Shown: positions 1 to 64,000 of the stretch, piece by piece
How positions within the stretch are numbered: the stretch's first letter is position 1
How the letters are laid out: each line of letters starts with the position of its first letter
Made by a program: the position numbers and the translations under genes
Virus record (IMG/VR): IMGVR_UViG_3300010885_054390
Span: 1 to 64,000 of that record
Length of the DNA stretch: 64,000 nt
Reading direction: 5' to 3' (one strand)
Source of the DNA: a virus
Notes under the pieces: model-generated
Seen by the model: only the letters and a program-made list of their open reading frames with translations
Told to the model about the DNA's origin: nothing
Database searches by the model: none

Positions 1-1482
1 AGGCTTCGTGCCAGTGCCGAACACTGCGCGATAATAGCCCACTAGGCCGTCCGGATTCGTCTCGCGATCCTTGATGTTGACCCACTTGAAGTCACCGCGA
101 TAGGACGGAGCATCGAAGTCCGCACCAGCAGGGGTGACCGAAGGAGCCTTCGGAACGAGGTACGAGCACACATCCTTATGATAGAGGATGGAGGCTTCGT
201 ACGGAGCCGCTTCGTAGGCAGGGTTAACATCCCAACGGTAGCCCTTCGTTGCCGAAGTGCTGCGGATGTAGGGATAGATACGCACGAATCCGGCGGTTGT
301 ATCAAGCTTGAACCGGGGGAGGTGCATATCGATGGCGTGGAAGAACCCGAAGTAGCTGCGCTCAATGCCCAAGGGAGCCAGAAGCTCATTGGGTTTGGCG
401 TAGCGTAGGTCGGTTGCCAGTTTTTCGCCGTTGCGAGTATACTGCCAGATGAGGTTTTCGCTGGTCTCTGCGCTTGTGACGAGCAAGAACACGGGAGCGC
501 CGTTTTCACGGCCCATCGCGTTCGTGGAGGCTCCATCCCGAATCATCGAGAGATAGAGCTTCTTGAGCGAAGCGTACTCGAGGTTTCCGATGGAAACGTC
601 ACCGGCGGTAACTACAGCACTTTTATACACTCCGTCGGCAATCTGGCCGGCGGTTGTAACGCCTGTGCCGCCTGAGGTGGTGCCCATTAGGGCATTTATT
701 TGCGTAGTTGCGGCGCCTGTGCCTGCGGTTCCGCCAAGGATAGTGCTACCACCAACGCCGGTAACCTGAAGGTTTTCAGCTTTGGTTGCGCCACTTCCGG
801 TAGCAACGAGTGAGGATATCGGCGAGCCGGTGGATGGCTTGATTGTCTTGGCAATGAATTTGTTGCCAGACAAACGGATGTACTCATCGCGATAGCGCTC
901 TTGCCAGATATAATTCGTGGCCTCGGAGAGGACACTCATCATATTGCTGAGCTGCTCCCGACGACGAACGGGGAACATCAAGTCGTTCAAACCGATGTCC
1001 GGAGACTCAATGGCGGCGTGCGCCAACGAGTACTTGCGGAGGGTCTGACCGAATCGGATGTTTCCGATCAACGGGGGGTTAATGTTGCTGCCCTGACTTC
1101 TTCCAGTTCCGATGCCGAAGCTGGTCTGATCATACACAACGTTAGCAGCATTGGGGCTGGCAGCCTCAGTCGGGTCTTGGTACTGCTGCGGGCTGAACTG
1201 TTCGTCAGTCAATGCAACACGACCGTTCGTGGGGTTGGATCGGAAGGTGGTGTCCGACCAGCCAAAGGGTTGAGCTTCTCCGGAAGAGTTGACGGCGTGC
1301 GGAAGAGACCGCTCGAAGGTCATCACAGAGACGGTATCACCCATCTCTTCGGGGAAGGTTTCGGTTGATTGTGAAGCGACCTTATTCCAGATCGAAGTGT
1401 CTACCGTACGGCGATAGATCTCTGGGCCGATGCGCCCAGCTTCACGAACTAGTAACTGTTCGATTTCATAGGTTGTAGCCAT
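1..1482 (-). CDS. Major capsid protein (partial, C-terminus outside window)
   Basis: The reading frame is open for 494 codons from the ATG at 1482 to the window edge, so the C-terminus is missing. The protein starts MATTYEIEQLLVREAGRIG and has no signal peptide or membrane segment. A Gly/Ala/Thr-rich stretch lies near residues 225-290, followed by a mixed segment containing YFGFFHAIDMHLPRF. The call rests mainly on position: it follows terminase, portal and a scaffold-like gene in one minus-strand module, and its length and acidic/aromatic mix suit a HK97-fold major capsid protein. No catalytic motif is expected. There is no strong ribosome site at the ATG; a GGGAGG lies about 25 bases upstream with GTTTAAAC between. 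A decoration or head-fibre protein is the main alternative. Confidence 0.65.
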   Translation of the reverse strand, partial: MATTYEIEQLLVREAGRIGPEIYRRTVDTSIWNKVASQSTETFPEEMGDTVSVMTFERSLPHAVNSSGEAQPFGWSDTTFRSNPTNGRVALTDEQFSPQQYQDPTEAASPNAANVVYDQTSFGIGTGRSQGSNINPPLIGNIRFGQTLRKYSLAHAAIESPDIGLNDLMFPVRRREQLSNMMSVLSEATNYIWQERYRDEYIRLSGNKFIAKTIKPSTGSPISSLVATGSGATKAENLQVTGVGGSTILGGTAGTGAATTQINALMGTTSGGTGVTTAGQIADGVYKSAVVTAGDVSIGNLEYASLKKLYLSMIRDGASTNAMGRENGAPVFLLVTSAETSENLIWQYTRNGEKLATDLRYAKPNELLAPLGIERSYFGFFHAIDMHLPRFKLDTTAGFVRIYPYIRSTSATKGYRWDVNPAYEAAPYEASILYHKDVCSYLVPKAPSVTPAGADFDAPSYRGDFKWVNIKDRETNPDGLVGYYRAVFGTGTKP

Positions 1483-1736
1483 AATTTTAGTTTAAACGAG
1501 CCTCCCAGCTCATTCATTAAAACAAACTTCGGCCATTGGGGACAAAGTCCATTTTAAAAGTTTCGTAAGTTGATTTTGCCTCCCCCGGCATCAGGGAGCT
1601 TTTAATGCCCGTACACCATCAAAAGCCACTTCCATTTTTATAGGCCTAGAAGTAAACCGCGCTTCCGTTTTTGTAGCAATCTACTTCTAAGTACGAAGGT
1701 ATTAGACGCCGTAATAGTGTCAATAGGTATTTTAGA
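1483..1736. other. Intergenic leader upstream of the capsid gene
   Basis: This 254-bp gap has no convincing gene. It holds one GTTTAAAC palindrome (1490-1497) just before the capsid ATG. It also holds an inverted repeat, CTCCC/GGGAG, near 1580-1598, which on the minus strand could act as an attenuator or processing hairpin ahead of the capsid message. No clear -35/-10 pair was recognised. Confidence 0.4.
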
Positions 1737-1856
1737 CTATTTTTTCCGAAGCTTAGATTTCTTCTTTGGCTTGTGGCCAAAGGGGGCGGTCTTCCATAGG
1801 CCAAAGTTATTGAGCCGCAGCTTTTCTAAAAAGCTGATGAGCTTAGTTTTTTTCAT
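1737..1856 (-). CDS. Small basic protein, 39 aa
   Basis: The ATG at 1856 overlaps the glycosyltransferase stop as ATGA, a typical coupled start. The product begins MKKTKLISFLEKLRLNNFG and ends in a Lys-rich tail (KPKKKSKLRKK). No known domain was recognised. The high charge would suit nucleic-acid or virion binding, but that is inference. It lies between the glycosyltransferase and the capsid leader. Confidence 0.5.
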   Translation of the reverse strand: MKKTKLISFLEKLRLNNFGLWKTAPFGHKPKKKSKLRKK

Positions 1857-2578
1857 GGATTCGGATAAAAGGGGTGAGCTAAGGAAGCCTTAGATGCTAG
1901 GGTTTGAAAGGTTTCTTCTGAAAATAGGGTCCCACTCTTCCCGTAATACCCCTTAGTTTTTGGGCAACGCCAATATGAAACTATTTCCGGGTGCTCTTTA
2001 ATTGGAATTTGTAGGGCTGAAGTAATTTCGCACATTAGAAACTCGGTTGAAATTAGTCCCCGCTCGATTCGATTGGTGGAGTTGAATCTTTTTGTCAGTT
2101 TAAACTTTTCGGTGAAATAAGCGTCGTCGCGAGACAAATCTGAGGATTCAATAGCATCAATAATGGAGGAATGGAATCCGCGAATTCCGTTTTGAATAAA
2201 AGTTGCATTCGGATGTCTTGCGCCAACAAAACAGCCAAACATCGTGGCTCGGAAGTCGGGATCAAGAGGAGTAATAAGTGGTCCGTTAACCTTAACGTCG
2301 GTATCTAGCTTAATCATGTAAGCAGTTGGATTCTTGCGGTAAACTTCAAAGACATTTCTCCAAAAACGAAATCCAAAATCTATTCCGTGGGAGTTATCGT
2401 AGTAATAATACTTAAAACCGTGCTTAAGGCAAAGACTCTGAATTCTTTCATCCGAGTCTCCGTCCGAAAGAACGGAAACATTGTGCAAAGGATAGTTGTG
2501 AGTTCGAAGTCCCTCGGAAAGAAGCTCGAGACGGTCGAAGTCTTTATAGGTTGTAATAATAAAAGAAATGTCGTTCAT
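1853..2578 (-). CDS. Glycosyltransferase, GT-A family 2-like
   Basis: 241 aa. The N-terminus (ISFIITTYKDFDRLELL) is the first beta-strand/nucleotide-binding segment of GT2-like enzymes. A DTD motif near residues 91-93 (KLDTDVKVNG) is the metal/nucleotide-sugar binding site of the GT-A fold. It should transfer a sugar from a nucleotide donor; the acceptor is unknown. The gene sits 1 bp after a LamG-like virion protein and upstream of the capsid gene, so glycosylation of a virion protein is a reasonable inference. It could instead act on host surface glycans or phage DNA. The fold call is fairly secure; the substrate is not. Confidence 0.75.
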   Translation of the reverse strand: MNDISFIITTYKDFDRLELLSEGLRTHNYPLHNVSVLSDGDSDERIQSLCLKHGFKYYYYDNSHGIDFGFRFWRNVFEVYRKNPTAYMIKLDTDVKVNGPLITPLDPDFRATMFGCFVGARHPNATFIQNGIRGFHSSIIDAIESSDLSRDDAYFTEKFKLTKRFNSTNRIERGLISTEFLMCEITSALQIPIKEHPEIVSYWRCPKTKGYYGKSGTLFSEETFQTLASKASLAHPFYPNP

Positions 2579-2579
2579 G

Positions 2580-5468
2580 TTATAAGAGGTTATATTTAGC
2601 CTTTAAACTGTTAATGACACCGATTTCGTCCCGTTGGCTGAGCGAAGAATTGTACCAGATAAACTCTGTTAGATAGCCTGCGCCGCCGCTATTGGTTGAA
2701 TTTGCGGGGGAGCCTTCCCCGCTATAGGCGGAGGAGTTGAAAAGGGTAAGTTCATTCTCAAAGTTCGAGCCCACAGAATGAGGGCCAGAAAAGGTGTCTC
2801 GAATATCTCCGATTTCTTGGCCAATAAGATCACCATTTATACGGGTGTAGGCTCTTTTTTGAAGTGCGTTAACATTTACCGAAAAAATCTTAAAAGATAA
2901 GAACCCTTGCGGAGACTTGCCAGAGATACTGCCGAATGAATCAACAGGCTGCGCATATAAACCGTTATAGTGATCCGAAAAACCAACGGCAGATTTTAGA
3001 GGGACCCGTGCAGATAAACTTGCTTCGGCGGAGTTAAAGGTAGCGGCGTAATTATTATACTCCGCGGTCTGAATTTTTGGGAAGGCGATTAGGCCGGCAA
3101 ATTCTGAATAGGACCTATAGGAGGAGTTGAATATCTGAGAGCGCCCAGCGCTAAACAATATTCTACTGGAAATAGAATTTGTAATGTTTTCGAGTTGGGC
3201 AACCATAAAATAAGTGTAAGATCCGGTATTTAGGGATTGAGAAAAGCGGAATCGAGTCATATTCTTGTGCTGCCCAAATTCTGTCTTGTACGCGTATTGG
3301 ATTACGGGGTAGCCGTTCAATGGAAACTGAGCGATGGTCGGGTTTTGTATATCTCCGTTTCCGGTATTTGGTAAATTCAAAGAAGTAATATTGAGAGAGC
3401 CTTGACTCTGCCAACCTGTCACACGACGGTTAAGGCCCGTCCCGGTTGTGGTTACTCCGGCATCGGATTTCAACCAAATATAGGGTGTTGGCATGGCGGA
3501 TTGAGGAGAGACGATCACTCCGGAATGTCCGGAAGACAAGTCTTTATAGGGCCAAGCGCGATCAATATAAAATTTTAGTTGTCCTGTGACCCCAGTGGCA
3601 AGAATCCATTGATCTACTTTTAGGGGGAGAATTTGTAGCCAAGTATCGTTAGTCCCATAAGGCCGGGAAGCTATTTCGGTGAAGCTTCCATTTGTGGCTA
3701 TAACATAAAGGCGCATAAATTGTAATCCTTCTGGACCACCACCACCCGGATAGTCTTCTTGATCAGCAAAAACAATAAACGTTTTTCCGTCGGATTGCCC
3801 AGACCACGAGCTGCGCCCATAGTCGCCCCCTTTGTATAGAAGGATTGCTCTAGTCGTGTAGTCGCCAGAAGCCGTTGAATTAAAGCCGTTGATGGCAATA
3901 ATTTTTTGGGTATACGGAATTTCGGAGGTGGCTAGGGTTGGTCCGGTAATAAGAAATGAAGAATCATACTGTCCGCTAGAGTTATTCCAGCGGGCAGTCG
4001 GAAGAGTATTTAAGGTGCTCTGATTGTACGAGCCTGCGGGCTCGGTTTGGTCGCCATTCCAGAAGGTCCAATTGCTGGTATACAGTGGGGAAGCTAAGGA
4101 AGAATAATTAGAGCCTCGTTGGGAATAAAACCCGGGAGTTGAAGTTAGGTCGTAAAAGCCGTCGTAATATGCATACGGGGCGGCGTTGCCTTCAGCGTAA
4201 ACTATGGGCGGAATGGCTGGGAGTGATGTTGCAATTCCGTATTTATCCCCAAGATATTTTTCAACTTTTTGGCGCTCGGAGGCTGAGAGAACTCTGTTGT
4301 AGACTATTGTTTCCGCTAGGTTGAATCCCCCGCCACCGCCGCCAATCTGGGAATTGGCATCAATGCCAATCTGGCTTTGGCGGTCACCGCTTCCGGTAAG
4401 AACTCCATTCAAATATATAGAAGCTGTGGAGGCGTTGAACGTTGTTGCGAGTATATAATTTGTATCGTTTTCGGGGAAAACATTTGAATACGTCCGTTCG
4501 GACCCTGAAGTGTTTTCTACGTAGAGATCGTTCGGGGCGGCCCTACTAAAACTAAAATTACCGCCTTCACCTTCCTCGTAAAATAAAACCGAATTACTTG
4601 GAGTGGCGAAATAATTAAATCTGACAACGGAAAATATTGTTCCGATAAATTCAGTTTCGGGCCAAATTGTAGATTGCAAATTTAATCTTGCGTTAGGTCT
4701 AAAATCAACAAAAGACTGGTTTCCGATGATAGTGGGGGCAGCTATTCCGTATTCTTGGGGATCTCCTGTGACTGTCCTCGAAGATCCGCTCTGATCCTCC
4801 CAACTTGTTACGGAATTCACGCTTGGGGCAGTGCTGTAGGGGCTGCCCATATTATTTCTTGCAGAAGTTGAATTTGTTGCGGTTATGCTTCCGCCGTCAT
4901 CTGTCGCGTACCAACCTCCGGGGGAAAGCGAAAGGTCATCGTTTCTGTACGAGTCGTTACCTAGTACCCACCTAGGTCCTTCGTTGTCGTCAAAATATAT
5001 CTGATAACCAGCACCAGAAGTCTTGGTAAATGGAGCAAAAGGATCAAGTGAATCTGATCTAATATATGTTCCGTTGTAAAAAGAAAGTCCGGCATTTGAA
5101 ATTATTATTGCTCTCAAATAATTGCCGCGAGTCCAAAAGCCTTGGAAATTGCTGTTTGAAATAGTGGCTAGAATCGTTCCGGGGTCATCGGAATTTATGA
5201 GCTGACCGCTAAAATTAATATTATAATTGCCGTTCCAATAGCCGTCGGGTTCTCTAGTGTAGGTACCGTTAAGTTCGTTATAGTTCGCGCCGAATCCAGA
5301 AAGAATGATCTGCGGGATAAAGTTAGTGGAGGTTACTCCGGCGTCGGCCTTCAACCAAAGAGACAGGCCTGCCTTGGGAATAATTGGTTGCTCTAAGGAA
5401 ATAACCTTACGATTTGATTTTGTTGGCTGAGCAAAAAGCCCGGTAAGATTAGGTCCAAATATAGGCAT
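2580..5468 (-). CDS. LamG/concanavalin-like virion surface protein
   Basis: 962 aa. Two related modules start with LSLWLKADAGVT (near residue 35) and IWLKSDAGVTTTG (near residue 660). Each is followed by a W-x-x-Q-S/G-S segment and a beta-rich stretch, the pattern of LamG/concanavalin A-like jelly rolls in phage fibres and adhesins. There is no signal peptide. Such domains usually bind glycans or display on the capsid or tail. Its place inside the head gene cluster, before the glycosyltransferase, suggests a head fibre or decoration protein, but a tail protein is possible. Confidence 0.65.
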   Translation of the reverse strand: MPIFGPNLTGLFAQPTKSNRKVISLEQPIIPKAGLSLWLKADAGVTSTNFIPQIILSGFGANYNELNGTYTREPDGYWNGNYNINFSGQLINSDDPGTILATISNSNFQGFWTRGNYLRAIIISNAGLSFYNGTYIRSDSLDPFAPFTKTSGAGYQIYFDDNEGPRWVLGNDSYRNDDLSLSPGGWYATDDGGSITATNSTSARNNMGSPYSTAPSVNSVTSWEDQSGSSRTVTGDPQEYGIAAPTIIGNQSFVDFRPNARLNLQSTIWPETEFIGTIFSVVRFNYFATPSNSVLFYEEGEGGNFSFSRAAPNDLYVENTSGSERTYSNVFPENDTNYILATTFNASTASIYLNGVLTGSGDRQSQIGIDANSQIGGGGGGFNLAETIVYNRVLSASERQKVEKYLGDKYGIATSLPAIPPIVYAEGNAAPYAYYDGFYDLTSTPGFYSQRGSNYSSLASPLYTSNWTFWNGDQTEPAGSYNQSTLNTLPTARWNNSSGQYDSSFLITGPTLATSEIPYTQKIIAINGFNSTASGDYTTRAILLYKGGDYGRSSWSGQSDGKTFIVFADQEDYPGGGGPEGLQFMRLYVIATNGSFTEIASRPYGTNDTWLQILPLKVDQWILATGVTGQLKFYIDRAWPYKDLSSGHSGVIVSPQSAMPTPYIWLKSDAGVTTTGTGLNRRVTGWQSQGSLNITSLNLPNTGNGDIQNPTIAQFPLNGYPVIQYAYKTEFGQHKNMTRFRFSQSLNTGSYTYFMVAQLENITNSISSRILFSAGRSQIFNSSYRSYSEFAGLIAFPKIQTAEYNNYAATFNSAEASLSARVPLKSAVGFSDHYNGLYAQPVDSFGSISGKSPQGFLSFKIFSVNVNALQKRAYTRINGDLIGQEIGDIRDTFSGPHSVGSNFENELTLFNSSAYSGEGSPANSTNSGGAGYLTEFIWYNSSLSQRDEIGVINSLKAKYNLL

Positions 5469-5477
5469 TAAGATAGT

Positions 5478-5490
5478 CCCGAGTTTCGGG
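5478..5490 (-). terminator. Short hairpin between virion genes
   Basis: CCCGA/TCGGG with a 3-nt loop lies in the 31-bp gap between the 602-aa gene stop and the LamG gene start. There is no U-tract, so it may be an RNA-processing or pausing hairpin rather than a true terminator. Confidence 0.3.
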
Positions 5491-5499
5491 TTCTCCGAC

Positions 5500-7308
5500 C
5501 TACGAAGTGTAGGCTTCTAGGATGTAGTACGGCTTAGATGCGGCAGAACAAACAAGGTTGAGGCTACTTGCTGGAACATAAGTGCCTTCAAAGCTTACGC
5601 CTCCGCCATTTGCGGGAAGAAGCATTGTGCTCGCGGATGCTGCGGCTCCAAAGTTAAGATTCATATTAGTGTCCGAAAGATTTTGAATAACTAGGTATTT
5701 GCGATTGGCGCGAGCGGCCAAGACCGAGACGCTTGTATTTGCGGTAGCTGATGAATTACCAGTTACAATATTTTCGGTTGCTGTGCCGGGGGCGATGTCA
5801 ACCTTGACTGCGGTAGTGTTGCCACCAAGAACGTTTACCGAGCCAATGGTGTTTGATCCGGTGGGTAAAGATGGAAGAGTGGAAACAACTCCAACATCAA
5901 CACGTCCAACTACTCTTCTTGTGCTTGGATTCCCGGGTAAGGAGAAGGCCATCAGGGGGTCAACAGACTTATAAGAAGTAAATCTGTATCTCCACCCACC
6001 GGATGCGCCGGCTGGTATATTAAGTCGGATATAGCGATAGGAGTTCTGTGTCGATGAGCCGGGTGTGGCTTGCTGCAACGGAACTATAAAACGTCCGGAA
6101 TAAACAGATCGTGATCCGCCAAATAAAGATGTTGCGGTTACGTTTTTATAACTATAGGCGTCTGTTGTGCTCGTAGCCGGAAGGTCGTAGTACGTCGAAA
6201 AGCCATTCGATAAGTTGCCGGCGTCCCACGTCGAGTTATTAGTAGACAAATCGTAGTACAAAGCTCCGGAGGCTCCGGCTCCCGTCAGCGAAATTACAAC
6301 GTAGTCGGCATTCGCCCCAGCATCGAAGGAAGCTGATTGTACGGCTGAGCCTGAAGACGAAAGAACCGTAACAGAGCCAGTGTTAATGATGTAATCGTCG
6401 ATTGGCTGAGTTTCTCTTGTTGGTTGAGTAACTCCCGATCCGTCTACAAGCAAGCGGGTTGAACTTACAGTAAGATTTGAGGGTATCTTTGTATTTACTG
6501 AGCTTAGGGTTGTTTCGGAGGAAGCTCCCGTTGGAAGGGGAAGGGTAGTCGCAAAGACGAGTTGGCCGAAGTTAGATGATGATCTAGGATTAAGTGTATA
6601 GGAATAAGCCCAAGTACCTGACATTCCCGATCCGGCTACTCTGAGTCTAAAATACCTTGCGCCGGCCAAAGCTAGTTTATAAAACCCAGCTGAGCCGATA
6701 TTTTGTACAGGAGATGAAAGACTACCGGAAAGTGGTAATGCGGCCTGAGTAACAAAGGTTGAATTATCGTTTGATACTTGGAATTGGGCGAGACCTACCA
6801 TTGGAAAATCGGTAAATTGAACCATTATTTCAGAAAATCCGCTTACATCAATTGACGATATAATATCCGTACCAACCGCAGAGGTTCCGGGGAGAGTGCC
6901 GGAGCCAGTTGTTAGGCTCTGGTTGTTTGCAGTCACAGTTCCACTAATTGGCTGGGTCGCCTGCCAGAAGGTTCCGGTGACTGGCGTGGTAGGAGCGGTG
7001 GCCAAAGAAACGGGTTGGGTGGCTTGCCAGAAGGTTCCGGTTACGGCGAGACTTGCGTTTTGAACGCTTACGTTCTGAGAGCTTGGAAATGTAACGCTGA
7101 TATTTTCTAGGGCTGCAAGGCTTGTTGCACCAAGTTCGACTGTGCCATCTACGGTGAGAGAACTATTGTTATCGCTTACGGGTATGGGGCTGTTCTCGGA
7201 GTTTTTAATCTCAACTTCGTTAGTGACCGTGACTGGACCAGTAATGGTGGCGGAGCCGGTTTTCGCCGCGATTTCTTCGAGGTAATCTATCTCATTTTTA
7301 CGTGGCAT
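5500..7308 (-). CDS. Structural protein with TGTFWQATQP repeats
   Basis: 602 aa, Ser/Thr/Asn-rich and beta-strand rich. Two copies of TGTFWQATQPVS-like sequence lie near residues 90-122, a repeat I have seen in hypothetical phage virion proteins. The C-terminus (ANRKYLVIQNLSD to ILEAYTS) looks like a compact beta domain. There is no catalytic motif. The ATG at 7308 has no ribosome site, but a TATAAT box ends 8 bases upstream, suggesting a leaderless transcript. Probable head decoration or fibre component; function inferred from context only. Confidence 0.55.
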   Translation of the reverse strand: MPRKNEIDYLEEIAAKTGSATITGPVTVTNEVEIKNSENSPIPVSDNNSSLTVDGTVELGATSLAALENISVTFPSSQNVSVQNASLAVTGTFWQATQPVSLATAPTTPVTGTFWQATQPISGTVTANNQSLTTGSGTLPGTSAVGTDIISSIDVSGFSEIMVQFTDFPMVGLAQFQVSNDNSTFVTQAALPLSGSLSSPVQNIGSAGFYKLALAGARYFRLRVAGSGMSGTWAYSYTLNPRSSSNFGQLVFATTLPLPTGASSETTLSSVNTKIPSNLTVSSTRLLVDGSGVTQPTRETQPIDDYIINTGSVTVLSSSGSAVQSASFDAGANADYVVISLTGAGASGALYYDLSTNNSTWDAGNLSNGFSTYYDLPATSTTDAYSYKNVTATSLFGGSRSVYSGRFIVPLQQATPGSSTQNSYRYIRLNIPAGASGGWRYRFTSYKSVDPLMAFSLPGNPSTRRVVGRVDVGVVSTLPSLPTGSNTIGSVNVLGGNTTAVKVDIAPGTATENIVTGNSSATANTSVSVLAARANRKYLVIQNLSDTNMNLNFGAAASASTMLLPANGGGVSFEGTYVPASSLNLVCSAASKPYYILEAYTS

Positions 7309-7314
7309 AAAATT

Positions 7315-7342
7315 AAATTATAGGGGGTAAGATTTTTGTCAA
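7315..7342 (-). promoter_or_regulatory. Sigma70-like promoter, near-leaderless, for the 602-aa gene
   Basis: On the minus strand TTGACA (7342-7337) is followed by TATAAT (7322-7317) after 14 bp, or by TAATTT after 16 bp. The boxes lie 6-8 bases before the ATG at 7308, and no Shine-Dalgarno sequence is present. The layout matches candidates at 12889, 41799 and 56521. Confidence 0.5.
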
Positions 7343-7347
7343 CACCT

Positions 7348-8541
7348 CTATCGAAGTCCGGCCTCCAAGGCTGCGACTAGGCCCAAGCTCTTGTCTAGAG
7401 GCTCGGAGGCATTCGCGCCATTCCCAGCAGAGGCGGGGCCACTCGAGGGGGAGGCGGAAACGTACTTCTGTAGCTGTGCCCGAAGATTGGAAATTTCCTC
7501 ATTCGACTTTGAGACGTAGGTGTCAAACATTTGCCGCATAACTGGGAAGCTGACGGCCTGCATTGTTAGCTGGGCCTTTTGCTTCGGGGTAAGCTCAGTG
7601 TTTTCGACGGTAAGAGCTGTGTTATAGATCTGCTCTAAGGACTTGTTCCATCCTTCGTTGTCATTGGACTTCCGGAAGTAGGCAGGGCCATTCTCGGTGA
7701 AGTCACGGAAGGTTTCTTGGTAGCTGCGGAGGGTTTCGCTTTGGTTGCGCTCTTGAATCTCTTTAGCGGTCCGTTCCCTCTGCTCTTCCATGACTTTCAT
7801 CGTTGTGGAGATGTCTCTTCGGAGCTCAGAGTCTTTGTTTTTGAGCTCTAAGAGATTATCAATGGCCTTGCGGGCATCAAAGGCGTCACTTTGGCTTAGC
7901 TCTTTTGTAATAGAGTTAATCTTCTTACGGCGCTCGACGGGATCTTCAATGGCTGCTGCCTTCAAAAAGGCGTCGGCCTCTAAGTCATTTGCCTTTGCCA
8001 AAACTTCAAGCTCGCCCATAAGACGTCCCTTTGGGACTAAGATCTGGTCATTGTACTCGGGGCTTGCCTCTAGGTTAATAGTCTTTAGGCGGGATTCGTA
8101 GTCTTCAATGCGTTTCTGGTACTTTGCAATCTCTTCCGAGTCAACGGACTTTGACTGCTTGGTCTCAAGCTCTGCAATCTTGGATTCAAAGCTCTTTACT
8201 CGTTCCCGTTCGCTCTTTAGGTCGCTAGTAATCTTTTGGAAGGCTGCGCTAACCGCTGGATTTGCATCCTTGGGAAGGGCTGGCTCCTCAACTAATGGCT
8301 TGGTTTCCTTCGCAGCGACTTCTTTTTTAAACAAATCAGGGAGAGCTTCAATCTTTGGGTCAAATTCATTCCCGGCGGTAGGCTGTTTAACCGCTTCGTT
8401 GGCGGCCTTTTGAGTTTCGGGAGCTGGGGCTGTGACGGAGGTTGCTACCGGAGCTGGGGCTTCTGCGGCTGGCTTAACAGCGTTATCAATTTCAGAGCCG
8501 ATAAGATCGGCAAAAGAGGCAATCGGGGTTTCAGAAGCCAT
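7348..8541 (-). CDS. Scaffold-like coiled-coil head assembly protein
   Basis: 397 aa, rich in Glu, Lys, Ala and Gln. An Ala/Pro-rich N-terminal third (residues 1-80) precedes a long predicted coiled coil (about 90-370, with runs such as KSERERVKSFESKIAELETK). The C-terminus is Gly/Ser-rich. This composition and its place between portal and capsid genes are typical of phage scaffolding proteins, which guide procapsid assembly and then leave. A good ribosome site (AAGGAG) precedes the ATG at 8541. Confidence 0.65.
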   Translation of the reverse strand: MASETPIASFADLIGSEIDNAVKPAAEAPAPVATSVTAPAPETQKAANEAVKQPTAGNEFDPKIEALPDLFKKEVAAKETKPLVEEPALPKDANPAVSAAFQKITSDLKSERERVKSFESKIAELETKQSKSVDSEEIAKYQKRIEDYESRLKTINLEASPEYNDQILVPKGRLMGELEVLAKANDLEADAFLKAAAIEDPVERRKKINSITKELSQSDAFDARKAIDNLLELKNKDSELRRDISTTMKVMEEQRERTAKEIQERNQSETLRSYQETFRDFTENGPAYFRKSNDNEGWNKSLEQIYNTALTVENTELTPKQKAQLTMQAVSFPVMRQMFDTYVSKSNEEISNLRAQLQKYVSASPSSGPASAGNGANASEPLDKSLGLVAALEAGLR

Positions 8542-8558
8542 TTGAGTTTATCTCCTTG

Positions 8559-8855
8559 TTAGGTGGTTGTTTCTTGTACTGTTGAGGGTGTCCAAGGTTC
8601 GGATTCTTCCACTGCCTCGGGACGATTCTTTGTCATAGACAAAACTTCAAGATTGCGAAGGGCGTCGTAGTAGCCTTCTCTACGAGCATTTAAAAGTGCA
8701 TTATGCTCAATGTAGGTAACTCCGCTCTGGGGAAGCTGTACATTTCTGGGTTGACCTACATTCTTAAGAAGGGTCAGTGCTTCTTGAATAATTGGAGATT
8801 GGAGGGCTACCCGAAGCTCTTCGGGCTTAACTGTGGCAAACCATTCGTTTAACAT
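8559..8855 (-). CDS. Small head-module protein, 98 aa
   Basis: Begins MLNEWFATVKPEELRVALQS and is mostly helical and acidic at the C-terminus (EESEPWTP). No family was recognised. It lies between portal and scaffold-like genes, where small head-completion or assembly proteins are common; that role is inference. There is no clear ribosome site at the ATG. A weak TTGACC/17-bp/CAAAAC pair ends 7 bases upstream. Confidence 0.6.
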   Translation of the reverse strand: MLNEWFATVKPEELRVALQSPIIQEALTLLKNVGQPRNVQLPQSGVTYIEHNALLNARREGYYDALRNLEVLSMTKNRPEAVEESEPWTPSTVQETTT

Positions 8856-8862
8856 GAGTTAT

Positions 8863-8891
8863 GTTTTGGATTATTTTTGAAAATTGGTCAA
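8863..8891 (-). promoter_or_regulatory. Weak candidate near-leaderless promoter
   Basis: On the minus strand TTGACC (8891-8886), a 17-bp spacer and CAAAAC (8868-8863), 7 bases before the ATG at 8855. The -10 match is poor (3 of 6). It is listed because the geometry repeats that of better examples in the same genome. Confidence 0.25.
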
Positions 8892-8900
8892 GCTAAATTT

Positions 8901-11117
8901 TTAAAGATTATCTGACATAACTTTTTGAGCGTTCTTAGCGTCTGCAATGGCCATTTCCTGTTGAGCCTTTGCAATCCTAATCTCGTTGTCTGCCTGTGCC
9001 TTTGCGCGGGCAATTTCAATAGAATTCTGTGCTTTCATGGCTTCAAACTGAATCCTCTGCTGGTCCAAGGAGGCTTGACCTTCGTTGCCGGATGCCTGCA
9101 TTTTTTCTTGTTCTGCCTGCATTCTGCGGCCTGTGTTCTCAACAAACTCACGCATAAGGTTAAGGATTTTAAGATACTGTTTAACCTCACTTTCCTTTGA
9201 GCGGTCCTTTGAGAGAAACTGAAGGTGGCCCGAGCAGTGGGGCATAAGGGCCGAAAAATACTGAAGCATCTGACGCTCGTCAACTTGTTGATTTTGTTCA
9301 AGCATTTGAAGGTTCTGGGCAACATCGGTGAAGTGGACGCGACAGTGTTCTCCATGTAGATCGTCAGGAGAAACTGGAATGGCCTTCCCATTCGACATAG
9401 CAGCATTTTCCAAAGTAGCCATTTTTGCGTCCAAAGTTGGGCGTAGTTTCTGAGCGTTGGGGGGCGGGACATATCGGTCGACATTCGAGTATCCAACTCG
9501 AGCGGCCACTCGGTCGCGCAAGAGATTTTGACGGCCAACTTCATCAAAGCCACCGGAGATCTGTAGAAACTCGTTAAAGGCCTGAAGACGCTGAGCAGGT
9601 GAGCCGTAGCCGACGGCGCGAACGGGCTCAACGTCTAGGAGTTCTGGCTTTAAGGCCTTGGTGTCTATCTTTCGCATCTTTAGGCGATTGTGGAATTCCT
9701 TCACATTCTCGTAGCCGCTCTCATATTCGCTATAGTTCTTATCAATCATCCGGCGGAAAACTTCCTTTAGAAATTTTTGCCAAGGAGTATAGAAAAGATT
9801 CATCGAGCTTGTAGTGAGAACGCTTTGATTCGCAACCGAGGCACGAATTTCTTCTGCCGTACGAGGTTTGCTTAGGCCGTCGCTAGTGCCTTCAATCTGG
9901 TAAGCGCCGCTAACATTCCCGCGCTGACGGCTGAGATCGTTAAGAATAGGCAGAGAAGCGTCGCCGATGTTTGTCATCCGTCCGTTAACAATCGAAACAT
10001 TTGGAGGGAGGATGGTGACAGGCCCTTGTTGGCTAAGAACAAAATTGTCGGCATCTGCGGGAGTTGCGGGCTGAAGTAGGAGAGTGGAATTTAAAAGCGC
10101 ACCGTCAATCATGGTGTTGCGGAATCGGTTGCTTACGGCAACGCTTGGGAAAATCTTGTGACCTAAGCCGCGAACGGAATGAAGAAGCCCATTCCCTACG
10201 CTAAAGGGGAAAAAGATAAAGGCTTCCGTGGCTTTTTTAAATCGCTTATTGCGTCTAAACAGAAACTCACCGGTGCCATCGCGAAGACCAATAAAGTGTG
10301 AATAGCTTCCATCGTTCTCCCGACAGTAGTAATGAACCACTGGAATCGTGGGGGAGCGAACGTAACTGTAGTGCAGCTCGTTGGTCTTAATTTCTTTTTG
10401 AAGTTGCTCCCAGTCATCGTGTTCGCGACCAACTTGTCCGGCGTTTGCGGAAGCCCGTTTAATCGCTTCCTTTACTTCCTTTACGTCCCAGCCGGCTTCC
10501 TTTGCGGCCTTCGGATCTTCAATGAAATCAAATAACTCGTGAGCAAGATAGCTGCGTTTAACCGCAACAAACTCAACCATATCTTCGTTTGTAGGGGTTT
10601 GGTCTGGGACTAAGAAGTCGCCAAGACCGCAGACGTTATACTTCCAGCTACTTTCGTTCTCAAAAAAAATTGCCCCCAAACCGTAGGCTACAAAGTTATG
10701 GGCCAGTAAATTGTACAAATAATGGAATCTGTCCCAACCAATAAAGGCGCGATGAAACTCTTCCGAGAGAATTTCCCCAATTTCTAAGTTAGCGGGATCG
10801 GCTCCGACATTTAAACGAATGTTGGCTAAGCGATCAACTCCGTTTACTAAGTCGACATACGCGGAAAGGGCTTTCTCTAGATCGGAGTAGGCCTCGCCAA
10901 AGTTCAGATTAGATCGGTAGCTTTGTCCTAAGGCCTTAAGTGTGGAGTTATTGTACGGAGGTTGTCCGTCAAACATCGACATAATACGAGCGCGATCCTG
11001 AGAGCGAATGTTATCCGCATCCCGAAGTTTGCGATACATTGTGTACGCGGAAAGATGATCTTTAATGCGAACGCGGGGTTGGCGTCCGGATTCGGTAATT
11101 GTTTCTAGGCCTTGCAC
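8901..11117 (-). CDS. Portal protein, podovirus size
   Basis: 738 aa, starting at GTG (11117), 3 bases after the TerL stop. Mixed alpha/beta N-terminal part; a long C-terminal helix rich in Gln, Lys, Ala and Glu (residues about 670-735, e.g. RIAKAQQEMAIADAK) resembles the portal barrel/crown tail. Size and position directly after TerL fit the large portal (head-to-tail connector) of podovirus-like phages, the dodecameric ring through which DNA is packaged. Identity comes mainly from synteny and length. An internal ATG at 11039 is a less likely start. Confidence 0.75.
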   Translation of the reverse strand: MQGLETITESGRQPRVRIKDHLSAYTMYRKLRDADNIRSQDRARIMSMFDGQPPYNNSTLKALGQSYRSNLNFGEAYSDLEKALSAYVDLVNGVDRLANIRLNVGADPANLEIGEILSEEFHRAFIGWDRFHYLYNLLAHNFVAYGLGAIFFENESSWKYNVCGLGDFLVPDQTPTNEDMVEFVAVKRSYLAHELFDFIEDPKAAKEAGWDVKEVKEAIKRASANAGQVGREHDDWEQLQKEIKTNELHYSYVRSPTIPVVHYYCRENDGSYSHFIGLRDGTGEFLFRRNKRFKKATEAFIFFPFSVGNGLLHSVRGLGHKIFPSVAVSNRFRNTMIDGALLNSTLLLQPATPADADNFVLSQQGPVTILPPNVSIVNGRMTNIGDASLPILNDLSRQRGNVSGAYQIEGTSDGLSKPRTAEEIRASVANQSVLTTSSMNLFYTPWQKFLKEVFRRMIDKNYSEYESGYENVKEFHNRLKMRKIDTKALKPELLDVEPVRAVGYGSPAQRLQAFNEFLQISGGFDEVGRQNLLRDRVAARVGYSNVDRYVPPPNAQKLRPTLDAKMATLENAAMSNGKAIPVSPDDLHGEHCRVHFTDVAQNLQMLEQNQQVDERQMLQYFSALMPHCSGHLQFLSKDRSKESEVKQYLKILNLMREFVENTGRRMQAEQEKMQASGNEGQASLDQQRIQFEAMKAQNSIEIARAKAQADNEIRIAKAQQEMAIADAKNAQKVMSDNL

Positions 11118-11120
11118 GAC

Positions 11121-12881
11121 TTAGAAAGTCTGGTTAAGAAGGTCGATGTTGTCAACATCTGAAGATGCTAACATCAAATTAGATGAATCAAGGGCTCCGG
11201 CATCCTTTTTACGTACAATTGACCTCCAACTGGCTCTTTGGGTTTGCAGGTAGGTTCCGGAAGGGAAAAAGCCGTGAATCTGACGGGCTACGTCTAGGCA
11301 TATAAAAGCTGCATCCGCCAAGTCGGGGCTTCTCCCGACCCTGCTCTTGTAGTCAACCTTCGGCTCCAAACGGATCTTTCCGCCGGCAATCGTTAAGTAC
11401 TTTCGGTTAGTCATTTCCGTGGCTAGCTGTGGGGTGACGCCCCCTAGTTGAAAGCTCCGGAGAGCCTCCAAGGCTACATACCAAAGCTCAGTGGCTCGAA
11501 GGTCAAACTTGTCCCGAGCCAGCATAGGAGAGACGGCGCTCATTGGTAGCTCGGTGGGCTTGCTACCGAATTGCACGCGTAAGATTTGGGAGGAGCCAAG
11601 GATCTCCGAAAGAATGTCGCAAAAGGGCTCTCCACCTCCTGTCGAGTCAACGCCTATGTTTTTTGGAAGAATGTTTTGCTTTCGGCAAATATCTAAGACT
11701 TGGCGGGCTAATTGAAAGTGACGGGGATCGGGACTTCTAACGTCTTCTACTAAGTGAATAAATTGATCAAAGACAAACATAGGTATCCCGGTGGCAATGT
11801 TCTTCCCTAAGAAGCCTACGCAGGCAATAGTTCTGTCGCCGCCACGACTGAACGATGGATCGATGCCCATAATCTTAACGACGTCCGTAAGTGACGGGCG
11901 ACCTTCTCCGTTAAACTTTCGGATGTCTGCCTCGGAAAATACGCAGTCGTCTACTCCGGCAGGAGCAGGGAAGCTGCGAATGAAGCGCCAAAACTGTAGG
12001 GAGTTTTCGCCTTCGTAGGCCTTTGCCTCTTGAATTTTCTTAGTCGTTAGTAAGTACGGCCAGCGATCATCGCTAGTTAGGTTTGGCGATTTCATTCCGT
12101 CGAAGTGAAGACATAACCCCAACTTAGAGGGCCACTCCCCATCTTCTACAGTTACGGAACTCCAACCCGCCTTCGGCTGAGAAAACTGCCCGAAGGGGTC
12201 ATACATAGATTTAAAGTTTCCCAAGCCTACAAATTGAAACTCTGGATTTGAGTCCAAGTTATATAAGGCTTCTACGACAGACGAAGAGATGTCCGTCATT
12301 TCGTCGACAATCAAATACACTCGTTTCTGCTTTAGACCGATAAGCTTTGAGGAGGCTTCTTTTTCTTTCTCTGGGCTAGAGGGAATCAAAACAATTGCGG
12401 AACGATCTGAGCTCTCCCCTTCGTCTAGGCGCAAAATGCCCAAGGAATCTACCAGCTTTCCGGGGAGGCCCGGGACGGCCAAGTAAAGCTCCCGAATCGC
12501 GCCCCAAATTCGCATACGTGCTTCTTTGAGACTGGTTGAGGTCACAAGCACTAGTGTTTCCGAGGGTGAGGCCAGCCAATTGACCAAAGCCCAAACTGCC
12601 ATCGTTTGCGACTTCCCAGAGCTCTTTGGGCCGCTTACGGCTAGGTACTGATTGTCGCACGCTGCTTGAAGCATTTGCTCTGCCCAAGGGTGGAATTCAA
12701 AGCCGCTTTTTGTTTTTCCCTTCGCGGTATGAAGGGGCCAGAGACATTCAATAATCCTGCGGAGATGGCCATACTTCCCAAGGCCCCCATCCTGTTCGGA
12801 TAGTCCTTGCCGGAAGCAAACTAATTCGATGTCGAGGTCGCTTATCTCAGCGGGCCATACTTTCCCGTAACGTTCACGCAT
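11121..12881 (-). CDS. terL: Terminase large subunit
   Basis: 586 aa from the ATG at 12881. Walker A GPKSSGKS lies near residue 80 and Walker B LIVDEM near residue 188 (ATPase motor). The C-terminal RNase H-like nuclease shows acidic residues in MGIDPSFSRGGD (about 337), GVDSTGGGEP (about 410) and SPDLADAA (about 517). It packages DNA into the procapsid and cuts concatemers. It opens the leftward head operon, with a promoter-like pair directly upstream and almost no leader. The frame extends upstream of 12881, but that extension overlaps the divergent RuvC-like gene and reads as non-conserved hydrophobic sequence, so the ATG at 12881 is preferred. Confidence 0.92.
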   Translation of the reverse strand: MRERYGKVWPAEISDLDIELVCFRQGLSEQDGGLGKYGHLRRIIECLWPLHTAKGKTKSGFEFHPWAEQMLQAACDNQYLAVSGPKSSGKSQTMAVWALVNWLASPSETLVLVTSTSLKEARMRIWGAIRELYLAVPGLPGKLVDSLGILRLDEGESSDRSAIVLIPSSPEKEKEASSKLIGLKQKRVYLIVDEMTDISSSVVEALYNLDSNPEFQFVGLGNFKSMYDPFGQFSQPKAGWSSVTVEDGEWPSKLGLCLHFDGMKSPNLTSDDRWPYLLTTKKIQEAKAYEGENSLQFWRFIRSFPAPAGVDDCVFSEADIRKFNGEGRPSLTDVVKIMGIDPSFSRGGDRTIACVGFLGKNIATGIPMFVFDQFIHLVEDVRSPDPRHFQLARQVLDICRKQNILPKNIGVDSTGGGEPFCDILSEILGSSQILRVQFGSKPTELPMSAVSPMLARDKFDLRATELWYVALEALRSFQLGGVTPQLATEMTNRKYLTIAGGKIRLEPKVDYKSRVGRSPDLADAAFICLDVARQIHGFFPSGTYLQTQRASWRSIVRKKDAGALDSSNLMLASSDVDNIDLLNQTF

Positions 12882-12888
12882 TAAAATT

Positions 12889-12916
12889 AGTATCTCAATA
12901 AAATTTGATTTGACAA
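12889..12916 (-). promoter_or_regulatory. Promoter of the head operon, near-leaderless
   Basis: On the minus strand TTGTCA (12916-12911), a 16-bp spacer and GATACT (12894-12889), only 7 bases before the terL ATG at 12881, with no ribosome site. The -35 overlaps a plus-strand TTGACA (12910-12915) facing the replication module, so this 75-bp gap is a compact divergent control region. Confidence 0.5.
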
Positions 12917-12956
12917 CAAAAAGAAAAACTAGAGAGTACGCAAAGTAAAAAAATGA

Positions 12957-13457
12957 ATGAGAATAGAAAACGCAAAAATAGTAGGAATCGATCCGGGGAA
13001 AAGCGGCGGAATAGCGTACGTAAATGCAAACGACGTGATAGTAGCAGAGCCGTTCGGGAAGACGGAAGGGGACATACTGAATCAGCTTCGGGCTGTGATT
13101 GCGCCAAAAACAAAAGTGTATCTGGAACAAGTGGGAGGGTACGCGGGAAGAAGCCTGCCGGGGAGTGCGATGTTCAACTTTGGAAGAAACTATGGGTTTA
13201 TAATTGGTGTGTTAATGGAGAGGGAAGCCCGAGTTTCTCTTGTGACGCCGCAACGATGGCAAAAAACTCTTGGCGCGGGGACGAGGGGGGAAAGAACAAG
13301 GGACAAATGGAAACTGCATTTGAAGGGACTCGCTCAACTTTCATTTCCCGGTTTGTCAACTATATCTCTGGCAACAAGTGACGCTTTATTAATATTAAAA
13401 TACGCAATGATTCAAGAATCCATATCTCACCATGCCGTTGTTCAACTACCAGCTTGA
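12957..13457 (+). CDS. RuvC-like Holliday junction nuclease
   Basis: 166 aa with an RNase H-like fold signature: VGIDPGKSGGIAYV (residues 9-22, first catalytic Asp), VYLEQVGG (about 54-61, catalytic Glu) and a C-terminal SDALLILKYA segment with the last Asp. Expected to cut branched DNA during replication, recombination or packaging. First gene of the rightward replication module, divergent from terL, overlapping the helicase start by 26 bases. No strong ribosome site at the ATG. Confidence 0.8.
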   Translation: MRIENAKIVGIDPGKSGGIAYVNANDVIVAEPFGKTEGDILNQLRAVIAPKTKVYLEQVGGYAGRSLPGSAMFNFGRNYGFIIGVLMEREARVSLVTPQRWQKTLGAGTRGERTRDKWKLHLKGLAQLSFPGLSTISLATSDALLILKYAMIQESISHHAVVQLPA

Positions 13458-14664
13458 TAGCGCAAATAAAATCCTCTCGGCGATTAAAAACGGGGAAAAA
13501 TTTGTCCTCGATGCGTCGGACACGGGTAGCGGGAAAACGCCGAAGACCTGCCACATTCTTAAAGAGCTGGACCTACCGTTTGCCATCGTTTGCCCGAAGA
13601 TGGTCATACCTACATGGAAAAGATGGTGTGCGGAGTTTGGCATTGAGCCTCAGTTCATTCTTAATTACGAGAAGCTTAAAACGGGGAAGACGCCATACGG
13701 AAAGTTTGAAGACGGTGTTTGGAAGTGGGATGTCGAGTCGAACACTTTTTTTGTCTTTGACGAAGCCCATAAATGCAAAGGAAGAGAGTCTCAAAACGGA
13801 AAGGTATTATCCGCGTCTAAACCCTATCGGGGTATCTTGCTTTCAGCGACGGTTGCGGACAATCCTCTCGACTTGTTCCATACGGGATACGTTTTGGGGC
13901 TACACGAAAAATCAAATTATTGGTCATGGGCGCACGCCCACGGGGTACGACCAGTTAACTTTAACGTTGGGAGGAGGGTCCGGAGACAAATGGTTTGGTG
14001 GGGAAAGACGGAAGATCTGGCTAAAATAAGGGCAAGTATTTTCCCGAAGAAGGGCGACAAGGTAAGAGTAAGTGAAGTGCCAGATTTTCCACAAAATAAC
14101 GTTTTTGCCGACCCAATTGACTACAACAGTCCGGAGCTTCAAAAGAAAGTCGCCCACCTCAATGATCCAGACTTTCACGACATCACGGAGGTACGAAAAC
14201 AAATTGAATTGCTCCGCGTGCCGACTATTGCCGAAATCGCTAAGGACAGGGAGGCAGAGGGAAAGTCGGTTGTTATTTTTGCCAATTATCACGAGTCTAT
14301 TGACGCTTTGTGCAAAGCTCTCCGATGCGATAACCTTGATGGCCGCGTCTCGGACAAGAAAAGACAAGAGGTCATTGCGAACTTTCAAAGCAACAAAAAG
14401 ACGATCTTGGTGTGTCAAATTCAACTCGGGATTGGAATTGATCTTCACGACCTTCATGGGAGGCCTCGGGTTAGCTTACTTTGCCCGACTTTCTCCGCAG
14501 TTGATCTTAAGCAAGCTATTGGTCGTATTTGGCGTTCCGGCGCGAAGTCGCCGTCGTTTCAGTACATTCTTTTTTGTGCGAACAGCTACGAAGACGAGGT
14601 ATGTAAAAAACTTCAAAAGAAACTCAAACAAATCGAAACACTAACAGATGGAGACCTACAATGA
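13432..14664 (+). CDS. SNF2-type SF2 DNA helicase
   Basis: 410 aa. Motif I TGSGKT (about residues 31-36), motif II DEAH (110-113), motif III LLSAT, and motif VI QAIGRIWRSG (about 361-370) define a complete superfamily 2 helicase/translocase of the compact phage SNF2-like class. It probably remodels DNA or replication forks by ATP hydrolysis. It overlaps the RuvC-like gene upstream and ends in an ATGA overlap with the nuclease gene. Confidence 0.87.
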   Translation: MPLFNYQLDSANKILSAIKNGEKFVLDASDTGSGKTPKTCHILKELDLPFAIVCPKMVIPTWKRWCAEFGIEPQFILNYEKLKTGKTPYGKFEDGVWKWDVESNTFFVFDEAHKCKGRESQNGKVLSASKPYRGILLSATVADNPLDLFHTGYVLGLHEKSNYWSWAHAHGVRPVNFNVGRRVRRQMVWWGKTEDLAKIRASIFPKKGDKVRVSEVPDFPQNNVFADPIDYNSPELQKKVAHLNDPDFHDITEVRKQIELLRVPTIAEIAKDREAEGKSVVIFANYHESIDALCKALRCDNLDGRVSDKKRQEVIANFQSNKKTILVCQIQLGIGIDLHDLHGRPRVSLLCPTFSAVDLKQAIGRIWRSGAKSPSFQYILFCANSYEDEVCKKLQKKLKQIETLTDGDLQ

Positions 14665-15767
14665 AAAAACACGCTGAATTTGCACCTTCTTCCCTATCTA
14701 TGTTTGAAAAGTGTGCTCGCTACATTCCCGAGGCAGGGGATGACAAAATCTGGGCAAAGGAAGGTACGGCCATGCACCACGCAATGGAAACAGGAGATCT
14801 TACGGGCTTAGACGGGGAGCAAAGGGTATGTGTAGAAAAGTGCTGGGAAGTCTTTGAGGAAGAAACCAAAGACGCCACCGAAATCCATAAGGAGCTTACT
14901 TTGGAAATAGCTGGTAATACGACCTTTGGAACTGCCGATTTGATTGCCCTATGGCCAAAGAAAGCTTTCATCGGGGACGCGAAGTTCGGAAGAGTTGCCG
15001 TTACCGACGCAAAGATAAACCTGCAAGGTTGGGCCTACGCCATTGGGTTGTTTGAAAAGTACCCACACATAGATGACATCACTGTAATGTTTGTGCAGCC
15101 AAGATTAACAATGGTAACAAGCCATTCGTTTAACCGTCAAAAAGACTTTGAAAGAATTAAAGGGCGGGTGGATTCAATAATTGAGAAGGCAACCCTCGCA
15201 AGGAAAAGTAAGAAAAAAGATTACTACTCTCCGAACGAAATTTCTTGCCTATACTGCGGGAATCGGGCATCGTGTCCCGCTGTGGCAAAACTAGCTGTAC
15301 CAGTTGCGAGGGCGAACGACACAACTTTGGCGAAAAATTTACCAAAGTTAATCGATCCAAAAAAACTAACAACACCAACCCTACGTTCTAACGCAGAGGT
15401 TACTCGTAGGATCTTGGAGAAGTGGTGTGACGCAGTTAAGCAGTGGTGCGATTCTGTGAAAGAACATAACGTTAGTGCTGTGGTAAACGGAGAAGATGTT
15501 CCGGGCTACTCGATTCGTTATCGAAAGAATCCGAGAAAGATTTTAAGCATCGACGCAGCTTTCGAGGCTGTGAAGGACAGAATGAGCCGACCGGAATTCG
15601 AGGCTCTCTGCTCGGTGAGTATTTCCGCGTTGGTAGAATCAATATCGTCCAAGTTGGACGGAACTGTTAGCGCTGGGAAACTGCGAGATCAACTCGTAGG
15701 TCAACTAGAAGAAGTAAATGCAATAAGCGAAGAAATAAGTACACCATACTTAGGTCCAAATAAATAA
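14661..15767 (+). CDS. DUF2800-type PD-(D/E)XK nuclease with Cys cluster
   Basis: 368 aa. The N-terminal SSLSMFEKCARY resembles RecB/Cas4-family openings. Conserved nuclease elements are GTADLIA (about residues 93-99) and GDAKFG (about 107-112). CLYCGNRASC (about 199-208) is the iron-sulphur-type Cys motif of the family. Phage DUF2800 proteins sit in replication modules with polymerase and SSB genes, as here, and are predicted 5'-3' exonucleases for recombination. The start overlaps the helicase stop (ATGA). Confidence 0.78.
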   Translation: MKKHAEFAPSSLSMFEKCARYIPEAGDDKIWAKEGTAMHHAMETGDLTGLDGEQRVCVEKCWEVFEEETKDATEIHKELTLEIAGNTTFGTADLIALWPKKAFIGDAKFGRVAVTDAKINLQGWAYAIGLFEKYPHIDDITVMFVQPRLTMVTSHSFNRQKDFERIKGRVDSIIEKATLARKSKKKDYYSPNEISCLYCGNRASCPAVAKLAVPVARANDTTLAKNLPKLIDPKKLTTPTLRSNAEVTRRILEKWCDAVKQWCDSVKEHNVSAVVNGEDVPGYSIRYRKNPRKILSIDAAFEAVKDRMSRPEFEALCSVSISALVESISSKLDGTVSAGKLRDQLVGQLEEVNAISEEISTPYLGPNK

Positions 15768-15792
15768 ACTAATAAATAAATAAGGAGTATAT

Positions 15793-16548
15793 ATGAAAAC
15801 ATCATTAAAATCAGAAAAGGATACGAAAAAAGAATTGGCTGTAACGGAAGGCGCTCAGTTGGCGACCGCTCCCGCAGGCTTTGAGGAGGCTGGCGAGATT
15901 CTCGCTTCCGACCTTAACACGCCTCGCTTGCAGCTTATCAACAAAATGAGCACCTTGAGCGATACCTTTGCTCCCGGCTCATGGGTCTTTGATAAGGAGA
16001 TCGTTCTTGCGGATGGCAAGACACCCTTCGAGGCGACCGTATTGGCCATTCGTAAGAGCTACATTGAGCTCTTGGAATACGGCACCGAGCAACAGCCAAA
16101 GAGAGTGACTAAGCTCAGCGAAGTCGCGGCTCTTGGTCAGATTGCCTACGGAAAGACGCAAGCGGATGCCATTCGTAAAGAGAATCAGATTCCCTTCACG
16201 GAAATGGCAGATTGCTTGGTTCTTATCCCAGCTCCGGAAAAAATCAGCGAAGTGAACGCTTTGCGTTTTTCCGAGGAGTATAACGGCAAGCGTTATGGAT
16301 TGGCGATGTGGACACTTCGTGGTTCCGCATACAAATCCGCAAAGCAAATCTTCACCAGTATGCGTTCCGTTCTGCGGAATGGCTTAGAGGCTGGCAAATG
16401 GGAGTGTGTTTCGAAGTATGTTTCGAAGGACACTAAACAGAGCTGGTACGAGCCAAGCATGAGGCTTTTGGGTCTCCACGACGCGAAGTTCACGGAGTGG
16501 GCCAAGAAGATCAAAGAAGGCATTGCGACGACACCCTCGGCAGAGTAA
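15793..16548 (+). CDS. Probable ssDNA-binding protein of the replication module
   Basis: 251 aa, preceded by a clean AAGGAG site. Key segments are DLNTPRLQLINKMSTLSD (about residues 40-57) and MWTLRGSAYKSAKQI (about 174-188). No catalytic motif is visible. In many phages a DUF2815-like or analogous ssDNA-binding protein follows the DUF2800 nuclease and precedes DNA polymerase A, and this gene has that position. The functional call is therefore inference from context. Codon use is rich in GC-ending codons, suggesting strong expression, which would suit an SSB. Confidence 0.5.
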   Translation: MKTSLKSEKDTKKELAVTEGAQLATAPAGFEEAGEILASDLNTPRLQLINKMSTLSDTFAPGSWVFDKEIVLADGKTPFEATVLAIRKSYIELLEYGTEQQPKRVTKLSEVAALGQIAYGKTQADAIRKENQIPFTEMADCLVLIPAPEKISEVNALRFSEEYNGKRYGLAMWTLRGSAYKSAKQIFTSMRSVLRNGLEAGKWECVSKYVSKDTKQSWYEPSMRLLGLHDAKFTEWAKKIKEGIATTPSAE

Positions 16549-16554
16549 CTAGTC

Positions 16555-16857
16555 GTGGCAGAAACCTACCCCAGCCCGGAGGAAGTAGCTTGCGTTGCGA
16601 GCGAAACCATTCTTGCTTTGATGACTCGAGGAGGCACAGCTTCTTCGGGCTCAGACAAGTCCGGGCCGGGGGATTGGTTTTGGCGAGATAACTTTCGGTA
16701 TAATACTGACAGAATTATTTCTCACTTGTCGGCAGCTACCCAAATGATTGACGGCAATAAGAATATGGATGCAGAGGGACCCGAGGGACATCTAGCTAGA
16801 GCCTTATGTAGAGCAGCTTTCGTTTTTATTAAATTCAAGAAAGGAAAAATTAAATGA
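16555..16857 (+). CDS. Small helical protein, DUF5664-like
   Basis: 100 aa from a GTG start (16555). The segment RIISHLSAATQMIDGNK...GHLARALCRAAF recalls the HL...D..G..HL..A pattern of DUF5664, phage proteins annotated as possible dATP/dGTP diphosphohydrolases. Key metal ligands cannot be confirmed, so this is tentative. It overlaps the next gene by ATGA. A later ATG at 16621 is possible but would delete the first 22 residues. Confidence 0.5.
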   Translation: MAETYPSPEEVACVASETILALMTRGGTASSGSDKSGPGDWFWRDNFRYNTDRIISHLSAATQMIDGNKNMDAEGPEGHLARALCRAAFVFIKFKKGKIK

Positions 16858-17099
16858 GTGCTACTGTAGAAATTAAATTCTTAGAAAAAACTGATGAACC
16901 CGGAAATGTAAAAATTGAGGTCTATACCTCTAAGTTTGAGCCCAGTCAGGCAGAACTTACAATGGCCAGAGCCTTTCATACTTCGGTTGTCGACTGCATA
17001 GATGATGTGGTTAAACGGACAAACGAACAAAAATCTACAACCCAAGACACTGAGGTTAAAAAAGATGCTCCCAGAATCATTACGCCCGACAGCTATTGA
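16854..17099 (+). CDS. Hypothetical protein, 81 aa
   Basis: Begins MSATVEIKFLEKTDEPGN and is acidic overall, with a predicted beta N-terminus and helical middle. No family was recognised. The start overlaps the previous stop (ATGA) and its last 35 bases overlap the DNA polymerase start, so translation is probably coupled through the module. Confidence 0.65.
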   Translation: MSATVEIKFLEKTDEPGNVKIEVYTSKFEPSQAELTMARAFHTSVVDCIDDVVKRTNEQKSTTQDTEVKKDAPRIITPDSY

Positions 17100-18834
17100 C
17101 TTTGAAAGTTACTACGACGACCAACTCAGCATTGGGATACAAGGACAAGAAAAGTACTTAGAGCAAACTGATGTCTATATGGTGGCTATCGCCTCCGATG
17201 ACGTCAATTATTGCGGCCCAGTTGAGAAGGCTCCGTGGGAGAAGATTGATGGGCGCCTATGGTTAGCCCATAACTACAGCTTCGACGGTTGTGTGGTGGA
17301 GGTTCTCCGTAGAAAGGGAATTATCCGAAACAGTAAGGCGGGGGCACAGTTTTGTACCTCTAACTTAGCTGCCTACCTACAGTGTCCGAGAAGCTTGGCA
17401 GACGCCTCCCATTTCTTGCTCAACAGAAGCATATCTAAGGACCCTCGAAAGTTTATGAAGGGGAAGCATTGGAAGGATGTAGAGGAGGAAAAGAAAAAAG
17501 AGATTATCCAATACGCAGAGGCAGACGCGAAGACTTGCTTGGAGCTGTTTAATAAATACTCTGCGAAGATGCCTGCTCACGAAGTAGAGCTAGCGAACCA
17601 CACTACTGAGATGGGGTGGAAGGGCTTGGCCATCGATAAAGAAAAAGTAAAGCAAGGCATCGAGAAGTTGGAGTGGGCGATGATTAAGGCCGAAAGAGAA
17701 ATTCCTTGGGCCCAAGAAGATCTCCCCCCACTGAGTCTTGTTGAATTAGCGAAGTGGTGCCGAGATAAGGGCATTGAGCCGCCTGTCACTACCAATGAGG
17801 ACAGCCCCGAGTGCATTGAGTGGGAGGAGAAATACGGGGAGAAATATCCTGTGGTTGCAGCTATGCGAACCTACCGCAAGGCCAATACTATTCTTTCCAA
17901 GATTAAAATCCTCGAGACAAGAATGCGACCCGACGGAACCTTCCCCTACGGCCTTCGATATTGCGGAGCCTTCACGGGAAGATTTTCCGGAGACAGTCGC
18001 TTTAATATGCAGAATCTTCCGAGGGGAGAAATTCTCGGCGTAGATCTTCGTAGTTGCATTATTCCAAGGCCCGGAAAAATATTTGTCATTGCGGACTTCG
18101 CGCAGATTGAGCCGCGAGTACTTGCCTACATTGCAGGCAACGAAAAACTTCTTGAGGCGATGCGGGAGGGCTACGGAATCTATGAAGCCTTTGCCGCCGG
18201 CGCCTTAGGATGGCAGGGAAAACCCGGAACCTTTAAGAAAACTGATCCCGCTGGATATATGCTAGCGAAGGCATCCGTCTTGGGGCTGGGTTATGGCGCA
18301 GGGTGGAAGAAGTTCAAGCAAATTGCAGCGATGCAATATGGCTTAAAATTAAATGATGAAGAGGCGTCGAAAACGGTTGACAACTTCCGTACACGGAACA
18401 GACAGATAGTTAACCTATGGCAGAAACTCGAAGCTGGGCTAAAGAAATCGCACAAGACGGACTTCGAGGTGGAGCTTCCGAGCGGAAGGAGTCTGGTGTA
18501 TCGGGGGGTGGACGACTCCCTCCGGAATCCCTATGGGAGACCTGCTTGGGGCGCTTCTCAGGGGTATGCGAAGGAGAAAGTGACATTATGGGGTGGGAAG
18601 CTCTGCGAGAATGTTATCCAAGCTACAGCAAGGGACATCTTAGCGGAGTCAGTTCTACGCCTAGAAAAGAGTGGATTTCCAGTGGTATGCCATATACATG
18701 ACGAAGTCATCGTAGAATGCGACCCGGATACCAACATCGAAGACATCAAACAACTTTTATGTAAGGCGCCCGAATGGATGGAGGGTCTTCCCATCGACGT
18801 CGAGGCCGAGAAAGCGGAGTTCTATAAAAAATGA
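17065..18834 (+). CDS. Family A DNA polymerase with 3'-5' exonuclease
   Basis: 589 aa. Exonuclease motifs: Exo I AIDFESYYD (about residues 10-18), Exo II LAHNYSFD (68-75), Exo III YAEAD (about 150). Polymerase motifs: A VIADFAQIEPR (342-352), B with K and Y in LAKASVLGLGYGAG (about 401-414), C HDEVIVE (about 545-551). The start at 17065 has GAGG 9 bases upstream, while the frame begins earlier inside the preceding gene. It lacks a 5'-3' exonuclease domain, as usual for phage replicases. It ends in an ATGA overlap with the primase-helicase gene. Confidence 0.93.
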   Translation: MLPESLRPTAIDFESYYDDQLSIGIQGQEKYLEQTDVYMVAIASDDVNYCGPVEKAPWEKIDGRLWLAHNYSFDGCVVEVLRRKGIIRNSKAGAQFCTSNLAAYLQCPRSLADASHFLLNRSISKDPRKFMKGKHWKDVEEEKKKEIIQYAEADAKTCLELFNKYSAKMPAHEVELANHTTEMGWKGLAIDKEKVKQGIEKLEWAMIKAEREIPWAQEDLPPLSLVELAKWCRDKGIEPPVTTNEDSPECIEWEEKYGEKYPVVAAMRTYRKANTILSKIKILETRMRPDGTFPYGLRYCGAFTGRFSGDSRFNMQNLPRGEILGVDLRSCIIPRPGKIFVIADFAQIEPRVLAYIAGNEKLLEAMREGYGIYEAFAAGALGWQGKPGTFKKTDPAGYMLAKASVLGLGYGAGWKKFKQIAAMQYGLKLNDEEASKTVDNFRTRNRQIVNLWQKLEAGLKKSHKTDFEVELPSGRSLVYRGVDDSLRNPYGRPAWGASQGYAKEKVTLWGGKLCENVIQATARDILAESVLRLEKSGFPVVCHIHDEVIVECDPDTNIEDIKQLLCKAPEWMEGLPIDVEAEKAEFYKK

Positions 18835-20999
18835 AATCGACAACGTTATTCAAGCTACCGTCCCTTTTGGGACATGAAGTAAGTCCATGCGTGCCTTGGG
18901 AGGAGAAACACCCATCTTGGAAGACGCCGAAGAACAAGCAGGAGGCGGATGCAGCCGCTAGCGACCCTCACTATGACGGATGTTATATTTCCGCCTACGA
19001 GGGTCTAACGCCGGGTCTTCGGGTAACCGCCACTAACAAGCCTTTTAAGATGCACGGCATTATCGCCGACTTCGATTGCTTAGTTAGACCGGAGGATATG
19101 GAGGAAACCTTTAAGAATATGCGGGATGAGAACCGCCCAACGGCCTACCATAACACTATGTCGGGGGGTGTGCGGGCTATTTGGATGTTTGAGACCCCCA
19201 TTCCAATCTATGGAGAGGCTCACGATACAGTTGTTAGTCATTTGTTAGATGTCCTTCATATCAAGAAGCTTTTCCCGAGGCTTGACCCTTGTGTGAAGCA
19301 GGCCAATCAGTATTACATTTGGAGCCCACACAATCTAACAGTTACTAAGAACTTATTGGCCTCGGAGCGGTTAAACGCCATTGTCTTCGACGCCTTGGAT
19401 CGTAAGAAGAACTTTAAGGGCAACGGAGATGTGGAAATACCCCTCGAGGAGGTTAAGAAGAGGGTGGAGGAGCTTTATCCGGGTGGATGGACTGGCTCCT
19501 TCGAGCCGAAGAGCCGTGGTAATCCTTTCTGGAACCCCAGCCGTAATTCCCCACGGGCAGCGATGGTTACGCCGACGGGAATGGTGGCCTTTGGTGAGGA
19601 GAAAGGTTTCTTCACTTGGGGAGAACTCCTTGGAAGAGATTGGGTAGAGGGCTTTGAGCAGGCGAGATTTGGTAGGCCTTCCTCCGAGTGGTTCTTCAAC
19701 ACCGATAGGTATTGGAAAAAAGATAACCACGGAGCTTGGAGATCCTATGCGAAGGAAGACGCCAGATTGGAAATCCAACACCGCTATAGGCTCTCGAAGC
19801 GACCACGCAATCCCGACGACCTAAGTGAAGTTGACCGCGCCTTGGTCCACATCCGAGAGGTGAACACCGTCGAGGGAGTTATTCCGCTCCCCTTCCATCC
19901 AGAAGATGTAGTTTACTTGGAGGACATCGGGAAGGTCATTAACACCTCGAAGGTTCGTCCGATGGAGCACGCAGAAAAGGCCGGAGAGTGGGGGGAACAC
20001 TTTCCATTCCTAGCCAAGTTCTTTACGGGCTTCTTCGAGGACGAAGACTCCGTCGACCCTCTCCCGTATTTTCTTGCTTGGATTAAGCGCTTTTACGTAG
20101 GTGGCCTACATAAGAAGCCGAATCAGGGTCAGGCAATCTTTTTGGCCGGAGGCGTAGGTACGGGCAAGACTCTATTGGGTCAGGTTATCCTTGGGTACAT
20201 TATTGGGGGCTTTAGTGATGCCTCTGCGTATCTTTGCGGTTCTACAAGCTGGAACGGGCATTTGCTTCGCGTTCCATTGTGGAGCGTCGACGATACAATG
20301 GCAGCCGTAAGCTACGACAAGCACGCGGCCTTCAGTAATATGATTAAGCGAGGAGTAGCCAACGTCACGCACGTCTACGAGGAGAAATATGCTCCCACGG
20401 TTAAGATGACTTGGAAGGGTAGGATTGTCGTGACGATGAACGATGATGCCGAGAGCATTAACGCCATCCCGCTTCCAGACGGGAGCATCCTCGACAAGAT
20501 TATGTTGTTCAAGGTCGCTCACCGTAGATTTCCCTTCCCGAAGGGAGATGTGCTGGAATACACCATTAAACAAGAGCTGCCACATTTGCTAGCGTGGCTT
20601 ATGAAGTGGGAAATACCAGAGGAAGTAATTTCAAAGGATGAGCGCTTCGGGGTGCGGAGCTACCATCATCCAACCCTTCTTGCGGGAGCCAAAGTGCAGA
20701 CCCGTGGAAATATGATGTCGGAGCTCATCGACCTTTGGGTAGAGACCAAGAGGGAGAAAGAGGAATCTGTTTGGGACGGGACGGCTACCGACCTGTTCCT
20801 AGATATGTCAGTGAATGACAGGCTTACCTCTGTTATCCGAAGCTATATCCCTTCTGCGGACGCCCTTGGGAGGCGTATGTCGATCCTATTGAACATTCGA
20901 GAGGACATCAAGAGAGCCATAACCAAGGGTAGGGCAAAGTACTTTATAACCATCCCAGCCTTGGATAAGCCAAAGGAAGGGGTTAAACTGAAGCTATGA
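18831..20999 (+). CDS. Primase-helicase (PrimPol-like plus SF3/D5 ATPase)
   Basis: 722 aa. The N-terminal half has IIADFDC (about residues 77-83), the DxD metal site expected of an archaeo-eukaryotic primase-like domain. The C-terminal half has Walker A GGVGTGKT (about 440-448), Walker B-like LWSVDD (483-488) and a sensor-type VVTMNDD (about 533), typical of superfamily 3/D5 replicative helicases. It should prime and unwind DNA at the fork with the polymerase. The primase assignment is less certain than the helicase. The start overlaps the polymerase stop. Confidence 0.85.
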   Translation: MKSTTLFKLPSLLGHEVSPCVPWEEKHPSWKTPKNKQEADAAASDPHYDGCYISAYEGLTPGLRVTATNKPFKMHGIIADFDCLVRPEDMEETFKNMRDENRPTAYHNTMSGGVRAIWMFETPIPIYGEAHDTVVSHLLDVLHIKKLFPRLDPCVKQANQYYIWSPHNLTVTKNLLASERLNAIVFDALDRKKNFKGNGDVEIPLEEVKKRVEELYPGGWTGSFEPKSRGNPFWNPSRNSPRAAMVTPTGMVAFGEEKGFFTWGELLGRDWVEGFEQARFGRPSSEWFFNTDRYWKKDNHGAWRSYAKEDARLEIQHRYRLSKRPRNPDDLSEVDRALVHIREVNTVEGVIPLPFHPEDVVYLEDIGKVINTSKVRPMEHAEKAGEWGEHFPFLAKFFTGFFEDEDSVDPLPYFLAWIKRFYVGGLHKKPNQGQAIFLAGGVGTGKTLLGQVILGYIIGGFSDASAYLCGSTSWNGHLLRVPLWSVDDTMAAVSYDKHAAFSNMIKRGVANVTHVYEEKYAPTVKMTWKGRIVVTMNDDAESINAIPLPDGSILDKIMLFKVAHRRFPFPKGDVLEYTIKQELPHLLAWLMKWEIPEEVISKDERFGVRSYHHPTLLAGAKVQTRGNMMSELIDLWVETKREKEESVWDGTATDLFLDMSVNDRLTSVIRSYIPSADALGRRMSILLNIREDIKRAITKGRAKYFITIPALDKPKEGVKLKL

Positions 21000-21196
21000 T
21001 CTCTAATATGGAGGTAATTGCGTCGATTGCACTAACATTGCTGTATTGGGTATTTATGTACATATTATTGCCAGTTGTGTGCGTTACCCTTGCAATTTTA
21101 CTGCTAATAGTAAGTATTGCCTTTGCTTTAGTGGTTAAGAATAGGTACAAAGGGCCAAACTGGTTCCTGCGGAAACCAAGGCGCCCATTCCCATAA
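20996..21196 (+). CDS. Small two-helix membrane protein
   Basis: 66 aa with two hydrophobic segments (about residues 7-25 and 28-47) and a basic tail (RYKGPNWFLRKPRRPFP). Positive-inside topology puts the C-terminus in the cytoplasm. No family was recognised; small membrane proteins at this size may be holins or host-membrane modifiers. The start overlaps the primase-helicase stop (ATGA), and tRNA-Tyr begins one base after its stop. Confidence 0.65.
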   Translation: MISNMEVIASIALTLLYWVFMYILLPVVCVTLAILLLIVSIAFALVVKNRYKGPNWFLRKPRRPFP

Positions 21197-21197
21197 C

Positions 21198-21280
21198 GGG
21201 CAGATACCGAAGCGGTTAAACGGGGAAGACTGTAAATCTTCTGGCTTACGCCTTCAGTGGTTCGAATCCACTTCTGCCCA
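21198..21280 (+). tRNA. tRNA-Tyr (GTA)
   Basis: The acceptor stem GGGCAGA pairs with TCTGCCC, discriminator A. The anticodon arm GAAGA/TCTTC encloses CTGTAAA, giving anticodon GTA. A long variable arm, as expected of bacterial tRNA-Tyr, is followed by the T-arm GTGG-TTCGAAT-CCAC. No CCA is encoded. The D-arm contains GGTTAAAC. It probably supplements host decoding of UAC/UAU. Confidence 0.92.
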
Positions 21281-21290
21281 ATCCTTTAAA

Positions 21291-21305
21291 CACCCCTTTG
21301 GGGTG
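21291..21305 (+). terminator. Hairpin after tRNA-Tyr
   Basis: CACCCC-TTT-GGGGTG, a perfect 6-bp stem with a 3-nt loop, followed by GTCTTGT. The weak T-tract makes it a modest intrinsic terminator or tRNA 3'-processing signal ending the replication transcript. Confidence 0.5.
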
Positions 21306-21316
21306 GTCTTGTACCC

Positions 21317-21505
21317 CGGGGGTGGACTTAAATAGGCTTGGTTTTTGATTTGTAAGTCGTTGATGGCCAGAGCCGGGGTGGACTTAAATATACTTACTTA
21401 ACTTCAAAAAGAGTTTATTATAGTATGTATATGTGTTTTGCTCAGAGCCACGGCCCCTCCTGCCGGAAAGTCTTTGGGGGTACTTACTAAGTCCGAAGTC
21501 CACCC
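21317..21505. repeat. Repeat cluster GGGGTGGACTTAAATA
   Basis: Direct copies at 21317-21334 and 21373-21390 share GGGGTGGACTTAAATA. A 10-bp inverted partial copy (AAGTCCACCC) is at 21496-21505. TACTTACT also occurs twice (near 21391 and 21481). The cluster fills the 270-bp gap between tRNA-Tyr and the next gene, which has no recognisable ribosome site. It could be an operator array or a recombination footprint; no function is shown. Confidence 0.55.
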
Positions 21506-21550
21506 TAAGTTTTTCTTTGCATTTTGCAACGAAACCTGTACAACTTGCAA

Positions 21551-21955
21551 ATGGACAACGAACAACCACCAAAAGACATCGCTAAGAACGGCGTTCTACT
21601 ATTAACTTCTTTTGTTGCAGCTCAGAATCAATTCCGTATTTACCATTGGCAGACTAGATCTTTCTCGCAGCACGAAGCCTTCGGGAAAACCTATGAATCC
21701 CTTTCCGAGCACGTAGACGAGTTTATAGAAGTATTTATGGGCAAGTACGGCAGGATTATTGCCGATACGGCTTTTAATTTTACTCTTCAAAATTATTCAG
21801 AGGCTGCATTGGTTTACGCTGACAGATTTGAAGAATTTCTTGTTGATATGGTTCCAGCTATGTTGGACCCCACTGACGACACAGACCTATTAAATATTCG
21901 AGACGAGATTCTTGCAGCGGTAAACAAGCTTCAATATCTCCTGACCCTCAGTTAA
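21551..21955 (+). CDS. DUF5856 ferritin-like/Dps-like protein
   Basis: 134 aa from the ATG at 21551 (an in-frame TTG at 21524 would add 9 residues). The pattern QFRIYHWQTRSFSQHEAFG followed by YESLSEHVDEFIEVFMGK matches the H/W, H, Y..L....D...E spacing of DUF5856, a four-helix ferritin-like family of large phages related to Dps. Possible roles are metal binding or DNA protection; not demonstrated. It opens a cluster of small genes downstream of the repeat region. Confidence 0.65.
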   Translation: MDNEQPPKDIAKNGVLLLTSFVAAQNQFRIYHWQTRSFSQHEAFGKTYESLSEHVDEFIEVFMGKYGRIIADTAFNFTLQNYSEAALVYADRFEEFLVDMVPAMLDPTDDTDLLNIRDEILAAVNKLQYLLTLS

Positions 21956-21963
21956 ACGTTTTA

Positions 21964-22188
21964 ATGACGTTTCTACCCATTGAGAGGTGGGTGCAAACAC
22001 CCTTAGGTCAGGCTCTATGGATTGCCGTTATTGACTACGGCCTAAGCCACAATCCCGTATACCTTGTAGAAATTTGCTCGACCGGAGAGCATCGCTGTAT
22101 AGATATGAGAGAGATCCGAGGAATGGAAAATCAAACCTATGATATGCCAAGGCCCAAGCAACCCGAAGCACGAGACCCGATGATATGA
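21964..22188 (+). CDS. Hypothetical protein, 74 aa
   Basis: Begins MTFLPIERWVQTPLGQALWI and is predicted to be a small alpha/beta protein without membrane segments. Its stop overlaps the next start. No family was recognised. Confidence 0.55.
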   Translation: MTFLPIERWVQTPLGQALWIAVIDYGLSHNPVYLVEICSTGEHRCIDMREIRGMENQTYDMPRPKQPEARDPMI

Positions 22189-22457
22189 AAACTCTATCTC
22201 GAAGCGCGAAACGCGAAGCAATAGCCGAGCTTAACGAAGACGCTATGTTTGCAGACGATCACGACAACGCTCTTATTGGTTTCATGGAACACTTTTCAGT
22301 TGGGCCAGTTGCAACGTACGACAAAGCAATTGTCCTTAAGAACCTTTGCGAACGAGACGGGATGAGCGAAGAAGATGCGGAGGAGTGGTTTTACTACAAC
22401 ATCCTTGGCTCGTATGTTGGCAGCGGAACCCCGGCCTTTTTGACTTTTTTGAAATGA
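22185..22457 (+). CDS. Conserved phage hypothetical protein, 90 aa
   Basis: Acidic and helical; DDHDNALIGFMEHFSVGP (about residues 23-40) and MSEEDAEEWFYYNILGSYVG (about 64-83) resemble uncharacterised proteins common in environmental phages. No function assigned. Coupled to both neighbours by ATGA overlaps. Confidence 0.6.
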   Translation: MKTLSRSAKREAIAELNEDAMFADDHDNALIGFMEHFSVGPVATYDKAIVLKNLCERDGMSEEDAEEWFYYNILGSYVGSGTPAFLTFLK

Positions 22458-22636
22458 TCTTTGAAGATGAAGATTCCATTCGGATTCTATCTACGGGCGA
22501 AATTATACCCGTCGGCAAATGGATTGGCCGCTATGAGCCGGACGATGATTATATTGTTTACTACACTTCCTCAAACGGTTTAATGTTTGGGACCCAATCG
22601 TCGGACATTGAAATAATAAAACGCAAAGGATCTTGA
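22454..22636 (+). CDS. Hypothetical protein, 60 aa
   Basis: Starts at the ATG (22454) overlapping the previous stop. Beta-rich and acidic (MIFEDEDSIRILSTGEIIPV). No family recognised. The frame extends upstream within the previous gene, but the ATGA overlap favours this start. Confidence 0.55.
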   Translation: MIFEDEDSIRILSTGEIIPVGKWIGRYEPDDDYIVYYTSSNGLMFGTQSSDIEIIKRKGS

Positions 22637-22639
22637 CCC

Positions 22640-22927
22640 ATGAGCGATACAATCAATAATTCAAATAAGCACTGGCCTCAAACTGAAATGAAGAAAGATT
22701 TCTCGTTGGAGCGAGAGTTGGATAAACTTCATAAGTTTTACGGCAAAATCGTGGAGCACTGCGAAATGTACCATAAAGAAGTTAAAAGCCTTACCGCACG
22801 CCTAGACGAAAGTTGGTCTATGGTTAAATCCAGTAACGACACCATTCTTAAACTTCAGGAAGAAGTAAAAGCCCTACAAGCGAAGATGGACGCACACTCA
22901 AATGATTTCAAAAGCCTCCCCCAGTAA
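22640..22927 (+). CDS. Coiled-coil protein, 95 aa
   Basis: Preceded by AAAGGA. Residues 20-90 form a likely coiled coil (SLERELDKLHKFYGK; EEVKALQAKMD). It overlaps the next gene by 26 bases. No enzymatic motif; probably a binding or oligomerisation protein. Confidence 0.55.
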   Translation: MSDTINNSNKHWPQTEMKKDFSLERELDKLHKFYGKIVEHCEMYHKEVKSLTARLDESWSMVKSSNDTILKLQEEVKALQAKMDAHSNDFKSLPQ

Positions 22928-23174
22928 AGAGTTTCTTTTTAAGATCCGGAATACCCGGAAGATAGACATGGTCGAGCTGGACATCGACTGCGCCCCCCAT
23001 GTTATTGACGGGCTTGTGGCCTACGGTATGAATTTAATTAAAGATGACAAAGAAGCCCTTTTCAACTACGCCTTTAACGCGGCCCTCAAAGAATACCTCA
23101 AAGACAAAAAAGCCAGTGGGCCGGCTCGAAAAAGCCTTACAAAAAAAGATTCGAAGCGGCGAAAAAGCTCTTGA
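22902..23174 (+). CDS. Hypothetical basic protein, 90 aa
   Basis: A mixed alpha/beta N-terminal region (VELDIDCAPHVIDGLVAYGM) is followed by a strongly basic Lys/Arg/Ser tail (KKDSKRRKSS), which could bind nucleic acid. No family recognised. Confidence 0.5.
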   Translation: MISKASPSKEFLFKIRNTRKIDMVELDIDCAPHVIDGLVAYGMNLIKDDKEALFNYAFNAALKEYLKDKKASGPARKSLTKKDSKRRKSS

Positions 23175-23380
23175 TAAGTATTTGGCGATCCGTACCAAGC
23201 GGCTTGGTAAGTAAGCTTCTGCTTCTACCTTCTTTAGCTTTCTACCTTCTCGGCGATCTAGTTAGCCGAACCCTTCTCCGTATTGGCTTTGGTTACCGGC
23301 TGTACAGCACTCTTATGGAGTGGTCGCTGGTCTTAGACAGAGAAGACCGAATCTGGAAACCCGTAGATACTGTAAAATAG
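23171..23380 (+). CDS. Small membrane protein, 69 aa
   Basis: TTG start overlapping the previous stop (TTGA). One hydrophobic stretch near residues 11-36 (VSKLLLLPSLAFYLLGDLVS), then a soluble tail ending DREDRIWKPVDTVK. Its character resembles the TTG-started membrane protein at 40717. Function unknown; last gene before a strand switch. Confidence 0.5.
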   Translation: MISIWRSVPSGLVSKLLLLPSLAFYLLGDLVSRTLLRIGFGYRLYSTLMEWSLVLDREDRIWKPVDTVK

Positions 23381-23697
23381 TCGAGGGGTGTTAAGGATAG
23401 AAGCGTGGGCTGTCTCCCTTTCGGGGTTCCCAATTTTCGTCCGGAGTTTTCCTCCGACTCTAATCCCCTCATTATATATACGCCGTTTCCGGGGGCCAAA
23501 ATCAACCAAAAATAATTTTTTTTTTTTGTAAGAGAGTCAATAATTAGCGAACGCGGGGCGGGGGTGGGGGCGGGAGGGGGCGTGTCTGAAGTCTGACGCC
23601 TGCGTCTGAAGACAGGGGTGCCCCCGTCATCCGATAAGTCGCACAATAGACAGTGTATCAACTACGTTGATATCTGTCTAACAATCAACGCAGTTGT
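23381..23697. other. Convergent intergenic region with terminator-like hairpins
   Basis: 317 bp between convergent genes, with no gene. It contains CGGAG/CTCCG (23442-23456), a run of 12 T (23516-23527), a G-rich stretch (about 23556-23580), repeated GTCTGAAG (near 23583 and 23602), and an imperfect 34-bp hairpin with arms TAGACAGTGTATCAAC and GTTGATATCTGTCTA (23647-23680). The last lies just past the TerS-like stop and probably ends that transcript; the T-run may serve the plus strand. Confidence 0.5.
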
Positions 23698-24258
23698 TTA
23701 ACTGCCTTCGGCAGGCTTAACCGACGTTTCGATTGCTATCGAATCCCGAATCTGATTCGGATTCGACTTCAAATTGGGATTCGAAGCGAGGAAAGCGACA
23801 TTGATAATCGGACGATTATCACCTTTAACTTGCTGTGCTTCAATACCATAGACTGACTTCGCCACACTATGAACCTTGTTCATAGCGTTAAAAGTAGTGT
23901 CGACCTCTGAAACTGATACCATTGAACTCTGTTCAATAGCAACGAGGCCTCGGTCAACCTGTTTCTGCACCCTTTCAAGGTATCGTTTCTGTAAATTAGT
24001 AACATTGTCTTCGACAATCGACTGCTGTATTGCAATGGCTCTATTGGCTGTTTGCTCTAGTATTGCATCTCTCTCCTCGAACCATTTACCTCTTGATACC
24101 CAAGAGTTAATGGTTCCCAACTTGAGACCATACTTCTCTGCCAACTGATTGTTAGTGAGTCTAGTGGTCATGTAAGCAATCTTGACCTGCTCTTTAACGT
24201 TCTTCCCAACTCTATAACGTTTCCCGTTATTAGAGTTGCTCTGCTCTGTTAAGCTCAT
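23698..24258 (-). CDS. terS: Terminase small subunit-like protein
   Basis: 186 aa from the ATG at 24258. An N-terminal helix-turn-helix (MTTRLTNNQLAEKYGLKLG, followed by INSWVSRGKWFEERD; about residues 28-58) matches the DNA-binding domain of phage small terminases that recognise the packaging start site. A helical oligomerisation-like middle follows (QQSIVEDNVTNLQKRYLERV) and a low-complexity tail. Small terminases are usually next to terL, but here the gene stands alone about 11 kb away on the minus strand, flanked by hairpin-rich DNA. A transcriptional regulator with the same HTH is the alternative. Confidence 0.65.
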   Translation of the reverse strand: MSLTEQSNSNNGKRYRVGKNVKEQVKIAYMTTRLTNNQLAEKYGLKLGTINSWVSRGKWFEERDAILEQTANRAIAIQQSIVEDNVTNLQKRYLERVQKQVDRGLVAIEQSSMVSVSEVDTTFNAMNKVHSVAKSVYGIEAQQVKGDNRPIINVAFLASNPNLKSNPNQIRDSIAIETSVKPAEGS

Positions 24259-24327
24259 CTTCAATCTATGCTACAAAGAGTTAGAACAATAGCAATACCG
24301 AAGCACGTTGAATCTTACGCGAGCCTT

Positions 24328-24360
24328 TTAATAGTGTATTGCATTGCAATACTCTATTAA
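24328..24360. repeat. 33-bp near-perfect palindrome
   Basis: Arms of 16 bp around a single central base (24344), with one mismatch; the core is GTATTGCATTGCAATAC. It lies about 70 bp upstream of the TerS-like ATG. Its length and symmetry suit an operator for a dimeric repressor or a packaging or replication signal. Confidence 0.6.
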
Positions 24361-24406
24361 CCCTTGTCAACGAAGCACTTTCCTCTGTAGCAATTACCCC
24401 GTTTAT

Positions 24407-24430
24407 ATATGACTATTCAGATAGTCATAT
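24407..24430. repeat. Inverted repeat ATATGACTAT/ATAGTCATAT
   Basis: Perfect 10-bp arms with a 4-nt loop (TCAG). AT-rich hairpin or protein-binding site, 46 bp from the 33-bp palindrome. Confidence 0.55.
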
Positions 24431-24461
24431 TTAAACGACTCTGAAAAGCGACGCCGTTTAC

Positions 24462-24484
24462 CCTTGGATCCTTTAGATCCAAGG
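24462..24484. repeat. Inverted repeat CCTTGGATC/GATCCAAGG
   Basis: Perfect 9-bp arms with a 5-nt loop (CTTTA). No T-tract follows on either strand, so terminator function is unlikely alone; a structural or binding site is more plausible. Confidence 0.5.
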
Positions 24485-24545
24485 ATAAACGAACAGAATC
24501 CTACAGAGAGGCGAACCTATGTCTGCACCAGCTTGCAAGCACCTA

Positions 24546-24563
24546 GTACGCAAAAAAGCGTAC
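24546..24563. repeat. Inverted repeat GTACGC-A6-GCGTAC
   Basis: Perfect 6-bp arms with an A6 loop, followed by another GCGTAC 12 bp on. Part of the hairpin-rich gap 24259-24696, which has no gene other than the 31-bp element at its right end. Confidence 0.45.
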
Positions 24564-24599
24564 GTCATAGCGTACACATAACGCGACTTCTCACCTTCG

Positions 24600-24630
24600 G
24601 TGTCACCGCCGTTTAACCGACCTCAACCTA
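24600..24630 (+). promoter_or_regulatory. 31-bp bipartite element, copy 1
   Basis: GTGTCACCG, 13 bases including GTTTAACC, then CTCAACCTA. A small CACC-TTC-GGTG hairpin abuts it upstream. It lies 66 bp before the 32-aa gene at 24697. Fixed 31-bp length is shared with copies 2-6. Probable phage-specific promoter. Confidence 0.6.
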
Positions 24631-24696
24631 TTTAGCGACATCGAAACTTGCCGTTGGCGAGATCGGCGTCGAACCCAAAAAAGGAAAATCAATAAC

Positions 24697-24795
24697 ATGA
24701 CAACATACGAACAAGCCTACACGGAACTCTGCGAACTCTTCGGAGTCGACAGCGACGAAACCCTTGCCATCAACCCCCCGTACCTAGTGGACTAG
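24697..24795 (+). CDS. Small protein, 32 aa
   Basis: Acidic peptide beginning MTTYEQAYTELCELFGVDSD, preceded by AAGGA about 12 bases upstream. First gene of the rightward accessory region, so possibly strongly expressed. No family recognised. Confidence 0.5.
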   Translation: MTTYEQAYTELCELFGVDSDETLAINPPYLVD

Positions 24796-24820
24796 TCCAC
24801 TACACAAGGAGACCACCACG

Positions 24821-25129
24821 ATGAACCTACCCACCTACAGCGAAGCCGTAGCCACGGAGATCAGCACGCTCCGTAAGCGTTTGGAAGTGCTCGAGCAAAC
24901 CCTTTGCCTCCCTCCGAGGAAAGCCAAAAGCTCCCTCCCAAGCTGGCTGAATGACAAAGACCTCCGCTCCCACGAACAGAGGAGAGCCGAGTCCGTTCAC
25001 TCTGCGACGAAGCTCCGCATAGAGTCTGCCTACGTTGCCATCCTCGAAGGACGCTCGGCGTCACTCAAGGATTGTGCAAGGGAGCATCGAGTGAGTCGCT
25101 CAACCCTAAAAACTGCCTTCAAAAGCTGA
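24821..25129 (+). CDS. Small coiled-coil/HTH protein
   Basis: 102 aa, good AAGGAG site. An N-terminal coiled coil (AVATEISTLRKRLEVLEQTL) is followed by a C-terminal helix-turn-helix of resolvase/Psq type (SLKDCAREHRVSRSTLKTAF, about residues 81-100). A DNA-binding regulator is plausible; targets unknown. Confidence 0.6.
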   Translation: MNLPTYSEAVATEISTLRKRLEVLEQTLCLPPRKAKSSLPSWLNDKDLRSHEQRRAESVHSATKLRIESAYVAILEGRSASLKDCAREHRVSRSTLKTAFKS

Positions 25130-25148
25130 ACCAAAGGAGAACATACAC

Positions 25149-25244
25149 ATGACACCCGAAGCCCTCGACATCCTAGACACCATCGTAAGAGTAGCGATAC
25201 CCGTAGTCGTAACTGGCCTATTCGTAGCCTGCTTCCACAGGTGA
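25149..25244 (+). CDS. Single-pass membrane peptide, 31 aa
   Basis: AAAGGAGA precedes the ATG. Sequence MTPEALDILDTIV leads into one hydrophobic helix (VAIPVVVTGLFVACF). Too small for a family call; a membrane-active or regulatory microprotein is possible. Confidence 0.5.
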   Translation: MTPEALDILDTIVRVAIPVVVTGLFVACFHR

Positions 25245-25278
25245 AGAAAAGCCCGAAGCCTTCGACCACCCCATAGGG

Positions 25279-25309
25279 GTGTCACCGAAAGTTTAAACGG
25301 CTCAACCTA
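25279..25309 (+). promoter_or_regulatory. 31-bp bipartite element, copy 2
   Basis: GTGTCACCGAAA, GTTTAAACGG, CTCAACCTA. Preceded directly by the hairpin CACCCC-ATA-GGGGTG. Only 6 bases separate it from the ATG at 25316, which has no ribosome site, implying a leaderless or very short leader. Confidence 0.65.
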
Positions 25310-25315
25310 ATTACC

Positions 25316-25483
25316 ATGAACAACGAAACCGCAACCATCCTCGACGAACTCGAGCAACGAGTCTCTGATATGTATGTCAGCGACTTGTCTACTGGCGAGA
25401 ACAAAGGTGCATCACCCTTGGACTACGTCCGCTGGGCAATCGAGGAGATCGAAGCAAACCACCAACCCATCCTGAAAGGATAA
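25316..25483 (+). CDS. Small acidic protein, 55 aa
   Basis: Begins MNNETATILDELEQRVSDMY; C-terminus DYVRWAIEEIEANHQPILKG is helical. Lies between element copy 2 and the SprT-like gene, 7 bp apart, so it is probably co-transcribed with the metallopeptidase. No family recognised. Confidence 0.6.
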   Translation: MNNETATILDELEQRVSDMYVSDLSTGENKGASPLDYVRWAIEEIEANHQPILKG

Positions 25484-25490
25484 AAAAACC

Positions 25491-26078
25491 ATGAACAAAA
25501 CCCGCGAACAATGGCTACAGAAGGCAGTCGAAGCACTCGACTCGAAGCTCTTCAAGCCTAAAAACCTCTCGCTACCCAAACGCATCCGAGTATCCGTCGG
25601 ATGGCCAGGGGGGCGTGCAGACAGGAGCAAAGCTGTCGGTCAACACTGGAAGCCAACTGCCTCCTCTGACAACCACCACGAAATCTTCATCTCTCCGAAG
25701 ATCGCCTCGAACGGACTGGAAGTCCTGTCCACCTTGGCACATGAGCTTGTCCATGCACAAGTCTTCGCCGAGTACCCCGACGAAGGCCACGGGAAGAACT
25801 TTCGCCGAGTGGCCAACGCCATCGGCCTCGAAGGCGACCCGAAGGTGTGTGGTGCAGGTGAAAAGCTCCGCAACGGCTTACTCAAGGACTTCATCCTTCT
25901 CGAAGGCGATTTCCCCTCGGGAAGCATCGACTTCTCACAGCGGAAGAAGGACAGCACTCGTCTCATCAAGGCAGAGTGTAAGGCTTGCGGATTCGTAATC
26001 CGTACGTCCCGCAAGTGGATTGAGGACATCGGCCTGCCCATCTGCAAGTGTGGCGGAGATTTCCACGAACCCAAATAA
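25491..26078 (+). CDS. SprT-like zinc metallopeptidase
   Basis: 195 aa. HELVH (about residues 83-87) is the HExxH catalytic zinc site, with a downstream GHGKNFRRVA helix (about 98-107) supplying the third ligand region. A C-terminal zinc ribbon has CKACG (about 163-167) and CKCGG (about 184-188). This is the SprT/Spartan architecture, a family linked to cleavage of DNA-protein crosslinks in eukaryotes. Phage substrates are unknown. It is followed by a CobS-like ATPase and VWA-like partner, suggesting a joint remodelling/proteolysis function. Confidence 0.85.
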   Translation: MNKTREQWLQKAVEALDSKLFKPKNLSLPKRIRVSVGWPGGRADRSKAVGQHWKPTASSDNHHEIFISPKIASNGLEVLSTLAHELVHAQVFAEYPDEGHGKNFRRVANAIGLEGDPKVCGAGEKLRNGLLKDFILLEGDFPSGSIDFSQRKKDSTRLIKAECKACGFVIRTSRKWIEDIGLPICKCGGDFHEPK

Positions 26079-26090
26079 CCACCCTAAAGG

Positions 26091-26121
26091 GTGTCACCGA
26101 AAGTTTAAACGACTCAACCTA
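26091..26121 (+). promoter_or_regulatory. 31-bp bipartite element, copy 3
   Basis: GTGTCACCGAAA, GTTTAAACGA, CTCAACCTA, directly preceded by CACCC-TAAA-GGGTG just after the SprT-like stop. It lies 29 bp before the ATPase ATG and would give that gene its own transcript. Confidence 0.65.
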
Positions 26122-26150
26122 ATTGGCCAACCGAAAGGAAAACAACGACC

Positions 26151-27239
26151 ATGAACCCATACAACCTCACACTCAACCAACTTCGCCAAGAATGTGCGAA
26201 GCGTGGCATCGGCTCCCCCAAATGGAGAGCCAACGCCATCGTCGACGAGCTCCGCTCTGCCCTGCAAACCGCAGATCGTGATACTGGCGACTACACACCC
26301 ACCCCAACCCCACAGGAGGACACACCATTGAAGACCGAAACCCCCACACCTACACCTAGCGGTGACGCATTGGCAAGCACACTGCTCCAAGCCCTGCTCC
26401 CTCACCTTCCACAGCAAGGCATCCAAGAGGCTCGAGTACGGCAAATCGTCGCCGAGATCATCGAAGCACGAAGCCCGAGGGAGGTTCGAGTTGAGCTCCC
26501 CTCTGGTGAGAAGGTTGACGTTGGAATTGTGCATCAATCGTTTAACCGCATCCTGCAAGCTGTCTCCGCAAACATCAGCGGTGGCATCCTGCTCGTCGGC
26601 GGTGCTGGTGCAGGGAAGACAACGACCTGCCACAAGGTGGCCGACGCCTTGAAGCTCCCCTTCCGCACCATCAGTGTGTGTAAGCAAACCACCCTCTCTC
26701 ACCTCGTCGGCTTTATCAACGTAAGCGGGGAGTATGTAAGCACACCCTTCCGTGAAGCCTACGAAAAAGGTGGAGTATTCCTCCTCGACGAGTTCGACGC
26801 TGGCAATGAGAACGTGGTGCTGGCTCTCAATTCAGCCCTTGCCAACGGCATCTGCGAGTTCCCCGACAAGCAGATCGAGCGACACAAGGACTTCCGTTGC
26901 CTTGCATCGGCCAACACCTACGGCACTGGTGCAACCCTGCAATTCGTCGGTAGGAATAAGCTCGACGGAGCAACCCTCGACCGCTTCGTGGTCATCGAGC
27001 ATGACTACGACTCGAAGCTCGAGATCGCCCTTTGCGGGAATGACAAGTGGGCAGAGCGTGTGGTGAGCATCCGCAAGTCCATCGACAAGCTGGGCATCCG
27101 CCACATCGTCAGCCCTCGGGCATCCATCAACGGAGCCAAGCTACTCGCCATCGGTTGGAAGCAGGCCGAGGTGGAGCAGGCGGTCATCTGGAAGGGCTTG
27201 GACAAGAGCGAGGTACAGCGAGTGCTGGCCACCCTCTAA
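26151..27239 (+). CDS. CobS/MoxR-type AAA+ ATPase with SAP-like N-terminus
   Basis: 362 aa. The N-terminal 40 residues (LTLNQLRQECAKRGIGSPKW) resemble a SAP/HeH DNA-binding helix pair. After a Pro/Thr linker, the AAA+ core has Walker A GGAGAGKTTT (about 150-159), Walker B GGVFLLDEFDAG (about 207-218), sensor 1 ASANTYGTG (about 252-260) and LDRFVV (about 276-281). CobS/MoxR ATPases normally act as chaperone motors with a VWA-domain partner; the next gene fills that role. Probably a protein-remodelling motor, possibly DNA-targeted through the SAP-like region. Confidence 0.85.
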   Translation: MNPYNLTLNQLRQECAKRGIGSPKWRANAIVDELRSALQTADRDTGDYTPTPTPQEDTPLKTETPTPTPSGDALASTLLQALLPHLPQQGIQEARVRQIVAEIIEARSPREVRVELPSGEKVDVGIVHQSFNRILQAVSANISGGILLVGGAGAGKTTTCHKVADALKLPFRTISVCKQTTLSHLVGFINVSGEYVSTPFREAYEKGGVFLLDEFDAGNENVVLALNSALANGICEFPDKQIERHKDFRCLASANTYGTGATLQFVGRNKLDGATLDRFVVIEHDYDSKLEIALCGNDKWAERVVSIRKSIDKLGIRHIVSPRASINGAKLLAIGWKQAEVEQAVIWKGLDKSEVQRVLATL

Positions 27240-27241
27240 AG

Positions 27242-27272
27242 AGGTCACCCATCCACAACCTACGTCAACCTA
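27242..27272 (+). promoter_or_regulatory. 31-bp bipartite element, copy 4 (divergent)
   Basis: AGGTCACCC, variable middle, GTCAACCTA; same 31-bp span but three core mismatches. Follows the hairpin CCTC-TAAA-GAGG. Lies 28 bp before the VWA-like gene and AAAGGAC ribosome site. Confidence 0.5.
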
Positions 27273-27300
27273 ACTGCCAACCGAAAGGACAAACCTACCC

Positions 27301-28194
27301 ATGACAACCAAACGTTCCAACGCCTCGGACTCCTCCAAGGCAACACAAGTATTCCCGCTAACCTTCGAGAAGTTCCTCGAGATTGCGGGAGACCCCGACC
27401 CCGACCACAACAGCCGTTACAAGTCTGCGAACCAACAGCCCACGTCCAAGACATGGGCAGACGGAGTCGACTACTTCGAGAGCGTAAGGCGTCTCAAGAT
27501 CGGCTGGCCAGAGGGCGTGAAGAAAGCCCGTGAGTTAAGCTCGAAGCTCTATTCACGTTTAAACGCCGAGTACAGCTTCCAACGTGACATCAAGTTCGAC
27601 ACGACTGGTGACTGGTTCGACATCGGACGAGTGCTTGAAGGTGAGCCCGATTGCTGGGGTTCCGAGATCGAGCTTGACGACGAGTTCTCCAATGACAAGC
27701 GTGGGAAGATCGTTCGAGTGGCAGTGAATGTCGGGGCGTCCTGCTCCTATAGCTCGGAGCAAATCCTCCAACGGGGAGTGTATGCCCTCGCCATCGTCGA
27801 CCTACTCGAACGACTGGGCAAGAGCGTCGAGCTCACGGCCTCATGCAAGGTGGAGAAGAACGGCAAAATCTGGGGCTGGGAATTGCCCTTGAAGCAAGCG
27901 GGAGAAGAGCTCTCCCTTGACCGAGTGGCACACATCCTCGGTAGCCCTGCTGGCTTTCGCCGAAGCTGGTTCCGAGTCATCGAGCACACTGACTACCCCG
28001 ATTGCGGAAGCGGTCTCGGATGCCCTACAGACTGGACGGAGAGCGAGCTCAAGCAACGTCAGGTGGACATCTACATCGGAGCGTTGTTCTCGGGGAACAC
28101 CCCTTGGCAGGGCAAGACGGACACGAAGTTCATCATCGAGCAACTGGCCAAGGCGGGCATCAAGTTAGAGCGTGAGGAGGATGCGAAGGCATAA
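27301..28194 (+). CDS. VWA-like partner of the CobS-type ATPase (DUF7192-like)
   Basis: 297 aa. The central segment VRVAVNVGASCSYSSEQI (about residues 139-156) followed by ALAIVDLLERLGKSVELTA (about 163-181) has the beta-alpha-beta layout of a von Willebrand A domain. The metal-site DxSxS is altered to NVGAS, so it may be a degenerate VWA fold. I associate it with phage DUF7192 proteins. MoxR/CobS ATPases work with VWA partners, so this protein probably recruits or presents substrates to the ATPase upstream. The family call is moderate; the pairing is the main support. Confidence 0.6.
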   Translation: MTTKRSNASDSSKATQVFPLTFEKFLEIAGDPDPDHNSRYKSANQQPTSKTWADGVDYFESVRRLKIGWPEGVKKARELSSKLYSRLNAEYSFQRDIKFDTTGDWFDIGRVLEGEPDCWGSEIELDDEFSNDKRGKIVRVAVNVGASCSYSSEQILQRGVYALAIVDLLERLGKSVELTASCKVEKNGKIWGWELPLKQAGEELSLDRVAHILGSPAGFRRSWFRVIEHTDYPDCGSGLGCPTDWTESELKQRQVDIYIGALFSGNTPWQGKTDTKFIIEQLAKAGIKLEREEDAKA

Positions 28195-28221
28195 CGGATT
28201 TGGGCAGTGGGTACTGGTGCT

Positions 28222-28242
28222 CGTGAGGTTCGAATCCTCACG
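28222..28242 (+). other. Isolated tRNA T-arm-like hairpin
   Basis: CGTGAGG-TTCGAAT-CCTCACG is a perfect 7-bp stem with a canonical TTCGAAT T-loop, followed by GGCATCGG. No complete tRNA can be folded upstream (only GATGC at 28180-28184 could pair with GCATC at 28243-28247). It may be a tRNA 3'-end relic, an old attachment site, or a processing signal in the 88-bp gap. Confidence 0.4.
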
Positions 28243-28282
28243 GCATCGGTTAAACGAAACACGAAACATAGGAGCACGAACA

Positions 28283-28552
28283 ATGAAAAGTTTTGCATCA
28301 TTCGAAAAACAATACAAGCCGACCAAGCGTACGCCGACAGCGGACGACCCTAGCGACGACATCCTCTTCGAAACCTACGGAGAGGACGAACAGCTAGTGC
28401 GGAGGACGAACCCGAAGCACGTTTGGACACTGCTCGACGGCGAGCACGAAACAATCATCTGTGCTGGTATGCACTTCTGCAACCGCATCAACTACCTCAT
28501 AACGGAGACCGCATGGGACGATAAAAACCTATGCTTCCGCTATGTCGACTAA
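28283..28552 (+). CDS. Hypothetical protein, 89 aa
   Basis: AGGAG precedes the ATG at 28283. Acidic N-terminus (TPTADDPSDDILFETYGEDE), then a beta-rich region HVWTLLDGEHETIICAGMHF resembling small phage proteins of unknown role. First of a tightly overlapping series of small genes. Confidence 0.6.
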   Translation: MKSFASFEKQYKPTKRTPTADDPSDDILFETYGEDEQLVRRTNPKHVWTLLDGEHETIICAGMHFCNRINYLITETAWDDKNLCFRYVD

Positions 28553-28565
28553 AGGAGAACGAACA

Positions 28566-28775
28566 ATGGACAAATCAATCTACTCACTTGCGGACATTCA
28601 AAACATCTGCGACACCCACGAGTGGTCAGCACTCGTAAACATAGGCGGGGGACAAATAGAGGTGAGCGTTTACGACGATAGCGATGGCTTCGGCGTATTC
28701 ACCCCCACTGAAATCGATGCGGAGACGTACACCTTTAGGTTGTATGACTGCCCATCAAAAGGAGAAAACAAATGA
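28566..28775 (+). CDS. Small protein, 69 aa, paralogue of the 30026 gene
   Basis: AAAGGAG precedes the ATG at 28566. ICDTHEWSALV near the N-terminus and DAETYTFRLYD near the C-terminus align with ICEEWGWSACE and TDGTYNFELKD of the protein at 30026, so the two are diverged paralogues. No known domain. Ends in an ATGA overlap with the next gene. Confidence 0.6.
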   Translation: MDKSIYSLADIQNICDTHEWSALVNIGGGQIEVSVYDDSDGFGVFTPTEIDAETYTFRLYDCPSKGENK

Positions 28776-28930
28776 CACGAGGCGACACACTGCGAAAGAT
28801 TAGAAAGTTGACGTCATTCAAATCCGACATCGGGTTTGCAAACCTTGGACACGGAGAGGCAATCAGCCTCATCGAATGCGTCAACAAACTGGCTACACAA
28901 GCCCTACAGAAAGGAAAAAAGAAAAAATGA
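28772..28930 (+). CDS. Small basic protein, 52 aa, Lys tail
   Basis: Begins MTRGDTLRKIRKLTSFKSD and ends KGKKKK. The tail is encoded by AAAGGAAAAAAGAAAAAATG, so the codons also supply the ribosome site for the next gene. No family recognised. Confidence 0.5.
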   Translation: MTRGDTLRKIRKLTSFKSDIGFANLGHGEAISLIECVNKLATQALQKGKKKK

Positions 28931-29319
28931 AACGAACCATTGAGATCGAAGACACCCTCGAGGAGCGGGTGGCGAATGCCATCGAAAGCGTACAAGACGA
29001 ACTCAAGTCCTACGTCGAACAGAATCCCGAGACTGAAGAGCTCCCATGTTTAAACAACGACTTGGACTACAGCGGTGCCATCCATGAGATCGTCGACGGA
29101 GCGGTGCCCATCTACACCTACGAGATCGAAACCACATGGTTCCTCCATGCAAGAGAGCTCGAGAGTGCCTACGAGAATGCGGGGCTCGGAGACAACCCCC
29201 GAGAGAACAACGGCATGAGTGCCATCTACTGCTACATCATGGAGCAAGTGCAGGAATGGTACCACAAACACGGCGAGGAATACTTCGAAAAGCTCCCGAA
29301 AGGAAAAAAGAAAAAATGA
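28927..29319 (+). CDS. Acidic protein, 130 aa, Lys tail
   Basis: Highly acidic helical protein (EIEDTLEERVANAIESVQDE) ending KGKKKK. The same 20-base tail/ribosome-site sequence as in the previous gene recurs at its end. No family recognised; acidic early phage proteins can mimic DNA, but nothing here proves that. Confidence 0.55.
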   Translation: MKRTIEIEDTLEERVANAIESVQDELKSYVEQNPETEELPCLNNDLDYSGAIHEIVDGAVPIYTYEIETTWFLHARELESAYENAGLGDNPRENNGMSAIYCYIMEQVQEWYHKHGEEYFEKLPKGKKKK

Positions 29320-29474
29320 AAGACGCAACCCAAATCATCGAGGAGATCGAGGCACGACTCCTTGAGTACACAAACCTCGGCATCGATCATGCGAACGACC
29401 AGAACGCAGTGAACGAGCTCGAGAGTGCCGTAAACGAACTCCAACACCTACTCGAATGGATAAAACAAAAATGA
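29316..29474 (+). CDS. Small coiled-coil protein, 52 aa
   Basis: ATGA overlap at both ends. Helical and acidic (MKDATQIIEEIEARLLEYTN; AVNELESAVNELQHLLEWIK). Probably forms a coiled-coil dimer. No family. Confidence 0.5.
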   Translation: MKDATQIIEEIEARLLEYTNLGIDHANDQNAVNELESAVNELQHLLEWIKQK

Positions 29475-29689
29475 ATACTATCACGAAATCTGTTCAAGCG
29501 TACATCGACCACCGCATCGGAGAAATTAACCGAGAGGTGGCCACGAAGCACGAAGAAGCGAAGCGTTCACAAGGTGAGCAACTCGGCTACATCCTCGGAT
29601 GGATAGGCGATTGCCAAGCGAGACGCAGTGAATTGCACGCCGTACAGAGCTTCCTCCGAAAACTAAACCCTAACCAAGAAAGCGTTTAA
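29471..29689 (+). CDS. Small helical protein, 72 aa
   Basis: Start chosen at the ATGA overlap (29471); an ATG 15 bases earlier is possible. Helical (YIDHRIGEINREVATKHEEA). Ends at a GTTTAACC site. No family recognised. Confidence 0.5.
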   Translation: MNTITKSVQAYIDHRIGEINREVATKHEEAKRSQGEQLGYILGWIGDCQARRSELHAVQSFLRKLNPNQESV

Positions 29690-29694
29690 CCACT

Positions 29695-30033
29695 ATGGCT
29701 AATGCTAAAACATACAAACTGATGGACGGAGAGAAACGGAATCAGGCGAACCCTGACACCTTCTCCATCCCCGAACTCAACGAACGAAACAACCTAGCCC
29801 TCGACGAGTGCTATGCGAAGCTCGGCTTCGTCATGCCACGGCGAAAAAATAGGGTATCCGCAGAAAGAATGTGGGTACGAGTGAAGACGAAAGATGCGAA
29901 GGGCACCTACACTGGTGAGCTTGCCAACGAGCCAGCCTTCGTACCAAATCTATTTTTCGGAACGCCCGTCCGCTTCAAGGCGAAGCACGTACTCGACATT
30001 CAGATGGTGAAAGAGGAGGACAGCGATGAATAA
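29695..30033 (+). CDS. DUF2314-like protein
   Basis: 112 aa. AERMWVRVKTKDAKGTYTGE, then LANEPAFVPNLFFGTPVRF, matches the DUF2314 pattern of E-x-MWV, Y/F-x-G-x-L-x-N-x-P, then G-x-x-V-x-F and a final hydrophobic D segment. The family is an SH3-like beta barrel of unknown function found in bacteria and phages. It overlaps the next gene by 8 bases. Confidence 0.65.
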   Translation: MANAKTYKLMDGEKRNQANPDTFSIPELNERNNLALDECYAKLGFVMPRRKNRVSAERMWVRVKTKDAKGTYTGELANEPAFVPNLFFGTPVRFKAKHVLDIQMVKEEDSDE

Positions 30034-30211
30034 GACCTACACTGACGAACAAGTAAACGCGATCTGCGAGGAGTGGGGATGGAGTGCCTGCGAATGCTCG
30101 AACGAATACGAGAACAGCATTCAAGTATGCACCCATCGTCACGACGACTACTTCGGCAGATTCAATAAAATCACTGACGGAACCTACAACTTCGAACTAA
30201 AGGACGTTTAA
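30026..30211 (+). CDS. Small protein, 61 aa, paralogue of the 28566 gene
   Basis: Shares the ICxxxxWSA N-terminal and TYNFEL/TYTFRL C-terminal signatures with the 69-aa protein 1.4 kb upstream. Preceded by AGGAGGA. Role unknown. Confidence 0.6.
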   Translation: MNKTYTDEQVNAICEEWGWSACECSNEYENSIQVCTHRHDDYFGRFNKITDGTYNFELKDV

Positions 30212-30213
30212 CC

Positions 30214-30399
30214 ATGAACAAACCAGTCAACAGATACCTCATCGACTTGGTAAAGTTTACCGAGCGACTTCGGGAACTGCGGGACAGCGATGCGAACCCT
30301 TGTAACGAGGAGAACGCAGAGGGCTTGTGCCCCTGCCACACCTTCGACCAAGCCATCGATCAACTCGAGAACGTGCAAAGCATTCTCAAAACTCTGTAA
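30214..30399 (+). CDS. Hypothetical protein, 61 aa
   Basis: Starts 3 bases after the previous stop, with AAAGGAC upstream. CNEENAEGLCPCH contains three Cys and one His in 13 residues, possibly metal binding. Helical otherwise. Confidence 0.5.
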   Translation: MNKPVNRYLIDLVKFTERLRELRDSDANPCNEENAEGLCPCHTFDQAIDQLENVQSILKTL

Positions 30400-30411
30400 A
30401 AAAAATCACCT

Positions 30412-30645
30412 ATGATGATATACACACAGGGAAACGCAAAGACTTCGGACGGAACACCAGCCTCCGTGCTTACTCGCCCCAAGCCACACGGCTTCGGCAT
30501 ACCACCCGAGCATTTGGCCAAGGCCGACCGCTATGTGGTGCTGGTAACAGACATCCGCGACCGCGAACCTCCGCATTCACTATGTGAGCTGTACGAGGCC
30601 GAAGCGTTTAAACCTTATTACTCGGAACGCATCGATCAACACTAA
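30412..30645 (+). CDS. Hypothetical protein, 77 aa
   Basis: Begins MMIYTQGNAKTSDGTPASVL; the central YVVLVTDIRDREPPHSLCEL is a beta-alpha unit. No family recognised and no clear ribosome site. Contains GTTTAAAC at 30606. Confidence 0.5.
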   Translation: MMIYTQGNAKTSDGTPASVLTRPKPHGFGIPPEHLAKADRYVVLVTDIRDREPPHSLCELYEAEAFKPYYSERIDQH

Positions 30646-30693
30646 CAACTTTTCGTGGGACAAGACGTTGCAAATCAACGCAAAACCCCCCGA

Positions 30694-30724
30694 ATGTCAC
30701 CGAAACTAAACACACCTCAACCTA
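30694..30724 (+). promoter_or_regulatory. 31-bp bipartite element, copy 5
   Basis: ATGTCACCGAAA, CTAAACACAC, CTCAACCTA; 10 bp before the ATG at 30735, with AAAGGAC in between. A CGTTG/CAACG hairpin (30666-30680) lies upstream. Confidence 0.65.
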
Positions 30725-30734
30725 AAGGACAACC

Positions 30735-31241
30735 ATGAGCAACAACGAAAAACCAAACAACGACGAAACAAACGAAGCACAGAGACAAGCACGCCTCGAG
30801 GAGATCGGGAAGTGCATCACCGACTTCGTGAACGATGACCGCACTCCCGCCATACTCAAGTGGGGCTTACAGATTCTCTTCATCGCTACGTCCGATGACG
30901 ACACGAAGAGCGGAGTAGTAGGCGGTTTGCTGGCCTGCGGGCACAGAGCCTTCGACAACGCAATCTCCAAATCGCGAGAGGAGGGCAACGAAGCCTTGGC
31001 CAAGAAGCTCGAGAAAGATAAGAACGACATGATTAAGCTCGCCCTTCAAGTCGACTTCCGTGGTGCGGTAACCTCCGTACTGCGAACGAAGCTGGGCGAG
31101 ATTGCAGACGATGGCGAGGAGGCCGAGGAGGCACCCTCCCCGAAGGTGATAGTAGTCGAGCAAAAGAAACCAGTATCGGAGGACAACGTACTGCTACCCA
31201 AGCAGAAGAAGGAACCAAATCCCTTTGCAGGGAGGAACTAA
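30735..31241 (+). CDS. Hypothetical helical protein, 168 aa
   Basis: Acidic N-terminus, helical core (DRTPAILKWGLQILFIATSD; GVVGGLLACGHRAFDNAISK) and a Pro/Lys-rich C-terminus. Driven by element copy 5 with a ribosome site. No family recognised. The longest gene of its subcluster, so probably the main product of this transcript. Confidence 0.6.
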   Translation: MSNNEKPNNDETNEAQRQARLEEIGKCITDFVNDDRTPAILKWGLQILFIATSDDDTKSGVVGGLLACGHRAFDNAISKSREEGNEALAKKLEKDKNDMIKLALQVDFRGAVTSVLRTKLGEIADDGEEAEEAPSPKVIVVEQKKPVSEDNVLLPKQKKEPNPFAGRN

Positions 31242-31242
31242 C

Positions 31243-31458
31243 ATGAGATTACAGACAAAAGAACAAATCCAAGACTGGCTCAAGAGCTACAAGAAGAACG
31301 ATTCATTTGCGATTCTCTTTTGGACAAAGGACGAGATAGAAGAAAACCTTGGACGTAAGATCAAGGAGACGGAGTGGAAAAGAGCGGTCAATGCCGTTGA
31401 CTCCGACAGCGAAGAGCAGGTGCTCGGGGAAAACATCGAAGAGCACTTGAGCGTCTAA
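31243..31458 (+). CDS. Hypothetical protein, 71 aa
   Basis: GGAGG 6-8 bases before the ATG, 1 bp after the previous stop. Sequence MRLQTKEQIQDWLKSYKKND is helical and charged; the C-terminus is acidic. No family recognised. Confidence 0.6.
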   Translation: MRLQTKEQIQDWLKSYKKNDSFAILFWTKDEIEENLGRKIKETEWKRAVNAVDSDSEEQVLGENIEEHLSV

Positions 31459-31462
31459 CGAG

Positions 31463-31552
31463 ATGACGAGTGGGCAGACATCATTTGCGATGGCTGAAAA
31501 GGTTGGTTGCGATGTAACCTCCGCAATCAATCGTTCCCTACTTGTCGTTTAA
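31463..31552 (+). CDS. Possible small ORF, 29 aa
   Basis: MTSGQTSFAMAEKVG onwards, ending at a GTTTAACC site. No ribosome site; it fills most of a 112-bp gap and may be chance. Confidence 0.25.
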   Translation: MTSGQTSFAMAEKVGCDVTSAINRSLLVV

Positions 31553-31570
31553 CCGAGAGGAAACACTAAC

Positions 31571-31747
31571 ATGAAGTACATTGTATTTGCCGAGAACACG
31601 ACCTACTACTCGATGGAGGTAGAGGCCAATAGTGCGGATGAAGCAAACAAGATTGCCGAGCAGAGCGACGGAGCCGACTGGACGGAAGACTCCACAGGCA
31701 AATGGATTGTAAGCGACGAGCTCACTTGTAGGAAACCAAACAACTAG
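31571..31747 (+). CDS. DpnD/PcfM-like small protein, 58 aa
   Basis: GAGAGGA upstream. MKYIVFAENTTYYSMEVEAN, then SADEANKIA, matches the beta-strand, V-x-A-x-S/A-x-D/E-E-A pattern of DpnD/PcfM-like and related small beta-alpha domains common on mobile elements. Function unknown. Confidence 0.55.
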   Translation: MKYIVFAENTTYYSMEVEANSADEANKIAEQSDGADWTEDSTGKWIVSDELTCRKPNN

Positions 31748-31760
31748 GAAAATAAAAACT

Positions 31761-31970
31761 ATGCAAATTATACGCAAATCACCAGTCAGTCTCAAAATCC
31801 AATCGATGCACCTCGACATCAGCGAGCTTCAATGGACTCGGTACCTGCGAGGAGATGGTTTGATTCAAGATATATTTCCAAACTTAACCGCCGATGAGCG
31901 GGAGTTTATTAAATCAGGCATAACCAACGAGGAGTGGAAAATCCTCTTTGAACCAACGGAGGAAAGTTAA
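31761..31970 (+). CDS. Conserved phage protein, 69 aa
   Basis: LQWTRYLRGDGLIQDIFPNL followed by ADEREFIKSGI resembles a recurring small phage protein with W-x-x-G-x-LIQDxFP and DEREFL-x-G motifs. No function is known to me. A start with little ribosome-site support (GGAAAATAAAAACT). Confidence 0.6.
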   Translation: MQIIRKSPVSLKIQSMHLDISELQWTRYLRGDGLIQDIFPNLTADEREFIKSGITNEEWKILFEPTEES

Positions 31971-31971
31971 A

Positions 31972-32172
31972 ATGATATTCGAACGTGGAGAATATAAAGG
32001 CAACCCAACACTAATCATCAAGCGAGACGAGCGGGACAGATTTCCCTTTAGTCTCGGACTACGGAAGGCGGAGATGCTCCTCCAAACAGAGGTGCAAAAC
32101 CAACTCGAGAAGTTTGTGCTTGAACACAAGGTTGACGATGGGCTTGAGAACAATGATGGCGAACACGCATGA
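31972..32172 (+). CDS. Hypothetical protein, 66 aa
   Basis: GGAGG lies 11 bases upstream of the ATG at 31972, one base after the previous stop. GNPTLIIKRDERDRFPFSLG then a helix (LRKAEMLLQTEVQNQLEKFV). Similar small proteins occur in mobile elements. No function assigned. Confidence 0.55.
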   Translation: MIFERGEYKGNPTLIIKRDERDRFPFSLGLRKAEMLLQTEVQNQLEKFVLEHKVDDGLENNDGEHA

Positions 32173-32390
32173 GTAGCCTCATAAACAAGCGGATGTTCAA
32201 GACGTACTTGCTTTCGCTATCGAAGGTAAATGCGGACAAACGCAACGAGGCTCGAAGGGAGATGGGGATACTTGCCAACCTAAAGCCCCACTCCCGAGTC
32301 TCAAAGGAAACCTACGACAACGCAACCGCCCATCTAATCAACTGGATGAAGGCACACATCATCGAAAAGAAAAAAGGAAAAACATTATGA
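32169..32390 (+). CDS. Small basic protein, 73 aa
   Basis: ATGA overlap at the start. Basic helical protein ending EKKKGKTL; the Lys codons carry AAAAGGAAAAA, a ribosome site for the next gene. No family recognised. Confidence 0.5.
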   Translation: MSSLINKRMFKTYLLSLSKVNADKRNEARREMGILANLKPHSRVSKETYDNATAHLINWMKAHIIEKKKGKTL

Positions 32391-32953
32391 ATAAAACACC
32401 TACAACCGAATCACGAAAGCACAAGGGCATATCACCCGACCAAAAGAAAGCCATCGAAACCTACGAAAAACTTTGTTCGGAGAAAGACAAGGGCGAACTC
32501 TCCTTCGAAACCTCCAACAAAGCAAGAGAGTTTCTATACAAGTACAACCAAGAATGCTTGTTTAAACACTTCCGCAAGATCAAGGCCAAGCAGGCCGAGA
32601 TAACCTTCGATGGCTCGGGAGACAGCGGGCAGATCGAAAGCTCCTCCATCGATGGGAAGCACTTCATCAAGAACTCCAAGAAAAGCGGGATTGTAGAGGG
32701 CTTTATTAGCCACACTTGCACCACCTTTCTTGAAGAAGGTGGACTGCAACACGGATGGAATACAAAGGTATGCCTTTACGAAGCCATCGAAGACTACTGC
32801 TACAACATCCTTGAGAGCGAACACGGAGGCTGGGAGATCAACGCAGGTTCCTTTGGAGAGTTTGTTCTCGACGCCCGAGGAGATGAACTTGTAACAAAGC
32901 TCACCATGAACGAACGCTACGAAGACGTAACAACTTCGGAGGAGACCTACTAA
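32387..32953 (+). CDS. DUF6878-like protein
   Basis: 188 aa. ITFDGSGDSGQIES (about residues 71-84), HGGWEINAGSFGEFVLD (about 148-164) and a terminal NERY match DUF6878, a family of unknown function often carried by phages and plasmids. The Asp/Glu-rich conserved positions suggest an enzyme or binding fold, but no activity is known to me. Coupled upstream and overlapping the next gene by one base. Confidence 0.65.
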   Translation: MNKTPTTESRKHKGISPDQKKAIETYEKLCSEKDKGELSFETSNKAREFLYKYNQECLFKHFRKIKAKQAEITFDGSGDSGQIESSSIDGKHFIKNSKKSGIVEGFISHTCTTFLEEGGLQHGWNTKVCLYEAIEDYCYNILESEHGGWEINAGSFGEFVLDARGDELVTKLTMNERYEDVTTSEETY

Positions 32954-33378
32954 TGGCCAATCCCTACCACCACGCAGTAAGCTCCGCAAAGAAGTGGGGC
33001 GGGAAGCCCGAGGACTACCAGAAAATCCACGACTGGTTTGACGAATCAAAGATGATGATGGCGGACTTCCGACATCGTGCCTTGCGTCACCACGCCGAGG
33101 GATGCTTCATGGCGGAACGAATCTTCGGGAACACCATCACCAACAGCGATGGACGGAAGGTTCCGACTCGGTGGGTAGCCGAGCAACACGTCAAGGAAGA
33201 CCTTGGGCGTATCCCTTCTATGCAAGACTGGTTTGTGCACATATCAGCCAAGCCTTGGATGGGGGCTACGCAGAAGCTGGACGCCGAAAAGATTGGCTCG
33301 GGCGTTCCGCATAGCTTAATCGGGCATACCTTTGTATGCCTACCACCAACAAAAAAAGGAAGAGGGAAAAGAAAATGA
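32953..33378 (+). CDS. DUF6915-like protein
   Basis: 141 aa. The sequence ANPYHHAVSSAKKWGG, IHDWFDESK, DFRHRALRHHAEG and EQHVKEDLGRIPSMQDW matches DUF6915. Repeated His residues (RHRALRHHAEG) could bind metal. Function unknown. Its Lys/Arg-rich tail overlaps the ribosome site for the next gene (GGAAGAGGG). Confidence 0.68.
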   Translation: MANPYHHAVSSAKKWGGKPEDYQKIHDWFDESKMMMADFRHRALRHHAEGCFMAERIFGNTITNSDGRKVPTRWVAEQHVKEDLGRIPSMQDWFVHISAKPWMGATQKLDAEKIGSGVPHSLIGHTFVCLPPTKKGRGKRK

Positions 33379-33833
33379 ACATCAAAACATTCTTAAATAA
33401 ACATCTATCGAAGAGACTCAAGGCCGAGTGCAACCGCTTGGGCGAACGTTACCGCAAGCTGGAAGCCAAGGACGAAGAAACGGGCTCTGACTCTTTCCAC
33501 GGCTCCGATGAGCCAAGCGAAATCAGAGATCGGATTATCAATATGATGGCTCCTTCGGTTAAACGCTACGCCAAAAACCTGTTCAACAATCCAGTCGACA
33601 AGGACGAAGATAGCTTTGAGTTCTTTGACTCCTTGGGCAATGACCAGCTAGAAGTCTTCTGCATCAGGCGTGGCAAAAAAGGATGGGTGGCAAGCGTTTC
33701 AACTAACTACTGGGACGCCCCCGCAGATACCTGCGACGACTCCACCTGCGTGCCTACACCAGCGGAAGCCTTCGAGTGGGGCTTTGGCGACGCAATGGCT
33801 TACCACTTCATCAACGAGAAAGTAGGAAGATAA
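33375..33833 (+). CDS. Hypothetical protein, 152 aa
   Basis: Basic coiled N-terminus (LKAECNRLGERYRKLEAKDE), then VPTPAEAFEWGFGDAMAYHF near the C-terminus with an acidic patch. ATGA-coupled to the previous gene. No family recognised. Confidence 0.55.
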   Translation: MNIKTFLNKHLSKRLKAECNRLGERYRKLEAKDEETGSDSFHGSDEPSEIRDRIINMMAPSVKRYAKNLFNNPVDKDEDSFEFFDSLGNDQLEVFCIRRGKKGWVASVSTNYWDAPADTCDDSTCVPTPAEAFEWGFGDAMAYHFINEKVGR

Positions 33834-33836
33834 TAT

Positions 33837-34094
33837 ATGAGCAAAACATTACTTGGCCGAGAGTTTAAAAACATCCCGACTGGCGACCTAGTCAAGCTAG
33901 TGCATGACAAGCATCAGGAGCTTAACAAGTACCCGAACAGCACCCGCATTCGAATGGAGTTTAACTTCTCAACGCAAGAGCTGTGGAAGCGAGGCTGGAA
34001 ACTCGAATACGTTACGACCCTTAAACTGCACCCGCCCCGCAAGGAACGCAGCGAAAGGTTTGTGACGTTTAAACAAAAGGAGGCCGTGGCATGA
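33837..34094 (+). CDS. Hypothetical protein, 85 aa
   Basis: MSKTLLGREFKNIPTGDLVK, mixed helical, basic C-terminus (HPPRKERSERFVTFKQKE). Contains GTTTAAAC at 34067. ATGA overlap with the next gene. Confidence 0.55.
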   Translation: MSKTLLGREFKNIPTGDLVKLVHDKHQELNKYPNSTRIRMEFNFSTQELWKRGWKLEYVTTLKLHPPRKERSERFVTFKQKEAVA

Positions 34095-34492
34095 ACAGCA
34101 AAGACTTCAACCTAAAGTTTCGAAAGGAAATCCAGACCCTCAACTTCGTATACCGAAGCACGTTCTTTGTTCACTGGTTCCTTCGCAGGTTCATCTTCGA
34201 AGGCGTCTTCGCGGGGAACGCTGACTTTAACGGCAACTCCGTAAGCGTAATCAGCGTGCCCGTTTTAAGGTTTTTCCTAGCCGACCTCGAGCGTCTTGTC
34301 ATAAACTTGCACGACGAGATAGCTCGCATGAACAACTCACTCCCAAAGAAAATGCGTATACCTTTGAAGCTCCCCATCTACGAGAGCTACGCCAAGCTCA
34401 AGGCAAAGTCCGAGGCGAAGGCACGGCGGAACTCCAAAGTTTTAGTATCGTTTAACCATGAGACCAGCGACGGAACAGGCATGAATGACTGA
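34091..34492 (+). CDS. Hypothetical protein, 133 aa
   Basis: Aromatic- and hydrophobic-rich (RSTFFVHWFLRRFIFEGVFA), then a basic helical tail. It might associate with membranes, but no clean transmembrane helix is seen. Coupled to both neighbours. Confidence 0.5.
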   Translation: MNSKDFNLKFRKEIQTLNFVYRSTFFVHWFLRRFIFEGVFAGNADFNGNSVSVISVPVLRFFLADLERLVINLHDEIARMNNSLPKKMRIPLKLPIYESYAKLKAKSEAKARRNSKVLVSFNHETSDGTGMND

Positions 34493-34754
34493 CCTCGAAC
34501 CTATCCCCTCGAGAAAGAGATGCCCCTCCTGCCAGCAGGAAACACTGGAAGGCGGAATAATAGACGACTACGTTGCCAACATCCGAGGCTTTGAGATCGT
34601 AATCCGAAACATAGAAAGAGACCGATGCTCTAACTGCGGGGAGCAGTGCTACGCTTGGAGCCAATGCCTCAAGATCGACCAAGCAATCAGAGACGCTAGG
34701 AAAGCGGGGGTACGGCACGACATCGGGCTGTACGACTTTCGTTTGGACGACTAA
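34485..34754 (+). CDS. MqsA/YgiT-type zinc-finger protein
   Basis: 89 aa. CPSCQ (about residues 13-17), DYVANIRGFEIVI (about 28-40) and CSNCGEQCY (about 47-55) give the paired CxxC zinc site and middle strand of YgiT/MqsA-type zinc fingers, which form the N-terminal half of some toxin-antitoxin antitoxins. The usual C-terminal HTH is missing; only a short helical tail follows. No toxin is obvious next door. It may be an anti-toxin decoy or a plain zinc-binding adaptor. Confidence 0.6.
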   Translation: MTDLEPIPSRKRCPSCQQETLEGGIIDDYVANIRGFEIVIRNIERDRCSNCGEQCYAWSQCLKIDQAIRDARKAGVRHDIGLYDFRLDD

Positions 34755-34798
34755 AAATAATCGTTGTCCTTTGCAGAATACGTGATAGTAATCGATTC

Positions 34799-34996
34799 AT
34801 GGCACAGCACAAACACTACGAAGTAAGGGTTCCTCGGAGCCACGTTGAAGTCCACAAGGTTGTGGCGGAAGACGAAGCACACGCCAAGCGTTGTGTGCTG
34901 AACGGCGAGTCGCAAGACGTAAACGTTGAGCTTGCCCCCTACAAGTCCGCCGACGAAACCAGCACCTCCGATTGGTCAGTATCCGAAGTATTGTGA
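34799..34996 (+). CDS. Small beta-alpha protein, 65 aa
   Basis: HYEVRVPRSHVEVHKVVAED then EAHAKRCVL resembles the beta-strand plus A-x-DEAxA helix arrangement of the 58-aa protein at 31571. No function assigned. GTGA overlap with the next gene. Confidence 0.5.
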   Translation: MAQHKHYEVRVPRSHVEVHKVVAEDEAHAKRCVLNGESQDVNVELAPYKSADETSTSDWSVSEVL

Positions 34997-35133
34997 AGCA
35001 ACTTCGTTTGGAGTTCTGCGAAAGCCTAAAGTGCTGGGTTGTTAAAAACGGCAAGTGGCGTTTTGGGCACAGAGTATTTAGAGATAAAGCCAAAGCCGAA
35101 AAGTTTCTCAAAGAAATTACCCTTAAAAAATAA
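34993..35133 (+). CDS. Small basic protein, 46 aa
   Basis: GTG start overlapping the previous stop. Sequence begins with QLRLEFCESLKCWVVKNGKW and has a basic helix (AKAEKFLKEITLKK). Typical DNA-associated microprotein composition; function unknown. Confidence 0.45.
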   Translation: MKQLRLEFCESLKCWVVKNGKWRFGHRVFRDKAKAEKFLKEITLKK

Positions 35134-35233
35134 CTCCGCTGCTGCGTTTAGACGCTGTTTCTTTGGCATCCCGAAACAAGTTTTGCTCAAAAATCAACCG
35201 CAAGTCTTTGTGTATCAATTTAAAACCCTCGAA

Positions 35234-35264
35234 ATGTCACCGAAACACGGGCGACCTCAACCTA
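35234..35264 (+). promoter_or_regulatory. 31-bp bipartite element, copy 6
   Basis: ATGTCACCGAAA, CACGGGCGAC, CTCAACCTA; 6 bases before the ATG at 35271, the same distance as copy 2, again with no ribosome site between. It ends a 137-bp gap. Confidence 0.65.
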
Positions 35265-35270
35265 TGTGGC

Positions 35271-35555
35271 ATGGCAACCGAAGGTAAACTAAAGTCCGCA
35301 AGGCTCGCCGAGACCACCCGCTCTATGGCCAAGCTAATTCAACTCGCCCTAGTTCGCCTTGGGGCTGACCCCAGTGCCCTTGTCGCAAGAAAGACTGACC
35401 TTCGAGGCTCGAAGGGCGGGCTCACCTTCGGCGAGCTCATGTACTGGTTAGCCTTTTCAATAAATGCCCTCGAGTTTAAATGCAAAAAGATTTTACCAGC
35501 AAACGAAGCCATACAAAGAATCCAGAGATGGAAGAAAGTGAAAACAATACTATGA
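35271..35555 (+). CDS. Hypothetical protein, 94 aa
   Basis: MATEGKLKSARLAETTRSMA onwards: basic, helical, with an amphipathic segment FGELMYWLAFSINALEFKCK. The start right after element copy 6 suggests a leaderless message. No family recognised. Confidence 0.55.
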   Translation: MATEGKLKSARLAETTRSMAKLIQLALVRLGADPSALVARKTDLRGSKGGLTFGELMYWLAFSINALEFKCKKILPANEAIQRIQRWKKVKTIL

Positions 35556-35869
35556 AAACAGCACACGCAACCGCAGAAGAACAACAAGCACAGAATATAC
35601 TTGATATGCAAAAGGCAAGCCAGTTCCTCAACTGCCATCGGGGACGCTACATCATCGGACGGGCTCTCTACGAGACGTACCAAAAGGTGAAGGACGAGGA
35701 GCCCTCGGACGCAGCGGACATGAAGTTTCTCGGGGAGACTTTGTTCCAAATCGGCTGGCTCTCCGCCTTTGTGATGAAGGATAGAAACGTCATCAAGCAA
35801 CAAATGGATAGCATTCGCAAGCACCTCAAAACAGCGGGGAAACGGAAAACTAAAATTGGAAAGGCATAA
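35552..35869 (+). CDS. Hypothetical helical protein, 105 aa
   Basis: Start at the ATGA overlap (35552); an ATG at 35528 is possible. Helical (AEEQQAQNILDMQKASQFLN) with a basic C-terminus (KTAGKRKTKIGKA). No family recognised. Confidence 0.55.
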   Translation: MKTAHATAEEQQAQNILDMQKASQFLNCHRGRYIIGRALYETYQKVKDEEPSDAADMKFLGETLFQIGWLSAFVMKDRNVIKQQMDSIRKHLKTAGKRKTKIGKA

Positions 35870-35873
35870 TTTT

Positions 35874-36119
35874 ATGGTACCTAAATTAGACTTGCTGAAA
35901 GAAGCCTGCGGACACTACCTTTCCTCTTGGACTGGAACCAAGACTGGCGAGGAGATTCTTGAGGCCGTTACCAAGGGCAACTCGGAGGTAGAGGTTTGGC
36001 AACCCTTCGAAAACTGGTCGCCCGAAAACTTGGCCGAACAGATCGAAGTTACCGCAGAATCACTCACCAACCTCTACAAAGAAGCCTATGAACATGGAAA
36101 GGAGTCCGCAACCAAATGA
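35874..36119 (+). CDS. Hypothetical acidic protein, 81 aa
   Basis: AAAGG about 10 bases before the ATG at 35874. Acidic and helical (EACGHYLSSWTGTKTGEEIL). ATGA overlap with the secreted protein gene. No family recognised. Confidence 0.55.
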   Translation: MVPKLDLLKEACGHYLSSWTGTKTGEEILEAVTKGNSEVEVWQPFENWSPENLAEQIEVTAESLTNLYKEAYEHGKESATK

Positions 36120-36385
36120 ATAAAGCGATCTTACTATTACTAGCCATCGGAGCCTCGGCGAAAGCAAACCCGCCGACCATTATCGGGCAGGGCGGAGAAT
36201 ACTTGGGCACACTATCCGCTAACCCCTTTGAGCCCTCGAGCACATCTAATCCCTACGGATTATATGGGAGCGAATACAGCCCAGTCAGCTTGAGTGACCC
36301 CTTCGGAGCCTTCGGGAGCCCCTACAGCACCGAGTCCGCTACCAACGAATACTTGGTCAGCGAAACATTGGAGCTCGATAAATGA
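36116..36385 (+). CDS. Secreted NPYG-repeat protein
   Basis: 89 aa. A signal peptide (MNKAILLLLAIGASAKA) with likely cleavage after AKA is followed by a low-complexity Ser/Tyr/Gly/Pro region: SNPYGLYGSEYSP and DPFGAFGSPYS. Bacterial envelope proteins with NPYG-YGSPYS repeats are common but uncharacterised. A phage copy suggests export to the periplasm or surface during infection, perhaps in superinfection exclusion or lysis; that is inference. Confidence 0.62.
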   Translation: MNKAILLLLAIGASAKANPPTIIGQGGEYLGTLSANPFEPSSTSNPYGLYGSEYSPVSLSDPFGAFGSPYSTESATNEYLVSETLELDK

Positions 36386-36813
36386 AGGGTAAAAAAACGA
36401 AGCTCGAAGCAATTCTAGTTGACCCCGTTGAAAGAAGCATAAGCCTTGTTCCGCATGGCGAGGACTTGGACGAGGTGTATGCAACCATAGGCTGCGATAC
36501 CATCTGTGCCACACAAATGCCGTTTAACCACACAATGTTCTTGGACGACAACGGACTTTGCCGACCCTTGAAAGAGATTAACCAACGTGGCCTCTTTTAT
36601 ATGGATGGAGCAAAACAGCCCTTCGCGGGCAAGGGACTGATTTTTCATTCCACCGCTGACGGAGGATTGGAATCGTGCTTCCTGCTTGTCGAGCAAGTGG
36701 AAGAGTTGATTCGTTGGAGGCCGAAGAGCCAACCAATGACAGAATCCGAGAAACGGATTGCAACTCAAATACAAATCATCCCCTTTGGAGGTATTAGAAA
36801 TCCTAATGAATAA
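36382..36813 (+). CDS. DUF3846-like protein
   Basis: 143 aa. AILVDPVERSISLVPHGEDL, DEVYATIGCDTI and LDDNGLCRPLKEINQRG follow the DUF3846 pattern (V-D-P, a glycine-cysteine turn, D-E/D-x-G-L). The function of this family is unknown. ATGA-coupled to the upstream gene; the next start lies just before its stop. Confidence 0.55.
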   Translation: MKGKKTKLEAILVDPVERSISLVPHGEDLDEVYATIGCDTICATQMPFNHTMFLDDNGLCRPLKEINQRGLFYMDGAKQPFAGKGLIFHSTADGGLESCFLLVEQVEELIRWRPKSQPMTESEKRIATQIQIIPFGGIRNPNE

Positions 36814-37255
36814 TAGACTACTCAAATTGAAGCGTAACTGGCTCAAAGCGGACAAAGTTGCCAAAACTCTTACCCGCAAGAAATGGGCTATCTACCGCAA
36901 GACAAGTTCTGCCTATAACAAAGTGACCTCAATAGAGAGCGCCTACCAAGACTTGTTTGTTAAAAGCCTAGTCAAAACCGAAGAGCCGACAACTTCCGAT
37001 AGGCTACGTGAAATCGGGCGACTACTCACAGCTAATAAGCTGGCTTGGTCGGTTTTCCGCAAGACCGACAGCGAAAGAGGCTCTCATTATCGTATAACCA
37101 TTCGAGGAAACAAAAACGTCTCGAGAATTACGAAAAGTTTTCTCGGGGTACAGCTATCCGCCTTTGCGGATGATGAAATCCAACGTTGCCTCGATGAGGA
37201 GAAGGCTACGCTCACTTACATTGTTGGAATCTATGAGGAGGTTGAAAATGAATAA
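36806..37255 (+). CDS. Hypothetical basic protein, 149 aa
   Basis: Basic N-terminal half (LLKLKRNWLKADKVAKTLTR), mixed alpha/beta C-terminal half ending in an acidic tail. Overlaps the previous gene by 8 bases. No family recognised. Confidence 0.55.
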   Translation: MNNRLLKLKRNWLKADKVAKTLTRKKWAIYRKTSSAYNKVTSIESAYQDLFVKSLVKTEEPTTSDRLREIGRLLTANKLAWSVFRKTDSERGSHYRITIRGNKNVSRITKSFLGVQLSAFADDEIQRCLDEEKATLTYIVGIYEEVENE

Positions 37256-37607
37256 TAGAGACGAATACGAAGATGATCTAAGGGAGCAGTGTAAGTGGGA
37301 CGAGTTCAGGGCTAGACAACTAGACAGGGAGGACAGGGCGAATCAGACAGGCGACTACGCCCCAAAGGACGCCGAAGGAAAAGGCTGGACTCCGTCTTAC
37401 TCGGACATAGAGTGGACTAAACAGCTAATAAACAGCCTAAAAGAAGGGGGCACATGGCTTGTCCCCGCCAACAAGTCTATTTGGACTTTTCGGCAAGAGG
37501 CCAAGGAAGCCCACCTAACATCAGGGGACGCCAATGAAGAAACAAACTCCCGCATCAAAACAATCCTTCAAGAATACTTGGGGTACAACATCTTGGTATC
37601 TCAGTGA
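37248..37607 (+). CDS. Hypothetical protein, 119 aa
   Basis: Charged N-terminus (NNRDEYEDDLREQCKWDEF), then WLVPANKSIWTFRQEAKEAH. No family recognised. Followed by a GTGA overlap with the coiled-coil gene. Confidence 0.55.
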   Translation: MNNRDEYEDDLREQCKWDEFRARQLDREDRANQTGDYAPKDAEGKGWTPSYSDIEWTKQLINSLKEGGTWLVPANKSIWTFRQEAKEAHLTSGDANEETNSRIKTILQEYLGYNILVSQ

Positions 37608-37825
37608 GCAACTTAGGTTCCCCCGTACTTCTTCGGCACAAGGCCAAGGCTTGTCTCGAGGAGTCCGAGATGTCTTTGGCTCTGGAAAGCCTATCGGGTC
37701 TTCAACAGAGACACAAAATGCTGGAAGAAAACCTACAACTTACTCAGAAACTGCTTTTCAGCTACCTTTCGACCACTCGAAAGCTGGCCGAGGAGATAGC
37801 CGTCCTCCGAAAAAACAGACGATAG
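37604..37825 (+). CDS. Small coiled-coil protein, 73 aa
   Basis: GTG start overlapping the previous stop. Helical (ALESLSGLQQRHKMLEENLQ). Its stop TAG overlaps the AUA codon that begins the signal-peptide frame of the 3D-domain protein (ATAG), so translation of the two is probably coupled. No transmembrane helix, so a spanin role is not supported. Confidence 0.5.
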   Translation: MSNLGSPVLLRHKAKACLEESEMSLALESLSGLQQRHKMLEENLQLTQKLLFSYLSTTRKLAEEIAVLRKNRR

Positions 37826-38244
37826 CCTTCCTTGTTTCGCTTGTAGCCTTGCTCTTCTACCCTTCTTTTGCCACCACAAAGGAAAGCATTCCCGTAGAAG
37901 CAGTTAAACAGGTCAAAAGACCCCGGGCAGTAAAACATCGTTTAACCGTTTATTACCCCGGGGAAGATCAATGGACTTCAAAGTGCCAAAGTTCTAGCGG
38001 GTATACCTTAAAAAATGGGGTCAGCATTGCCACCGATCAGAAGCTCTATGACTATGGGGATAAGGTGTTTATCGAAGGCTTGGGCGAAAGGATTGTGCAC
38101 GACACGGGCACAGCCGTACGCGAACGCAGAGCTAGTGGTGGCAGGTACCCGATCATTGACGTTTTCTTTAAATCAAAGGCCGAGGCCATTCGCTTTTCGA
38201 ATCAGGTAAAATACGCAAACGTCTACCTTGTTGACAATAAGTGA
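37822..38244 (+). CDS. 3D-domain (lytic transglycosylase-type) secreted protein
   Basis: 140 aa if started at the ATA codon 37822, which overlaps the previous TAG stop. AFLVSLVALLFYPSFA then forms a clean signal peptide at the N-terminus. The mature part has LTVYYPGED, GVSIATDQKLYDYGDKVFIE and VHDTG...IIDVFF, the three-Asp 3D domain of MltA/RlpA-like murein enzymes. A peptidoglycan-cutting lysin is the likely role. No in-frame ATG, GTG or TTG lies near the signal peptide; the next upstream options are a TTG near 37652 and an ATG at 37534, deep inside other genes. The start is therefore unusual and uncertain. Confidence 0.6.
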   Translation: MAFLVSLVALLFYPSFATTKESIPVEAVKQVKRPRAVKHRLTVYYPGEDQWTSKCQSSSGYTLKNGVSIATDQKLYDYGDKVFIEGLGERIVHDTGTAVRERRASGGRYPIIDVFFKSKAEAIRFSNQVKYANVYLVDNK

Positions 38245-38295
38245 TAGTATAAATGCCTTGACCATTTGGAGGTTACACAGCAAAGTAATCGCCCA

Positions 38296-39078
38296 ATGAC
38301 CACCATAGAGTATTACAACTCCTACGCGGACAAATTCAAATCTAGATTCCCAACCTTATTTGAATTTTCCGCCCCACTCAATGAGCGGAATCTGCCTATG
38401 GCCAACACGGTAAATTATTTGCTTCCCAAGATAGCCCCCGAGTCTTCTTTTTTAGATGTGGGCTGCGGGTGGGGAGCCTTCTCCGATTACCTACCTTCTT
38501 CAGTAAAATATACTGGCATTGATAACTCGAAGGCCATGCTTTCTTTTGCTACACCGAAGGAAAACGCAACCTTCATTCAAGACGACCTTCACGTCCTACC
38601 CTTCGAAGACAACAGCTTTGATTACATTCTTGCAAACGAAAGTTTAAACTACGCAAACGTTGAAAATGCCCACCGGGAAATTCACCGGGTACTGAAGCCC
38701 GAAGGAAAGTTTTACAGCAAAATGTGGTTGTTTCGAAAGCCCGCAGAAGAAGCATTGGCATTTAATAAAAATATAGTTTCCTCAATAATCGGGATTGAAA
38801 ATGATTTAAACGTCTTTGGCATTCAGGACTTGGGATTGTACCAAGAGGAGCTGAACAAGTTTTTTAACCATAAGTCAGAAGCTCCCTTGGGATTCACCCC
38901 GCACAGCCTAGATGTTTTATCTCTTTTTAAAGTTTCTGAAGACGGCACAAAGTTGGAGTGGGAATCAAGTTTTTCAGAAGAAGAGGCCAAGGAGTTTCGC
39001 AGGACAGCCTTTAAGGTCTTTGCCCCAGTTTTTTGCGGGTGGAGTCCCGATTCGTTCTTTGTATGCACAAAAAAGTGA
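38296..39078 (+). CDS. Class I SAM-dependent methyltransferase
   Basis: 260 aa. Motif I LDVGCGWGAF (about residues 53-62), an acidic motif II region YTGIDNS (about 74-80) and FDYILANESLNY (post-I/motif IV region) show a Methyltransf_11-type fold. The target (small molecule, protein or base) is not clear; no DPPY-type DNA MTase motif is seen. It opens a cassette with DUF4406 and two 2OG-Fe(II) oxygenases. An in-frame TTG at 38266 is possible; GGAGG there is too far for the ATG used here. Confidence 0.8.
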   Translation: MTTIEYYNSYADKFKSRFPTLFEFSAPLNERNLPMANTVNYLLPKIAPESSFLDVGCGWGAFSDYLPSSVKYTGIDNSKAMLSFATPKENATFIQDDLHVLPFEDNSFDYILANESLNYANVENAHREIHRVLKPEGKFYSKMWLFRKPAEEALAFNKNIVSSIIGIENDLNVFGIQDLGLYQEELNKFFNHKSEAPLGFTPHSLDVLSLFKVSEDGTKLEWESSFSEEEAKEFRRTAFKVFAPVFCGWSPDSFFVCTKK

Positions 39079-39398
39079 AGAAAGTATATATTTCGGGGCC
39101 GATGACTGGCCTACCAAACCTTAATTACCCAGCCTTCCACAAAAGAGCCACCGAACTTCGCGAGAAAGGCTTCTGGGTCGCCAATCCAGCAGAGCACTTC
39201 GACGGCCAACAAGACATCGACAGGAAGGTATGCCTTCGCACCGACCTGAAGGCCTTGCTTGATTGCGACTACGTAACCTTCTTAGATGGCTTTGAGACTA
39301 GCGCGGGAGCTCTCTTGGAAGCTTACGTAGCCAGAGAGTGTGGGGTTGGAGTCCTCGATAAATTTGGAGAAGTAGAGTCCATTTGTGAGCCCGTTTAA
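39063..39398 (+). CDS. DUF4406 nucleoside deoxyribosyltransferase-like protein
   Basis: 111 aa. VYISGPMTGLPNLNYPAFHK (about residues 8-27), NPAEHF and LDGFETSAGALLEAYVA match DUF4406, a small Rossmann-like family related to nucleoside 2-deoxyribosyltransferases. It may handle nucleoside or nucleotide substrates. Overlaps the methyltransferase by 16 bases and the next gene by 14. A GTG at 39075 is an alternative start. Confidence 0.72.
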   Translation: MHKKVKKVYISGPMTGLPNLNYPAFHKRATELREKGFWVANPAEHFDGQQDIDRKVCLRTDLKALLDCDYVTFLDGFETSAGALLEAYVARECGVGVLDKFGEVESICEPV

Positions 39399-40170
39399 AT
39401 ACACACCTCCACTCGGCATCCCAACTTGCCACAAGATATTCCCTCTCGGCATATACGAGAATCAAGTCTCTTGCCACGCCGAAACAAAGAGCGCCATCTT
39501 ACACAACTACGAGTCCGAAAAGTTTCCCGTTAAATGCTCTTCTCCCATGAAACTACCCGACGGAAGAATTGTGCAGGCCGACATAAGCAAGTTTACGGGA
39601 GAGGCTCACGGCTTGGCCACCTTCCACAAGAACCCCCAGTACAAAGTATTCTTTTCCGAGCTTGCCTGCCACGCAAACGCCTACCTTCGTATGCTTGGGG
39701 TTGATGAGCAGAAGACCGAAATTTATGTTATGAAGAGCTGGCTGGTTATTCACGATGACTACACCGACTCGATGCCCTTTCACGTTCACCCAGAATCAAA
39801 CATCTCCTTTGTTTATTACGCCCAAACGCTTCCCTGCTCGCAGGCGATTGTTTTCCGCAATGACTCTCATCAGAACGACATATCTCCTGATATTTTTTAC
39901 AGCGATGTAAACTCTTCTAACAGCCTTGTTACAGAAGAAACCTGTTTAAACAAAACGGAGTTCCCGCTCGGTGTTCGGGAGGGTATGCTCGTCATGTTCC
40001 CCGGTTGGAGAACGAACCACGGAACACGAATGACGAAGCCCGAGGCCTTCGACAAGGATACCTTTGTCCCGAGACTTGCGATTGCAGGCGATCTAAAGGT
40101 TGTGCTGAAGCCCGACAGGCTCGCCACCATGACCTTGTCCTCGTCTCTTGAGCATTGGGAGAAGTTGTGA
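39385..40170 (+). CDS. 2OG-Fe(II) oxygenase 1
   Basis: 261 aa, GTG start overlapping the DUF4406 gene. FHVHPESNISFVYYAQ (about residues 132-147) supplies the His ligand of the double-stranded beta-helix, and NHGTR (about 212-216) the second His plus the basic residue for 2-oxoglutarate. The arrangement fits the phage PF13759-like 2OG-Fe(II) oxygenase group. Substrate unknown; hydroxylation of a base, protein or metabolite is expected from the family. Confidence 0.72.
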   Translation: MSPFKYTPPLGIPTCHKIFPLGIYENQVSCHAETKSAILHNYESEKFPVKCSSPMKLPDGRIVQADISKFTGEAHGLATFHKNPQYKVFFSELACHANAYLRMLGVDEQKTEIYVMKSWLVIHDDYTDSMPFHVHPESNISFVYYAQTLPCSQAIVFRNDSHQNDISPDIFYSDVNSSNSLVTEETCLNKTEFPLGVREGMLVMFPGWRTNHGTRMTKPEAFDKDTFVPRLAIAGDLKVVLKPDRLATMTLSSSLEHWEKL

Positions 40171-40172
40171 GC

Positions 40173-40727
40173 ATGAGCGTAGCTGTTGATGACTACATAA
40201 AGTCTCCCGAGATACTGAACAGCCAAGAATTTAAAGATAAAAACTTTTGGGTAGACCCGAAGAGCTATTGGCTGCCCGTCGACTTTAAGCCGAAGACACG
40301 CAAGCAAAAGTTAGTCTTCGAGCTTTGGCGTCCTTTCATTTCTAACGAAGAAATAAAGTTTGCTGGCTTTGAGTATTGGAGCAATGTCCTCGAAGGCGGA
40401 CGCTCTCTTGACGCCCACAAAGACCGAGACGAAAAGCTATTTGAGGATACCGGAGAGAACGTCCACCCTTTGGTTGGCTCCGTTTACTACCCAATCATCG
40501 ATGCAGTAGTCGGCGGTCAGCTTATGATCTACAAAGACGGCCTAGAAGCAGAGCCCACTGAGACTATCCCGCCGGTTCAAAATCGAATGGTTTTCTTCGA
40601 GGCTGGAAGACTTTGGCATAAGGTGGCTCCCGTCATCTCGGGAACACGGGCGCATTTTGCAGTAAACGTTTGGGAAAAAGAACCTTATGGGGTCGGCAAA
40701 GAAGGTGGGATGCTTCTTGAAAATTGA
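40173..40727 (+). CDS. 2OG-Fe(II) oxygenase 2
   Basis: 184 aa. AHKDRDE (about residues 80-86, HxD iron motif), WHKV (about 148-151, distal His) and GTRAHFAVNVW (2-oxoglutarate Arg) form a prolyl-hydroxylase-like core. Sequence differs strongly from oxygenase 1, so it is not a recent duplicate. Starts 2 bases after oxygenase 1 stops; the two may act in series on one substrate. Confidence 0.72.
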   Translation: MSVAVDDYIKSPEILNSQEFKDKNFWVDPKSYWLPVDFKPKTRKQKLVFELWRPFISNEEIKFAGFEYWSNVLEGGRSLDAHKDRDEKLFEDTGENVHPLVGSVYYPIIDAVVGGQLMIYKDGLEAEPTETIPPVQNRMVFFEAGRLWHKVAPVISGTRAHFAVNVWEKEPYGVGKEGGMLLEN

Positions 40728-40857
40728 TTTTGTCGGCCTTCTTTTGCTTATTTGCCGAGCCCTTTTCTTTGCTTTATGGGTTGTCAGTTCCGTTTTTCTT
40801 ATAGGTTTGTCGGTTTATTTTGTTCGCTGGCTACGGGATCATTGGAAAGACTTGTAG
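40717..40857 (+). CDS. Small membrane protein, 46 aa, holin-size
   Basis: TTG start with AAGGTGGGA upstream. One or two hydrophobic segments (VGLLLLICRALFFALWVV; VFLIGLSVYFV) and a charged C-terminus (RWLRDHWKDL). Size and topology suit a holin or other membrane peptide; unproven. Confidence 0.5.
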   Translation: MKIDFVGLLLLICRALFFALWVVSSVFLIGLSVYFVRWLRDHWKDL

Positions 40858-40982
40858 GTGCCACTAGGATCTTGGCCCCAAAGACAAACAAATTGTTTAA
40901 ACGCTCTCTACGTTCCGCGCACGCCGCACAGGTTTGCAACGAAGTCCGAAACACCATATCAATAGCCTTGGCTACTGGTTGA
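40842..40982 (+). CDS. Possible small basic protein, 46 aa
   Basis: TTG start inside the previous gene; LVGATRILAPKTNKLFKRSL and SAHAAQVCNEVRN read like protein, but no ribosome site supports it. Contains GTTTAAAC at 40895. Confidence 0.3.
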   Translation: MERLVGATRILAPKTNKLFKRSLRSAHAAQVCNEVRNTISIALATG

Positions 40983-41000
40983 GCCACGACATGAACAGCG

Positions 41001-41279
41001 TCACCTAGTTTCAAGATCATCTACTCCATCGTTATCGGCATCTTTATACTGAAGTGGGTCTCTCGAGAAAATATTCTCCGAACGCATAAACTTTTCAATT
41101 GTTTCTGTTTCTTCTTCTGCAAATAGCCCACTTTTTCCGTTATGCTTTGGGGAGAACCATCTAACAATATCTCTAGTGAACCTTAAAGTTAGGAAGAAGA
41201 CCGCCGACACAAAACCTGCAATTAAAAATGCAGCAACAATCACCAAAACAGTTCCTATGGCGAGCAGAAGATCTTTCAC
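41001..41279 (-). CDS. Membrane protein, 92 aa
   Basis: GTG start overlapping the HNH stop (TAGTG). One long hydrophobic segment (LLLAIGTVLVIVAAFLIAGF, extending to about residue 33), then a soluble acidic tail with DADNDGVDD, a Ca-binding-like loop. No family recognised. Confidence 0.55.
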   Translation of the reverse strand: MKDLLLAIGTVLVIVAAFLIAGFVSAVFFLTLRFTRDIVRWFSPKHNGKSGLFAEEETETIEKFMRSENIFSRDPLQYKDADNDGVDDLETR

Positions 41280-41527
41280 TATTTTCCCAGCCCCCTTTTA
41301 TTCCTCGAGCGGTTTGCGCTCTTCGAGGCAATCCGAAGGTTGCTTAGGGAGTTGTTTGATGTGTTGTGATCTTTGTGGTCGATGTCTTTTCCTTTAATTG
41401 CCTGCTTGCCATGCTTCTTTTCCATGACTCTACGAGCAGAGTTACGTTGGGATCTACGCTTAATCTGCTCTGGCGTACCTTGGTAGTTTTCGTACTCTTT
41501 TTTATAATTGCGTTTTCCAAGTGGCAT
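41279..41527 (-). CDS. HNH endonuclease, 82 aa
   Basis: Start chosen at the ATG 41527, with TTGGAG upstream. DIDHKDHNTSNNSLSNLRIA is a compact HNH motif (His, Asn, Asn), in a very basic protein. Such small HNH proteins are homing-type nicking enzymes or packaging nucleases in phages. It shares the opening MPLGK with the gene immediately upstream. Confidence 0.72.
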   Translation of the reverse strand: MPLGKRNYKKEYENYQGTPEQIKRRSQRNSARRVMEKKHGKQAIKGKDIDHKDHNTSNNSLSNLRIASKSANRSRNKRGLGK

Positions 41528-41528
41528 A

Positions 41529-41789
41529 TTAACAACTCCAAAGGACTTTTCTAGCCCAGTAATTTGCGCCCATCTTACCCTTAGTTCCGCCAATTCCACC
41601 GCTCCTAGCACAATAACTCTTACGCCGTTTTTCGCTGTGATGCTGACGATAGTCTTTCATTGAGCTATCCCCAAAATGAATTAGCTTTTCTTTCCCACCC
41701 TCGCAGGCCTTCACCATCATTTTCTTTCCCGGCCTATCGCTACGGCGAGGCTTATTGCAGGGCATTGAAGCTTTTTTTCCGAGCGGCAT
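41529..41789 (-). CDS. Small basic Cys-containing protein, DUF5754-like
   Basis: 86 aa. LIHFGDSSMKDYRQHHSEKR, then RKSYCARSGGI and KMGANYWARKVLWSC, resembles the KxIRFGDxxM...R.SFxARH...YWSxKxW pattern of small phage proteins (DUF5754-like). Probably structural or nucleic-acid binding; unknown function. First gene of a leftward unit with a promoter directly upstream. Confidence 0.6.
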   Translation of the reverse strand: MPLGKKASMPCNKPRRSDRPGKKMMVKACEGGKEKLIHFGDSSMKDYRQHHSEKRRKSYCARSGGIGGTKGKMGANYWARKVLWSC

Positions 41790-41798
41790 ATTGACTTT

Positions 41799-41826
41799 AG
41801 TGTAAAATCGAGAATACTAGTGTCAA
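41799..41826 (-). promoter_or_regulatory. Near-leaderless promoter for the 41789 gene
   Basis: On the minus strand a consensus TTGACA (41826-41821), 16-bp spacer, TACACT (41804-41799), then 9 bases to the ATG at 41789 without any ribosome site. Clearest member of a recurring set. Confidence 0.6.
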
Positions 41827-41880
41827 TCGTGAAAGAAAAAGGACTAGGAAAAGCAAAACAAAACCCTTGCTGGAAAAACT

Positions 41881-42204
41881 ATGAAATGGTCGGTACTAAA
41901 ACAAAAGCTGGCAAAACTGTCCCAAATTGCGTCCCAAAAGGCAAATCTAGAAAATCACGAGGGCTCGGTAAAAGATCTAAATAAAGCAATCGAAGACGAG
42001 AATATCGTCGAAATACCCGAACAACTTTACGTATTCTTCCTTATGGAAAGGAAGTATCTTTTGGCTAACCTTGACGCCATGCAAAAAGTTATAGCCGCAG
42101 CCAAAAATTACAGCTCGGATGAGGTCGGGGAGTGTTGCTTTAAGGACTATATTCAGTCTTTAGATGAGCTTTACAAGTTTTATACCGAAGTCGGACTTCT
42201 CTAA
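41881..42204 (+). CDS. Hypothetical helical protein, 107 aa
   Basis: Helical and charged (VLKQKLAKLSQIASQKANLE; KDYIQSLDELYKFYTEVGLL). It is an isolated plus-strand gene between two leftward units. Its stop overlaps the stop of the giant polyvalent gene, leaving no space for a terminator between convergent transcripts. No family recognised. Confidence 0.55.
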   Translation: MKWSVLKQKLAKLSQIASQKANLENHEGSVKDLNKAIEDENIVEIPEQLYVFFLMERKYLLANLDAMQKVIAAAKNYSSDEVGECCFKDYIQSLDELYKFYTEVGLL

Positions 42205-45200
42205 TTCTTCTGCCTGCTTAGCTCTTCATTGTAAGCCTTGCTTACGCCCATAATAATCTCTTTTTGCCTGTCTTTTAGAGCTTTGATTTCGGCGGAGCGA
42301 TCATCGCCACCCTCCTCGGATTGCTTCTGAATAGCTTTGAGTTGTTGCTTAACCTTCTGAAGCTGGCCGCTAGCGCTTCTAACAATCGGATAAACGTTAA
42401 TTTCCGCAGCGTATTTTTCTGACGCTTTTTGCGCTCCTTCGGTATCGCCCCGTCCACCGAGTAGTTTCTGCTCTTCAATGGCAGTGTAGGCAGCCTGTCG
42501 AATTGCCGAAAATCTTTCGTAGTCAGCGTAGCTTGGTTGTTCGCCTACGAACCTGCGGAGGATCGGGATGTCGTTTAACCCAAGGCTCTCATTCGGATTG
42601 AGAATTTTCTCCGGTAGCGAAGCCACACGAAGGATGGTCGATCCAACTGCACCGGTCAGATAGCCCGCAAAGTAGTCCATATATTCTGGCGAGAACGACA
42701 AAGCTCCCTCGCGAACTTCATTGCCGCCGGAGATTTCGTTCATAAACTTTGTTAAGTGTTTAAACGCAGGAGTTACACTGTTGAAGTATTTCTCTGAAGC
42801 CGGCGTGGGTGAGGCGTCGCCGGGGAAGTCGGAGGGCGTGATTGGCCTGCCCGCCCAGTCTTGGTTTAAATAAATATCTGTCAAAGGCTGGAAAACTGTG
42901 GGCGTAAGTGATGATAGTAGGTTTCTAGCCCCGCCGATGGGGTTAAAGCTCTCCATAAGAGTTTCGGCCATTCGAACTGCCGTATTCCCGTTTGTCTTCT
43001 TACCTAGCACCAAGTCGGACAGAATGTTTCCAGTGTGCCAAAAAGTGTTGTACCCGTAAGGCAACGGGAGGGATACGTACCTTCCCTTGGTTCCGGGGAG
43101 CATAATAATGATGTTTGTACGCTTTTTAAACTCGGGAACCTTTGACCAAAAGCTTTCGCCATCCTCATCATCTCCACCCGAAGCCTCGTTAAACATACTG
43201 GCCAACAACCCAGAGGTCACCGCCCCAACTGCTAACTTCCGAACCTTCGGAGAGGTTGCCACCGACTGCACCAGTCTGGCCGAGCCCTGTAGGGAGGCAT
43301 TAAAGAACAAATAGATGCTGTTAAACACCGGCCCAGCCTCGCCCTTCTTCGTAAAGTTTACGGTAGCGTTTCTGGCAATCGCAGCGGCCTGCTGATCGGT
43401 GGCTCCCAATTCTCTTGCGTGATGAAAGACGGCTAAACGAGTGGCATTTTCTACGCCCCCGTTCATTTTTTCAATCCAATTAGATGATGCCTTTAGAAAC
43501 TTTTGAGCTGAGTTGGGGTCTTTCCCGTCCACAATCTTTTGAATGTCTTTTATCTGTGTTTCAATGTCCCCGGTAACCCATCCAATTAGCTTTCCGCCGG
43601 CCTTCAAGAAAGCTCTGTAGCTGTCGCCCCACTCATCTTGAGTAGAGTTGGGGTTAAATTCTTCCGCCAGCGAAGTCCGAAGCGGTTTTAGCGAAAGCAC
43701 TGACTTCACTACCCTACCGGATAAATCTTTATACTGTTCCGCAGATAAGTTGAAGGCTGCGGTCTGTAAGTCTCGGATCGGATTAGTAAAGAAGAACTCC
43801 GGGCTAAGGCCAGTCCGGGTAATTGAAAGCAAACGGTTAAACGTTGCCAAGGCCCCCACTACTTTGCTCGACCAATTCTCGCTATTGATGCCCCCGTTTT
43901 TAAGATTTCGAACAAGATCGGGGTTTTTAATCCGGATAAACTTGGTCTCCCCGTTAATTTTTGTAGCAAAAATATCGTCTTGGTTCATCCAAGTTGGGTC
44001 AATAAAGTCTCTGGCGTATTGGAAGGCCTCTCCTGATTCTGGATCTTTTCTGGTTACTAGCCTCCGAACTGTCTGGGGCTTCGCAATCTCCCATAGATCG
44101 CTGTCGGGGTATGCCTGCACCAACTCATAAAGGGCATTTCCGAGAACGTTCTTTTCCGCTCTGACGATACCCGCTGCGGCACTATTCATTGCATAGGCTA
44201 GAATATTTTCTGCCCTGCTCAGACGACCTAAGGTCGGCTTAACTTCTTCACCACGGATATTAAATCCTTTTCCAGTGGCTTGCCCGCTAGTAGCGATTTC
44301 TTCCGCCGTGGCTCCGGGGATTCCCTTTAGCGGAACATAATCTTTATACCTGTCGGTAAGAGCCTCGAATAAGGGTCGGGAGATCAATCCTTCGTCTAAA
44401 CGTTGTCGGAGGGCCCCGTCAATCATTTGCCGGATCATCTGGCGGGACTCCTCAAGCTGAGTGGCTCTATCGTCAGCCTTGTACTTGGCGATCAAATCGT
44501 CTGCCTCTGCGTCGGTCATTCCCGAGCCTCTTTCGTGAAGTTGTTCTATGTATTCTTTGTTCTTCTTGGCCTTGTTGTATTTGGCGAGCTCTTCTGGTGT
44601 TGCGTCCTCTCCGGGGAAATAGGGCTCTGGGGGCATGGGATTGATAAGTCGGATACGTGCGTTCCGCTCTTTCGCGTGCAGGGCGTACATAAACTCCTCA
44701 ATCTCGGCTGTCGAGATTCCCGAGCTCCTAAGCTTTTGAAGAATGGGCTCGACTATGTTTTCGTTGAAGTCAGTTAGGCGTGCTCCGACCTTTCCGTGGT
44801 AGAGCTCCTCAAGTTGATAGGCGTTTAAACTGTCTGGCAGCGGCTCGCCAATTTGTTTCTCAATGGATTCTTGGATCTTCTTTAAGTCAATAAACCTATC
44901 TTGCCAAAATCTTCTCAGGCCGAGGATTTTGTCTGCATTCGTCACATACTTCCCGAGAAGCTCTCTAGCAAATCTCGGCAAGAAAGGAACTTTGCTTTCG
45001 TCAAAGAACACTTTGTTTTCCGGTTGGTACTTGAATCCACCAATAGGGGCCGCGCCTAAAATGTCGGGCGAAGAAGTGAAGTCCGAGTTCAGTCCATTTG
45101 CGAGCTTTAGCTGGTCTGCATTGAAAACGACAAACCTTGAGTTCTGTGCTTTATCATCCGTATTGGCTTCTCCTAGTTCAATGGAGTCAAAGCCAAAACC

Positions 45201-48200
45201 TTTGAGCACCCCTTGGAAAAATGTATTCGCGAAGGCTGTGGAGTCTGCCAAGTGCGGGTAGCTTTGCTCCTCAATCGCATCGGCTGTAGTTTTAATTCTT
45301 TCGGAAACTTCAGATAGCTTCATTCCAGTTTGATCTGCAATAGCCTTCGAAAGCATTGGGACAATCGCCTCTTTAATGAATACCGAGCCATCAAAGACGT
45401 GCTCTGGAACCGAAGCCATTCGCAACGGATTCTCCGCCCTTACAAAAACAGGCGTTTTCATTCTTGGCTTGCCGTCTTTTTGATAGGCCTGCGCTACGGA
45501 GAATTGAACGTCATCTGCCCTGACCTGATCTCGGCTATATGTCAACGCCCCGCCCGGGGTGCTTAGAGTATTAGGGGCTCTAATATCGGAGGTTGCTACG
45601 TAGTATTGAACTGCGGGGCTTCCGTCTGGTCGAGTCACCTTGCTGTTCCCGAACCAGTCTTTAAATTCTTTGAGCTTTGTAACTAAGTTTAAAACTTCGG
45701 AATCGGGAGTTGCCTTCAAAAAGTAAGGTAGGCGACTCGCAATAAAATCTCTTGACGCTGGGGAAATCGACGGGAAGACCTCATGGGTCAAGACAGCCGT
45801 AAGAGCTGGCACCGAATCTCCTTTAAAAATTGTACGTAGGCGGTCGAAGGTGCCCCTATCTAACCCCTCTTCTTGGAAGTCAGCGACAACTTTCTCCATT
45901 GTATTGTTGAAGGCCTCGGCTGAATTCCTGAACTTCTCAATTTGTTTAAACAGATCGTAGTTCCTGCGGCGGAAGTCGGGGTTGTCCAATAAGCCAACAC
46001 GATAGTTTCCGTTTTCGTCTATTTGGTCGTCAGCCTCTAAATATGATTCTTCGATTCGGCGTACGAAAGAATCAATAAAAGCATTCTTACGGATAGCTTT
46101 TTTATAATCAAAGGCCTTCCCGTTAAGGAAAACCGGTTTCTTTGCGTAGCCAACAACCTTTGCCAACTGCATCTGCTGTTCGTCTGTCGGCTCTTTCGGC
46201 CCAGTAACCTTCAGGCCAGCGTCAGAGACCTCAACCTGAAGCCAGTTTTTCTTAAAGTTAGAAAGGTCTTTCTTGGAGAACAGCTCTGTTTCGGAAATTG
46301 AATCGAAGTTTCCGCCCTCAATTAAAGCTCCCTTTGCGGTCATCAGACCGCTCACCGGGTTCTCTGGGTTAAACGTTGTGGCTCCAATTTCAGTAAGTTC
46401 TATTTCGCTCGGCTCAATTGGAGTAATCCTCGCAGCATGAAGCCTGTCTCCGTAAACAATCTCTTTTGCGTCTTCAAAGGTAGCTCCGTTTGCCGTCTGC
46501 AAGAACCTCACTAAATCCTCCGACGGAACATACTTCGCAACAAAAGATGCTGCGTCTTTCAGGATTTCAGGGGAACCATTAAAGCGATAGGCTTCCGCCA
46601 GCTTTTTGTAGGCATCATCAAACAAGACTCTTTCGGCTGTTCCGTTTTTGGGGACTTGCGGTAGCCTGCCGCTCGCAAATTTATTCGCGTCTAAACGATT
46701 TGCGGCCATGTAGCCTTCGTCCGGACTTAGCTTTGCTGTCTCTACATAGGTAAACTTTCCATTGCTCTCCATCAAAGCCAAATTACCGCCAACTCCGGGC
46801 ATCATAACAAATGCCTCGCCGGCCTTGGTACGCATTAACGGAACCTTGAACATCGAAGCAGTCGCGGCGAGAACTCGATCTTTGTTCTCTGAAGAGGCGT
46901 TAATTGCCCTTAGCAAATTGGTCTGAAAGCTTTCTTTCGTAGAAGCGCTAAAGCTCCCCAATAGGTCGTTCCAAAAATCAAGGACTGCCGTATTATTTTC
47001 AAAGACGCTAAAATCAGATATTACATTTTGAAGAGTCCTATTTTTTTCGTTTACGTCAGTCCAATAGTTTTCACTCTCCATCTTTCTAGCAAAGGACATC
47101 TTCTGGAAACCCTTCATGCGTCGCAATGGGAAATTAAATCCCGCTACCGACCTCAAAAGCTGTTGGGATGGAGATGCGGCCCCAATGGTTGTATCTTGCT
47201 TGGGAGCTTCGACTTCCCAAGGAGCAGGTTCGTTTCTTCGGATCTCCGCTAGTCTCTTCTGTTCGGCTAAATACTTTTCATCGTCTTTCTTTACACCGGA
47301 GTAATTCAATTTCTTTTCCGGGTACATCATCTCCGGAAGAAGCTCAATTTCTTGTGCAGTCATACCCGGAAGTCGCTTGCCAGTAATCGGGTCGTACTCA
47401 GGTGCGCTACGCTTTGCGTAGGTTTTCGCCATAATAACAAGCTCAACTTCGGGTATTCTTTGCCACTTCGTAAATTCTTCCGGAAGAAGAGCTACTTTTT
47501 GCTTTGCGTACGGGGCCGTTCCTTTTTCCGATTTAATATCTGAGTTGAGCAAGGAGTATCTGTGCGGGCCAAAGTTAAACCAACTATTCTGCCCCCTTGT
47601 TTCCGTTGTCAAAGCCCTCTGTGCATTGTCGGAAAACATCTGAGAATGCTTGATCCAAGCATTTTCTTCCCCTCGGGGCCCGAAGCCGTAACCCTCTGCG
47701 GCGTGACCAAATAGGTCGTGAATTGCACGCAGTTTCTCGTTTAAACTTACTCCGTTTTCGTCTCGCTTTCCGAGGTAGGGGTGAGATTCTCCGCCAGTAA
47801 AATAGAACAACCGATTGTTGGAGCGAACATCCTTCCGCATTTCGGAAGAAGTTTCGTAGGGCTGACCTTCTTTTGTCCAAGGCTCAAAACGCATCCCCAT
47901 CTTTTCTGTGGCAAACTTCCATTGCTCTTCAATCTCAGAAGCTAAAGATTCGTAGGCTTTTTTAACTTCTTCGGAAGGATCAAAGTCTGGAAGGTTTTCG
48001 TAGGCTTCCGCAATCTTAGTTGCCTCCTCTTTTCTGACTGGAACCCAAATGTGATCCACCATAATCGGGCCACGGCGGGATGCCTCTTTGGCCTGTCTAA
48101 GTAGTCTGGCGCTGGATTGCGCCTTGCTCCAACCCCTTACGCGCCGATTGGCTTGCGGCGAGGCCGATTCTCCAACTGATCCTCCTCCGATAGCGGCCCG

Positions 48201-51200
48201 ACTGACTCCGAGATGATAAGCCGCGAGCCCTTTGGTGAAATCGTCGGGGATGTCTTGTAGCCGATTCCCAAGTTGCTCAAGAAGTCCGGAGTAATCTTGT
48301 TGCTCGATGACTTGGATTTGTCCGAGCTCACTACGGGCTTCTTTGATGAGACCTTTGTAGGCTTCGAAGAACTTAGTGATTCTGTCTTGAGTTTGTTCAT
48401 TTTGTTGTACTCCTAAGTAGAGGGTATTAGAGGCGGTGTCAATTCCGAACCCGTCTTCGAAGCCAAGCTTTCTAGCGTTGGCCACAAACTTGTTTAAACC
48501 GGATCGGTCTTTAAAGACAATCTCGTGCTCTACATCTGTGGGGTTAGTTACGTTAGTGTCGAAAATATAGACCGCCCTTTGAACTTCGGGGGTAGAAAAC
48601 GGATTGGAGGCAAGCAAGGCCGCAAGGGGCTTGGGATCGCCCTCCGGAAGAGTGAATACAACTGACGGCTCCAATTGTAGCCCAACGTCTGGATTGTCCC
48701 ATCCACCAACAGTATTTGTTGGGTCAGTTATGTTGTAGCCGAAGATCGAAGCAAGTTTCATTAGGTTCTTGCCACGCTTGGCAAACCTAGTTTCCGCCAA
48801 ATTGTCTGCATTCTTCAGGCTCTTAAAGTTCCTATCGCGCATTGCAGCGACGGCGACCTTGGCGGCCCCAAAGATGTCCATCTCTCCGACGACATTCGAG
48901 ATCTGGCCGGGAGTAAGCGGTTTAAACAGCGTTTTGCTTTTTGCGGGCCACCTATCGTGAACTACGCCAAGCTCTAAGGAAATTGCTTTTTGAATCAATA
49001 GATCGATTTGGTCTCTACCGGGCTTGCCCTCCAAGAGAATATTGTTTCCGTCATTCGTCATGCGGAGCCATCCACGGCTAAACATTTCATTGTTCACATT
49101 CTTGCCGAGGCTGTATCCGTATTTCTGCTGAAGGTCTTTATAAATTTCAGGCTCGTTCTCTTGGAGCCACATAATCATTTCGCCGGCGTGACTATCCATA
49201 GAATCCATTCCCTCGTAGCGAATTGCGGAGCTTTCTACTGGAATAATCTCGCCCTTTGGCCCCATCCAATAAGGATCGAAGTCGGGAAGTTTATCAATGG
49301 CTTTTGTGTTTGGCTCAGGGGTGATCTTAGCTGCGCCGAGAACGTCTCCCAAGCGATAGCGCTTCAGGCCAAGTTTCTTTAAAATTCCGGGGCTGGCATT
49401 TGCAAAACGAAGTGTTCCGATTTCTTTTATCATCGAAGGCCGAAGCGTTTCCGACATCCACTTTTCAACTCGTTCCCTAGCCCTTTGCCTTCTTTTCTTT
49501 TCCCCCGAAGAAAGATTCCTAGTTCTGGTAGCATCCTTTTCGGACTCAAAGTACCCTGTGATCTCAATCTTCTGTGAGTAGGGATTAAACTTTGCCTGTA
49601 GGTTTCCACGAAAGACGTTGTCGAAGATTTCTTTTTCGGCTCCCGTAAAAGGAGCTTCCGCAATAATCTTGTTTAGCTTTTGCCCTACGCTTTCTTTGCT
49701 TTCGCGACTAATTTTATCAAGGATCTCCGGCTCAACAGAAAGCACCGCTTGTCCATTTTCATCGAAGGCTGCGTCCGTATACTCCGGAACTTCTTGCGAT
49801 TCGATTGTATCTGGTACCTGCTCCCCCAGCCTATCGCCCCAGTTTGCCGTTACAGCCGTTTTAGCCTGCCCTGTTTCAGGATTTATGCTCGCTACCTTTT
49901 GGCTTTCATCCATTGAGTCAGTAAACGTCGGGGCATTGGGGTCTTCATCTGGGAGTACGGTGGCTTGGTCTTCGACGGAAGCGTCTATTTGAGGGGTTAC
50001 GTCTTCCTCCATTTGGGGGTCGCTCTGCTCGTCAACTTGCTGTTGAATCGGCGTTTCGGTTTTATCTGACGGGCCTTTTTTCAGCTTTTGCTCTAATTCA
50101 GTGCTGATTAAACGCGAAAGTTTGTTCTTGATGGAGCGGAACACGGCTGTTTTTTGTTCCTCCTTACTGCCATTCTCTGGGAAATTTGTCTCTCGGGATG
50201 CGGTCATCAAATAGATAAGAGCTTCGTTTGCAACTTCGGAAGGGGTCTTAATGCCCATTCTCTCTAGCTCAAACTTGAACACCGGATTATTTCGAATGTA
50301 TCCCGCAAAATACTTAACGGTTTCATTCACCATCTCCGGGTCATTAATGAGCGAGTCCAAGATCTTGTCGGCGTTCGGGTTTACATCCTCACCCATCTTG
50401 CTGTTTACGGTTACATCAATAGAATTGAAGTATTGCCCCTGTGCCGCTTCCTGACCTCTCGGCGTCTCTCTTGTAACGGGAGCCGCGCCTAATGTCTCTT
50501 CATCCTCTGGAATAGACAAGGTTGGCTCGTCGGGCATTTGAGCTTTTTGTTCTTGAGGCTTTGATTTACCAACAAAAGCCTCGAAGGATGGAATAGGTAC
50601 TTCGTCACCTTCTTTTGCCTTCACAATACTGTCACGAATCATCTGCCGGTACTCTGTTAGCTTCTGCGAGGCCTGCACCGGATCGCCAAGTATCTTTTTT
50701 GCAACTAAATTGCGGATTGTAGTCTCTCGTTTTTGAAGAGTTGCTGAGTCTTTCTTGCGGTCTTTCCCATCCCGACGCCTACCAGAATCATAGGCATCCG
50801 CGCTATTTTGATCTGGGAATACCAACCTAACGCTCCCGTACTTTCCGCGAGCCTGAAAGCGTTTAAGCGAAGAAGGGTTTACCTTTGCCGGAGTTTCTTT
50901 TTTTGCTGGCTTTGGAACTGGTGTCGCTTTTGCCTTCGGAGCTGGCGCCTTAATCTTTTCGGCTTCTATTTCTTTCCGAATGTTGTCCCTAACAACGTTT
51001 AAAGCATCGAGCTGACGGTATCTGTCTTGCTCCAATTCCACTTCGTCAGGAACTGGGGACGCTTCAATCTCGGCAATCTTGTTTGAGGTTTCGTCAAACT
51101 TTGCTTGAAGCGTTGCAAGCCTTGAGGGCTGTTGCGGCTCTAATGTAGCAGGGACAGCTTCTGAACCTTGCGTAGAAGCGTCTGGTTGAAGGGTCTCGAG

Positions 51201-53588
51201 AGGAGTGGCAGTTTCTTGAGGTTGGCCCTCTCCTTTTGTTTCGACGGGCGCGACTGCGGCTGTAGCTGTTGTTGCTGCTTTTTTTGAGCTTTTCTGGAAA
51301 ATTTTCTCAGCTTTTTGTTTTTCATCTAGCAAACTATTAATAGCCTTTAAATGCTCCTTTACAACAGGCGAGTCTTTTGAGAGCCCGCGAACCGCACGTT
51401 GCCAGTAATCCTTCGCTGAAAGAAGGGACTCCTCCAAGATTCCGGCCTTCTGTTTGTCCATGTCTTTTCTGTTTTGCCAAGTATCTTCTGTGGTGACTCC
51501 AATCTTTTTCCTTTGAATCAACTGGCGAACAAACTCGCTGTAAAGATTGTTGCCGCTAAGATTCTCGTCACCGTATTGAGCGCGGGTGTCGCGGATTTCT
51601 TTTTCTGTCATCTGCGAGGCACCCTTTTCACCAAACTCTTTTCTCCACTGGCTAAAGGAAGTTTTATTTGGGTCTACCTCTCCGCGATTGATGGCCTGCT
51701 GATAAAGGTTTGCCCTTGCCTTTGTCATGTCTGTGTCGTGAATCAACTCTTCTGCCATTGCAGATATTAGATACGTTTGTCGCCTTTTTTCGGCTAGCTG
51801 TGCGTTACCACCCTTTTCTCCCTTAACTTTTTGGTCAATGCCTGAAAGCTCTTGCTTGAGAAGATCTAGGTTTATTTGAACTGTATTTTCTTCATTGGTA
51901 TCAATAGAGAAAGCCCTGTTATTGTCAGAAAACTTAATTGTGATCGGCTTGTCTGGGTTTGCTCCGAGCACATTGTAAGCTTCCTTCATTGCCATCCCGG
52001 TAAGCCTTTTTGCGCGGTTAAACGCGGACTCTTTTTGGGTGTTGTCTAGGCCGCTATGTAGGCTGTCAAAAGACTCCCTATCAAAAGTAAATGGGTTGTT
52101 GGCTTGTTCCTGCTCATCCCCCATTAGCTTAGTCATCAAGTTACTTTGATTCCGGAAATCTTGCATGGCCAAAGCCATTGATGTCTTGGGCGCGAAGTTG
52201 CGAAGCCTTTCAGCGACTAAGTCCGCCCTAGAAGATCCTCTCGCTGCTGCGATAACCGGTGCTCCACCTCCGACCTCCAAAGCGCCCTCCATAGCGATTG
52301 CATTTGGGTCTGTAATGTCTCCGTAGGCCAACTGCTGGCTAAGCGCCTCTCCACCCATTCCGCCCGTAACCTCAGTTAAAAATAAACCGCCAGTTTCAGC
52401 TACCTTCCGAAGCCTGCTTACCCCTTTTAGGCCAGCCTTTACAGCGGTGCTCTCGAAGGCGGAGGATAGCCCAAAGGTGGCAAGAGCCGTTAGCCCGTCA
52501 ACAACGCCCACCGGAACGCCCTTTTCATTTGCGGCCTGCTTAACCTTGCCCATCAGCTCTTCGTTCTGCATTGCTGCGACAAGTTGCTCGGGGTCGTTTA
52601 CGTTAATCCCGTCAAAGCCGGGTGTGGGATCTTTTAAAGGCTCCTTGCCATTCTTTACCCGCTCAATGTTCTTAGCCCGAATATCCTTTTGAATCTCGCC
52701 ACTCAAAAGCCCCATTAACGTCCCCGAATATTCCAGCTCGTAGGAGCTCTTTCCTGTAGCGGTGGCTACGCCCGTCCTGAAGCCCTGCTTTGCGCCTTGA
52801 ATGGCCCCCGGAATCGCGCCCACACCGTCAAAGGCGACTCCCACCCCAGCACCAATTCCCGCCCCAGCAAGGGTCTGCCCCACAATGGCGTCTGCATTAG
52901 TGGCAATCTTTGGGGTAAGCATCGAGAGCTGCTCGACCATAGCCCCAGCAAAATTGGGTAGAACCGACTTCGACAAAAAGATGTCCCCAACTGTTTCCTT
53001 TGGCGGGGCCAGTTTTGAGATCTCTTCGTTTAAACGCTTAACATCTGAGGCGGCTTTTTCCATGCCGCTTTGATCTTTTTCAGCCGCAGCTTTTTCCAAG
53101 GCTTCGGTGGCCTCGGACAATTGGTACTGCTTAAATCCGTAGGTTCCGCGCTCAAAAAGTTCTGGGCCATTAAAAACGTATTTCTCCAAGACGTTTCTGT
53201 CGGGCCTGTCCAACTGGAAGGCCTTCTCAATCTGTTTAAACTGATCGTTAAGTTGTTTTCTGCCTGTTGCCGTTTGGAGGGCTCCCGTTGGCTCAACGGC
53301 TTGAAGAGTTTTTCCGCGCCAAGTGTCAAAGAGTTCTTTTTTCTTTTCGAAGTCAGCCTTATCAAAGTTTGAGGCTACCTGATAATCGTTCCAGCTTTGA
53401 GGCCCGTTTTGTTGAGCCGGCTCTGTCGCAACCTGTTCTGCTGGGACCTCTTGCGAGGCTTCTTCCGCTGTAGCTAGCGATGAAAGTTTTTGATTTATCT
53501 CCGGTGTAAGCTTGTCGAGCTCTTCTTGAGTTATGTCTTCGGGGAGGTCAAGGTTCACTTGCCCCCTACCGGGGATGTCTACTAACAT
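42201..53588 (-). CDS. Giant polyvalent internal-virion protein, 3795 aa
   Basis: Single uninterrupted frame. Approximate residues: 232-275 Gly/Ala-rich membrane-active stretch; 612 EELIHD, possibly a zincin-like site; 1453-1466 conserved SSAIRYEG...DSHAGE block; 1950-1970 HDLFGH...GFGPRGEENAW; 2660-2825 an ADP-ribosyltransferase-like PolyVal/MuF-C segment ending FVVFNADQ; 2850-3085 a helical block ending YVPLKG; 3255-3640 a large polyvalent-associated domain (LPD38-like) beginning SPEFFFTNPIRDLQTAAFN. Such proteins are packed in the capsid and injected with DNA; the enzymatic parts modify or protect at entry. [DE]xx[LIF]GAA motifs recur at block boundaries. Domain names other than the ART-like and LPD38-like calls are tentative. 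Confidence 0.8.
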   Translation of the reverse strand: MLVDIPGRGQVNLDLPEDITQEELDKLTPEINQKLSSLATAEEASQEVPAEQVATEPAQQNGPQSWNDYQVASNFDKADFEKKKELFDTWRGKTLQAVEPTGALQTATGRKQLNDQFKQIEKAFQLDRPDRNVLEKYVFNGPELFERGTYGFKQYQLSEATEALEKAAAEKDQSGMEKAASDVKRLNEEISKLAPPKETVGDIFLSKSVLPNFAGAMVEQLSMLTPKIATNADAIVGQTLAGAGIGAGVGVAFDGVGAIPGAIQGAKQGFRTGVATATGKSSYELEYSGTLMGLLSGEIQKDIRAKNIERVKNGKEPLKDPTPGFDGINVNDPEQLVAAMQNEELMGKVKQAANEKGVPVGVVDGLTALATFGLSSAFESTAVKAGLKGVSRLRKVAETGGLFLTEVTGGMGGEALSQQLAYGDITDPNAIAMEGALEVGGGAPVIAAARGSSRADLVAERLRNFAPKTSMALAMQDFRNQSNLMTKLMGDEQEQANNPFTFDRESFDSLHSGLDNTQKESAFNRAKRLTGMAMKEAYNVLGANPDKPITIKFSDNNRAFSIDTNEENTVQINLDLLKQELSGIDQKVKGEKGGNAQLAEKRRQTYLISAMAEELIHDTDMTKARANLYQQAINRGEVDPNKTSFSQWRKEFGEKGASQMTEKEIRDTRAQYGDENLSGNNLYSEFVRQLIQRKKIGVTTEDTWQNRKDMDKQKAGILEESLLSAKDYWQRAVRGLSKDSPVVKEHLKAINSLLDEKQKAEKIFQKSSKKAATTATAAVAPVETKGEGQPQETATPLETLQPDASTQGSEAVPATLEPQQPSRLATLQAKFDETSNKIAEIEASPVPDEVELEQDRYRQLDALNVVRDNIRKEIEAEKIKAPAPKAKATPVPKPAKKETPAKVNPSSLKRFQARGKYGSVRLVFPDQNSADAYDSGRRRDGKDRKKDSATLQKRETTIRNLVAKKILGDPVQASQKLTEYRQMIRDSIVKAKEGDEVPIPSFEAFVGKSKPQEQKAQMPDEPTLSIPEDEETLGAAPVTRETPRGQEAAQGQYFNSIDVTVNSKMGEDVNPNADKILDSLINDPEMVNETVKYFAGYIRNNPVFKFELERMGIKTPSEVANEALIYLMTASRETNFPENGSKEEQKTAVFRSIKNKLSRLISTELEQKLKKGPSDKTETPIQQQVDEQSDPQMEEDVTPQIDASVEDQATVLPDEDPNAPTFTDSMDESQKVASINPETGQAKTAVTANWGDRLGEQVPDTIESQEVPEYTDAAFDENGQAVLSVEPEILDKISRESKESVGQKLNKIIAEAPFTGAEKEIFDNVFRGNLQAKFNPYSQKIEITGYFESEKDATRTRNLSSGEKKRRQRARERVEKWMSETLRPSMIKEIGTLRFANASPGILKKLGLKRYRLGDVLGAAKITPEPNTKAIDKLPDFDPYWMGPKGEIIPVESSAIRYEGMDSMDSHAGEMIMWLQENEPEIYKDLQQKYGYSLGKNVNNEMFSRGWLRMTNDGNNILLEGKPGRDQIDLLIQKAISLELGVVHDRWPAKSKTLFKPLTPGQISNVVGEMDIFGAAKVAVAAMRDRNFKSLKNADNLAETRFAKRGKNLMKLASIFGYNITDPTNTVGGWDNPDVGLQLEPSVVFTLPEGDPKPLAALLASNPFSTPEVQRAVYIFDTNVTNPTDVEHEIVFKDRSGLNKFVANARKLGFEDGFGIDTASNTLYLGVQQNEQTQDRITKFFEAYKGLIKEARSELGQIQVIEQQDYSGLLEQLGNRLQDIPDDFTKGLAAYHLGVSRAAIGGGSVGESASPQANRRVRGWSKAQSSARLLRQAKEASRRGPIMVDHIWVPVRKEEATKIAEAYENLPDFDPSEEVKKAYESLASEIEEQWKFATEKMGMRFEPWTKEGQPYETSSEMRKDVRSNNRLFYFTGGESHPYLGKRDENGVSLNEKLRAIHDLFGHAAEGYGFGPRGEENAWIKHSQMFSDNAQRALTTETRGQNSWFNFGPHRYSLLNSDIKSEKGTAPYAKQKVALLPEEFTKWQRIPEVELVIMAKTYAKRSAPEYDPITGKRLPGMTAQEIELLPEMMYPEKKLNYSGVKKDDEKYLAEQKRLAEIRRNEPAPWEVEAPKQDTTIGAASPSQQLLRSVAGFNFPLRRMKGFQKMSFARKMESENYWTDVNEKNRTLQNVISDFSVFENNTAVLDFWNDLLGSFSASTKESFQTNLLRAINASSENKDRVLAATASMFKVPLMRTKAGEAFVMMPGVGGNLALMESNGKFTYVETAKLSPDEGYMAANRLDANKFASGRLPQVPKNGTAERVLFDDAYKKLAEAYRFNGSPEILKDAASFVAKYVPSEDLVRFLQTANGATFEDAKEIVYGDRLHAARITPIEPSEIELTEIGATTFNPENPVSGLMTAKGALIEGGNFDSISETELFSKKDLSNFKKNWLQVEVSDAGLKVTGPKEPTDEQQMQLAKVVGYAKKPVFLNGKAFDYKKAIRKNAFIDSFVRRIEESYLEADDQIDENGNYRVGLLDNPDFRRRNYDLFKQIEKFRNSAEAFNNTMEKVVADFQEEGLDRGTFDRLRTIFKGDSVPALTAVLTHEVFPSISPASRDFIASRLPYFLKATPDSEVLNLVTKLKEFKDWFGNSKVTRPDGSPAVQYYVATSDIRAPNTLSTPGGALTYSRDQVRADDVQFSVAQAYQKDGKPRMKTPVFVRAENPLRMASVPEHVFDGSVFIKEAIVPMLSKAIADQTGMKLSEVSERIKTTADAIEEQSYPHLADSTAFANTFFQGVLKGFGFDSIELGEANTDDKAQNSRFVVFNADQLKLANGLNSDFTSSPDILGAAPIGGFKYQPENKVFFDESKVPFLPRFARELLGKYVTNADKILGLRRFWQDRFIDLKKIQESIEKQIGEPLPDSLNAYQLEELYHGKVGARLTDFNENIVEPILQKLRSSGISTAEIEEFMYALHAKERNARIRLINPMPPEPYFPGEDATPEELAKYNKAKKNKEYIEQLHERGSGMTDAEADDLIAKYKADDRATQLEESRQMIRQMIDGALRQRLDEGLISRPLFEALTDRYKDYVPLKGIPGATAEEIATSGQATGKGFNIRGEEVKPTLGRLSRAENILAYAMNSAAAGIVRAEKNVLGNALYELVQAYPDSDLWEIAKPQTVRRLVTRKDPESGEAFQYARDFIDPTWMNQDDIFATKINGETKFIRIKNPDLVRNLKNGGINSENWSSKVVGALATFNRLLSITRTGLSPEFFFTNPIRDLQTAAFNLSAEQYKDLSGRVVKSVLSLKPLRTSLAEEFNPNSTQDEWGDSYRAFLKAGGKLIGWVTGDIETQIKDIQKIVDGKDPNSAQKFLKASSNWIEKMNGGVENATRLAVFHHARELGATDQQAAAIARNATVNFTKKGEAGPVFNSIYLFFNASLQGSARLVQSVATSPKVRKLAVGAVTSGLLASMFNEASGGDDEDGESFWSKVPEFKKRTNIIIMLPGTKGRYVSLPLPYGYNTFWHTGNILSDLVLGKKTNGNTAVRMAETLMESFNPIGGARNLLSSLTPTVFQPLTDIYLNQDWAGRPITPSDFPGDASPTPASEKYFNSVTPAFKHLTKFMNEISGGNEVREGALSFSPEYMDYFAGYLTGAVGSTILRVASLPEKILNPNESLGLNDIPILRRFVGEQPSYADYERFSAIRQAAYTAIEEQKLLGGRGDTEGAQKASEKYAAEINVYPIVRSASGQLQKVKQQLKAIQKQSEEGGDDRSAEIKALKDRQKEIIMGVSKAYNEELSRQKN

Positions 53589-53594
53589 GACGTT

Positions 53595-55295
53595 TTATCC
53601 CACTCCGTAACCTTCAAGGGTAACGTCTACCATTCTAACTCCCTTTCGAGTAGTAACTTTTCTAAAAACTTTTCCGTCGATAACTTGCAGGTTGGGGTCG
53701 TTAGCAATCTTCACATCACTAGGATTAGAGAAACCGCTTGGGCTATACAATATTTTTCCTTTAGTTGAGCCAAGATCATTTGTTTCCTTTTTTGGGGTTG
53801 GCCTTACGGGAGCTACTGCATCTTGGCCCGCCTCAACTGCAACTACTGTTCCGTCTTCCTTGCGAACAAACTTTAATGAAGGAGTAGTGGAGCTGCTTGA
53901 TTTTTTGGGGGCCGGCTGTTGTTGTGGTGCGGGAGTTGCTGGCTGGGCCTGTTGTTGCTTCGGTGCTGGCGCACCCGAAATTACATTCGGAACCGCTCCC
54001 CCGGTCTTCTTGGCTCCCTTTGCTGCCATAATCCGCTCGTAGCCGACTGTCTTTGGCAGGTTCGGATTAGAGTTTAGTTTATCAACGTAGTCGCTTTCGT
54101 ACGAAGCAAGTTTTCCCTCAAGTTGTTTTTCGGTTACCGCTACTTGAGTTTTTGGGTCTGTATAGGTAGTCACGCCTGCTGACTTCATTGCTGCGAGCTG
54201 TGCGTTTACTTCCGATATATTTTTTTCAATATCGTCTAAGCTTTTTTTATCTTCAATGGCCATCTTTCCGGCAAAGCTTTCTCCCGTGGATACGCCAGTC
54301 GGAACTGTTCCCTCAACTTCAACACCTTTCGGGCCAGTAGTAATTTTGGAAGTCTTGATTCCGACGGCCATGTTATTAGACACTCCTTCACGAAGCAGTT
54401 TTCTTTGTTTAAACGTATCGGGATTAAACTGGCTGGCCTCGTAAACAAGTTGCCCAATTTCCTCTGGATCTGGCTTGTTGTGATCCATGTTCAGGAAATA
54501 CTTTTGCATTTTGTTCTTAAGCATAAATGCTTTTTCAAATTCTTGCTGACTCATGTCTTCTCGGAAGCTTAGGGCGGCATTAAGGTTCATTCTTGAATCG
54601 GAAAACTCTTTAATCGTTGATTCTTTGGCCTGATACAAATCTGTTGCTCGCGCTTCTTTTCTTGCGTCATCCAAAACTTTTTCAAAGGCAGAAGACATTT
54701 CCGGACTGTATCGGGTTTGACCGGTTGCGTCAGTAAATTGAGACATTGACGGATCGGCCCTCATTGTTTCCAATTCTTTATAGGCAAGAGCTCCGTCTTC
54801 ACCTCCGCTTTTAACTCGCGCTACCAAAGAGCCGAGTCTGTCCTTAAAGTCCATTAGCTTTGGCGTTCCAACTCTTGCGGCTGCGTATTGGTCGACCGCC
54901 TCTGCTGTTTTTAAAGAGTTTAGCTGAGACTGGTTGCGAAGATTCTCGGTTGCAACCACTTGCTGGGTGTAGCTTTGAGCAGTTTTGAGGGCTTCGATCT
55001 GACGAAGGTTCGCGAAGAAGTTATTCCCACTTCCGTCGTTTACTGGATACAGAATGTTGTTTATACGATCTTCTTCCGCTGATCTGCGAATATCCTGCAT
55101 TTGCTTCATTGCTTGGAGCTGTTGCATTTGATTCTGTTGATAAGCGCCCTGAAGCTGGACGGCTCCAAGGGTAGACTGGTTTTGACGAATTTGCTGATCG
55201 GTATAAAGATTCGGATCTCCGTACTTGTCCCACCCTTGTTCGCGAAGTCGGAAAGCTTCTTGTAAAAATCCTGAGTTGAAGTTAGCGTCTGGCAT
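53595..55295 (-). CDS. Internal-virion-like coiled-coil protein, 566 aa
   Basis: Gln-rich coiled N-terminal half (YQQNQMQQLQAMKQMQDIRR), then Ala/Lys helices, then a Pro/Gln/Ala linker (about residues 430-470) and a small beta C-terminus ending EGYGVG. Position beside the giant polyvalent gene and the 401-aa protein resembles the three internal core proteins of T7-like podoviruses (gp14-gp15-gp16). Role in DNA ejection is inferred. Confidence 0.55.
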   Translation of the reverse strand: MPDANFNSGFLQEAFRLREQGWDKYGDPNLYTDQQIRQNQSTLGAVQLQGAYQQNQMQQLQAMKQMQDIRRSAEEDRINNILYPVNDGSGNNFFANLRQIEALKTAQSYTQQVVATENLRNQSQLNSLKTAEAVDQYAAARVGTPKLMDFKDRLGSLVARVKSGGEDGALAYKELETMRADPSMSQFTDATGQTRYSPEMSSAFEKVLDDARKEARATDLYQAKESTIKEFSDSRMNLNAALSFREDMSQQEFEKAFMLKNKMQKYFLNMDHNKPDPEEIGQLVYEASQFNPDTFKQRKLLREGVSNNMAVGIKTSKITTGPKGVEVEGTVPTGVSTGESFAGKMAIEDKKSLDDIEKNISEVNAQLAAMKSAGVTTYTDPKTQVAVTEKQLEGKLASYESDYVDKLNSNPNLPKTVGYERIMAAKGAKKTGGAVPNVISGAPAPKQQQAQPATPAPQQQPAPKKSSSSTTPSLKFVRKEDGTVVAVEAGQDAVAPVRPTPKKETNDLGSTKGKILYSPSGFSNPSDVKIANDPNLQVIDGKVFRKVTTRKGVRMVDVTLEGYGVG

Positions 55296-55307
55296 AATTA
55301 AAACCCT

Positions 55308-56513
55308 TTAGTTGGCCCCGCCGAACAAAGAGCCGGCGAGAGATCTACTACTTGTACCGAACATTCCACCCAAAAAATCTCCGTAGGCGCTGAACATATT
55401 GCCCATATTTGCAGACTTTCTTGACCCACCCAAGCCACCCGCTGATCCGTAATAACCTGAAAGTCCCGGGTCGTAATAGTTCCCGCCAGTCCCGCCCCCT
55501 TGAGTCCCAACAAATACTGGCATTGTAGAAGCTCCCGTCGGGGCTGTGGTCAGATACTTTTGCTGATTGCCTGCAATCATTGTTGGGTTTGAGGCCGCAA
55601 CCGAAGTAGGCACTATATTTGCATTCGACATTGCCTGCATATTAGGCCCAGCTCCTAGCATTTGGTAAGTTGGATTCTGAAACTGAGGCATAGACATCAT
55701 TTGCTGCGGGGCAGCGTTTGTTCCACCTCCGTAGCCACCGTACCCGCCGCCAGCGCTTCCAAGTCCAGTGGAGCCGCCCATTCCCAAAGCGTTTAAACCT
55801 TGCTGTGCCATTCCGCCTGCGAGTCCACCGGCAAACATATTTGCGGCTCCGCTAATTGCATTAAATGGAGCTGTTACAACCGAACTTACCATATTAAATG
55901 GAGCCGATACAATTGATCCGATGGTATTGCTAACCAAGTTCTCAAAGGGGCTCTTGAGCTGAGAGTTGTAGTACGCAATCTGCTTGTTCTGATTATTAAT
56001 GTTATTGTTGTAGTAAGTCTCTTGGTCAATTCGGTTAGCCAAAGTCCCAAAGTCTACGCGATACTGGGAGCCGGAACCCTCGGGCGTTAGAGCCCTGCCA
56101 AAATCTAACATTTGACTTGTATAGTTTTGGCCCTGCTGTTGAAGGTTTAAACGTTGTAGGCCTAAGTTTTGGAGCAAGTCAAACTGCGTCATTTCTCCGG
56201 CAGCCGTACCTCTTCCGCTTAGCCCAGCGTAAGCGGCATCTTTTTGAAGTCCGTACAAAGTGTCGGCTGGTAGTTCCCCTTTTTGGAAGGATTGAGCTAT
56301 TTCGCCAAACCGGCCCATGTTAGATTCCAGACCGGGAACCGCACTATAGACGTTACTTTGGTAGGCTTTGTTAAAGTCATCGGCAAGCTTTTGATACCTA
56401 CCCCAAGGTTGGGCCAAGTATTCGCTGTTTATAAGGTCTGAATTTGGTCGTATTTGAACGGGGCTGTACGACGGCATTGAAGGCGGTTTACTGAAAAAGT
56501 CAAAAAAGCCCAT
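55308..56513 (-). CDS. Gly-rich virion protein, 401 aa
   Basis: N-terminus MGFFDFFSKPPSMPSYSPVQ; a helical Gln-rich middle; a hydrophobic Ala/Gly segment (FNMVSSVVTAPFNAISGAAN, about residues 205-225); then Gly/Tyr/Met-rich low complexity. This layout is like membrane-interacting internal ejection proteins of podoviruses. The ATG has no ribosome site but a promoter-like pair directly upstream. Confidence 0.55.
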   Translation of the reverse strand: MGFFDFFSKPPSMPSYSPVQIRPNSDLINSEYLAQPWGRYQKLADDFNKAYQSNVYSAVPGLESNMGRFGEIAQSFQKGELPADTLYGLQKDAAYAGLSGRGTAAGEMTQFDLLQNLGLQRLNLQQQGQNYTSQMLDFGRALTPEGSGSQYRVDFGTLANRIDQETYYNNNINNQNKQIAYYNSQLKSPFENLVSNTIGSIVSAPFNMVSSVVTAPFNAISGAANMFAGGLAGGMAQQGLNALGMGGSTGLGSAGGGYGGYGGGTNAAPQQMMSMPQFQNPTYQMLGAGPNMQAMSNANIVPTSVAASNPTMIAGNQQKYLTTAPTGASTMPVFVGTQGGGTGGNYYDPGLSGYYGSAGGLGGSRKSANMGNMFSAYGDFLGGMFGTSSRSLAGSLFGGAN

Positions 56514-56520
56514 ATAGGTA

Positions 56521-56548
56521 TTTCTATGTTAAGGTTTTATCGAGTCAA
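56521..56548 (-). promoter_or_regulatory. Near-leaderless promoter for the ejection-protein genes
   Basis: On the minus strand TTGACT (56548-56543), 16-bp spacer, TAGAAA (56526-56521), then 7 bases to the ATG at 56513. Same geometry as 12889 and 41799. Confidence 0.5.
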
Positions 56549-56559
56549 TTCGCATTTGT

Positions 56560-59500
56560 TTAAATGGGGGTACCCCAGTTTAGGCCGCTAAATGTACCCG
56601 TGCGAAGGGAGCTGAAGAGAGTTCCGAGCTGAGCGGAGTTCATTACGTCATCTACCTGCCCCACCATCGCTATGTCCATTGGGCAGGCCACCCTAAATTT
56701 TTCGTAACTATATGGCACATAAACGTTATTGACGTATCCGTTGTACCATCCGTTTTGCAAATTATATATTGTGTCGTTATTGTGAGTTAACCCTACGCCA
56801 AGCCTTCTCCCAAATCGGTTTGAGTAAGACCCTCTCTTTTTTGTGGCGCGGATTATCTTTAGACTGTTTGATCCCGGCGTAAGCGAGACCACACCGCTTG
56901 TCCCGACACCCGCATAAAAATTTATTGTTGTGGGTCGCATATTGTCAATGCTTGAGCTTGTAGGCAAGTACGCACCATATCCTGCCGGATAAGCATTTGG
57001 CGTAAGGGTAGACGTGTAGCTAGCGTCCATATCTGAATTTGAAATTAGATTATTCGAAGCATCCCGAGTCTCAAAGGTAAATGCTAAGAAATAAAATAAA
57101 CCCGGAGCCAATGTTTTTGTTAAAGCTAATTCTTGTGAGAAGCCAAGTTTTCTTGTTGGTGCACTATATTTTACACCCCAAGAAGTTGTGTCGCACAGCT
57201 CATTCCAAGGGCCGGGATTTGTGAAATAAAGTGTTCTGTTGGAATTATCAAAGCCTTTGGTGTAAAGTAGCCACCCCAAACCGTTGTCGGTGTAGTAATT
57301 TGTGCTTGCGCCCCCAAACGGCAGAGTGCTTATTGTTTCCCAATCCGCACCTTGTGAGGCAATTACTTGTGGCGTAGTGGCTCCTGAAATTGCATCGGGT
57401 TGCGTCTCGGCCCAGTCTGGCCGAATTCTAAAAACCATAAAAAAGGTTGCCGCGTTAGTTGGCATGAGGGTGTCGGTGTCTAGATCCGTATTAGACGTAT
57501 TTTGATAAGCACCGATCCCATTGTATGCGCTTCGAAAAGGTTGACTTGGGGTAATCGAGCGATCCTCTTTTGTGTAGTATGTAAAAGTTGAGGAGGGCAT
57601 AGTTTCGTAGTACGCGTTTAAACTTACATTTGACGCCTCATTCGCATTCTTTGATAGCCTATTTGACGCCATCCAGTATTCTTTAGTCGGCATAACATTC
57701 GCATATTGGTTAGCATAGTTAGTTGAAAAATTTCTAATTAAAGGCTGAAACAATTCCCCAAAAAACACATTTGTTGTGTTGGTGGAGCTTTTCCAATCCC
57801 CGCCTTTTTGAAAAGTAAATGTATTTCCTGTTGTGTAAAATTTATCTAAGGATACAATTGCTGTTTGCGTTAGCTCCGTTTGCTTGCTGATAAAGCTTTG
57901 TTCGTACCGAAAGACTTGATCTTCTAAGGAAACTGCTGGCAAATAGCAAGTCTCTCCGCCTACCTTTAATTGAAAAAGATGCGTTAGATCTTTTTCTTTA
58001 TTGAAGTATTGATAGTAAGGGCTGGCTGTTGAGGCTCCCGACAAAGATGTTGGGTATTGTGATAGTACTGCGGTTGTGTTGAAATTAATTTGCTGCCTTA
58101 CTTCCAAAGATCCATTGACTTGCACTTGGCCGGGAAACGAAAGCCCCAATACAACATCTGCTGCATTTGATGTGGTTCTATTCCAAAAAGACTTTGTGGA
58201 GGTACTTAAAATATTTCCCCTTGAAAAAGAAGGTGATTTCGGAGTTGCAAAGCCGCGAATAAATTGCCTTGCTGTAAATACCTTTGAAGACCCCTTTAGG
58301 GATGAGGAAGCAAAATTAGTTATAAATGCCGCCTGCCGATAACCCCATCCGCCCAATGGTGAGTCAAAATAATAATTTGCCATAATATAATCTTGCTCGT
58401 TTTTTCCGTATAAATAAAAGCCTTTTCTAGAACCTACGTTATAAGTATCCCCAACAATCATGTCCGTATAGTGATCTACTACAGAGTTGTTGCCGGTGCG
58501 TAAAAAAGTCATAGAAACGGCATCCCCCGAAGAGAATTGAGTTGTATAAAAAGGCTCGATAGAAATTTCTATTGAAGGAGTTGTAAAGGTAGAGGTTGTG
58601 GGTGAAGCAGATGAAAAGTTATTGTAAGTTATAGTTCTTGTTTTTCTGTTCACCGAAAGAACGGAATAAGCTCCCGCAAAGTCCGACAGAGAACCCGTAG
58701 CGCGAACAACAAGGGGCTGATTTTTAACAACTCTTTCGTCAGAAATATCGGTTGAAGCTAAGTCGACGTTCCCCAACCAATTAGTGCCGTCCTTTAAAAC
58801 AATAGTTGTTACATTACTGGTTCTTTTAATTGAGGCTATATCCGACGAACCAATAACATAATTTGTTACACATATAAACTTTCGCTCCTGCTTTTTTATG
58901 ATTGTGCAGCTCACATTCTGAGCGCTTGCGGCTAGCAACGAAGCAAAAGTATCCCCTGATCCGCGACACATTTTGAGAACATAAGCAAATCTGCCGCTCC
59001 CGGTATCTGTTTTTCTAAATTCGCCGGAGTAATCTTCTGTAGCATAAAACGGCCCAGCAATTTGCATATCAGAACGTTTTTTTGTGACTCCGCCGACCCC
59101 GTTTACAGCCCCCTCAACCCATTGAATAGTGACGACGTCAAAATCGTAAATAGCTTCTGCGGGACCAGTTTTAGTTTCGGGCCTATAAATTCCGTTGCCT
59201 AATGAAATGTAGTTTGAATATCCATTTGAAGTTCCTAAGTCAAGCAGGCACTCAGTAGCTGATATTGGCGTAAATTTAATTGGGTCTTTGACAAATGTGG
59301 AGAGCTGATTGCCGTTGGCGTCGTATTGATACAATAGTTTTTCTTTTAATTGCAGGTCGGAAAGAGAGCCATTGGCGGGCATAATCATAGCGACTGTTGA
59401 TTTTGCAATTGAGCTAGGGAAAAGGGAAGACAGCAAATTTTTGATTGCTGTTATTTTTACCTGAAATGCGTCAATTTGAGCTTGAAGAGCAGAGCGAATG

Positions 59501-59709
59501 TTCCGCAAGGAATACATATCTCTGGCGACCAGCTTGTATCCGTCAGAATCCTGACCCATTAAATCTGGTGAGGCAATAGCTTTTAAAGAAGAAAAAATAT
59601 ACGAAGGTTTTCCTAAGTTAACTAAGGCCTTGGTCTTGCCCACAATTCCGCCCGGAAGATCGGCCAAGAAAGACTTGATTGCTAATCCTAGAAGTGATGT
59701 TGAGGCCAT
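56560..59709 (-). CDS. Large LamG-like tail/adhesion protein, 1049 aa
   Basis: Ser/Thr/Asn/Tyr-rich and beta-dominated. The N-terminal 100 residues contain a helical virion-anchor-like region (LRNIRSALQAQIDAFQVKIT). The C-terminal third (from FFMVFRIRPDWAE, about residue 745, to the end) has the strand pattern of a LamG/concanavalin-like lectin fold. Probable receptor-binding or fibre protein. No signal peptide, consistent with virion incorporation. Confidence 0.6.
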   Translation of the reverse strand: MASTSLLGLAIKSFLADLPGGIVGKTKALVNLGKPSYIFSSLKAIASPDLMGQDSDGYKLVARDMYSLRNIRSALQAQIDAFQVKITAIKNLLSSLFPSSIAKSTVAMIMPANGSLSDLQLKEKLLYQYDANGNQLSTFVKDPIKFTPISATECLLDLGTSNGYSNYISLGNGIYRPETKTGPAEAIYDFDVVTIQWVEGAVNGVGGVTKKRSDMQIAGPFYATEDYSGEFRKTDTGSGRFAYVLKMCRGSGDTFASLLAASAQNVSCTIIKKQERKFICVTNYVIGSSDIASIKRTSNVTTIVLKDGTNWLGNVDLASTDISDERVVKNQPLVVRATGSLSDFAGAYSVLSVNRKTRTITYNNFSSASPTTSTFTTPSIEISIEPFYTTQFSSGDAVSMTFLRTGNNSVVDHYTDMIVGDTYNVGSRKGFYLYGKNEQDYIMANYYFDSPLGGWGYRQAAFITNFASSSLKGSSKVFTARQFIRGFATPKSPSFSRGNILSTSTKSFWNRTTSNAADVVLGLSFPGQVQVNGSLEVRQQINFNTTAVLSQYPTSLSGASTASPYYQYFNKEKDLTHLFQLKVGGETCYLPAVSLEDQVFRYEQSFISKQTELTQTAIVSLDKFYTTGNTFTFQKGGDWKSSTNTTNVFFGELFQPLIRNFSTNYANQYANVMPTKEYWMASNRLSKNANEASNVSLNAYYETMPSSTFTYYTKEDRSITPSQPFRSAYNGIGAYQNTSNTDLDTDTLMPTNAATFFMVFRIRPDWAETQPDAISGATTPQVIASQGADWETISTLPFGGASTNYYTDNGLGWLLYTKGFDNSNRTLYFTNPGPWNELCDTTSWGVKYSAPTRKLGFSQELALTKTLAPGLFYFLAFTFETRDASNNLISNSDMDASYTSTLTPNAYPAGYGAYLPTSSSIDNMRPTTINFYAGVGTSGVVSLTPGSNSLKIIRATKKRGSYSNRFGRRLGVGLTHNNDTIYNLQNGWYNGYVNNVYVPYSYEKFRVACPMDIAMVGQVDDVMNSAQLGTLFSSLRTGTFSGLNWGTPI

Positions 59710-59715
59710 AAATTT

Positions 59716-60672
59716 TTAAGGTTTGTAGACTGGAAGTTTAACGGCAATATCCCCTACGGCAATATTGTAATGTTTAATTTTAGCGGAAGGAGAGTTTTCA
59801 CAAACAGTTTTTACAGTTGTAAAATTAGCTGTGCCTTTTGCAAAGTAAGTATTCGCAACGGTAATGCCATTAGCCACGGTGAGAGACCCTTCAATTAAAA
59901 CTGTATTTCTTCCGGTCGGAGGAGTTATCTGTATTTTATCTCCGTCTCCTTCAATCTGTGACCATTGAACTTGCCCCGTTGCTAAATCTAAGCTCTCCGA
60001 TGGGGTTATTTCTGCCGCTGTCGCAAATGACCCCCTCCAAAATGTTGTCGCTATAAAAACTCCGGGGGAAGTAATATTGTTTTCCGGCTCTTGCGTGTTT
60101 GTAAGTTTTACTGTTATAGAGCTGTTAATCGAAGTTACTAGGGCTGTTGCGGAATCTATTTGAGCCTGTACATCGTTTTCGGAGGCAGTTTTGTTTTTAG
60201 AAAAACCAACAATTCCCATAAAATCATTTCTAATGAAAGGCGGGTTTTCTTCGGATACAGCCTGCAATATAGGAAGCATATCGGGGTCTATGTTTAGATT
60301 TCTTTGAGCTTCTTTTTGCAAATCCGCAGACTCCGCTAGCTCCGAAAGATAGTTTTCCGATGTAAAACCGCGTTTTCTTACGGCTAACTCTAAGTCAACG
60401 TAATCTTTTCCGTAGTCGTTGTAGGCAGTAATTCGATAGTAAAAAACCCCCGATACCGTTACAAGCCCGCTAAGCTTTCCGCTTAAACGATCAAAGGTAA
60501 GATTTGGAAGCGGGTTTTCACTTATTGTAAAATACTTTGGCGTTCCGGATCTTGGCGAAATTCGAGTCTCGTAATTAAAGTTCTTGCCCGTCAGGGTTAC
60601 GATAGAATCCCTTTTATTGAGCGTGTCCCCTCCTTTGGGGATTACAATTGGGGCATTAGATATTAAGGCCAT
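59716..60672 (-). CDS. Ig/cadherin-like tail protein, 318 aa
   Basis: Residues 1-95 include FNYETRISPRSGTPKYFTIS, GKLSGLVTVSGVFYYRI and TAYNDYGKDYVDLELAV, the putative-Ig (He_PIG/cadherin-like) pattern. A coiled-coil-like middle (about 105-180) and a beta C-terminus (about 185-318) suggest trimeric fibre architecture. 6 bases separate it from the 1049-aa gene. Confidence 0.58.
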   Translation of the reverse strand: MALISNAPIVIPKGGDTLNKRDSIVTLTGKNFNYETRISPRSGTPKYFTISENPLPNLTFDRLSGKLSGLVTVSGVFYYRITAYNDYGKDYVDLELAVRKRGFTSENYLSELAESADLQKEAQRNLNIDPDMLPILQAVSEENPPFIRNDFMGIVGFSKNKTASENDVQAQIDSATALVTSINSSITVKLTNTQEPENNITSPGVFIATTFWRGSFATAAEITPSESLDLATGQVQWSQIEGDGDKIQITPPTGRNTVLIEGSLTVANGITVANTYFAKGTANFTTVKTVCENSPSAKIKHYNIAVGDIAVKLPVYKP

Positions 60673-60673
60673 A

Positions 60674-61774
60674 TTAGTTTAATTTCTCTGTCTTAACGTA
60701 GAATTTCCTACCCGGCTCGCTGTCTGCGTTGAGCACAATCATGTATCCGGTATCAGAGGAAACGTTTGCAGGTATTCTATTTTGTAGGCCACCCTGCCCA
60801 GAGTTTGAGTCTACGGCAATATTAAAAGTTGTTCCTACACGAAGATAATCTACCGAAACATTAACGGGCTCAAATACTTGACCCGGAATTGGCTGCTTGT
60901 ATGGCTTTACGACTTGATTGCTGGCTCCCGTAGATGTGGTTGAGTAATCTCCAACAGTCCAGTATCCGAAGGTATCTTGTTTAATCGCCACCGGTTCGGC
61001 GCCCGTTTTGTCTTTTATATAAAATTCATTCGCATAAGCAGGGCCAAACATAGCATACGGAGTTGGGAAAACTGGGGAGGCTTTGTTAAGAGAATTGGTA
61101 GCTCTTTGCGTAAAAGAAGAAAACTCTGATTTTAATTGACTTAGAACAGATGATATTTTGCCCTTAAACCCTTTTACATATTGAAATACTGTTAGGGATA
61201 AATATGAAGAAGCCTTCGGAAATGTTGCGTCCGACAAACCACCAACCATAAAATCGGGAGCCTCTACAAGCTGAGCTACTGCATATACGTCATCCGGATG
61301 AGTTGCTGTATCCGGATACGCACCGTCTTTTTCTGTTACCCCAAGAAGTAAATTTTTTAAAGCCGTCCATTGGTAGGCGAAACCCGATAAAAGAAATTCT
61401 TTAAAAGCAAGATCAACGCGAAGACCGCGAGCCGTTTGCCGAAGAGCTTGAGATGGAGTCCCAACGGTTAAAGGGGCGGGGTCTGCGGATTGCTCGGAAG
61501 CATTTCTAGCGAACAATTTGACGTAGTACGTTGTATTGGGTAGAAGATTTGTAACTTCCCATCGAGTGCCGGAAATTACCTTCCCGTTGTAGCCGGGGTG
61601 AAAATTAGAAAGCACGTTCAGAAAAGTACTTGTATTTGTATCAGATACTTCTGTGTTTGTTCGAGCAACATACAAAAGATACTCAGAGGCATTCAGCACG
61701 GAAGACCACTCAAGCACAAAAGAAGTAGCCGTAAGAGATGTAACCGGCTTTAAAATAGGAATAGAAAGAGCCAT
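60674..61774 (-). CDS. Fibronectin type III tail protein, 366 aa
   Basis: Residues 1-105 form an FN3 domain: VTSLTATSFVLEWSSVLNAS, YLLYVARTN and WEVTNLLPNTTYYVKLFARN. A helical region (about 160-235) and beta C-terminus follow. FN3 domains are common carbohydrate-adhesive modules on phage particles. AGGA precedes the ATG. Part of the leftward fibre/adhesion operon. Confidence 0.62.
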   Translation of the reverse strand: MALSIPILKPVTSLTATSFVLEWSSVLNASEYLLYVARTNTEVSDTNTSTFLNVLSNFHPGYNGKVISGTRWEVTNLLPNTTYYVKLFARNASEQSADPAPLTVGTPSQALRQTARGLRVDLAFKEFLLSGFAYQWTALKNLLLGVTEKDGAYPDTATHPDDVYAVAQLVEAPDFMVGGLSDATFPKASSYLSLTVFQYVKGFKGKISSVLSQLKSEFSSFTQRATNSLNKASPVFPTPYAMFGPAYANEFYIKDKTGAEPVAIKQDTFGYWTVGDYSTTSTGASNQVVKPYKQPIPGQVFEPVNVSVDYLRVGTTFNIAVDSNSGQGGLQNRIPANVSSDTGYMIVLNADSEPGRKFYVKTEKLN

Positions 61775-61782
61775 AAATTACT

Positions 61783-64000
61783 TTATCCTTCCTCGCATTG
61801 AACGCTAGCTGTAACCGTAATTGGCAACCCAGAGTTTTCGACGCTAGTCATATTTTTTGCCGTAACAAAGAATGTGTAATCTCCCGGCCCACGAATTGCG
61901 GTTCCGTTGTATGAGAAGAAATTTGAGAGGTCAAAATTAAACGGCTTTATGAAATTTGTTCCGGTTTGCCTATTAGCACTTATAAAGAACGACCCGAGCA
62001 ATTCAAACTTGCTCGTGTCAAGTTTTTGCGTGCAGTCCGTATCTACCAATATACCGCTGTTTTCGTTCTGATCTCGGAAGGTAACCGGCAATCTGACGGA
62101 ACTTCCGGAAACTTGCGCCTCAATTCCGGGTCGACCCCAAGAAAAATTATTTTCCGCCGATAAAAGTGGTATGCGTTTTATCCACTCATAAGCTGTCTCA
62201 TTAGCGCGACGTGCCGGGAATTGAGTTCCTGAGCCAATAAGACTTTTGCCGTAAATTTTTTGAAGAACCTGATGTGCAGCAGTTCCCGCATACAACGAGT
62301 CTGGTTGACCTAAGAATCTCACAGCTCTTTGCTCAATATCGTTGGTGCTTGGATTGGTTGAAATAGTTACATTTTTAATTGAAGACCCGGGGGACAAAAG
62401 AAACACGAGATGCACGCCGCTTGCGGCTGGATTTCGAATGTAGTTTTGACTTTCCATGCCTCTAGAGGCGCCCCCAATAATTCGTGTAAATGAAGTGTTG
62501 TACAGTAACGAGCTTGGGAGATTATCGAAGGTGTACTTAGTTGCTGAGAAATCTTGGTTAGTATAGGTCCTGCCTTCGGTGCCTTCAGAAAAAAATCCGT
62601 AGGCTCCGTGAAGTGAATACGGGGTAAAATAGAGCGGCCACATTCCTTCTACTAGTTCAGAGGCTACAAAATTAGCCCAGCTTGAAGAATTCATAATTGC
62701 AGATGCTTGTCCGGAGGGAAGGCTTGTTTTGTGGTAATAAAAACCAGCGTATACATTTCCGGATACCTCGTAGCTAAAATTGAAAAACGGATCAAAGATT
62801 GGATCGCTCATCATTACCATGTCGGTGTGTTTAAAATTGAGAGTATACCCAACCTTTGCGAGTTCGGCTGTATCTGGGGATAGGTTAAAGTTATAAAAAT
62901 ACGGATCGCGCAAAGAAGAAAACGGATCTGGACTAAGAGCGCCTGCGTCAGCTACTCGCATAGCGAAAAAATTGGGATCTTTGTCAGTAGAAACTCCCGA
63001 AACAAGTCCGCCCCTTAGGTACACGTTTGGCGAAGTGTCCGCGCCCAAAAGATACCGCCTTCTCGCAGGATCTACGGAAGTTGGTCTGGTGGGGCAATTG
63101 TCTTCTTCCTCGGGAAGATTGAAAGTTCCGTTAGAGGGCTGCGACCAATCGGGTGCCAAGTAGCAAGGCGGGACATAGGACCACCAAGGAGTATTAGAAT
63201 TCTTTTTAAAGAAAAAGTTTTTGGAATTGTTAGCGTCTGGGAACAGTCCGCTAAGCGAATAATTGTAGCCGTCTGGGTAGGATATAACCTTCCCAATTGT
63301 ACTTTGAGTATCGGAAACTCCTGAGGCAGTCCACATATCTACTCGAAGCGGATAATTATTTGTAGTGCTGCTTGATGTCGCTGAAATAGAAAGTCTTTTT
63401 GGAACAATTACTTTGTAGTTTCTGGTATCTGTGGCAGCCCCCGGAATTGAGTCTGCGGTTAAACGTTTTTTCATCTTCGTTTTGTAACGAGTAGCTATAA
63501 CTGGAAACACGTCGGAGCTGCTTATTTTTTCCATTCCAGAATCCTTAGACTGAATGGTGCAAGGGCAGCCAAATTCATTTGCGGGCCATGTCCCAACAAA
63601 AGCCCAAGCTGCTCCGGGTGAGGCTGTTCCGGAGGCTCCCGTAATAGTCGCGGTAAGGCCGCCATTAAAGACAATTTCGTAGTTAGAGGGGTTAGCTTGT
63701 ATAGCTGGCCCCCAAGCCGGATTCCCGAGGCCAACGGTAACTGAGTTAGTGGAAACAGCGGATTGGCCCGAGAAATTCATTAGATTTGGTATAATCAAAG
63801 TGCGGGCTTGCGAGTTAAAAGCGGGTATTGTTTTAACTCCGCCGGAGACATCTGTGATTTGAGGGGAGTTAGGATTTCCGCCATCAATGTAAACGCTAAC
63901 GCCGTATTTGCTAAGAGAAAGCATACCTTGATCGTTGACAGTTCCGTTTGCCGAGACTAGCCGGTAGAAGACCTTGAACCAAGGCGTCGATAGAGTTGGA
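61783..64000 (-). CDS. Large tail/adhesion protein (partial, N-terminus outside window)
   Basis: An ATG at 63924 could give 713 aa, but the frame stays open to the window edge and upstream codons read WFKVFYRLVSANGTVNDQG in natural continuity with MLSLSKYGVSVYIDGG. The true start is therefore beyond 64000. Beta-rich, Ser/Asn/Pro/Tyr-rich; repeats of small beta domains; the C-terminus ends with ITVTASVQCEEG. Probable fibre or adhesion subunit read before the FN3 and Ig-like genes. Confidence 0.6.
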   Translation of the reverse strand, partial: PTLSTPWFKVFYRLVSANGTVNDQGMLSLSKYGVSVYIDGGNPNSPQITDVSGGVKTIPAFNSQARTLIIPNLMNFSGQSAVSTNSVTVGLGNPAWGPAIQANPSNYEIVFNGGLTATITGASGTASPGAAWAFVGTWPANEFGCPCTIQSKDSGMEKISSSDVFPVIATRYKTKMKKRLTADSIPGAATDTRNYKVIVPKRLSISATSSSTTNNYPLRVDMWTASGVSDTQSTIGKVISYPDGYNYSLSGLFPDANNSKNFFFKKNSNTPWWSYVPPCYLAPDWSQPSNGTFNLPEEEDNCPTRPTSVDPARRRYLLGADTSPNVYLRGGLVSGVSTDKDPNFFAMRVADAGALSPDPFSSLRDPYFYNFNLSPDTAELAKVGYTLNFKHTDMVMMSDPIFDPFFNFSYEVSGNVYAGFYYHKTSLPSGQASAIMNSSSWANFVASELVEGMWPLYFTPYSLHGAYGFFSEGTEGRTYTNQDFSATKYTFDNLPSSLLYNTSFTRIIGGASRGMESQNYIRNPAASGVHLVFLLSPGSSIKNVTISTNPSTNDIEQRAVRFLGQPDSLYAGTAAHQVLQKIYGKSLIGSGTQFPARRANETAYEWIKRIPLLSAENNFSWGRPGIEAQVSGSSVRLPVTFRDQNENSGILVDTDCTQKLDTSKFELLGSFFISANRQTGTNFIKPFNFDLSNFFSYNGTAIRGPGDYTFFVTAKNMTSVENSGLPITVTASVQCEEG

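Follow-up and report, generated by a model that had tools for sequence, protein, structure and literature searches.

A directional two-box element of 31 bp occurs six times, always with the same spacing, in gaps between the small plus-strand genes of an uncultured virus. The element is real and non-random, and its copies are probably phage-specific promoters of sigma70-family geometry, as judged from their sequence and placement. The window under study comprises bases 1–64000 of an 80,254-base virus record. The contig encodes a terminase, a DNA polymerase A, a helicase, an exonuclease and a giant protein of 3,795 aa, the last 900 residues of which show matches of ~28–32% to giant proteins from phages of Escherichia, Burkholderia and Vibrio. 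Structural genes occupy the minus strand at both contig ends, and a block of ~36 small plus-strand genes begins at 24.7 kb, with all six elements within its first 11 kb.

Sequence, spacing and placement of the six copies

The earlier note had listed six copies of 31 bp each, and all six were recovered on the plus strand with exactly this length, at 24600–24630 (copy 1, GTGTCACCGCCGTTTAACCGACCTCAACCTA), 25279–25309 (copy 2, GTGTCACCGAAAGTTTAAACGGCTCAACCTA), 26091–26121 (copy 3, GTGTCACCGAAAGTTTAAACGACTCAACCTA), 27242–27272 (copy 4, AGGTCACCCATCCACAACCTACGTCAACCTA), 30694–30724 (copy 5, ATGTCACCGAAACTAAACACACCTCAACCTA) and 35234–35264 (copy 6, ATGTCACCGAAACACGGGCGACCTCAACCTA). The boxes said to be shared are identical in five of them, which match TGTCACCG-N13-CTCAACCTA exactly; copy 4 has diverged, with 3 mismatches (AGGTCACCC...GTCAACCTA). 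The claim of constant spacing stands, as a search for GTCACC...TCAACCTA with the spacing left free between 5 and 40 returned 6 sites, always of 29 bp. The invariant core GTCACC-N15-TCAACCTA occurs six times in the whole 80,254-base contig, every time on the plus strand and in an intergenic position between 24.6 and 35.2 kb. When up to 3 mismatches are allowed to TGTCACCG-N13-CTCAACCTA, these six remain the only sites in the window, the other 16 kb of the contig contain none, and none of 100 shuffles of the window reached six. It is hardly credible that the element is a product of chance or a common word of the host at large, since 6 sites were found where shuffles expect 0.12 and there is no recurrence beyond chance in IMG/VR or in 257 Gb of bacterial and archaeal genomes. 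In a weight-matrix scan each copy, left out in turn, scored higher than anything else in the 80-kb contig. An unbiased search of noncoding DNA with spaced 6-mer pairs also ranked the element first in the contig, counting 5 sites because copy 2 was covered by the crude ORF caller and thereby lost.

All six copies lie wholly within gaps and are oriented with the genes, as had been proposed. Gaps make up 6.7% of the possible placements in the block, so that the chance of finding six of six in gaps is ~1e-7. The small-gene block has nine gaps of at least 31 nt, six of which hold a copy; two others carry RNA-like structures instead (28195–28282 and 31459–31570), and the remaining gap, of 44 nt, has neither. 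The distance from the end of the element to the next ATG is 66, 6, 29, 28, 10 and 6 nt for copies 1 to 6 (ATGs at 24697, 25316, 26151, 27301, 30735 and 35271), and the description of the copies as lying just before genes is therefore loose for copy 1. The plus-strand genes that follow are of several kinds. The second gene after copy 1 (24821–25129) encodes a 102-aa protein, and the second gene 3′ of copy 2 (25491–26078) a SprT-like metalloprotease (PF10263, 6.8e-10). An AAA_5 ATPase gene (26151–27239; PF07728, 1.4e-14) comes immediately after copy 3 and a DUF7192 gene (27301–28194; PF23822, 5e-25) immediately after copy 4. Genes for unknown proteins of 168 aa (30735–31241) and 94 aa (35271–35555) immediately follow copies 5 and 6, respectively.

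Conservation is confined to the boxes. With the near-identical pair of copies 2 and 3 set aside, identity between copies is ~0.96 in the boxes and ~0.36 in the spacer, which is the background level, and it amounts to 0.32 and 0.35 in the 30-bp upstream and downstream flanks. The centers of the boxes are ~21–22 bp apart, or about two helical turns, a distance that suits one protein complex bound on one face of the DNA. Because the boxes and the distance between them are kept while spacer and flanks drift, both boxes and their separation appear to be under selection, as two contacts at a fixed helical phase, which argues against mere duplication. A recent spread of intergenic cassettes, or a set of recombination junctions, with no regulatory role would fit the near-identity of copies 2 and 3 across ~43 bp and the upstream sequence common to copies 5 and 6. 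However, among the other pairs only the boxes are almost invariant, with spacers and flanks close to background identity, and the spacing is strict, making this origin very improbable.

Gene starts, hairpins and the promoter reading

The proposal that the element is promoter-like is supported in part, namely by its direction, its two boxes at fixed spacing, its position in gaps 5′ of genes, its departure from the sigma70 consensus and the lack of ribosome sites where it adjoins an ATG. In the mechanism that we favor, a polymerase with non-housekeeping specificity, either carrying a host alternative sigma factor or being host polymerase modified by an as yet unrecognized phage protein, would contact box 1 (nTGTCACC, –35-like) and box 2 (CAACCTA, –10-like) on the same side of the helix, ~two turns apart. 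From this anatomy we infer the transcription start, which would lie ~6–7 nt past box 2, and likewise the recognizing factor and the timing. In this way the copies would drive a series of short operons in the nonstructural block, between 24.6 and 36 kb and further downstream. Transcripts from copies 2 and 6 are predicted to be leaderless, with the first base at the ATG or one before it, and those from copies 1, 3 and 4 would have a leader carrying a Shine-Dalgarno site.

The ribosome sites fit this model. The earlier note had remarked on a 6-base gap to the ATG and no ribosome site at copies 2 and 6; the gaps are confirmed, and the Shine-Dalgarno pairing of the two genes is the third-weakest (copy 2, –1.7 kcal/mol) and the weakest (copy 6, –0.3 kcal/mol) among 36 starts, a few of which are off by one base with no effect on the ranking. 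With one exception, the 34 further starts in the block pair at –4 to –13 kcal/mol, and an AAGGA-type site is present in the leaders after copies 1, 3 and 4. With a start just after box 2, the genes behind copies 2 and 6 would have no space left for a ribosome site, so the observed pattern is the expected one. Either the sigma70 geometry, with a –10 CAACCT ending at –7, or the 9-nt spacing of ECF41 promoters places the predicted start of copies 2 and 6 on the ATG or one base before it. Several points count against the promoter reading. Neither a sigma region 2 nor a known polymerase was recognized in the contig. For a –10, box 2 is rich in C, and it does not contain the CGTC of ECF promoters. 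At copy 5 the modest Shine-Dalgarno sequence, AAAGGA, starts on the final base of box 2 and would fall upstream of a start 6–7 nt past that box. In addition, none of the tested relatives carries the element.

The element was said not to follow the sigma70 consensus, and this is borne out: against TTGACA-N17-TATAAT it scores no better than shuffled sequence, and its –10, CAACCT, retains only A2 and T6. In the gaps of copies 2–4 the top-scoring sigma70-type alignment falls on the element, for example GTGTCA-N18-CAACCT, at a score that most shuffles reach, and hence these gaps hold no other sigma70 promoter. A plus-strand sigma70 consensus site was not found anywhere from 23.0 to 38.7 kb.

These results also bear on the possibility that the element is an operator, on which a phage-encoded protein would sit as a dimer or dimer pair across both boxes to activate, repress or stop transcription coming from elsewhere. 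The boxes resemble direct repeats, sharing TCA(A)CC 20 bp apart, and a protein with a helix-turn-helix-like fold, the 102-aa product encoded after copy 1, is available in the first element-led operon as a candidate binder. Stoperators are known as asymmetric repeats oriented with transcription (mentioned in PMC4351075), and the six copies are repeats of that sort. However, with 6 nt to the ATG at copies 2 and 6 and no sigma70-like promoter upstream, it is difficult to see where a separate promoter would lie, and an operator leaves the missing ribosome sites unexplained. We consider this role unlikely, though it deserves more weight than the other alternatives.

Hairpins had been described before the first four copies, and they are solid at two of these. 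At copy 2 a 6-bp hairpin, CACCCC-ATA-GGGGTG (25267–25281, plus strand; local fold z = –2.3), has the first bases of box 1 in its 3′ arm, and at copy 3 the 3′ arm of a 5-bp hairpin, CACCC-TAAA-GGGTG (26080–26093, plus strand), extends into box 1. The hairpins at copies 1 and 4 have only 4 bp; the former is weak and stands immediately 5′ of the element, and the latter, CCTC-TAAA-GAGG (27233–27244, plus strand), contains the stop codon of the AAA ATPase gene. No hairpin precedes copies 5 and 6, which places the hairpins outside the core element. Since they lack U-tracts on the plus strand, they are not standard terminators; they may help to end or shield upstream transcripts.

The hairpins 5′ of copies 1–4 could also be taken as a sign that the element acts in RNA, as a start-associated or antitermination-type mRNA signal (SAS-like or nut-like) read by a ribosome partner or a phage RNA-binding protein. 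Like the start-associated sequences of cluster K mycobacteriophages, the copies adjoin start codons in a nonstructural arm. This is nevertheless improbable, as the distance to the ATG ranges from 6 to 66 nt, compared to a typical 3–7 nt with AGGAG for SAS, the boxes are not complementary to each other, five of the six copies fold no better than shuffles, and the hairpins are missing at copies 5 and 6. A riboswitch, another cis-acting RNA or a nut-like site was rejected, given that the Rfam search gave no match, the copies have no fold in common and no complement of box 2 lies nearby.

Candidate factors reading the element

As in the earlier note, no phage RNA polymerase or sigma gene was recognized, here in profile and motif searches of the contig. 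Sigma70 region 2 (PF04542) is absent from six-frame translations of the contig and seven relatives, in searches whose controls were positive. Region 4 gave only sub-threshold matches, located in this contig in a terminase-small-subunit-like frame (ORF 23698–24258), which weakly resembles DUF1804. No polymerase family was found among the contig ORFs with Pfam and PHROGs, in a contig that may be incomplete, and no polymerase active-site motif of the DxDxD type was detected; the RNA_pol profile PF00940 had no match in the contig, in a search whose controls were equally silent. With no clear sigma or polymerase match, a host alternative sigma factor or an unrecognized phage regulator is as likely a reader as a phage polymerase.

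Two polymerase systems with distinctive promoters were set aside. Hairpin promoters of the N4 type, used with a virion RNA polymerase, do not fit, as the 3,795-aa protein matches polyvalent-protein families only (LPD38), has no PDB relative and no polymerase motifs, and a hairpin is missing at copies 5 and 6. By eye, copy 5 (CCTCAACCTAAAGG) resembles a T3 promoter; the G start of a T7/T3-like promoter is missing from the other copies, and no T7-like polymerase was found.

Within the block, no candidate regulator other than the 102-aa protein was noticed. This protein has a predicted C-terminal helix-turn-helix-like fold (pLDDT ~90 over residues 60–100), with weak helix-turn-helix matches in a fold search, and should be regarded as a lead, not a result. 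There is some possibility, which we rate as low, that the reader is a phage-encoded specificity factor from an undescribed family with no recognizable sigma or polymerase domain, giving the virus its own, partly leaderless, expression class.

Relatives and comparison with known systems

The exact element has no match in IMG/VR outside this contig. A looser search there gave 16 matches, all single and with no relation to the virus, and the bacterial and archaeal genomes (257 Gb) gave 9 single matches, which is the chance level; a search of a phage DNA collection returned nothing meaningful. No relatives came from scans with single proteins (the AAA ATPase, PolA and a 397-aa structural protein). 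Relatives were reached through the terminase, first a 4-kb fragment (L011), then a 61-kb contig (G001), and then 60 loci by use of a three-sequence alignment; the terminases of the relatives are ~36–44% identical. Scanning of relatives for the element, as the earlier note had outlined, was carried out on 36 records, none of which carries it; scattered matches with 3 mismatches are all single, and no AAA gene was found in these records. L011 is the sole close relative, 86–88% identical, and ends short of the element region. G001 has kept the replication module and has neither the element nor GTTTAAAC. Counts of GTTTAAAC in seven genomes gave no pointer to the host. The unbiased 6-mer-pair search found no dispersed motif with at least 4 sites in any of 17 relatives. 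The four-site motifs of one relative (G017) are not dispersed but arranged in tandem at a single end of its contig. Given its absence from the searched relatives and databases, the element is so far known only from this virus.

The closest likeness is to ECF41 promoters, which have the form TGTCACA-N16-CGTC (PMC3426412) and, in S. meliloti, a motif 9 nt upstream of the start (PMC3616915). The element shares the asymmetric two-box layout and a predicted start ~9 nt past the –10. TGTCACC, with 6 of the 7 bases of TGTCACA, is present in five of the six copies (GGTCACC in copy 4), and the 16 nt from TGTCACC to CAAC in all six agree with the ECF41 spacer of 16 ± 1 bp. In contrast, the –10 is CAAC (within CAACCTA) in every copy and not CGTC or TGTT, no cognate sigma gene matching PF04542 is present in the contig, and the six copies are spread across a phage block, whereas ECF41 promoters lie beside the sigma/COE operon. 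The element was not filed as ECF41 because of the –10 mismatch.

Promoters for the phage sigma factors of 7-11 and phiEco32 were found by comparison of intergenic regions (PMC4331800) and, similar to the element, are few, well-conserved copies in phage gaps with a non-sigma70 consensus. Those phages, however, encode a recognizable sigma, and their promoters are a single block of ~12 bp, in contrast to two boxes and no sigma gene found here. The SAS/ESAS of cluster K mycobacteriophages, of 13 bp with AGGAG and typically 3–7 nt before the start, are likewise asymmetric, mostly on the same strand, restricted to the nonstructural arm and 5′ of start codons; neither the host nor most other phages have them (PMC3203893). 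The element differs in having two boxes with no AGGAG or Shine-Dalgarno sequence and in its variable distance to the ATG. Intergenic repeats of 29 and 58 bp in the halovirus HF2 are similar in length and placement, and 9 of 9 cloned had promoter activity (PMC8707807); HF2 is an archaeal virus with AT-rich promoter motifs, and its sequences and machinery are unrelated to the element. The kind of element is already known; its sequence is not.

If the copies are promoters, the six sites would represent an expression class in a poorly described group of environmental phages (60 contigs with related terminases), where neither a sigma factor nor an RNA polymerase has been recognized. They would also raise the question of whether the phage borrows an alternative sigma factor of its host, as the ECF41-like –35 box hints, or brings an unknown factor of its own. 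The promoter reading predicts two leaderless phage mRNAs, with starts at the ATGs of 25316 and 35271.

An iterated palindromic 8-mer

The most frequent 8-mer in the 80-kb contig is GTTTAAAC, which occurs 34 times against 1.5-2.7 expected, a highly iterated palindrome in this phage. It is present in both coding and noncoding DNA across the whole contig, with examples at positions 25291, 26103, 27557, 29048, 30606, 32560, 34067 and 38642 and further on to 57616, and it is also found at locus L001. The spacers of copies 2 and 3 of the 31-bp promoter-like element each hold one GTTTAAAC. GTTTAAAC is absent from the packaging and replication arm of the contig (2,105-25,290) and likewise from G001, the 61-kb relative. 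In gaps of G001 (L015), a palindrome of the type CGTGATAC...GTATCACG is present three times (75-91, 1098-1113 and 3838-3854) and is likely an operator.

Hairpins and RNA-like structures in the gaps

Two strong hairpins lie at 24416-24492, in the gap between divergent genes that precedes the block of small plus-strand genes. One is TGACTATTCAGATAGTCA, and the other is a stem of 18 pairs formed around GGATCC. A second gap with repeats of its own lies at 21290-21520, where GGGGTGGACTTAAATA occurs twice together with one inverted AAGTCCACCC. The hairpin ACACCCCTTTGGGGTG in this gap, 3' of tRNA-Tyr, is near-complementary to the hairpin of element copy 2.

Within the block, the 112-nt gap at 31459-31570 is predicted to form a stable, three-way-junction-like RNA fold (-39.3 kcal/mol, z = -4.1), for which an Rfam search returned no match. 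The segment 28205-28247 is a minihelix resembling a tRNA acceptor/T-arm, with GTGAGGTTCGAATCCTCAC as the T-arm, and gives a weak mascRNA match (E = 0.44). This minihelix may represent the 3' part of a tRNA, for instance one left at an attachment site. No recognisable integrase was found.

Neighbouring genes and the phage group

Two adjacent 2OG-Fe(II) oxygenase-like genes (39385-40727, plus strand) are preceded by a methyltransferase gene. The giant polyvalent protein (LPD38; 3,795 aa) is encoded on the minus strand at 42201-53588, and its C-terminal 900 aa share ~28-32% identity with giant proteins from phages of Escherichia, Burkholderia and Vibrio. A 4,390-aa ORF occupies a comparable location in G001. 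The terminase gene (11121-13130, minus strand) has related loci L011 (a 4-kb fragment), L012 and L035-L092. The terminase family comprises 60 IMG/VR loci and had no match among 50,697 isolate phage records, and the phage group that it defines is apparently uncultured.

Follow-up and report, generated by a model that had tools for sequence, protein, structure and literature searches.

A SprT-ATPase-DUF7192 gene set in a viral genome

The window (the whole 64,000-nt stretch of viral DNA analysed here) contains three consecutive genes, all on the + strand, encoding a SprT-type metallopeptidase, an AAA+ ATPase and a DUF7192 protein. All three open reading frames lie where the sequence-only reading had placed them, separated by gaps of 72 and 61 nt and with AAGGA-type ribosome sites. 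The features of the locus are as follows:

25281..25309, + strand: promoter-like element before the 55-aa ORF and sprT, both fixed boxes exact
25316..25483, + strand: putative gene from the ORF list, 55 aa, upstream of sprT, starting 6 nt past the element
25491..26078, + strand: SprT-type zinc metallopeptidase, 195 aa (PF10263, 6.8e-10; phrog_6361, 1.8e-37)
26093..26121, + strand: promoter-like element before the ATPase gene, both fixed boxes exact
26151..27239, + strand: predicted MoxR/CobS-clade AAA+ ATPase, 362 aa (AAA_5, 1.4e-14; phrog_249, 1.2e-54)
27244..27272, + strand: degenerate promoter-like element before the DUF7192 gene, two mismatches in the fixed boxes
27301..28194, + strand: DUF7192 protein, 297 aa, predicted to be VWA-like (PF23822, 5e-25; phrog_1909, 1.2e-24)

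The putative promoter, GTCACCG-N13-CTCAACCTA, is present in six copies in the 80-kb record, on the + strand only (starting at 24602, 25281, 26093, 27244, 30696 and 35236). For a relaxed form of the pattern, chance predicts 0.31 occurrences in the window; none of the shuffled sequences reached six copies. Between the element preceding the ATPase gene and the ATG, a distance of 29 nt, lies an AAGGA site. Each gene or gene pair had been proposed to carry its own element; the copies before the 55-aa ORF with sprT and before the ATPase gene are exact in the fixed boxes, and the copy before the DUF7192 gene carries the two mismatches. When the two best copies were combined into a 32-bp consensus, IMG/VR contained no exact match to it. 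PF00940, used to look for a T7-type RNA polymerase that could account for the elements, gave no match here or in the controls and so carries no weight either way. The 55-aa ORF had no Pfam or PHROG match, and an Rfam search around the trio yielded only a sub-threshold tRNA-like match.

SprT scored 39.2 bits against PF10263 (cut-off 25.6), a cut-off that several SprTs of related trios do not reach. The zinc motif HELVH (H84, E85, H88) is followed by a third histidine, H100, and by C-terminal cysteine pairs C163/C166 and C185/C187; H84, E85, H88, H100, C163 and C185 are invariant in an alignment of 32 homologues. These are features shared with the SprT/Spartan family, including stand-alone phage ‘SprT-like protease’ genes: PF10263, HExxH with a third histidine and a cysteine-rich C-terminus. 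The window SprT differs in sharing an operon with a MoxR-VWA pair. The AlphaFold2 (AF2) model (pLDDT 86) has a zincin fold, for which the best Foldseek matches were the generic minimal zincins abylysin and jannalysin (E 0.07–0.13), with SPRTN absent among the best 50. In the earlier description of a Spartan-like zinc metallopeptidase, the label ‘Spartan’ thus derives from Pfam family and residues.

The Walker A and B motifs, sensor 1 asparagine and arginine finger of the ATPase are intact, and their conservation across 53 homologues is complete or nearly so. The best PDB matches of its profile were Midasin, CobS, CbbQ and NorQ, Midasin being stronger than CobS. Together with the AAA_5 match, these features agree with the CobS/MoxR AAA+ motor proposed earlier and assign the protein, by sequence, to the MoxR/CobS clade. 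The SAP-like N-terminus suggested for it fared worse: the SAP-like helices at residues 5–20 are weak (E = 0.016; 15.3 bits against a Pfam cut-off of 23.9), and N-termini vary freely among relatives. This sub-threshold match is the sole hint of DNA binding within the motor.

The DUF7192 protein is recognised by no VWA model. For its AF2 model (pLDDT 84.9, pTM 0.82), Foldseek ranked the NorD VWA domains of NorQ-NorD (MoxR-VWA) complexes first among solved structures, with low TM-scores of 0.25–0.33, and also gave phage DUF7192 and CobT/VWA proteins as top matches. Alignment of the DUF7192 profile with MIDAS-containing VWAs using hhalign was in register, though not significant by itself, while a sequence-only PDB search gave no matches and hhalign against single VWA or CobT proteins was negative. 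We therefore describe the protein as probably VWA-like on the basis of structure comparison and a non-significant in-register profile alignment, which sits well with the degenerate VWA-like protein of the sequence-only reading. The MIDAS is indeed degenerate: N143, G145 and S147 occupy the expected DxSxS positions, the canonical DxSxS-T-D pattern is absent, and the first position is Asn in 34 and Asp in seven of 64 DUF7192 sequences. MoxR-associated vWAs may lack one or both MIDAS aspartates (PMC7159879), so the motif is optional in the family. The protein has no HExxH motif.

Databases label the ATPase as porphyrin biosynthesis/CobS, and a role for viral CobST in cobalamin synthesis has been proposed (PMC8651126). 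Following these labels, the locus would carry auxiliary metabolic genes, a viral CobS and a CobT-like partner boosting cobalamin synthesis via host CobN. We consider this highly improbable. The ATPase scores 27.6 bits against the NCBIfam CobS equivalog model, far from the cut-off of 558.55, and its profile is closer to Midasin than to CobS; its partner is a DUF7192 protein without the canonical MIDAS (DxSxS) rather than CobT, and CobT_C was not found in the record. CobN was present in none of 14 records (the window record, 12 related viruses and one bacterial genome with the pair), some of which may be fragments, the phage itself having no assigned host. Finally, cobalt insertion offers no role for an operon-encoded protease. 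The cobalt-chelatase annotation of the ATPase is not supported by these sequence comparisons.

Recurrence of the trio and a second SprT-MoxR-VWA operon

Single-sequence scans of IMG/VR with the window ATPase or DUF7192 protein returned no matches, and alignments were needed as queries; an alignment of DUF7192 only was too diverged for scanning. In the window, all three proteins are divergent. The DUF7192 gene lies directly downstream of the ATPase gene in 75 of 80 IMG/VR loci and the remaining five end at a contig edge, so the pairing holds without exception in every locus that is not cut short. In phages of Rhizobium, Mycobacterium, Tunturiibacter, Staphylococcus, Listeria, Acinetobacter and Sinorhizobium, and in crAss-like phages, DUF7192 adjoins the ATPase or lies within a few genes of it. 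SprT is less constant: it is found directly upstream of the ATPase in 35 of 75 loci with upstream room for it (full trio in 34) and is absent from about half of the ATPase-DUF7192 loci, where no consistent upstream gene replaces it. On the ATPase tree, the presence of SprT requires six changes, at least three of them forced by well-supported branches, against a shuffled mean of 25.6. The SprTs of the trios fall into at least two lineages, in a tree that does not place the window SprT. Since many of the viral loci are near-identical copies, raw locus counts overstate independence. The SprT-ATPase-DUF7192 trio is a real, recurrent unit.

A search based on SprT revealed a second operon, encoding SprT, a MoxR protein of approximately 505 aa, a zincin/CobT-N protein and a VWA protein with an intact MIDAS. 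Here SprT is directly upstream of MoxR in 76 of 77 loci, with the zincin/CobT-N gene downstream in 79 of 79 and the MIDAS-VWA gene in 66 of 66. Across the two MoxR families, SprT and the ATPase are usually spaced by 11–134 nt. The association of SprT with two different MoxR-VWA pairs argues for a joint function.

It is nevertheless conceivable, if rather unlikely, that SprT is functionally independent, the unit being the ATPase-DUF7192 pair only and SprT owing its place to the layout of the phage nonstructural module. Many cultured actinophages and proteobacterial phages carry a solitary SprT gene close to genes for a polymerase, an exonuclease, SSB or a methylase, and 66 of 79 loci found by SprT similarity have no MoxR neighbour. 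Set against this is its position directly upstream of both MoxR families (76 of 77 and 35 of 75 loci), on several branches. The trio with SprT was absent from all cultured phage records inspected. Cultured phages by themselves had suggested no link between SprT and the pair, a view that the IMG/VR loci reversed.

The suggestion that the three genes together form one phage system can thus be refined. The ATPase-DUF7192 pair does not come apart where the contig continues, whereas SprT does occur independently, joining the pair in about half of relatives and the second operon almost without exception.

A candidate protein-remodelling and protein-cutting machine

The recurrence of the same set in fixed order in many other uncultivated viruses suggests that the three genes probably encode one phage machine that remodels and cuts proteins. 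By analogy with its family, the MoxR-clade AAA+ protein would form a hexameric motor, and the DUF7192 protein would act as a VWA-like adaptor that docks on the ring and picks the target. With the usual aspartate missing from its MIDAS, DUF7192 would have to grip the target in another way than CbbO, NorD and midasin do. ATP hydrolysis could then twist or pull the adaptor-bound target from its complex, as NorQ-NorD and midasin suggest, and the SprT zincin would either cleave the same, loosened target or be recruited to it by the complex. The physical complex of the three proteins and this order of events are what we infer. Proteins bound to the phage DNA while it is replicated or packaged are the most likely candidate substrates. 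The host defence complexes, nucleoid proteins or crosslinks named in the sequence-only reading, and packaging or virion proteins, may also be considered as targets.

The gene neighbourhood raises another possible role, in virion assembly or packaging, with the MoxR-VWA pair as a chaperone for terminase, portal, head or tail and SprT as a maturation protease. Of the 23 SprT-bearing loci whose upstream sequence extends for 4 kb or more, 21 have a divergent large-terminase gene within 4 kb; terminase small subunits from at least two PHROG groups are among the neighbours, and the window itself has a TerS-like HTH gene at a distance of 1.2 kb from the trio. Virion assembly has also been proposed for jumbo-phage MoxR and metallopeptidase-vWA fusions (PMC7824862), and a similar proposal exists for the tail proteins of Acidianus two-tailed virus. 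However, the terminase adjacency comes mostly from one lineage, from which the TerL profile was itself built; the window TerL is 12 kb away, and the trio is on the strand opposite to the structural block. SprT-less MoxR-VWA pairs, moreover, often adjoin DNA polymerase, clamp, primase or recombinase genes. We regard a virion role as unlikely, though less so than an independent SprT.

A fuller version of the remodelling machine is offered more tentatively: in tailed phages, the MoxR-VWA motor may use ATP to loosen or unfold its chosen target, probably a protein trapped on phage DNA, for a separate SprT zincin to cut, in a logic that would parallel the eukaryotic p97-plus-SPRTN route for DNA-protein crosslinks; the arrangement may have evolved with two different VWA adaptors; and many phage ‘cobS/cobT’ auxiliary metabolic genes may be parts of such remodellers.

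Relation to known systems

In the MoxR-vWA chaperones of the CGN/chelatase side (NorQ-NorD, CbbQ-CbbO and CobS-CobT, and also midasin), as in the trio, a MoxR-clade AAA+ protein has a VWA-fold partner (predicted here) encoded directly downstream; the trio differs from these systems in that DUF7192 lacks the DxSxS aspartate and in its separate SprT protease. The closest published idea concerns jumbo phages, in which a metallopeptidase-vWA fusion lies beside MoxR and remodelling with peptidolysis has been proposed (PMC7824862). In the one T4-like cyanophage checked, a ‘peptidase/CobT’ adjoining CobS combines HEVGH and DWSGS in one chain. Both systems share with the trio a phage-borne MoxR, a VWA and a zincin, but there zincin and VWA are joined in one protein, whereas in the window SprT is separate and the predicted VWA is DUF7192; the cyanophage VWA also keeps an intact MIDAS motif, in contrast to the degenerate one of the window protein. 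These independent fusions link a metallopeptidase with MoxR-VWA. The p618-p892 proteins of Acidianus two-tailed virus, cited as MoxR-VWA chaperones in PMC7824862, PMC9964418 and PMC4660213, likewise pair a virus-encoded MoxR AAA+ protein with a VWA partner, but in an archaeal virus with extracellular tail growth and, in those citing accounts, with no peptidase reported, whereas the window trio has SprT.

In T4-like cyanophages, genes resembling cobS and cobT belong to the core set, and in phages such genes are commonly interpreted as auxiliary metabolic genes for vitamin B12. The recurrence of SprT, the absence of CobN from the 14 records and the degenerate MIDAS of DUF7192 favour a different reading, in which protein remodelling is linked to proteolysis. 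The uncharacterised family DUF7192 gains a first (predicted) fold and a first partner; the SprT-MoxR-zincin-VWA operon, nearly invariant in 80 loci, offers a system for testing the mechanism, and the long-standing cobS/cobT annotation becomes testable.

Genes of the trio and their two-box element

The virus record that holds the window (80,254 bp) encodes an SprT-type protease, a MoxR/CobS-clade AAA+ ATPase and a DUF7192 protein in the following order:

Trio genes and associated features
before sprT, + strand: 55-aa ORF
25491-26078, + strand: SprT-type zincin, 195 aa (PF10263, above the Pfam cut-off)
26151-27239, + strand: AAA+ ATPase, 362 aa (AAA_5; PHROG 249)
27301-28194, + strand: DUF7192 protein, 297 aa (DUF7192/PHROG 1909, function unknown)
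24602, 25281, 26093, 27244, 30696 and 35236, + strand: copies of the two-box element

These positions and domain matches confirm that the three genes are consecutive, as the sequence-only reading had it. The SAP-like N-terminus that it gave the ATPase is a weak match, short of the threshold (E 0.016), and different phages have ATPases with unrelated N-termini. In the SprT alignment, HExxH and the third histidine are intact in 32/32 proteases.

The element, GTCACCG-N13-CTCAACCTA, has six copies in the 80-kb record, all on the + strand and confined to 24.6-35.3 kb. Copies precede the sprT pair and the ATPase gene, with a degenerate one before DUF7192. Their placement, immediately 5' of ribosome sites, marks them as putative promoters; the 32-bp best form had no exact match in IMG/VR.

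Directly 3' of the DUF7192 stop codon lies a tRNA T-arm-like hairpin, GTGAGGTTCGAATCCTCAC (28210-28247, + strand), perhaps a tRNA remnant or an attachment-site-like relic; ARAGORN did not call it a tRNA, and Rfam gave only a sub-threshold match to mascRNA. An HTH protein near the trio (23698-24264, - strand) resembles terminase small subunits (phrog_509, 9e-6). Within the structural block, a 3795-aa ORF (42201-53588, - strand) matches, in its C-terminal 900 residues, giant phage proteins to which no function is assigned (phrog_14770, 1e-170).

An obligate pair and its SprT partner

Scanning IMG/VR with an alignment-based query yielded 80 ATPase loci, with DUF7192 directly 3' in 75 and a contig end within about 250 nt in the remaining five; the pairing is obligate. 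Annotated phages of Rhizobium, Mycobacterium (cluster L), Tunturiibacter, Staphylococcus, Listeria, Acinetobacter and Sinorhizobium and a crAss-like phage carry the pair, mostly directly adjacent, and the pair also occurs in a genome of Halpernia and in two MAGs of Planctomycetota. Mycobacterium phage JoeDirt has two DUF7192 genes (locus L004, 1180-2052 and 5007-5849), and cluster L phages encode paralogues gp130, adjoining cobS, and gp123, approximately 3 kb away. The DUF7192 proteins of Rhizobium phages P106B (L002, 6204-7382) and RHph_X2_24 (L003, 6180-7325) have an N-terminal extension of approximately 90 aa, possibly the DUF5710 match seen in 3/64 aligned proteins.

SprT joins this set far above chance expectation. 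Scored with an SprT profile, it directly precedes the ATPase in 35 of the 75 loci with upstream room, and the full trio recurs in the window's order in 34, the kind of conservation that the sequence-only reading had proposed as a check; these counts are not independent, because many loci are near copies of one another. On the ATPase tree the SprT label falls on several branches with six changes, at least three of them forced (shuffled mean 25.6), and SprTs of trio loci belong to at least two lineages. The converse scan, started from SprT, gave 79 viral loci: two with the pair, 11 with a different operon containing a second MoxR-VWA, and 66 with SprT alone. It also stood alone in the cultured phages inspected, and stand-alone genes frequently neighbour those for DNA polymerase, exonuclease, SSB or methylase. 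Independent occurrence, which would have spoken against a unit, thus applies to SprT but not to the pair, which stays together in all 75 IMG/VR loci whose contig continues.

The second operon encodes SprT, a MoxR ATPase (approx. 460-510 aa; AAA_5 and CbbQ_C), a zincin protein (approx. 370 aa; HELGH...LEDPRIE) and a VWA protein (approx. 265 aa), with a perfect DCSGS MIDAS in most.

Second operon in uncultivated viruses (viral locus handles)
L170, 4986-9047; also L129, L147, L154, L168, L171-173, L175 and L186-265 (across these loci, MoxR ATPase about 505 aa and VWA protein with intact MIDAS)

It is near-invariant in these viruses: among 80 loci found with its ATPase, SprT is directly upstream in 76/77, and the zincin/CobT-N and VWA proteins are downstream in 79/79 and 66/66, respectively. 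SprT therefore accompanies two clearly different MoxR-VWA systems. Together with the obligate pair, this supports the trio as a unit more strongly than the sequence-only reading could have known. A literature search found no paper joining SprT with MoxR-VWA in phages; the nearest published case is the metallopeptidase-vWA fusion adjoining MoxR in jumbo phages (PMC7824862). T4-like cyanophages encode one chain with both HEVGH and DWSGS motifs near cobS.

A predicted, degenerate VWA-like fold in DUF7192

VWA sequence profiles did not detect DUF7192. An AlphaFold2 model from 64 aligned proteins (pLDDT 84.9, pTM 0.82) has a VWA-compatible order of elements: strand 137-143, helix 152-171, hairpin 175-198, helices 206-229 and a strand at 257. 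Foldseek against the PDB ranked four NorD VWA domains from NorQ-NorD complexes at the top (E 5e-4 to 3e-3, probability 0.89-0.99), with vWF A1, the MDN1 MIDAS domain and Ku among later matches, all at low TM-scores (about 0.22-0.33); among viral models, DUF7192 proteins were followed by phage CobT/VWA proteins. The profile comparison with MIDAS-bearing VWAs is non-significant alone yet in register, IVRVAVNVGASCS opposite AVSILIDCSWSMS. As modelled, DUF7192 is VWA-like, and 'degenerate' is apt because the MIDAS aspartate position holds Asn in 34/64 proteins and Asp in just 7/64.

Proposed motor, adaptor and target

PHROG 249 is labelled 'porphyrin biosynthesis', i.e. phage CobS, but the evidence speaks against a part in cobalamin synthesis. 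On the CobS equivalog model the ATPase reached 27.6 bits against a cut-off of 558.55, its profile match to Midasin is far above that to CobS, and its partner is DUF7192, not CobT. CobN was not found in the virus records searched or the Halpernia genome. Viral CobST has been proposed to hijack host CobN (PMC8651126), which may hold for other phages but leaves the protease in the operon unexplained.

For a remodelling motor, NorQ-NorD offers a precedent: a finger of the VWA domain enters the AAA+ hexamer pore, and the hexamer twists and stretches the VWA protein, hence the target (PMC13036017). CbbQ-CbbO uses the MIDAS of its VWA domain to bind the target (PMC4660213); some MoxR-linked VWAs lack MIDAS aspartates (PMC7159879). 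On the pattern of these systems, DUF7192 is expected to act as the phage motor's adaptor for its target and, because its MIDAS is lost, would hold the target by other means; the loosened target would be cut by SprT. The complex, its step order and its target are what we infer. Evidence on the target points in two directions: in 21/23 loci of its main lineage the trio has divergently oriented terminase genes beside it, whereas MoxR-VWA pairs of other phages adjoin replication genes. In that lineage TerS and TerL are both divergent and adjoin the trio. The earlier proposal of stripping DNA-bound proteins or countering host defence is a guess. The second operon may serve better as a model system than the window does.
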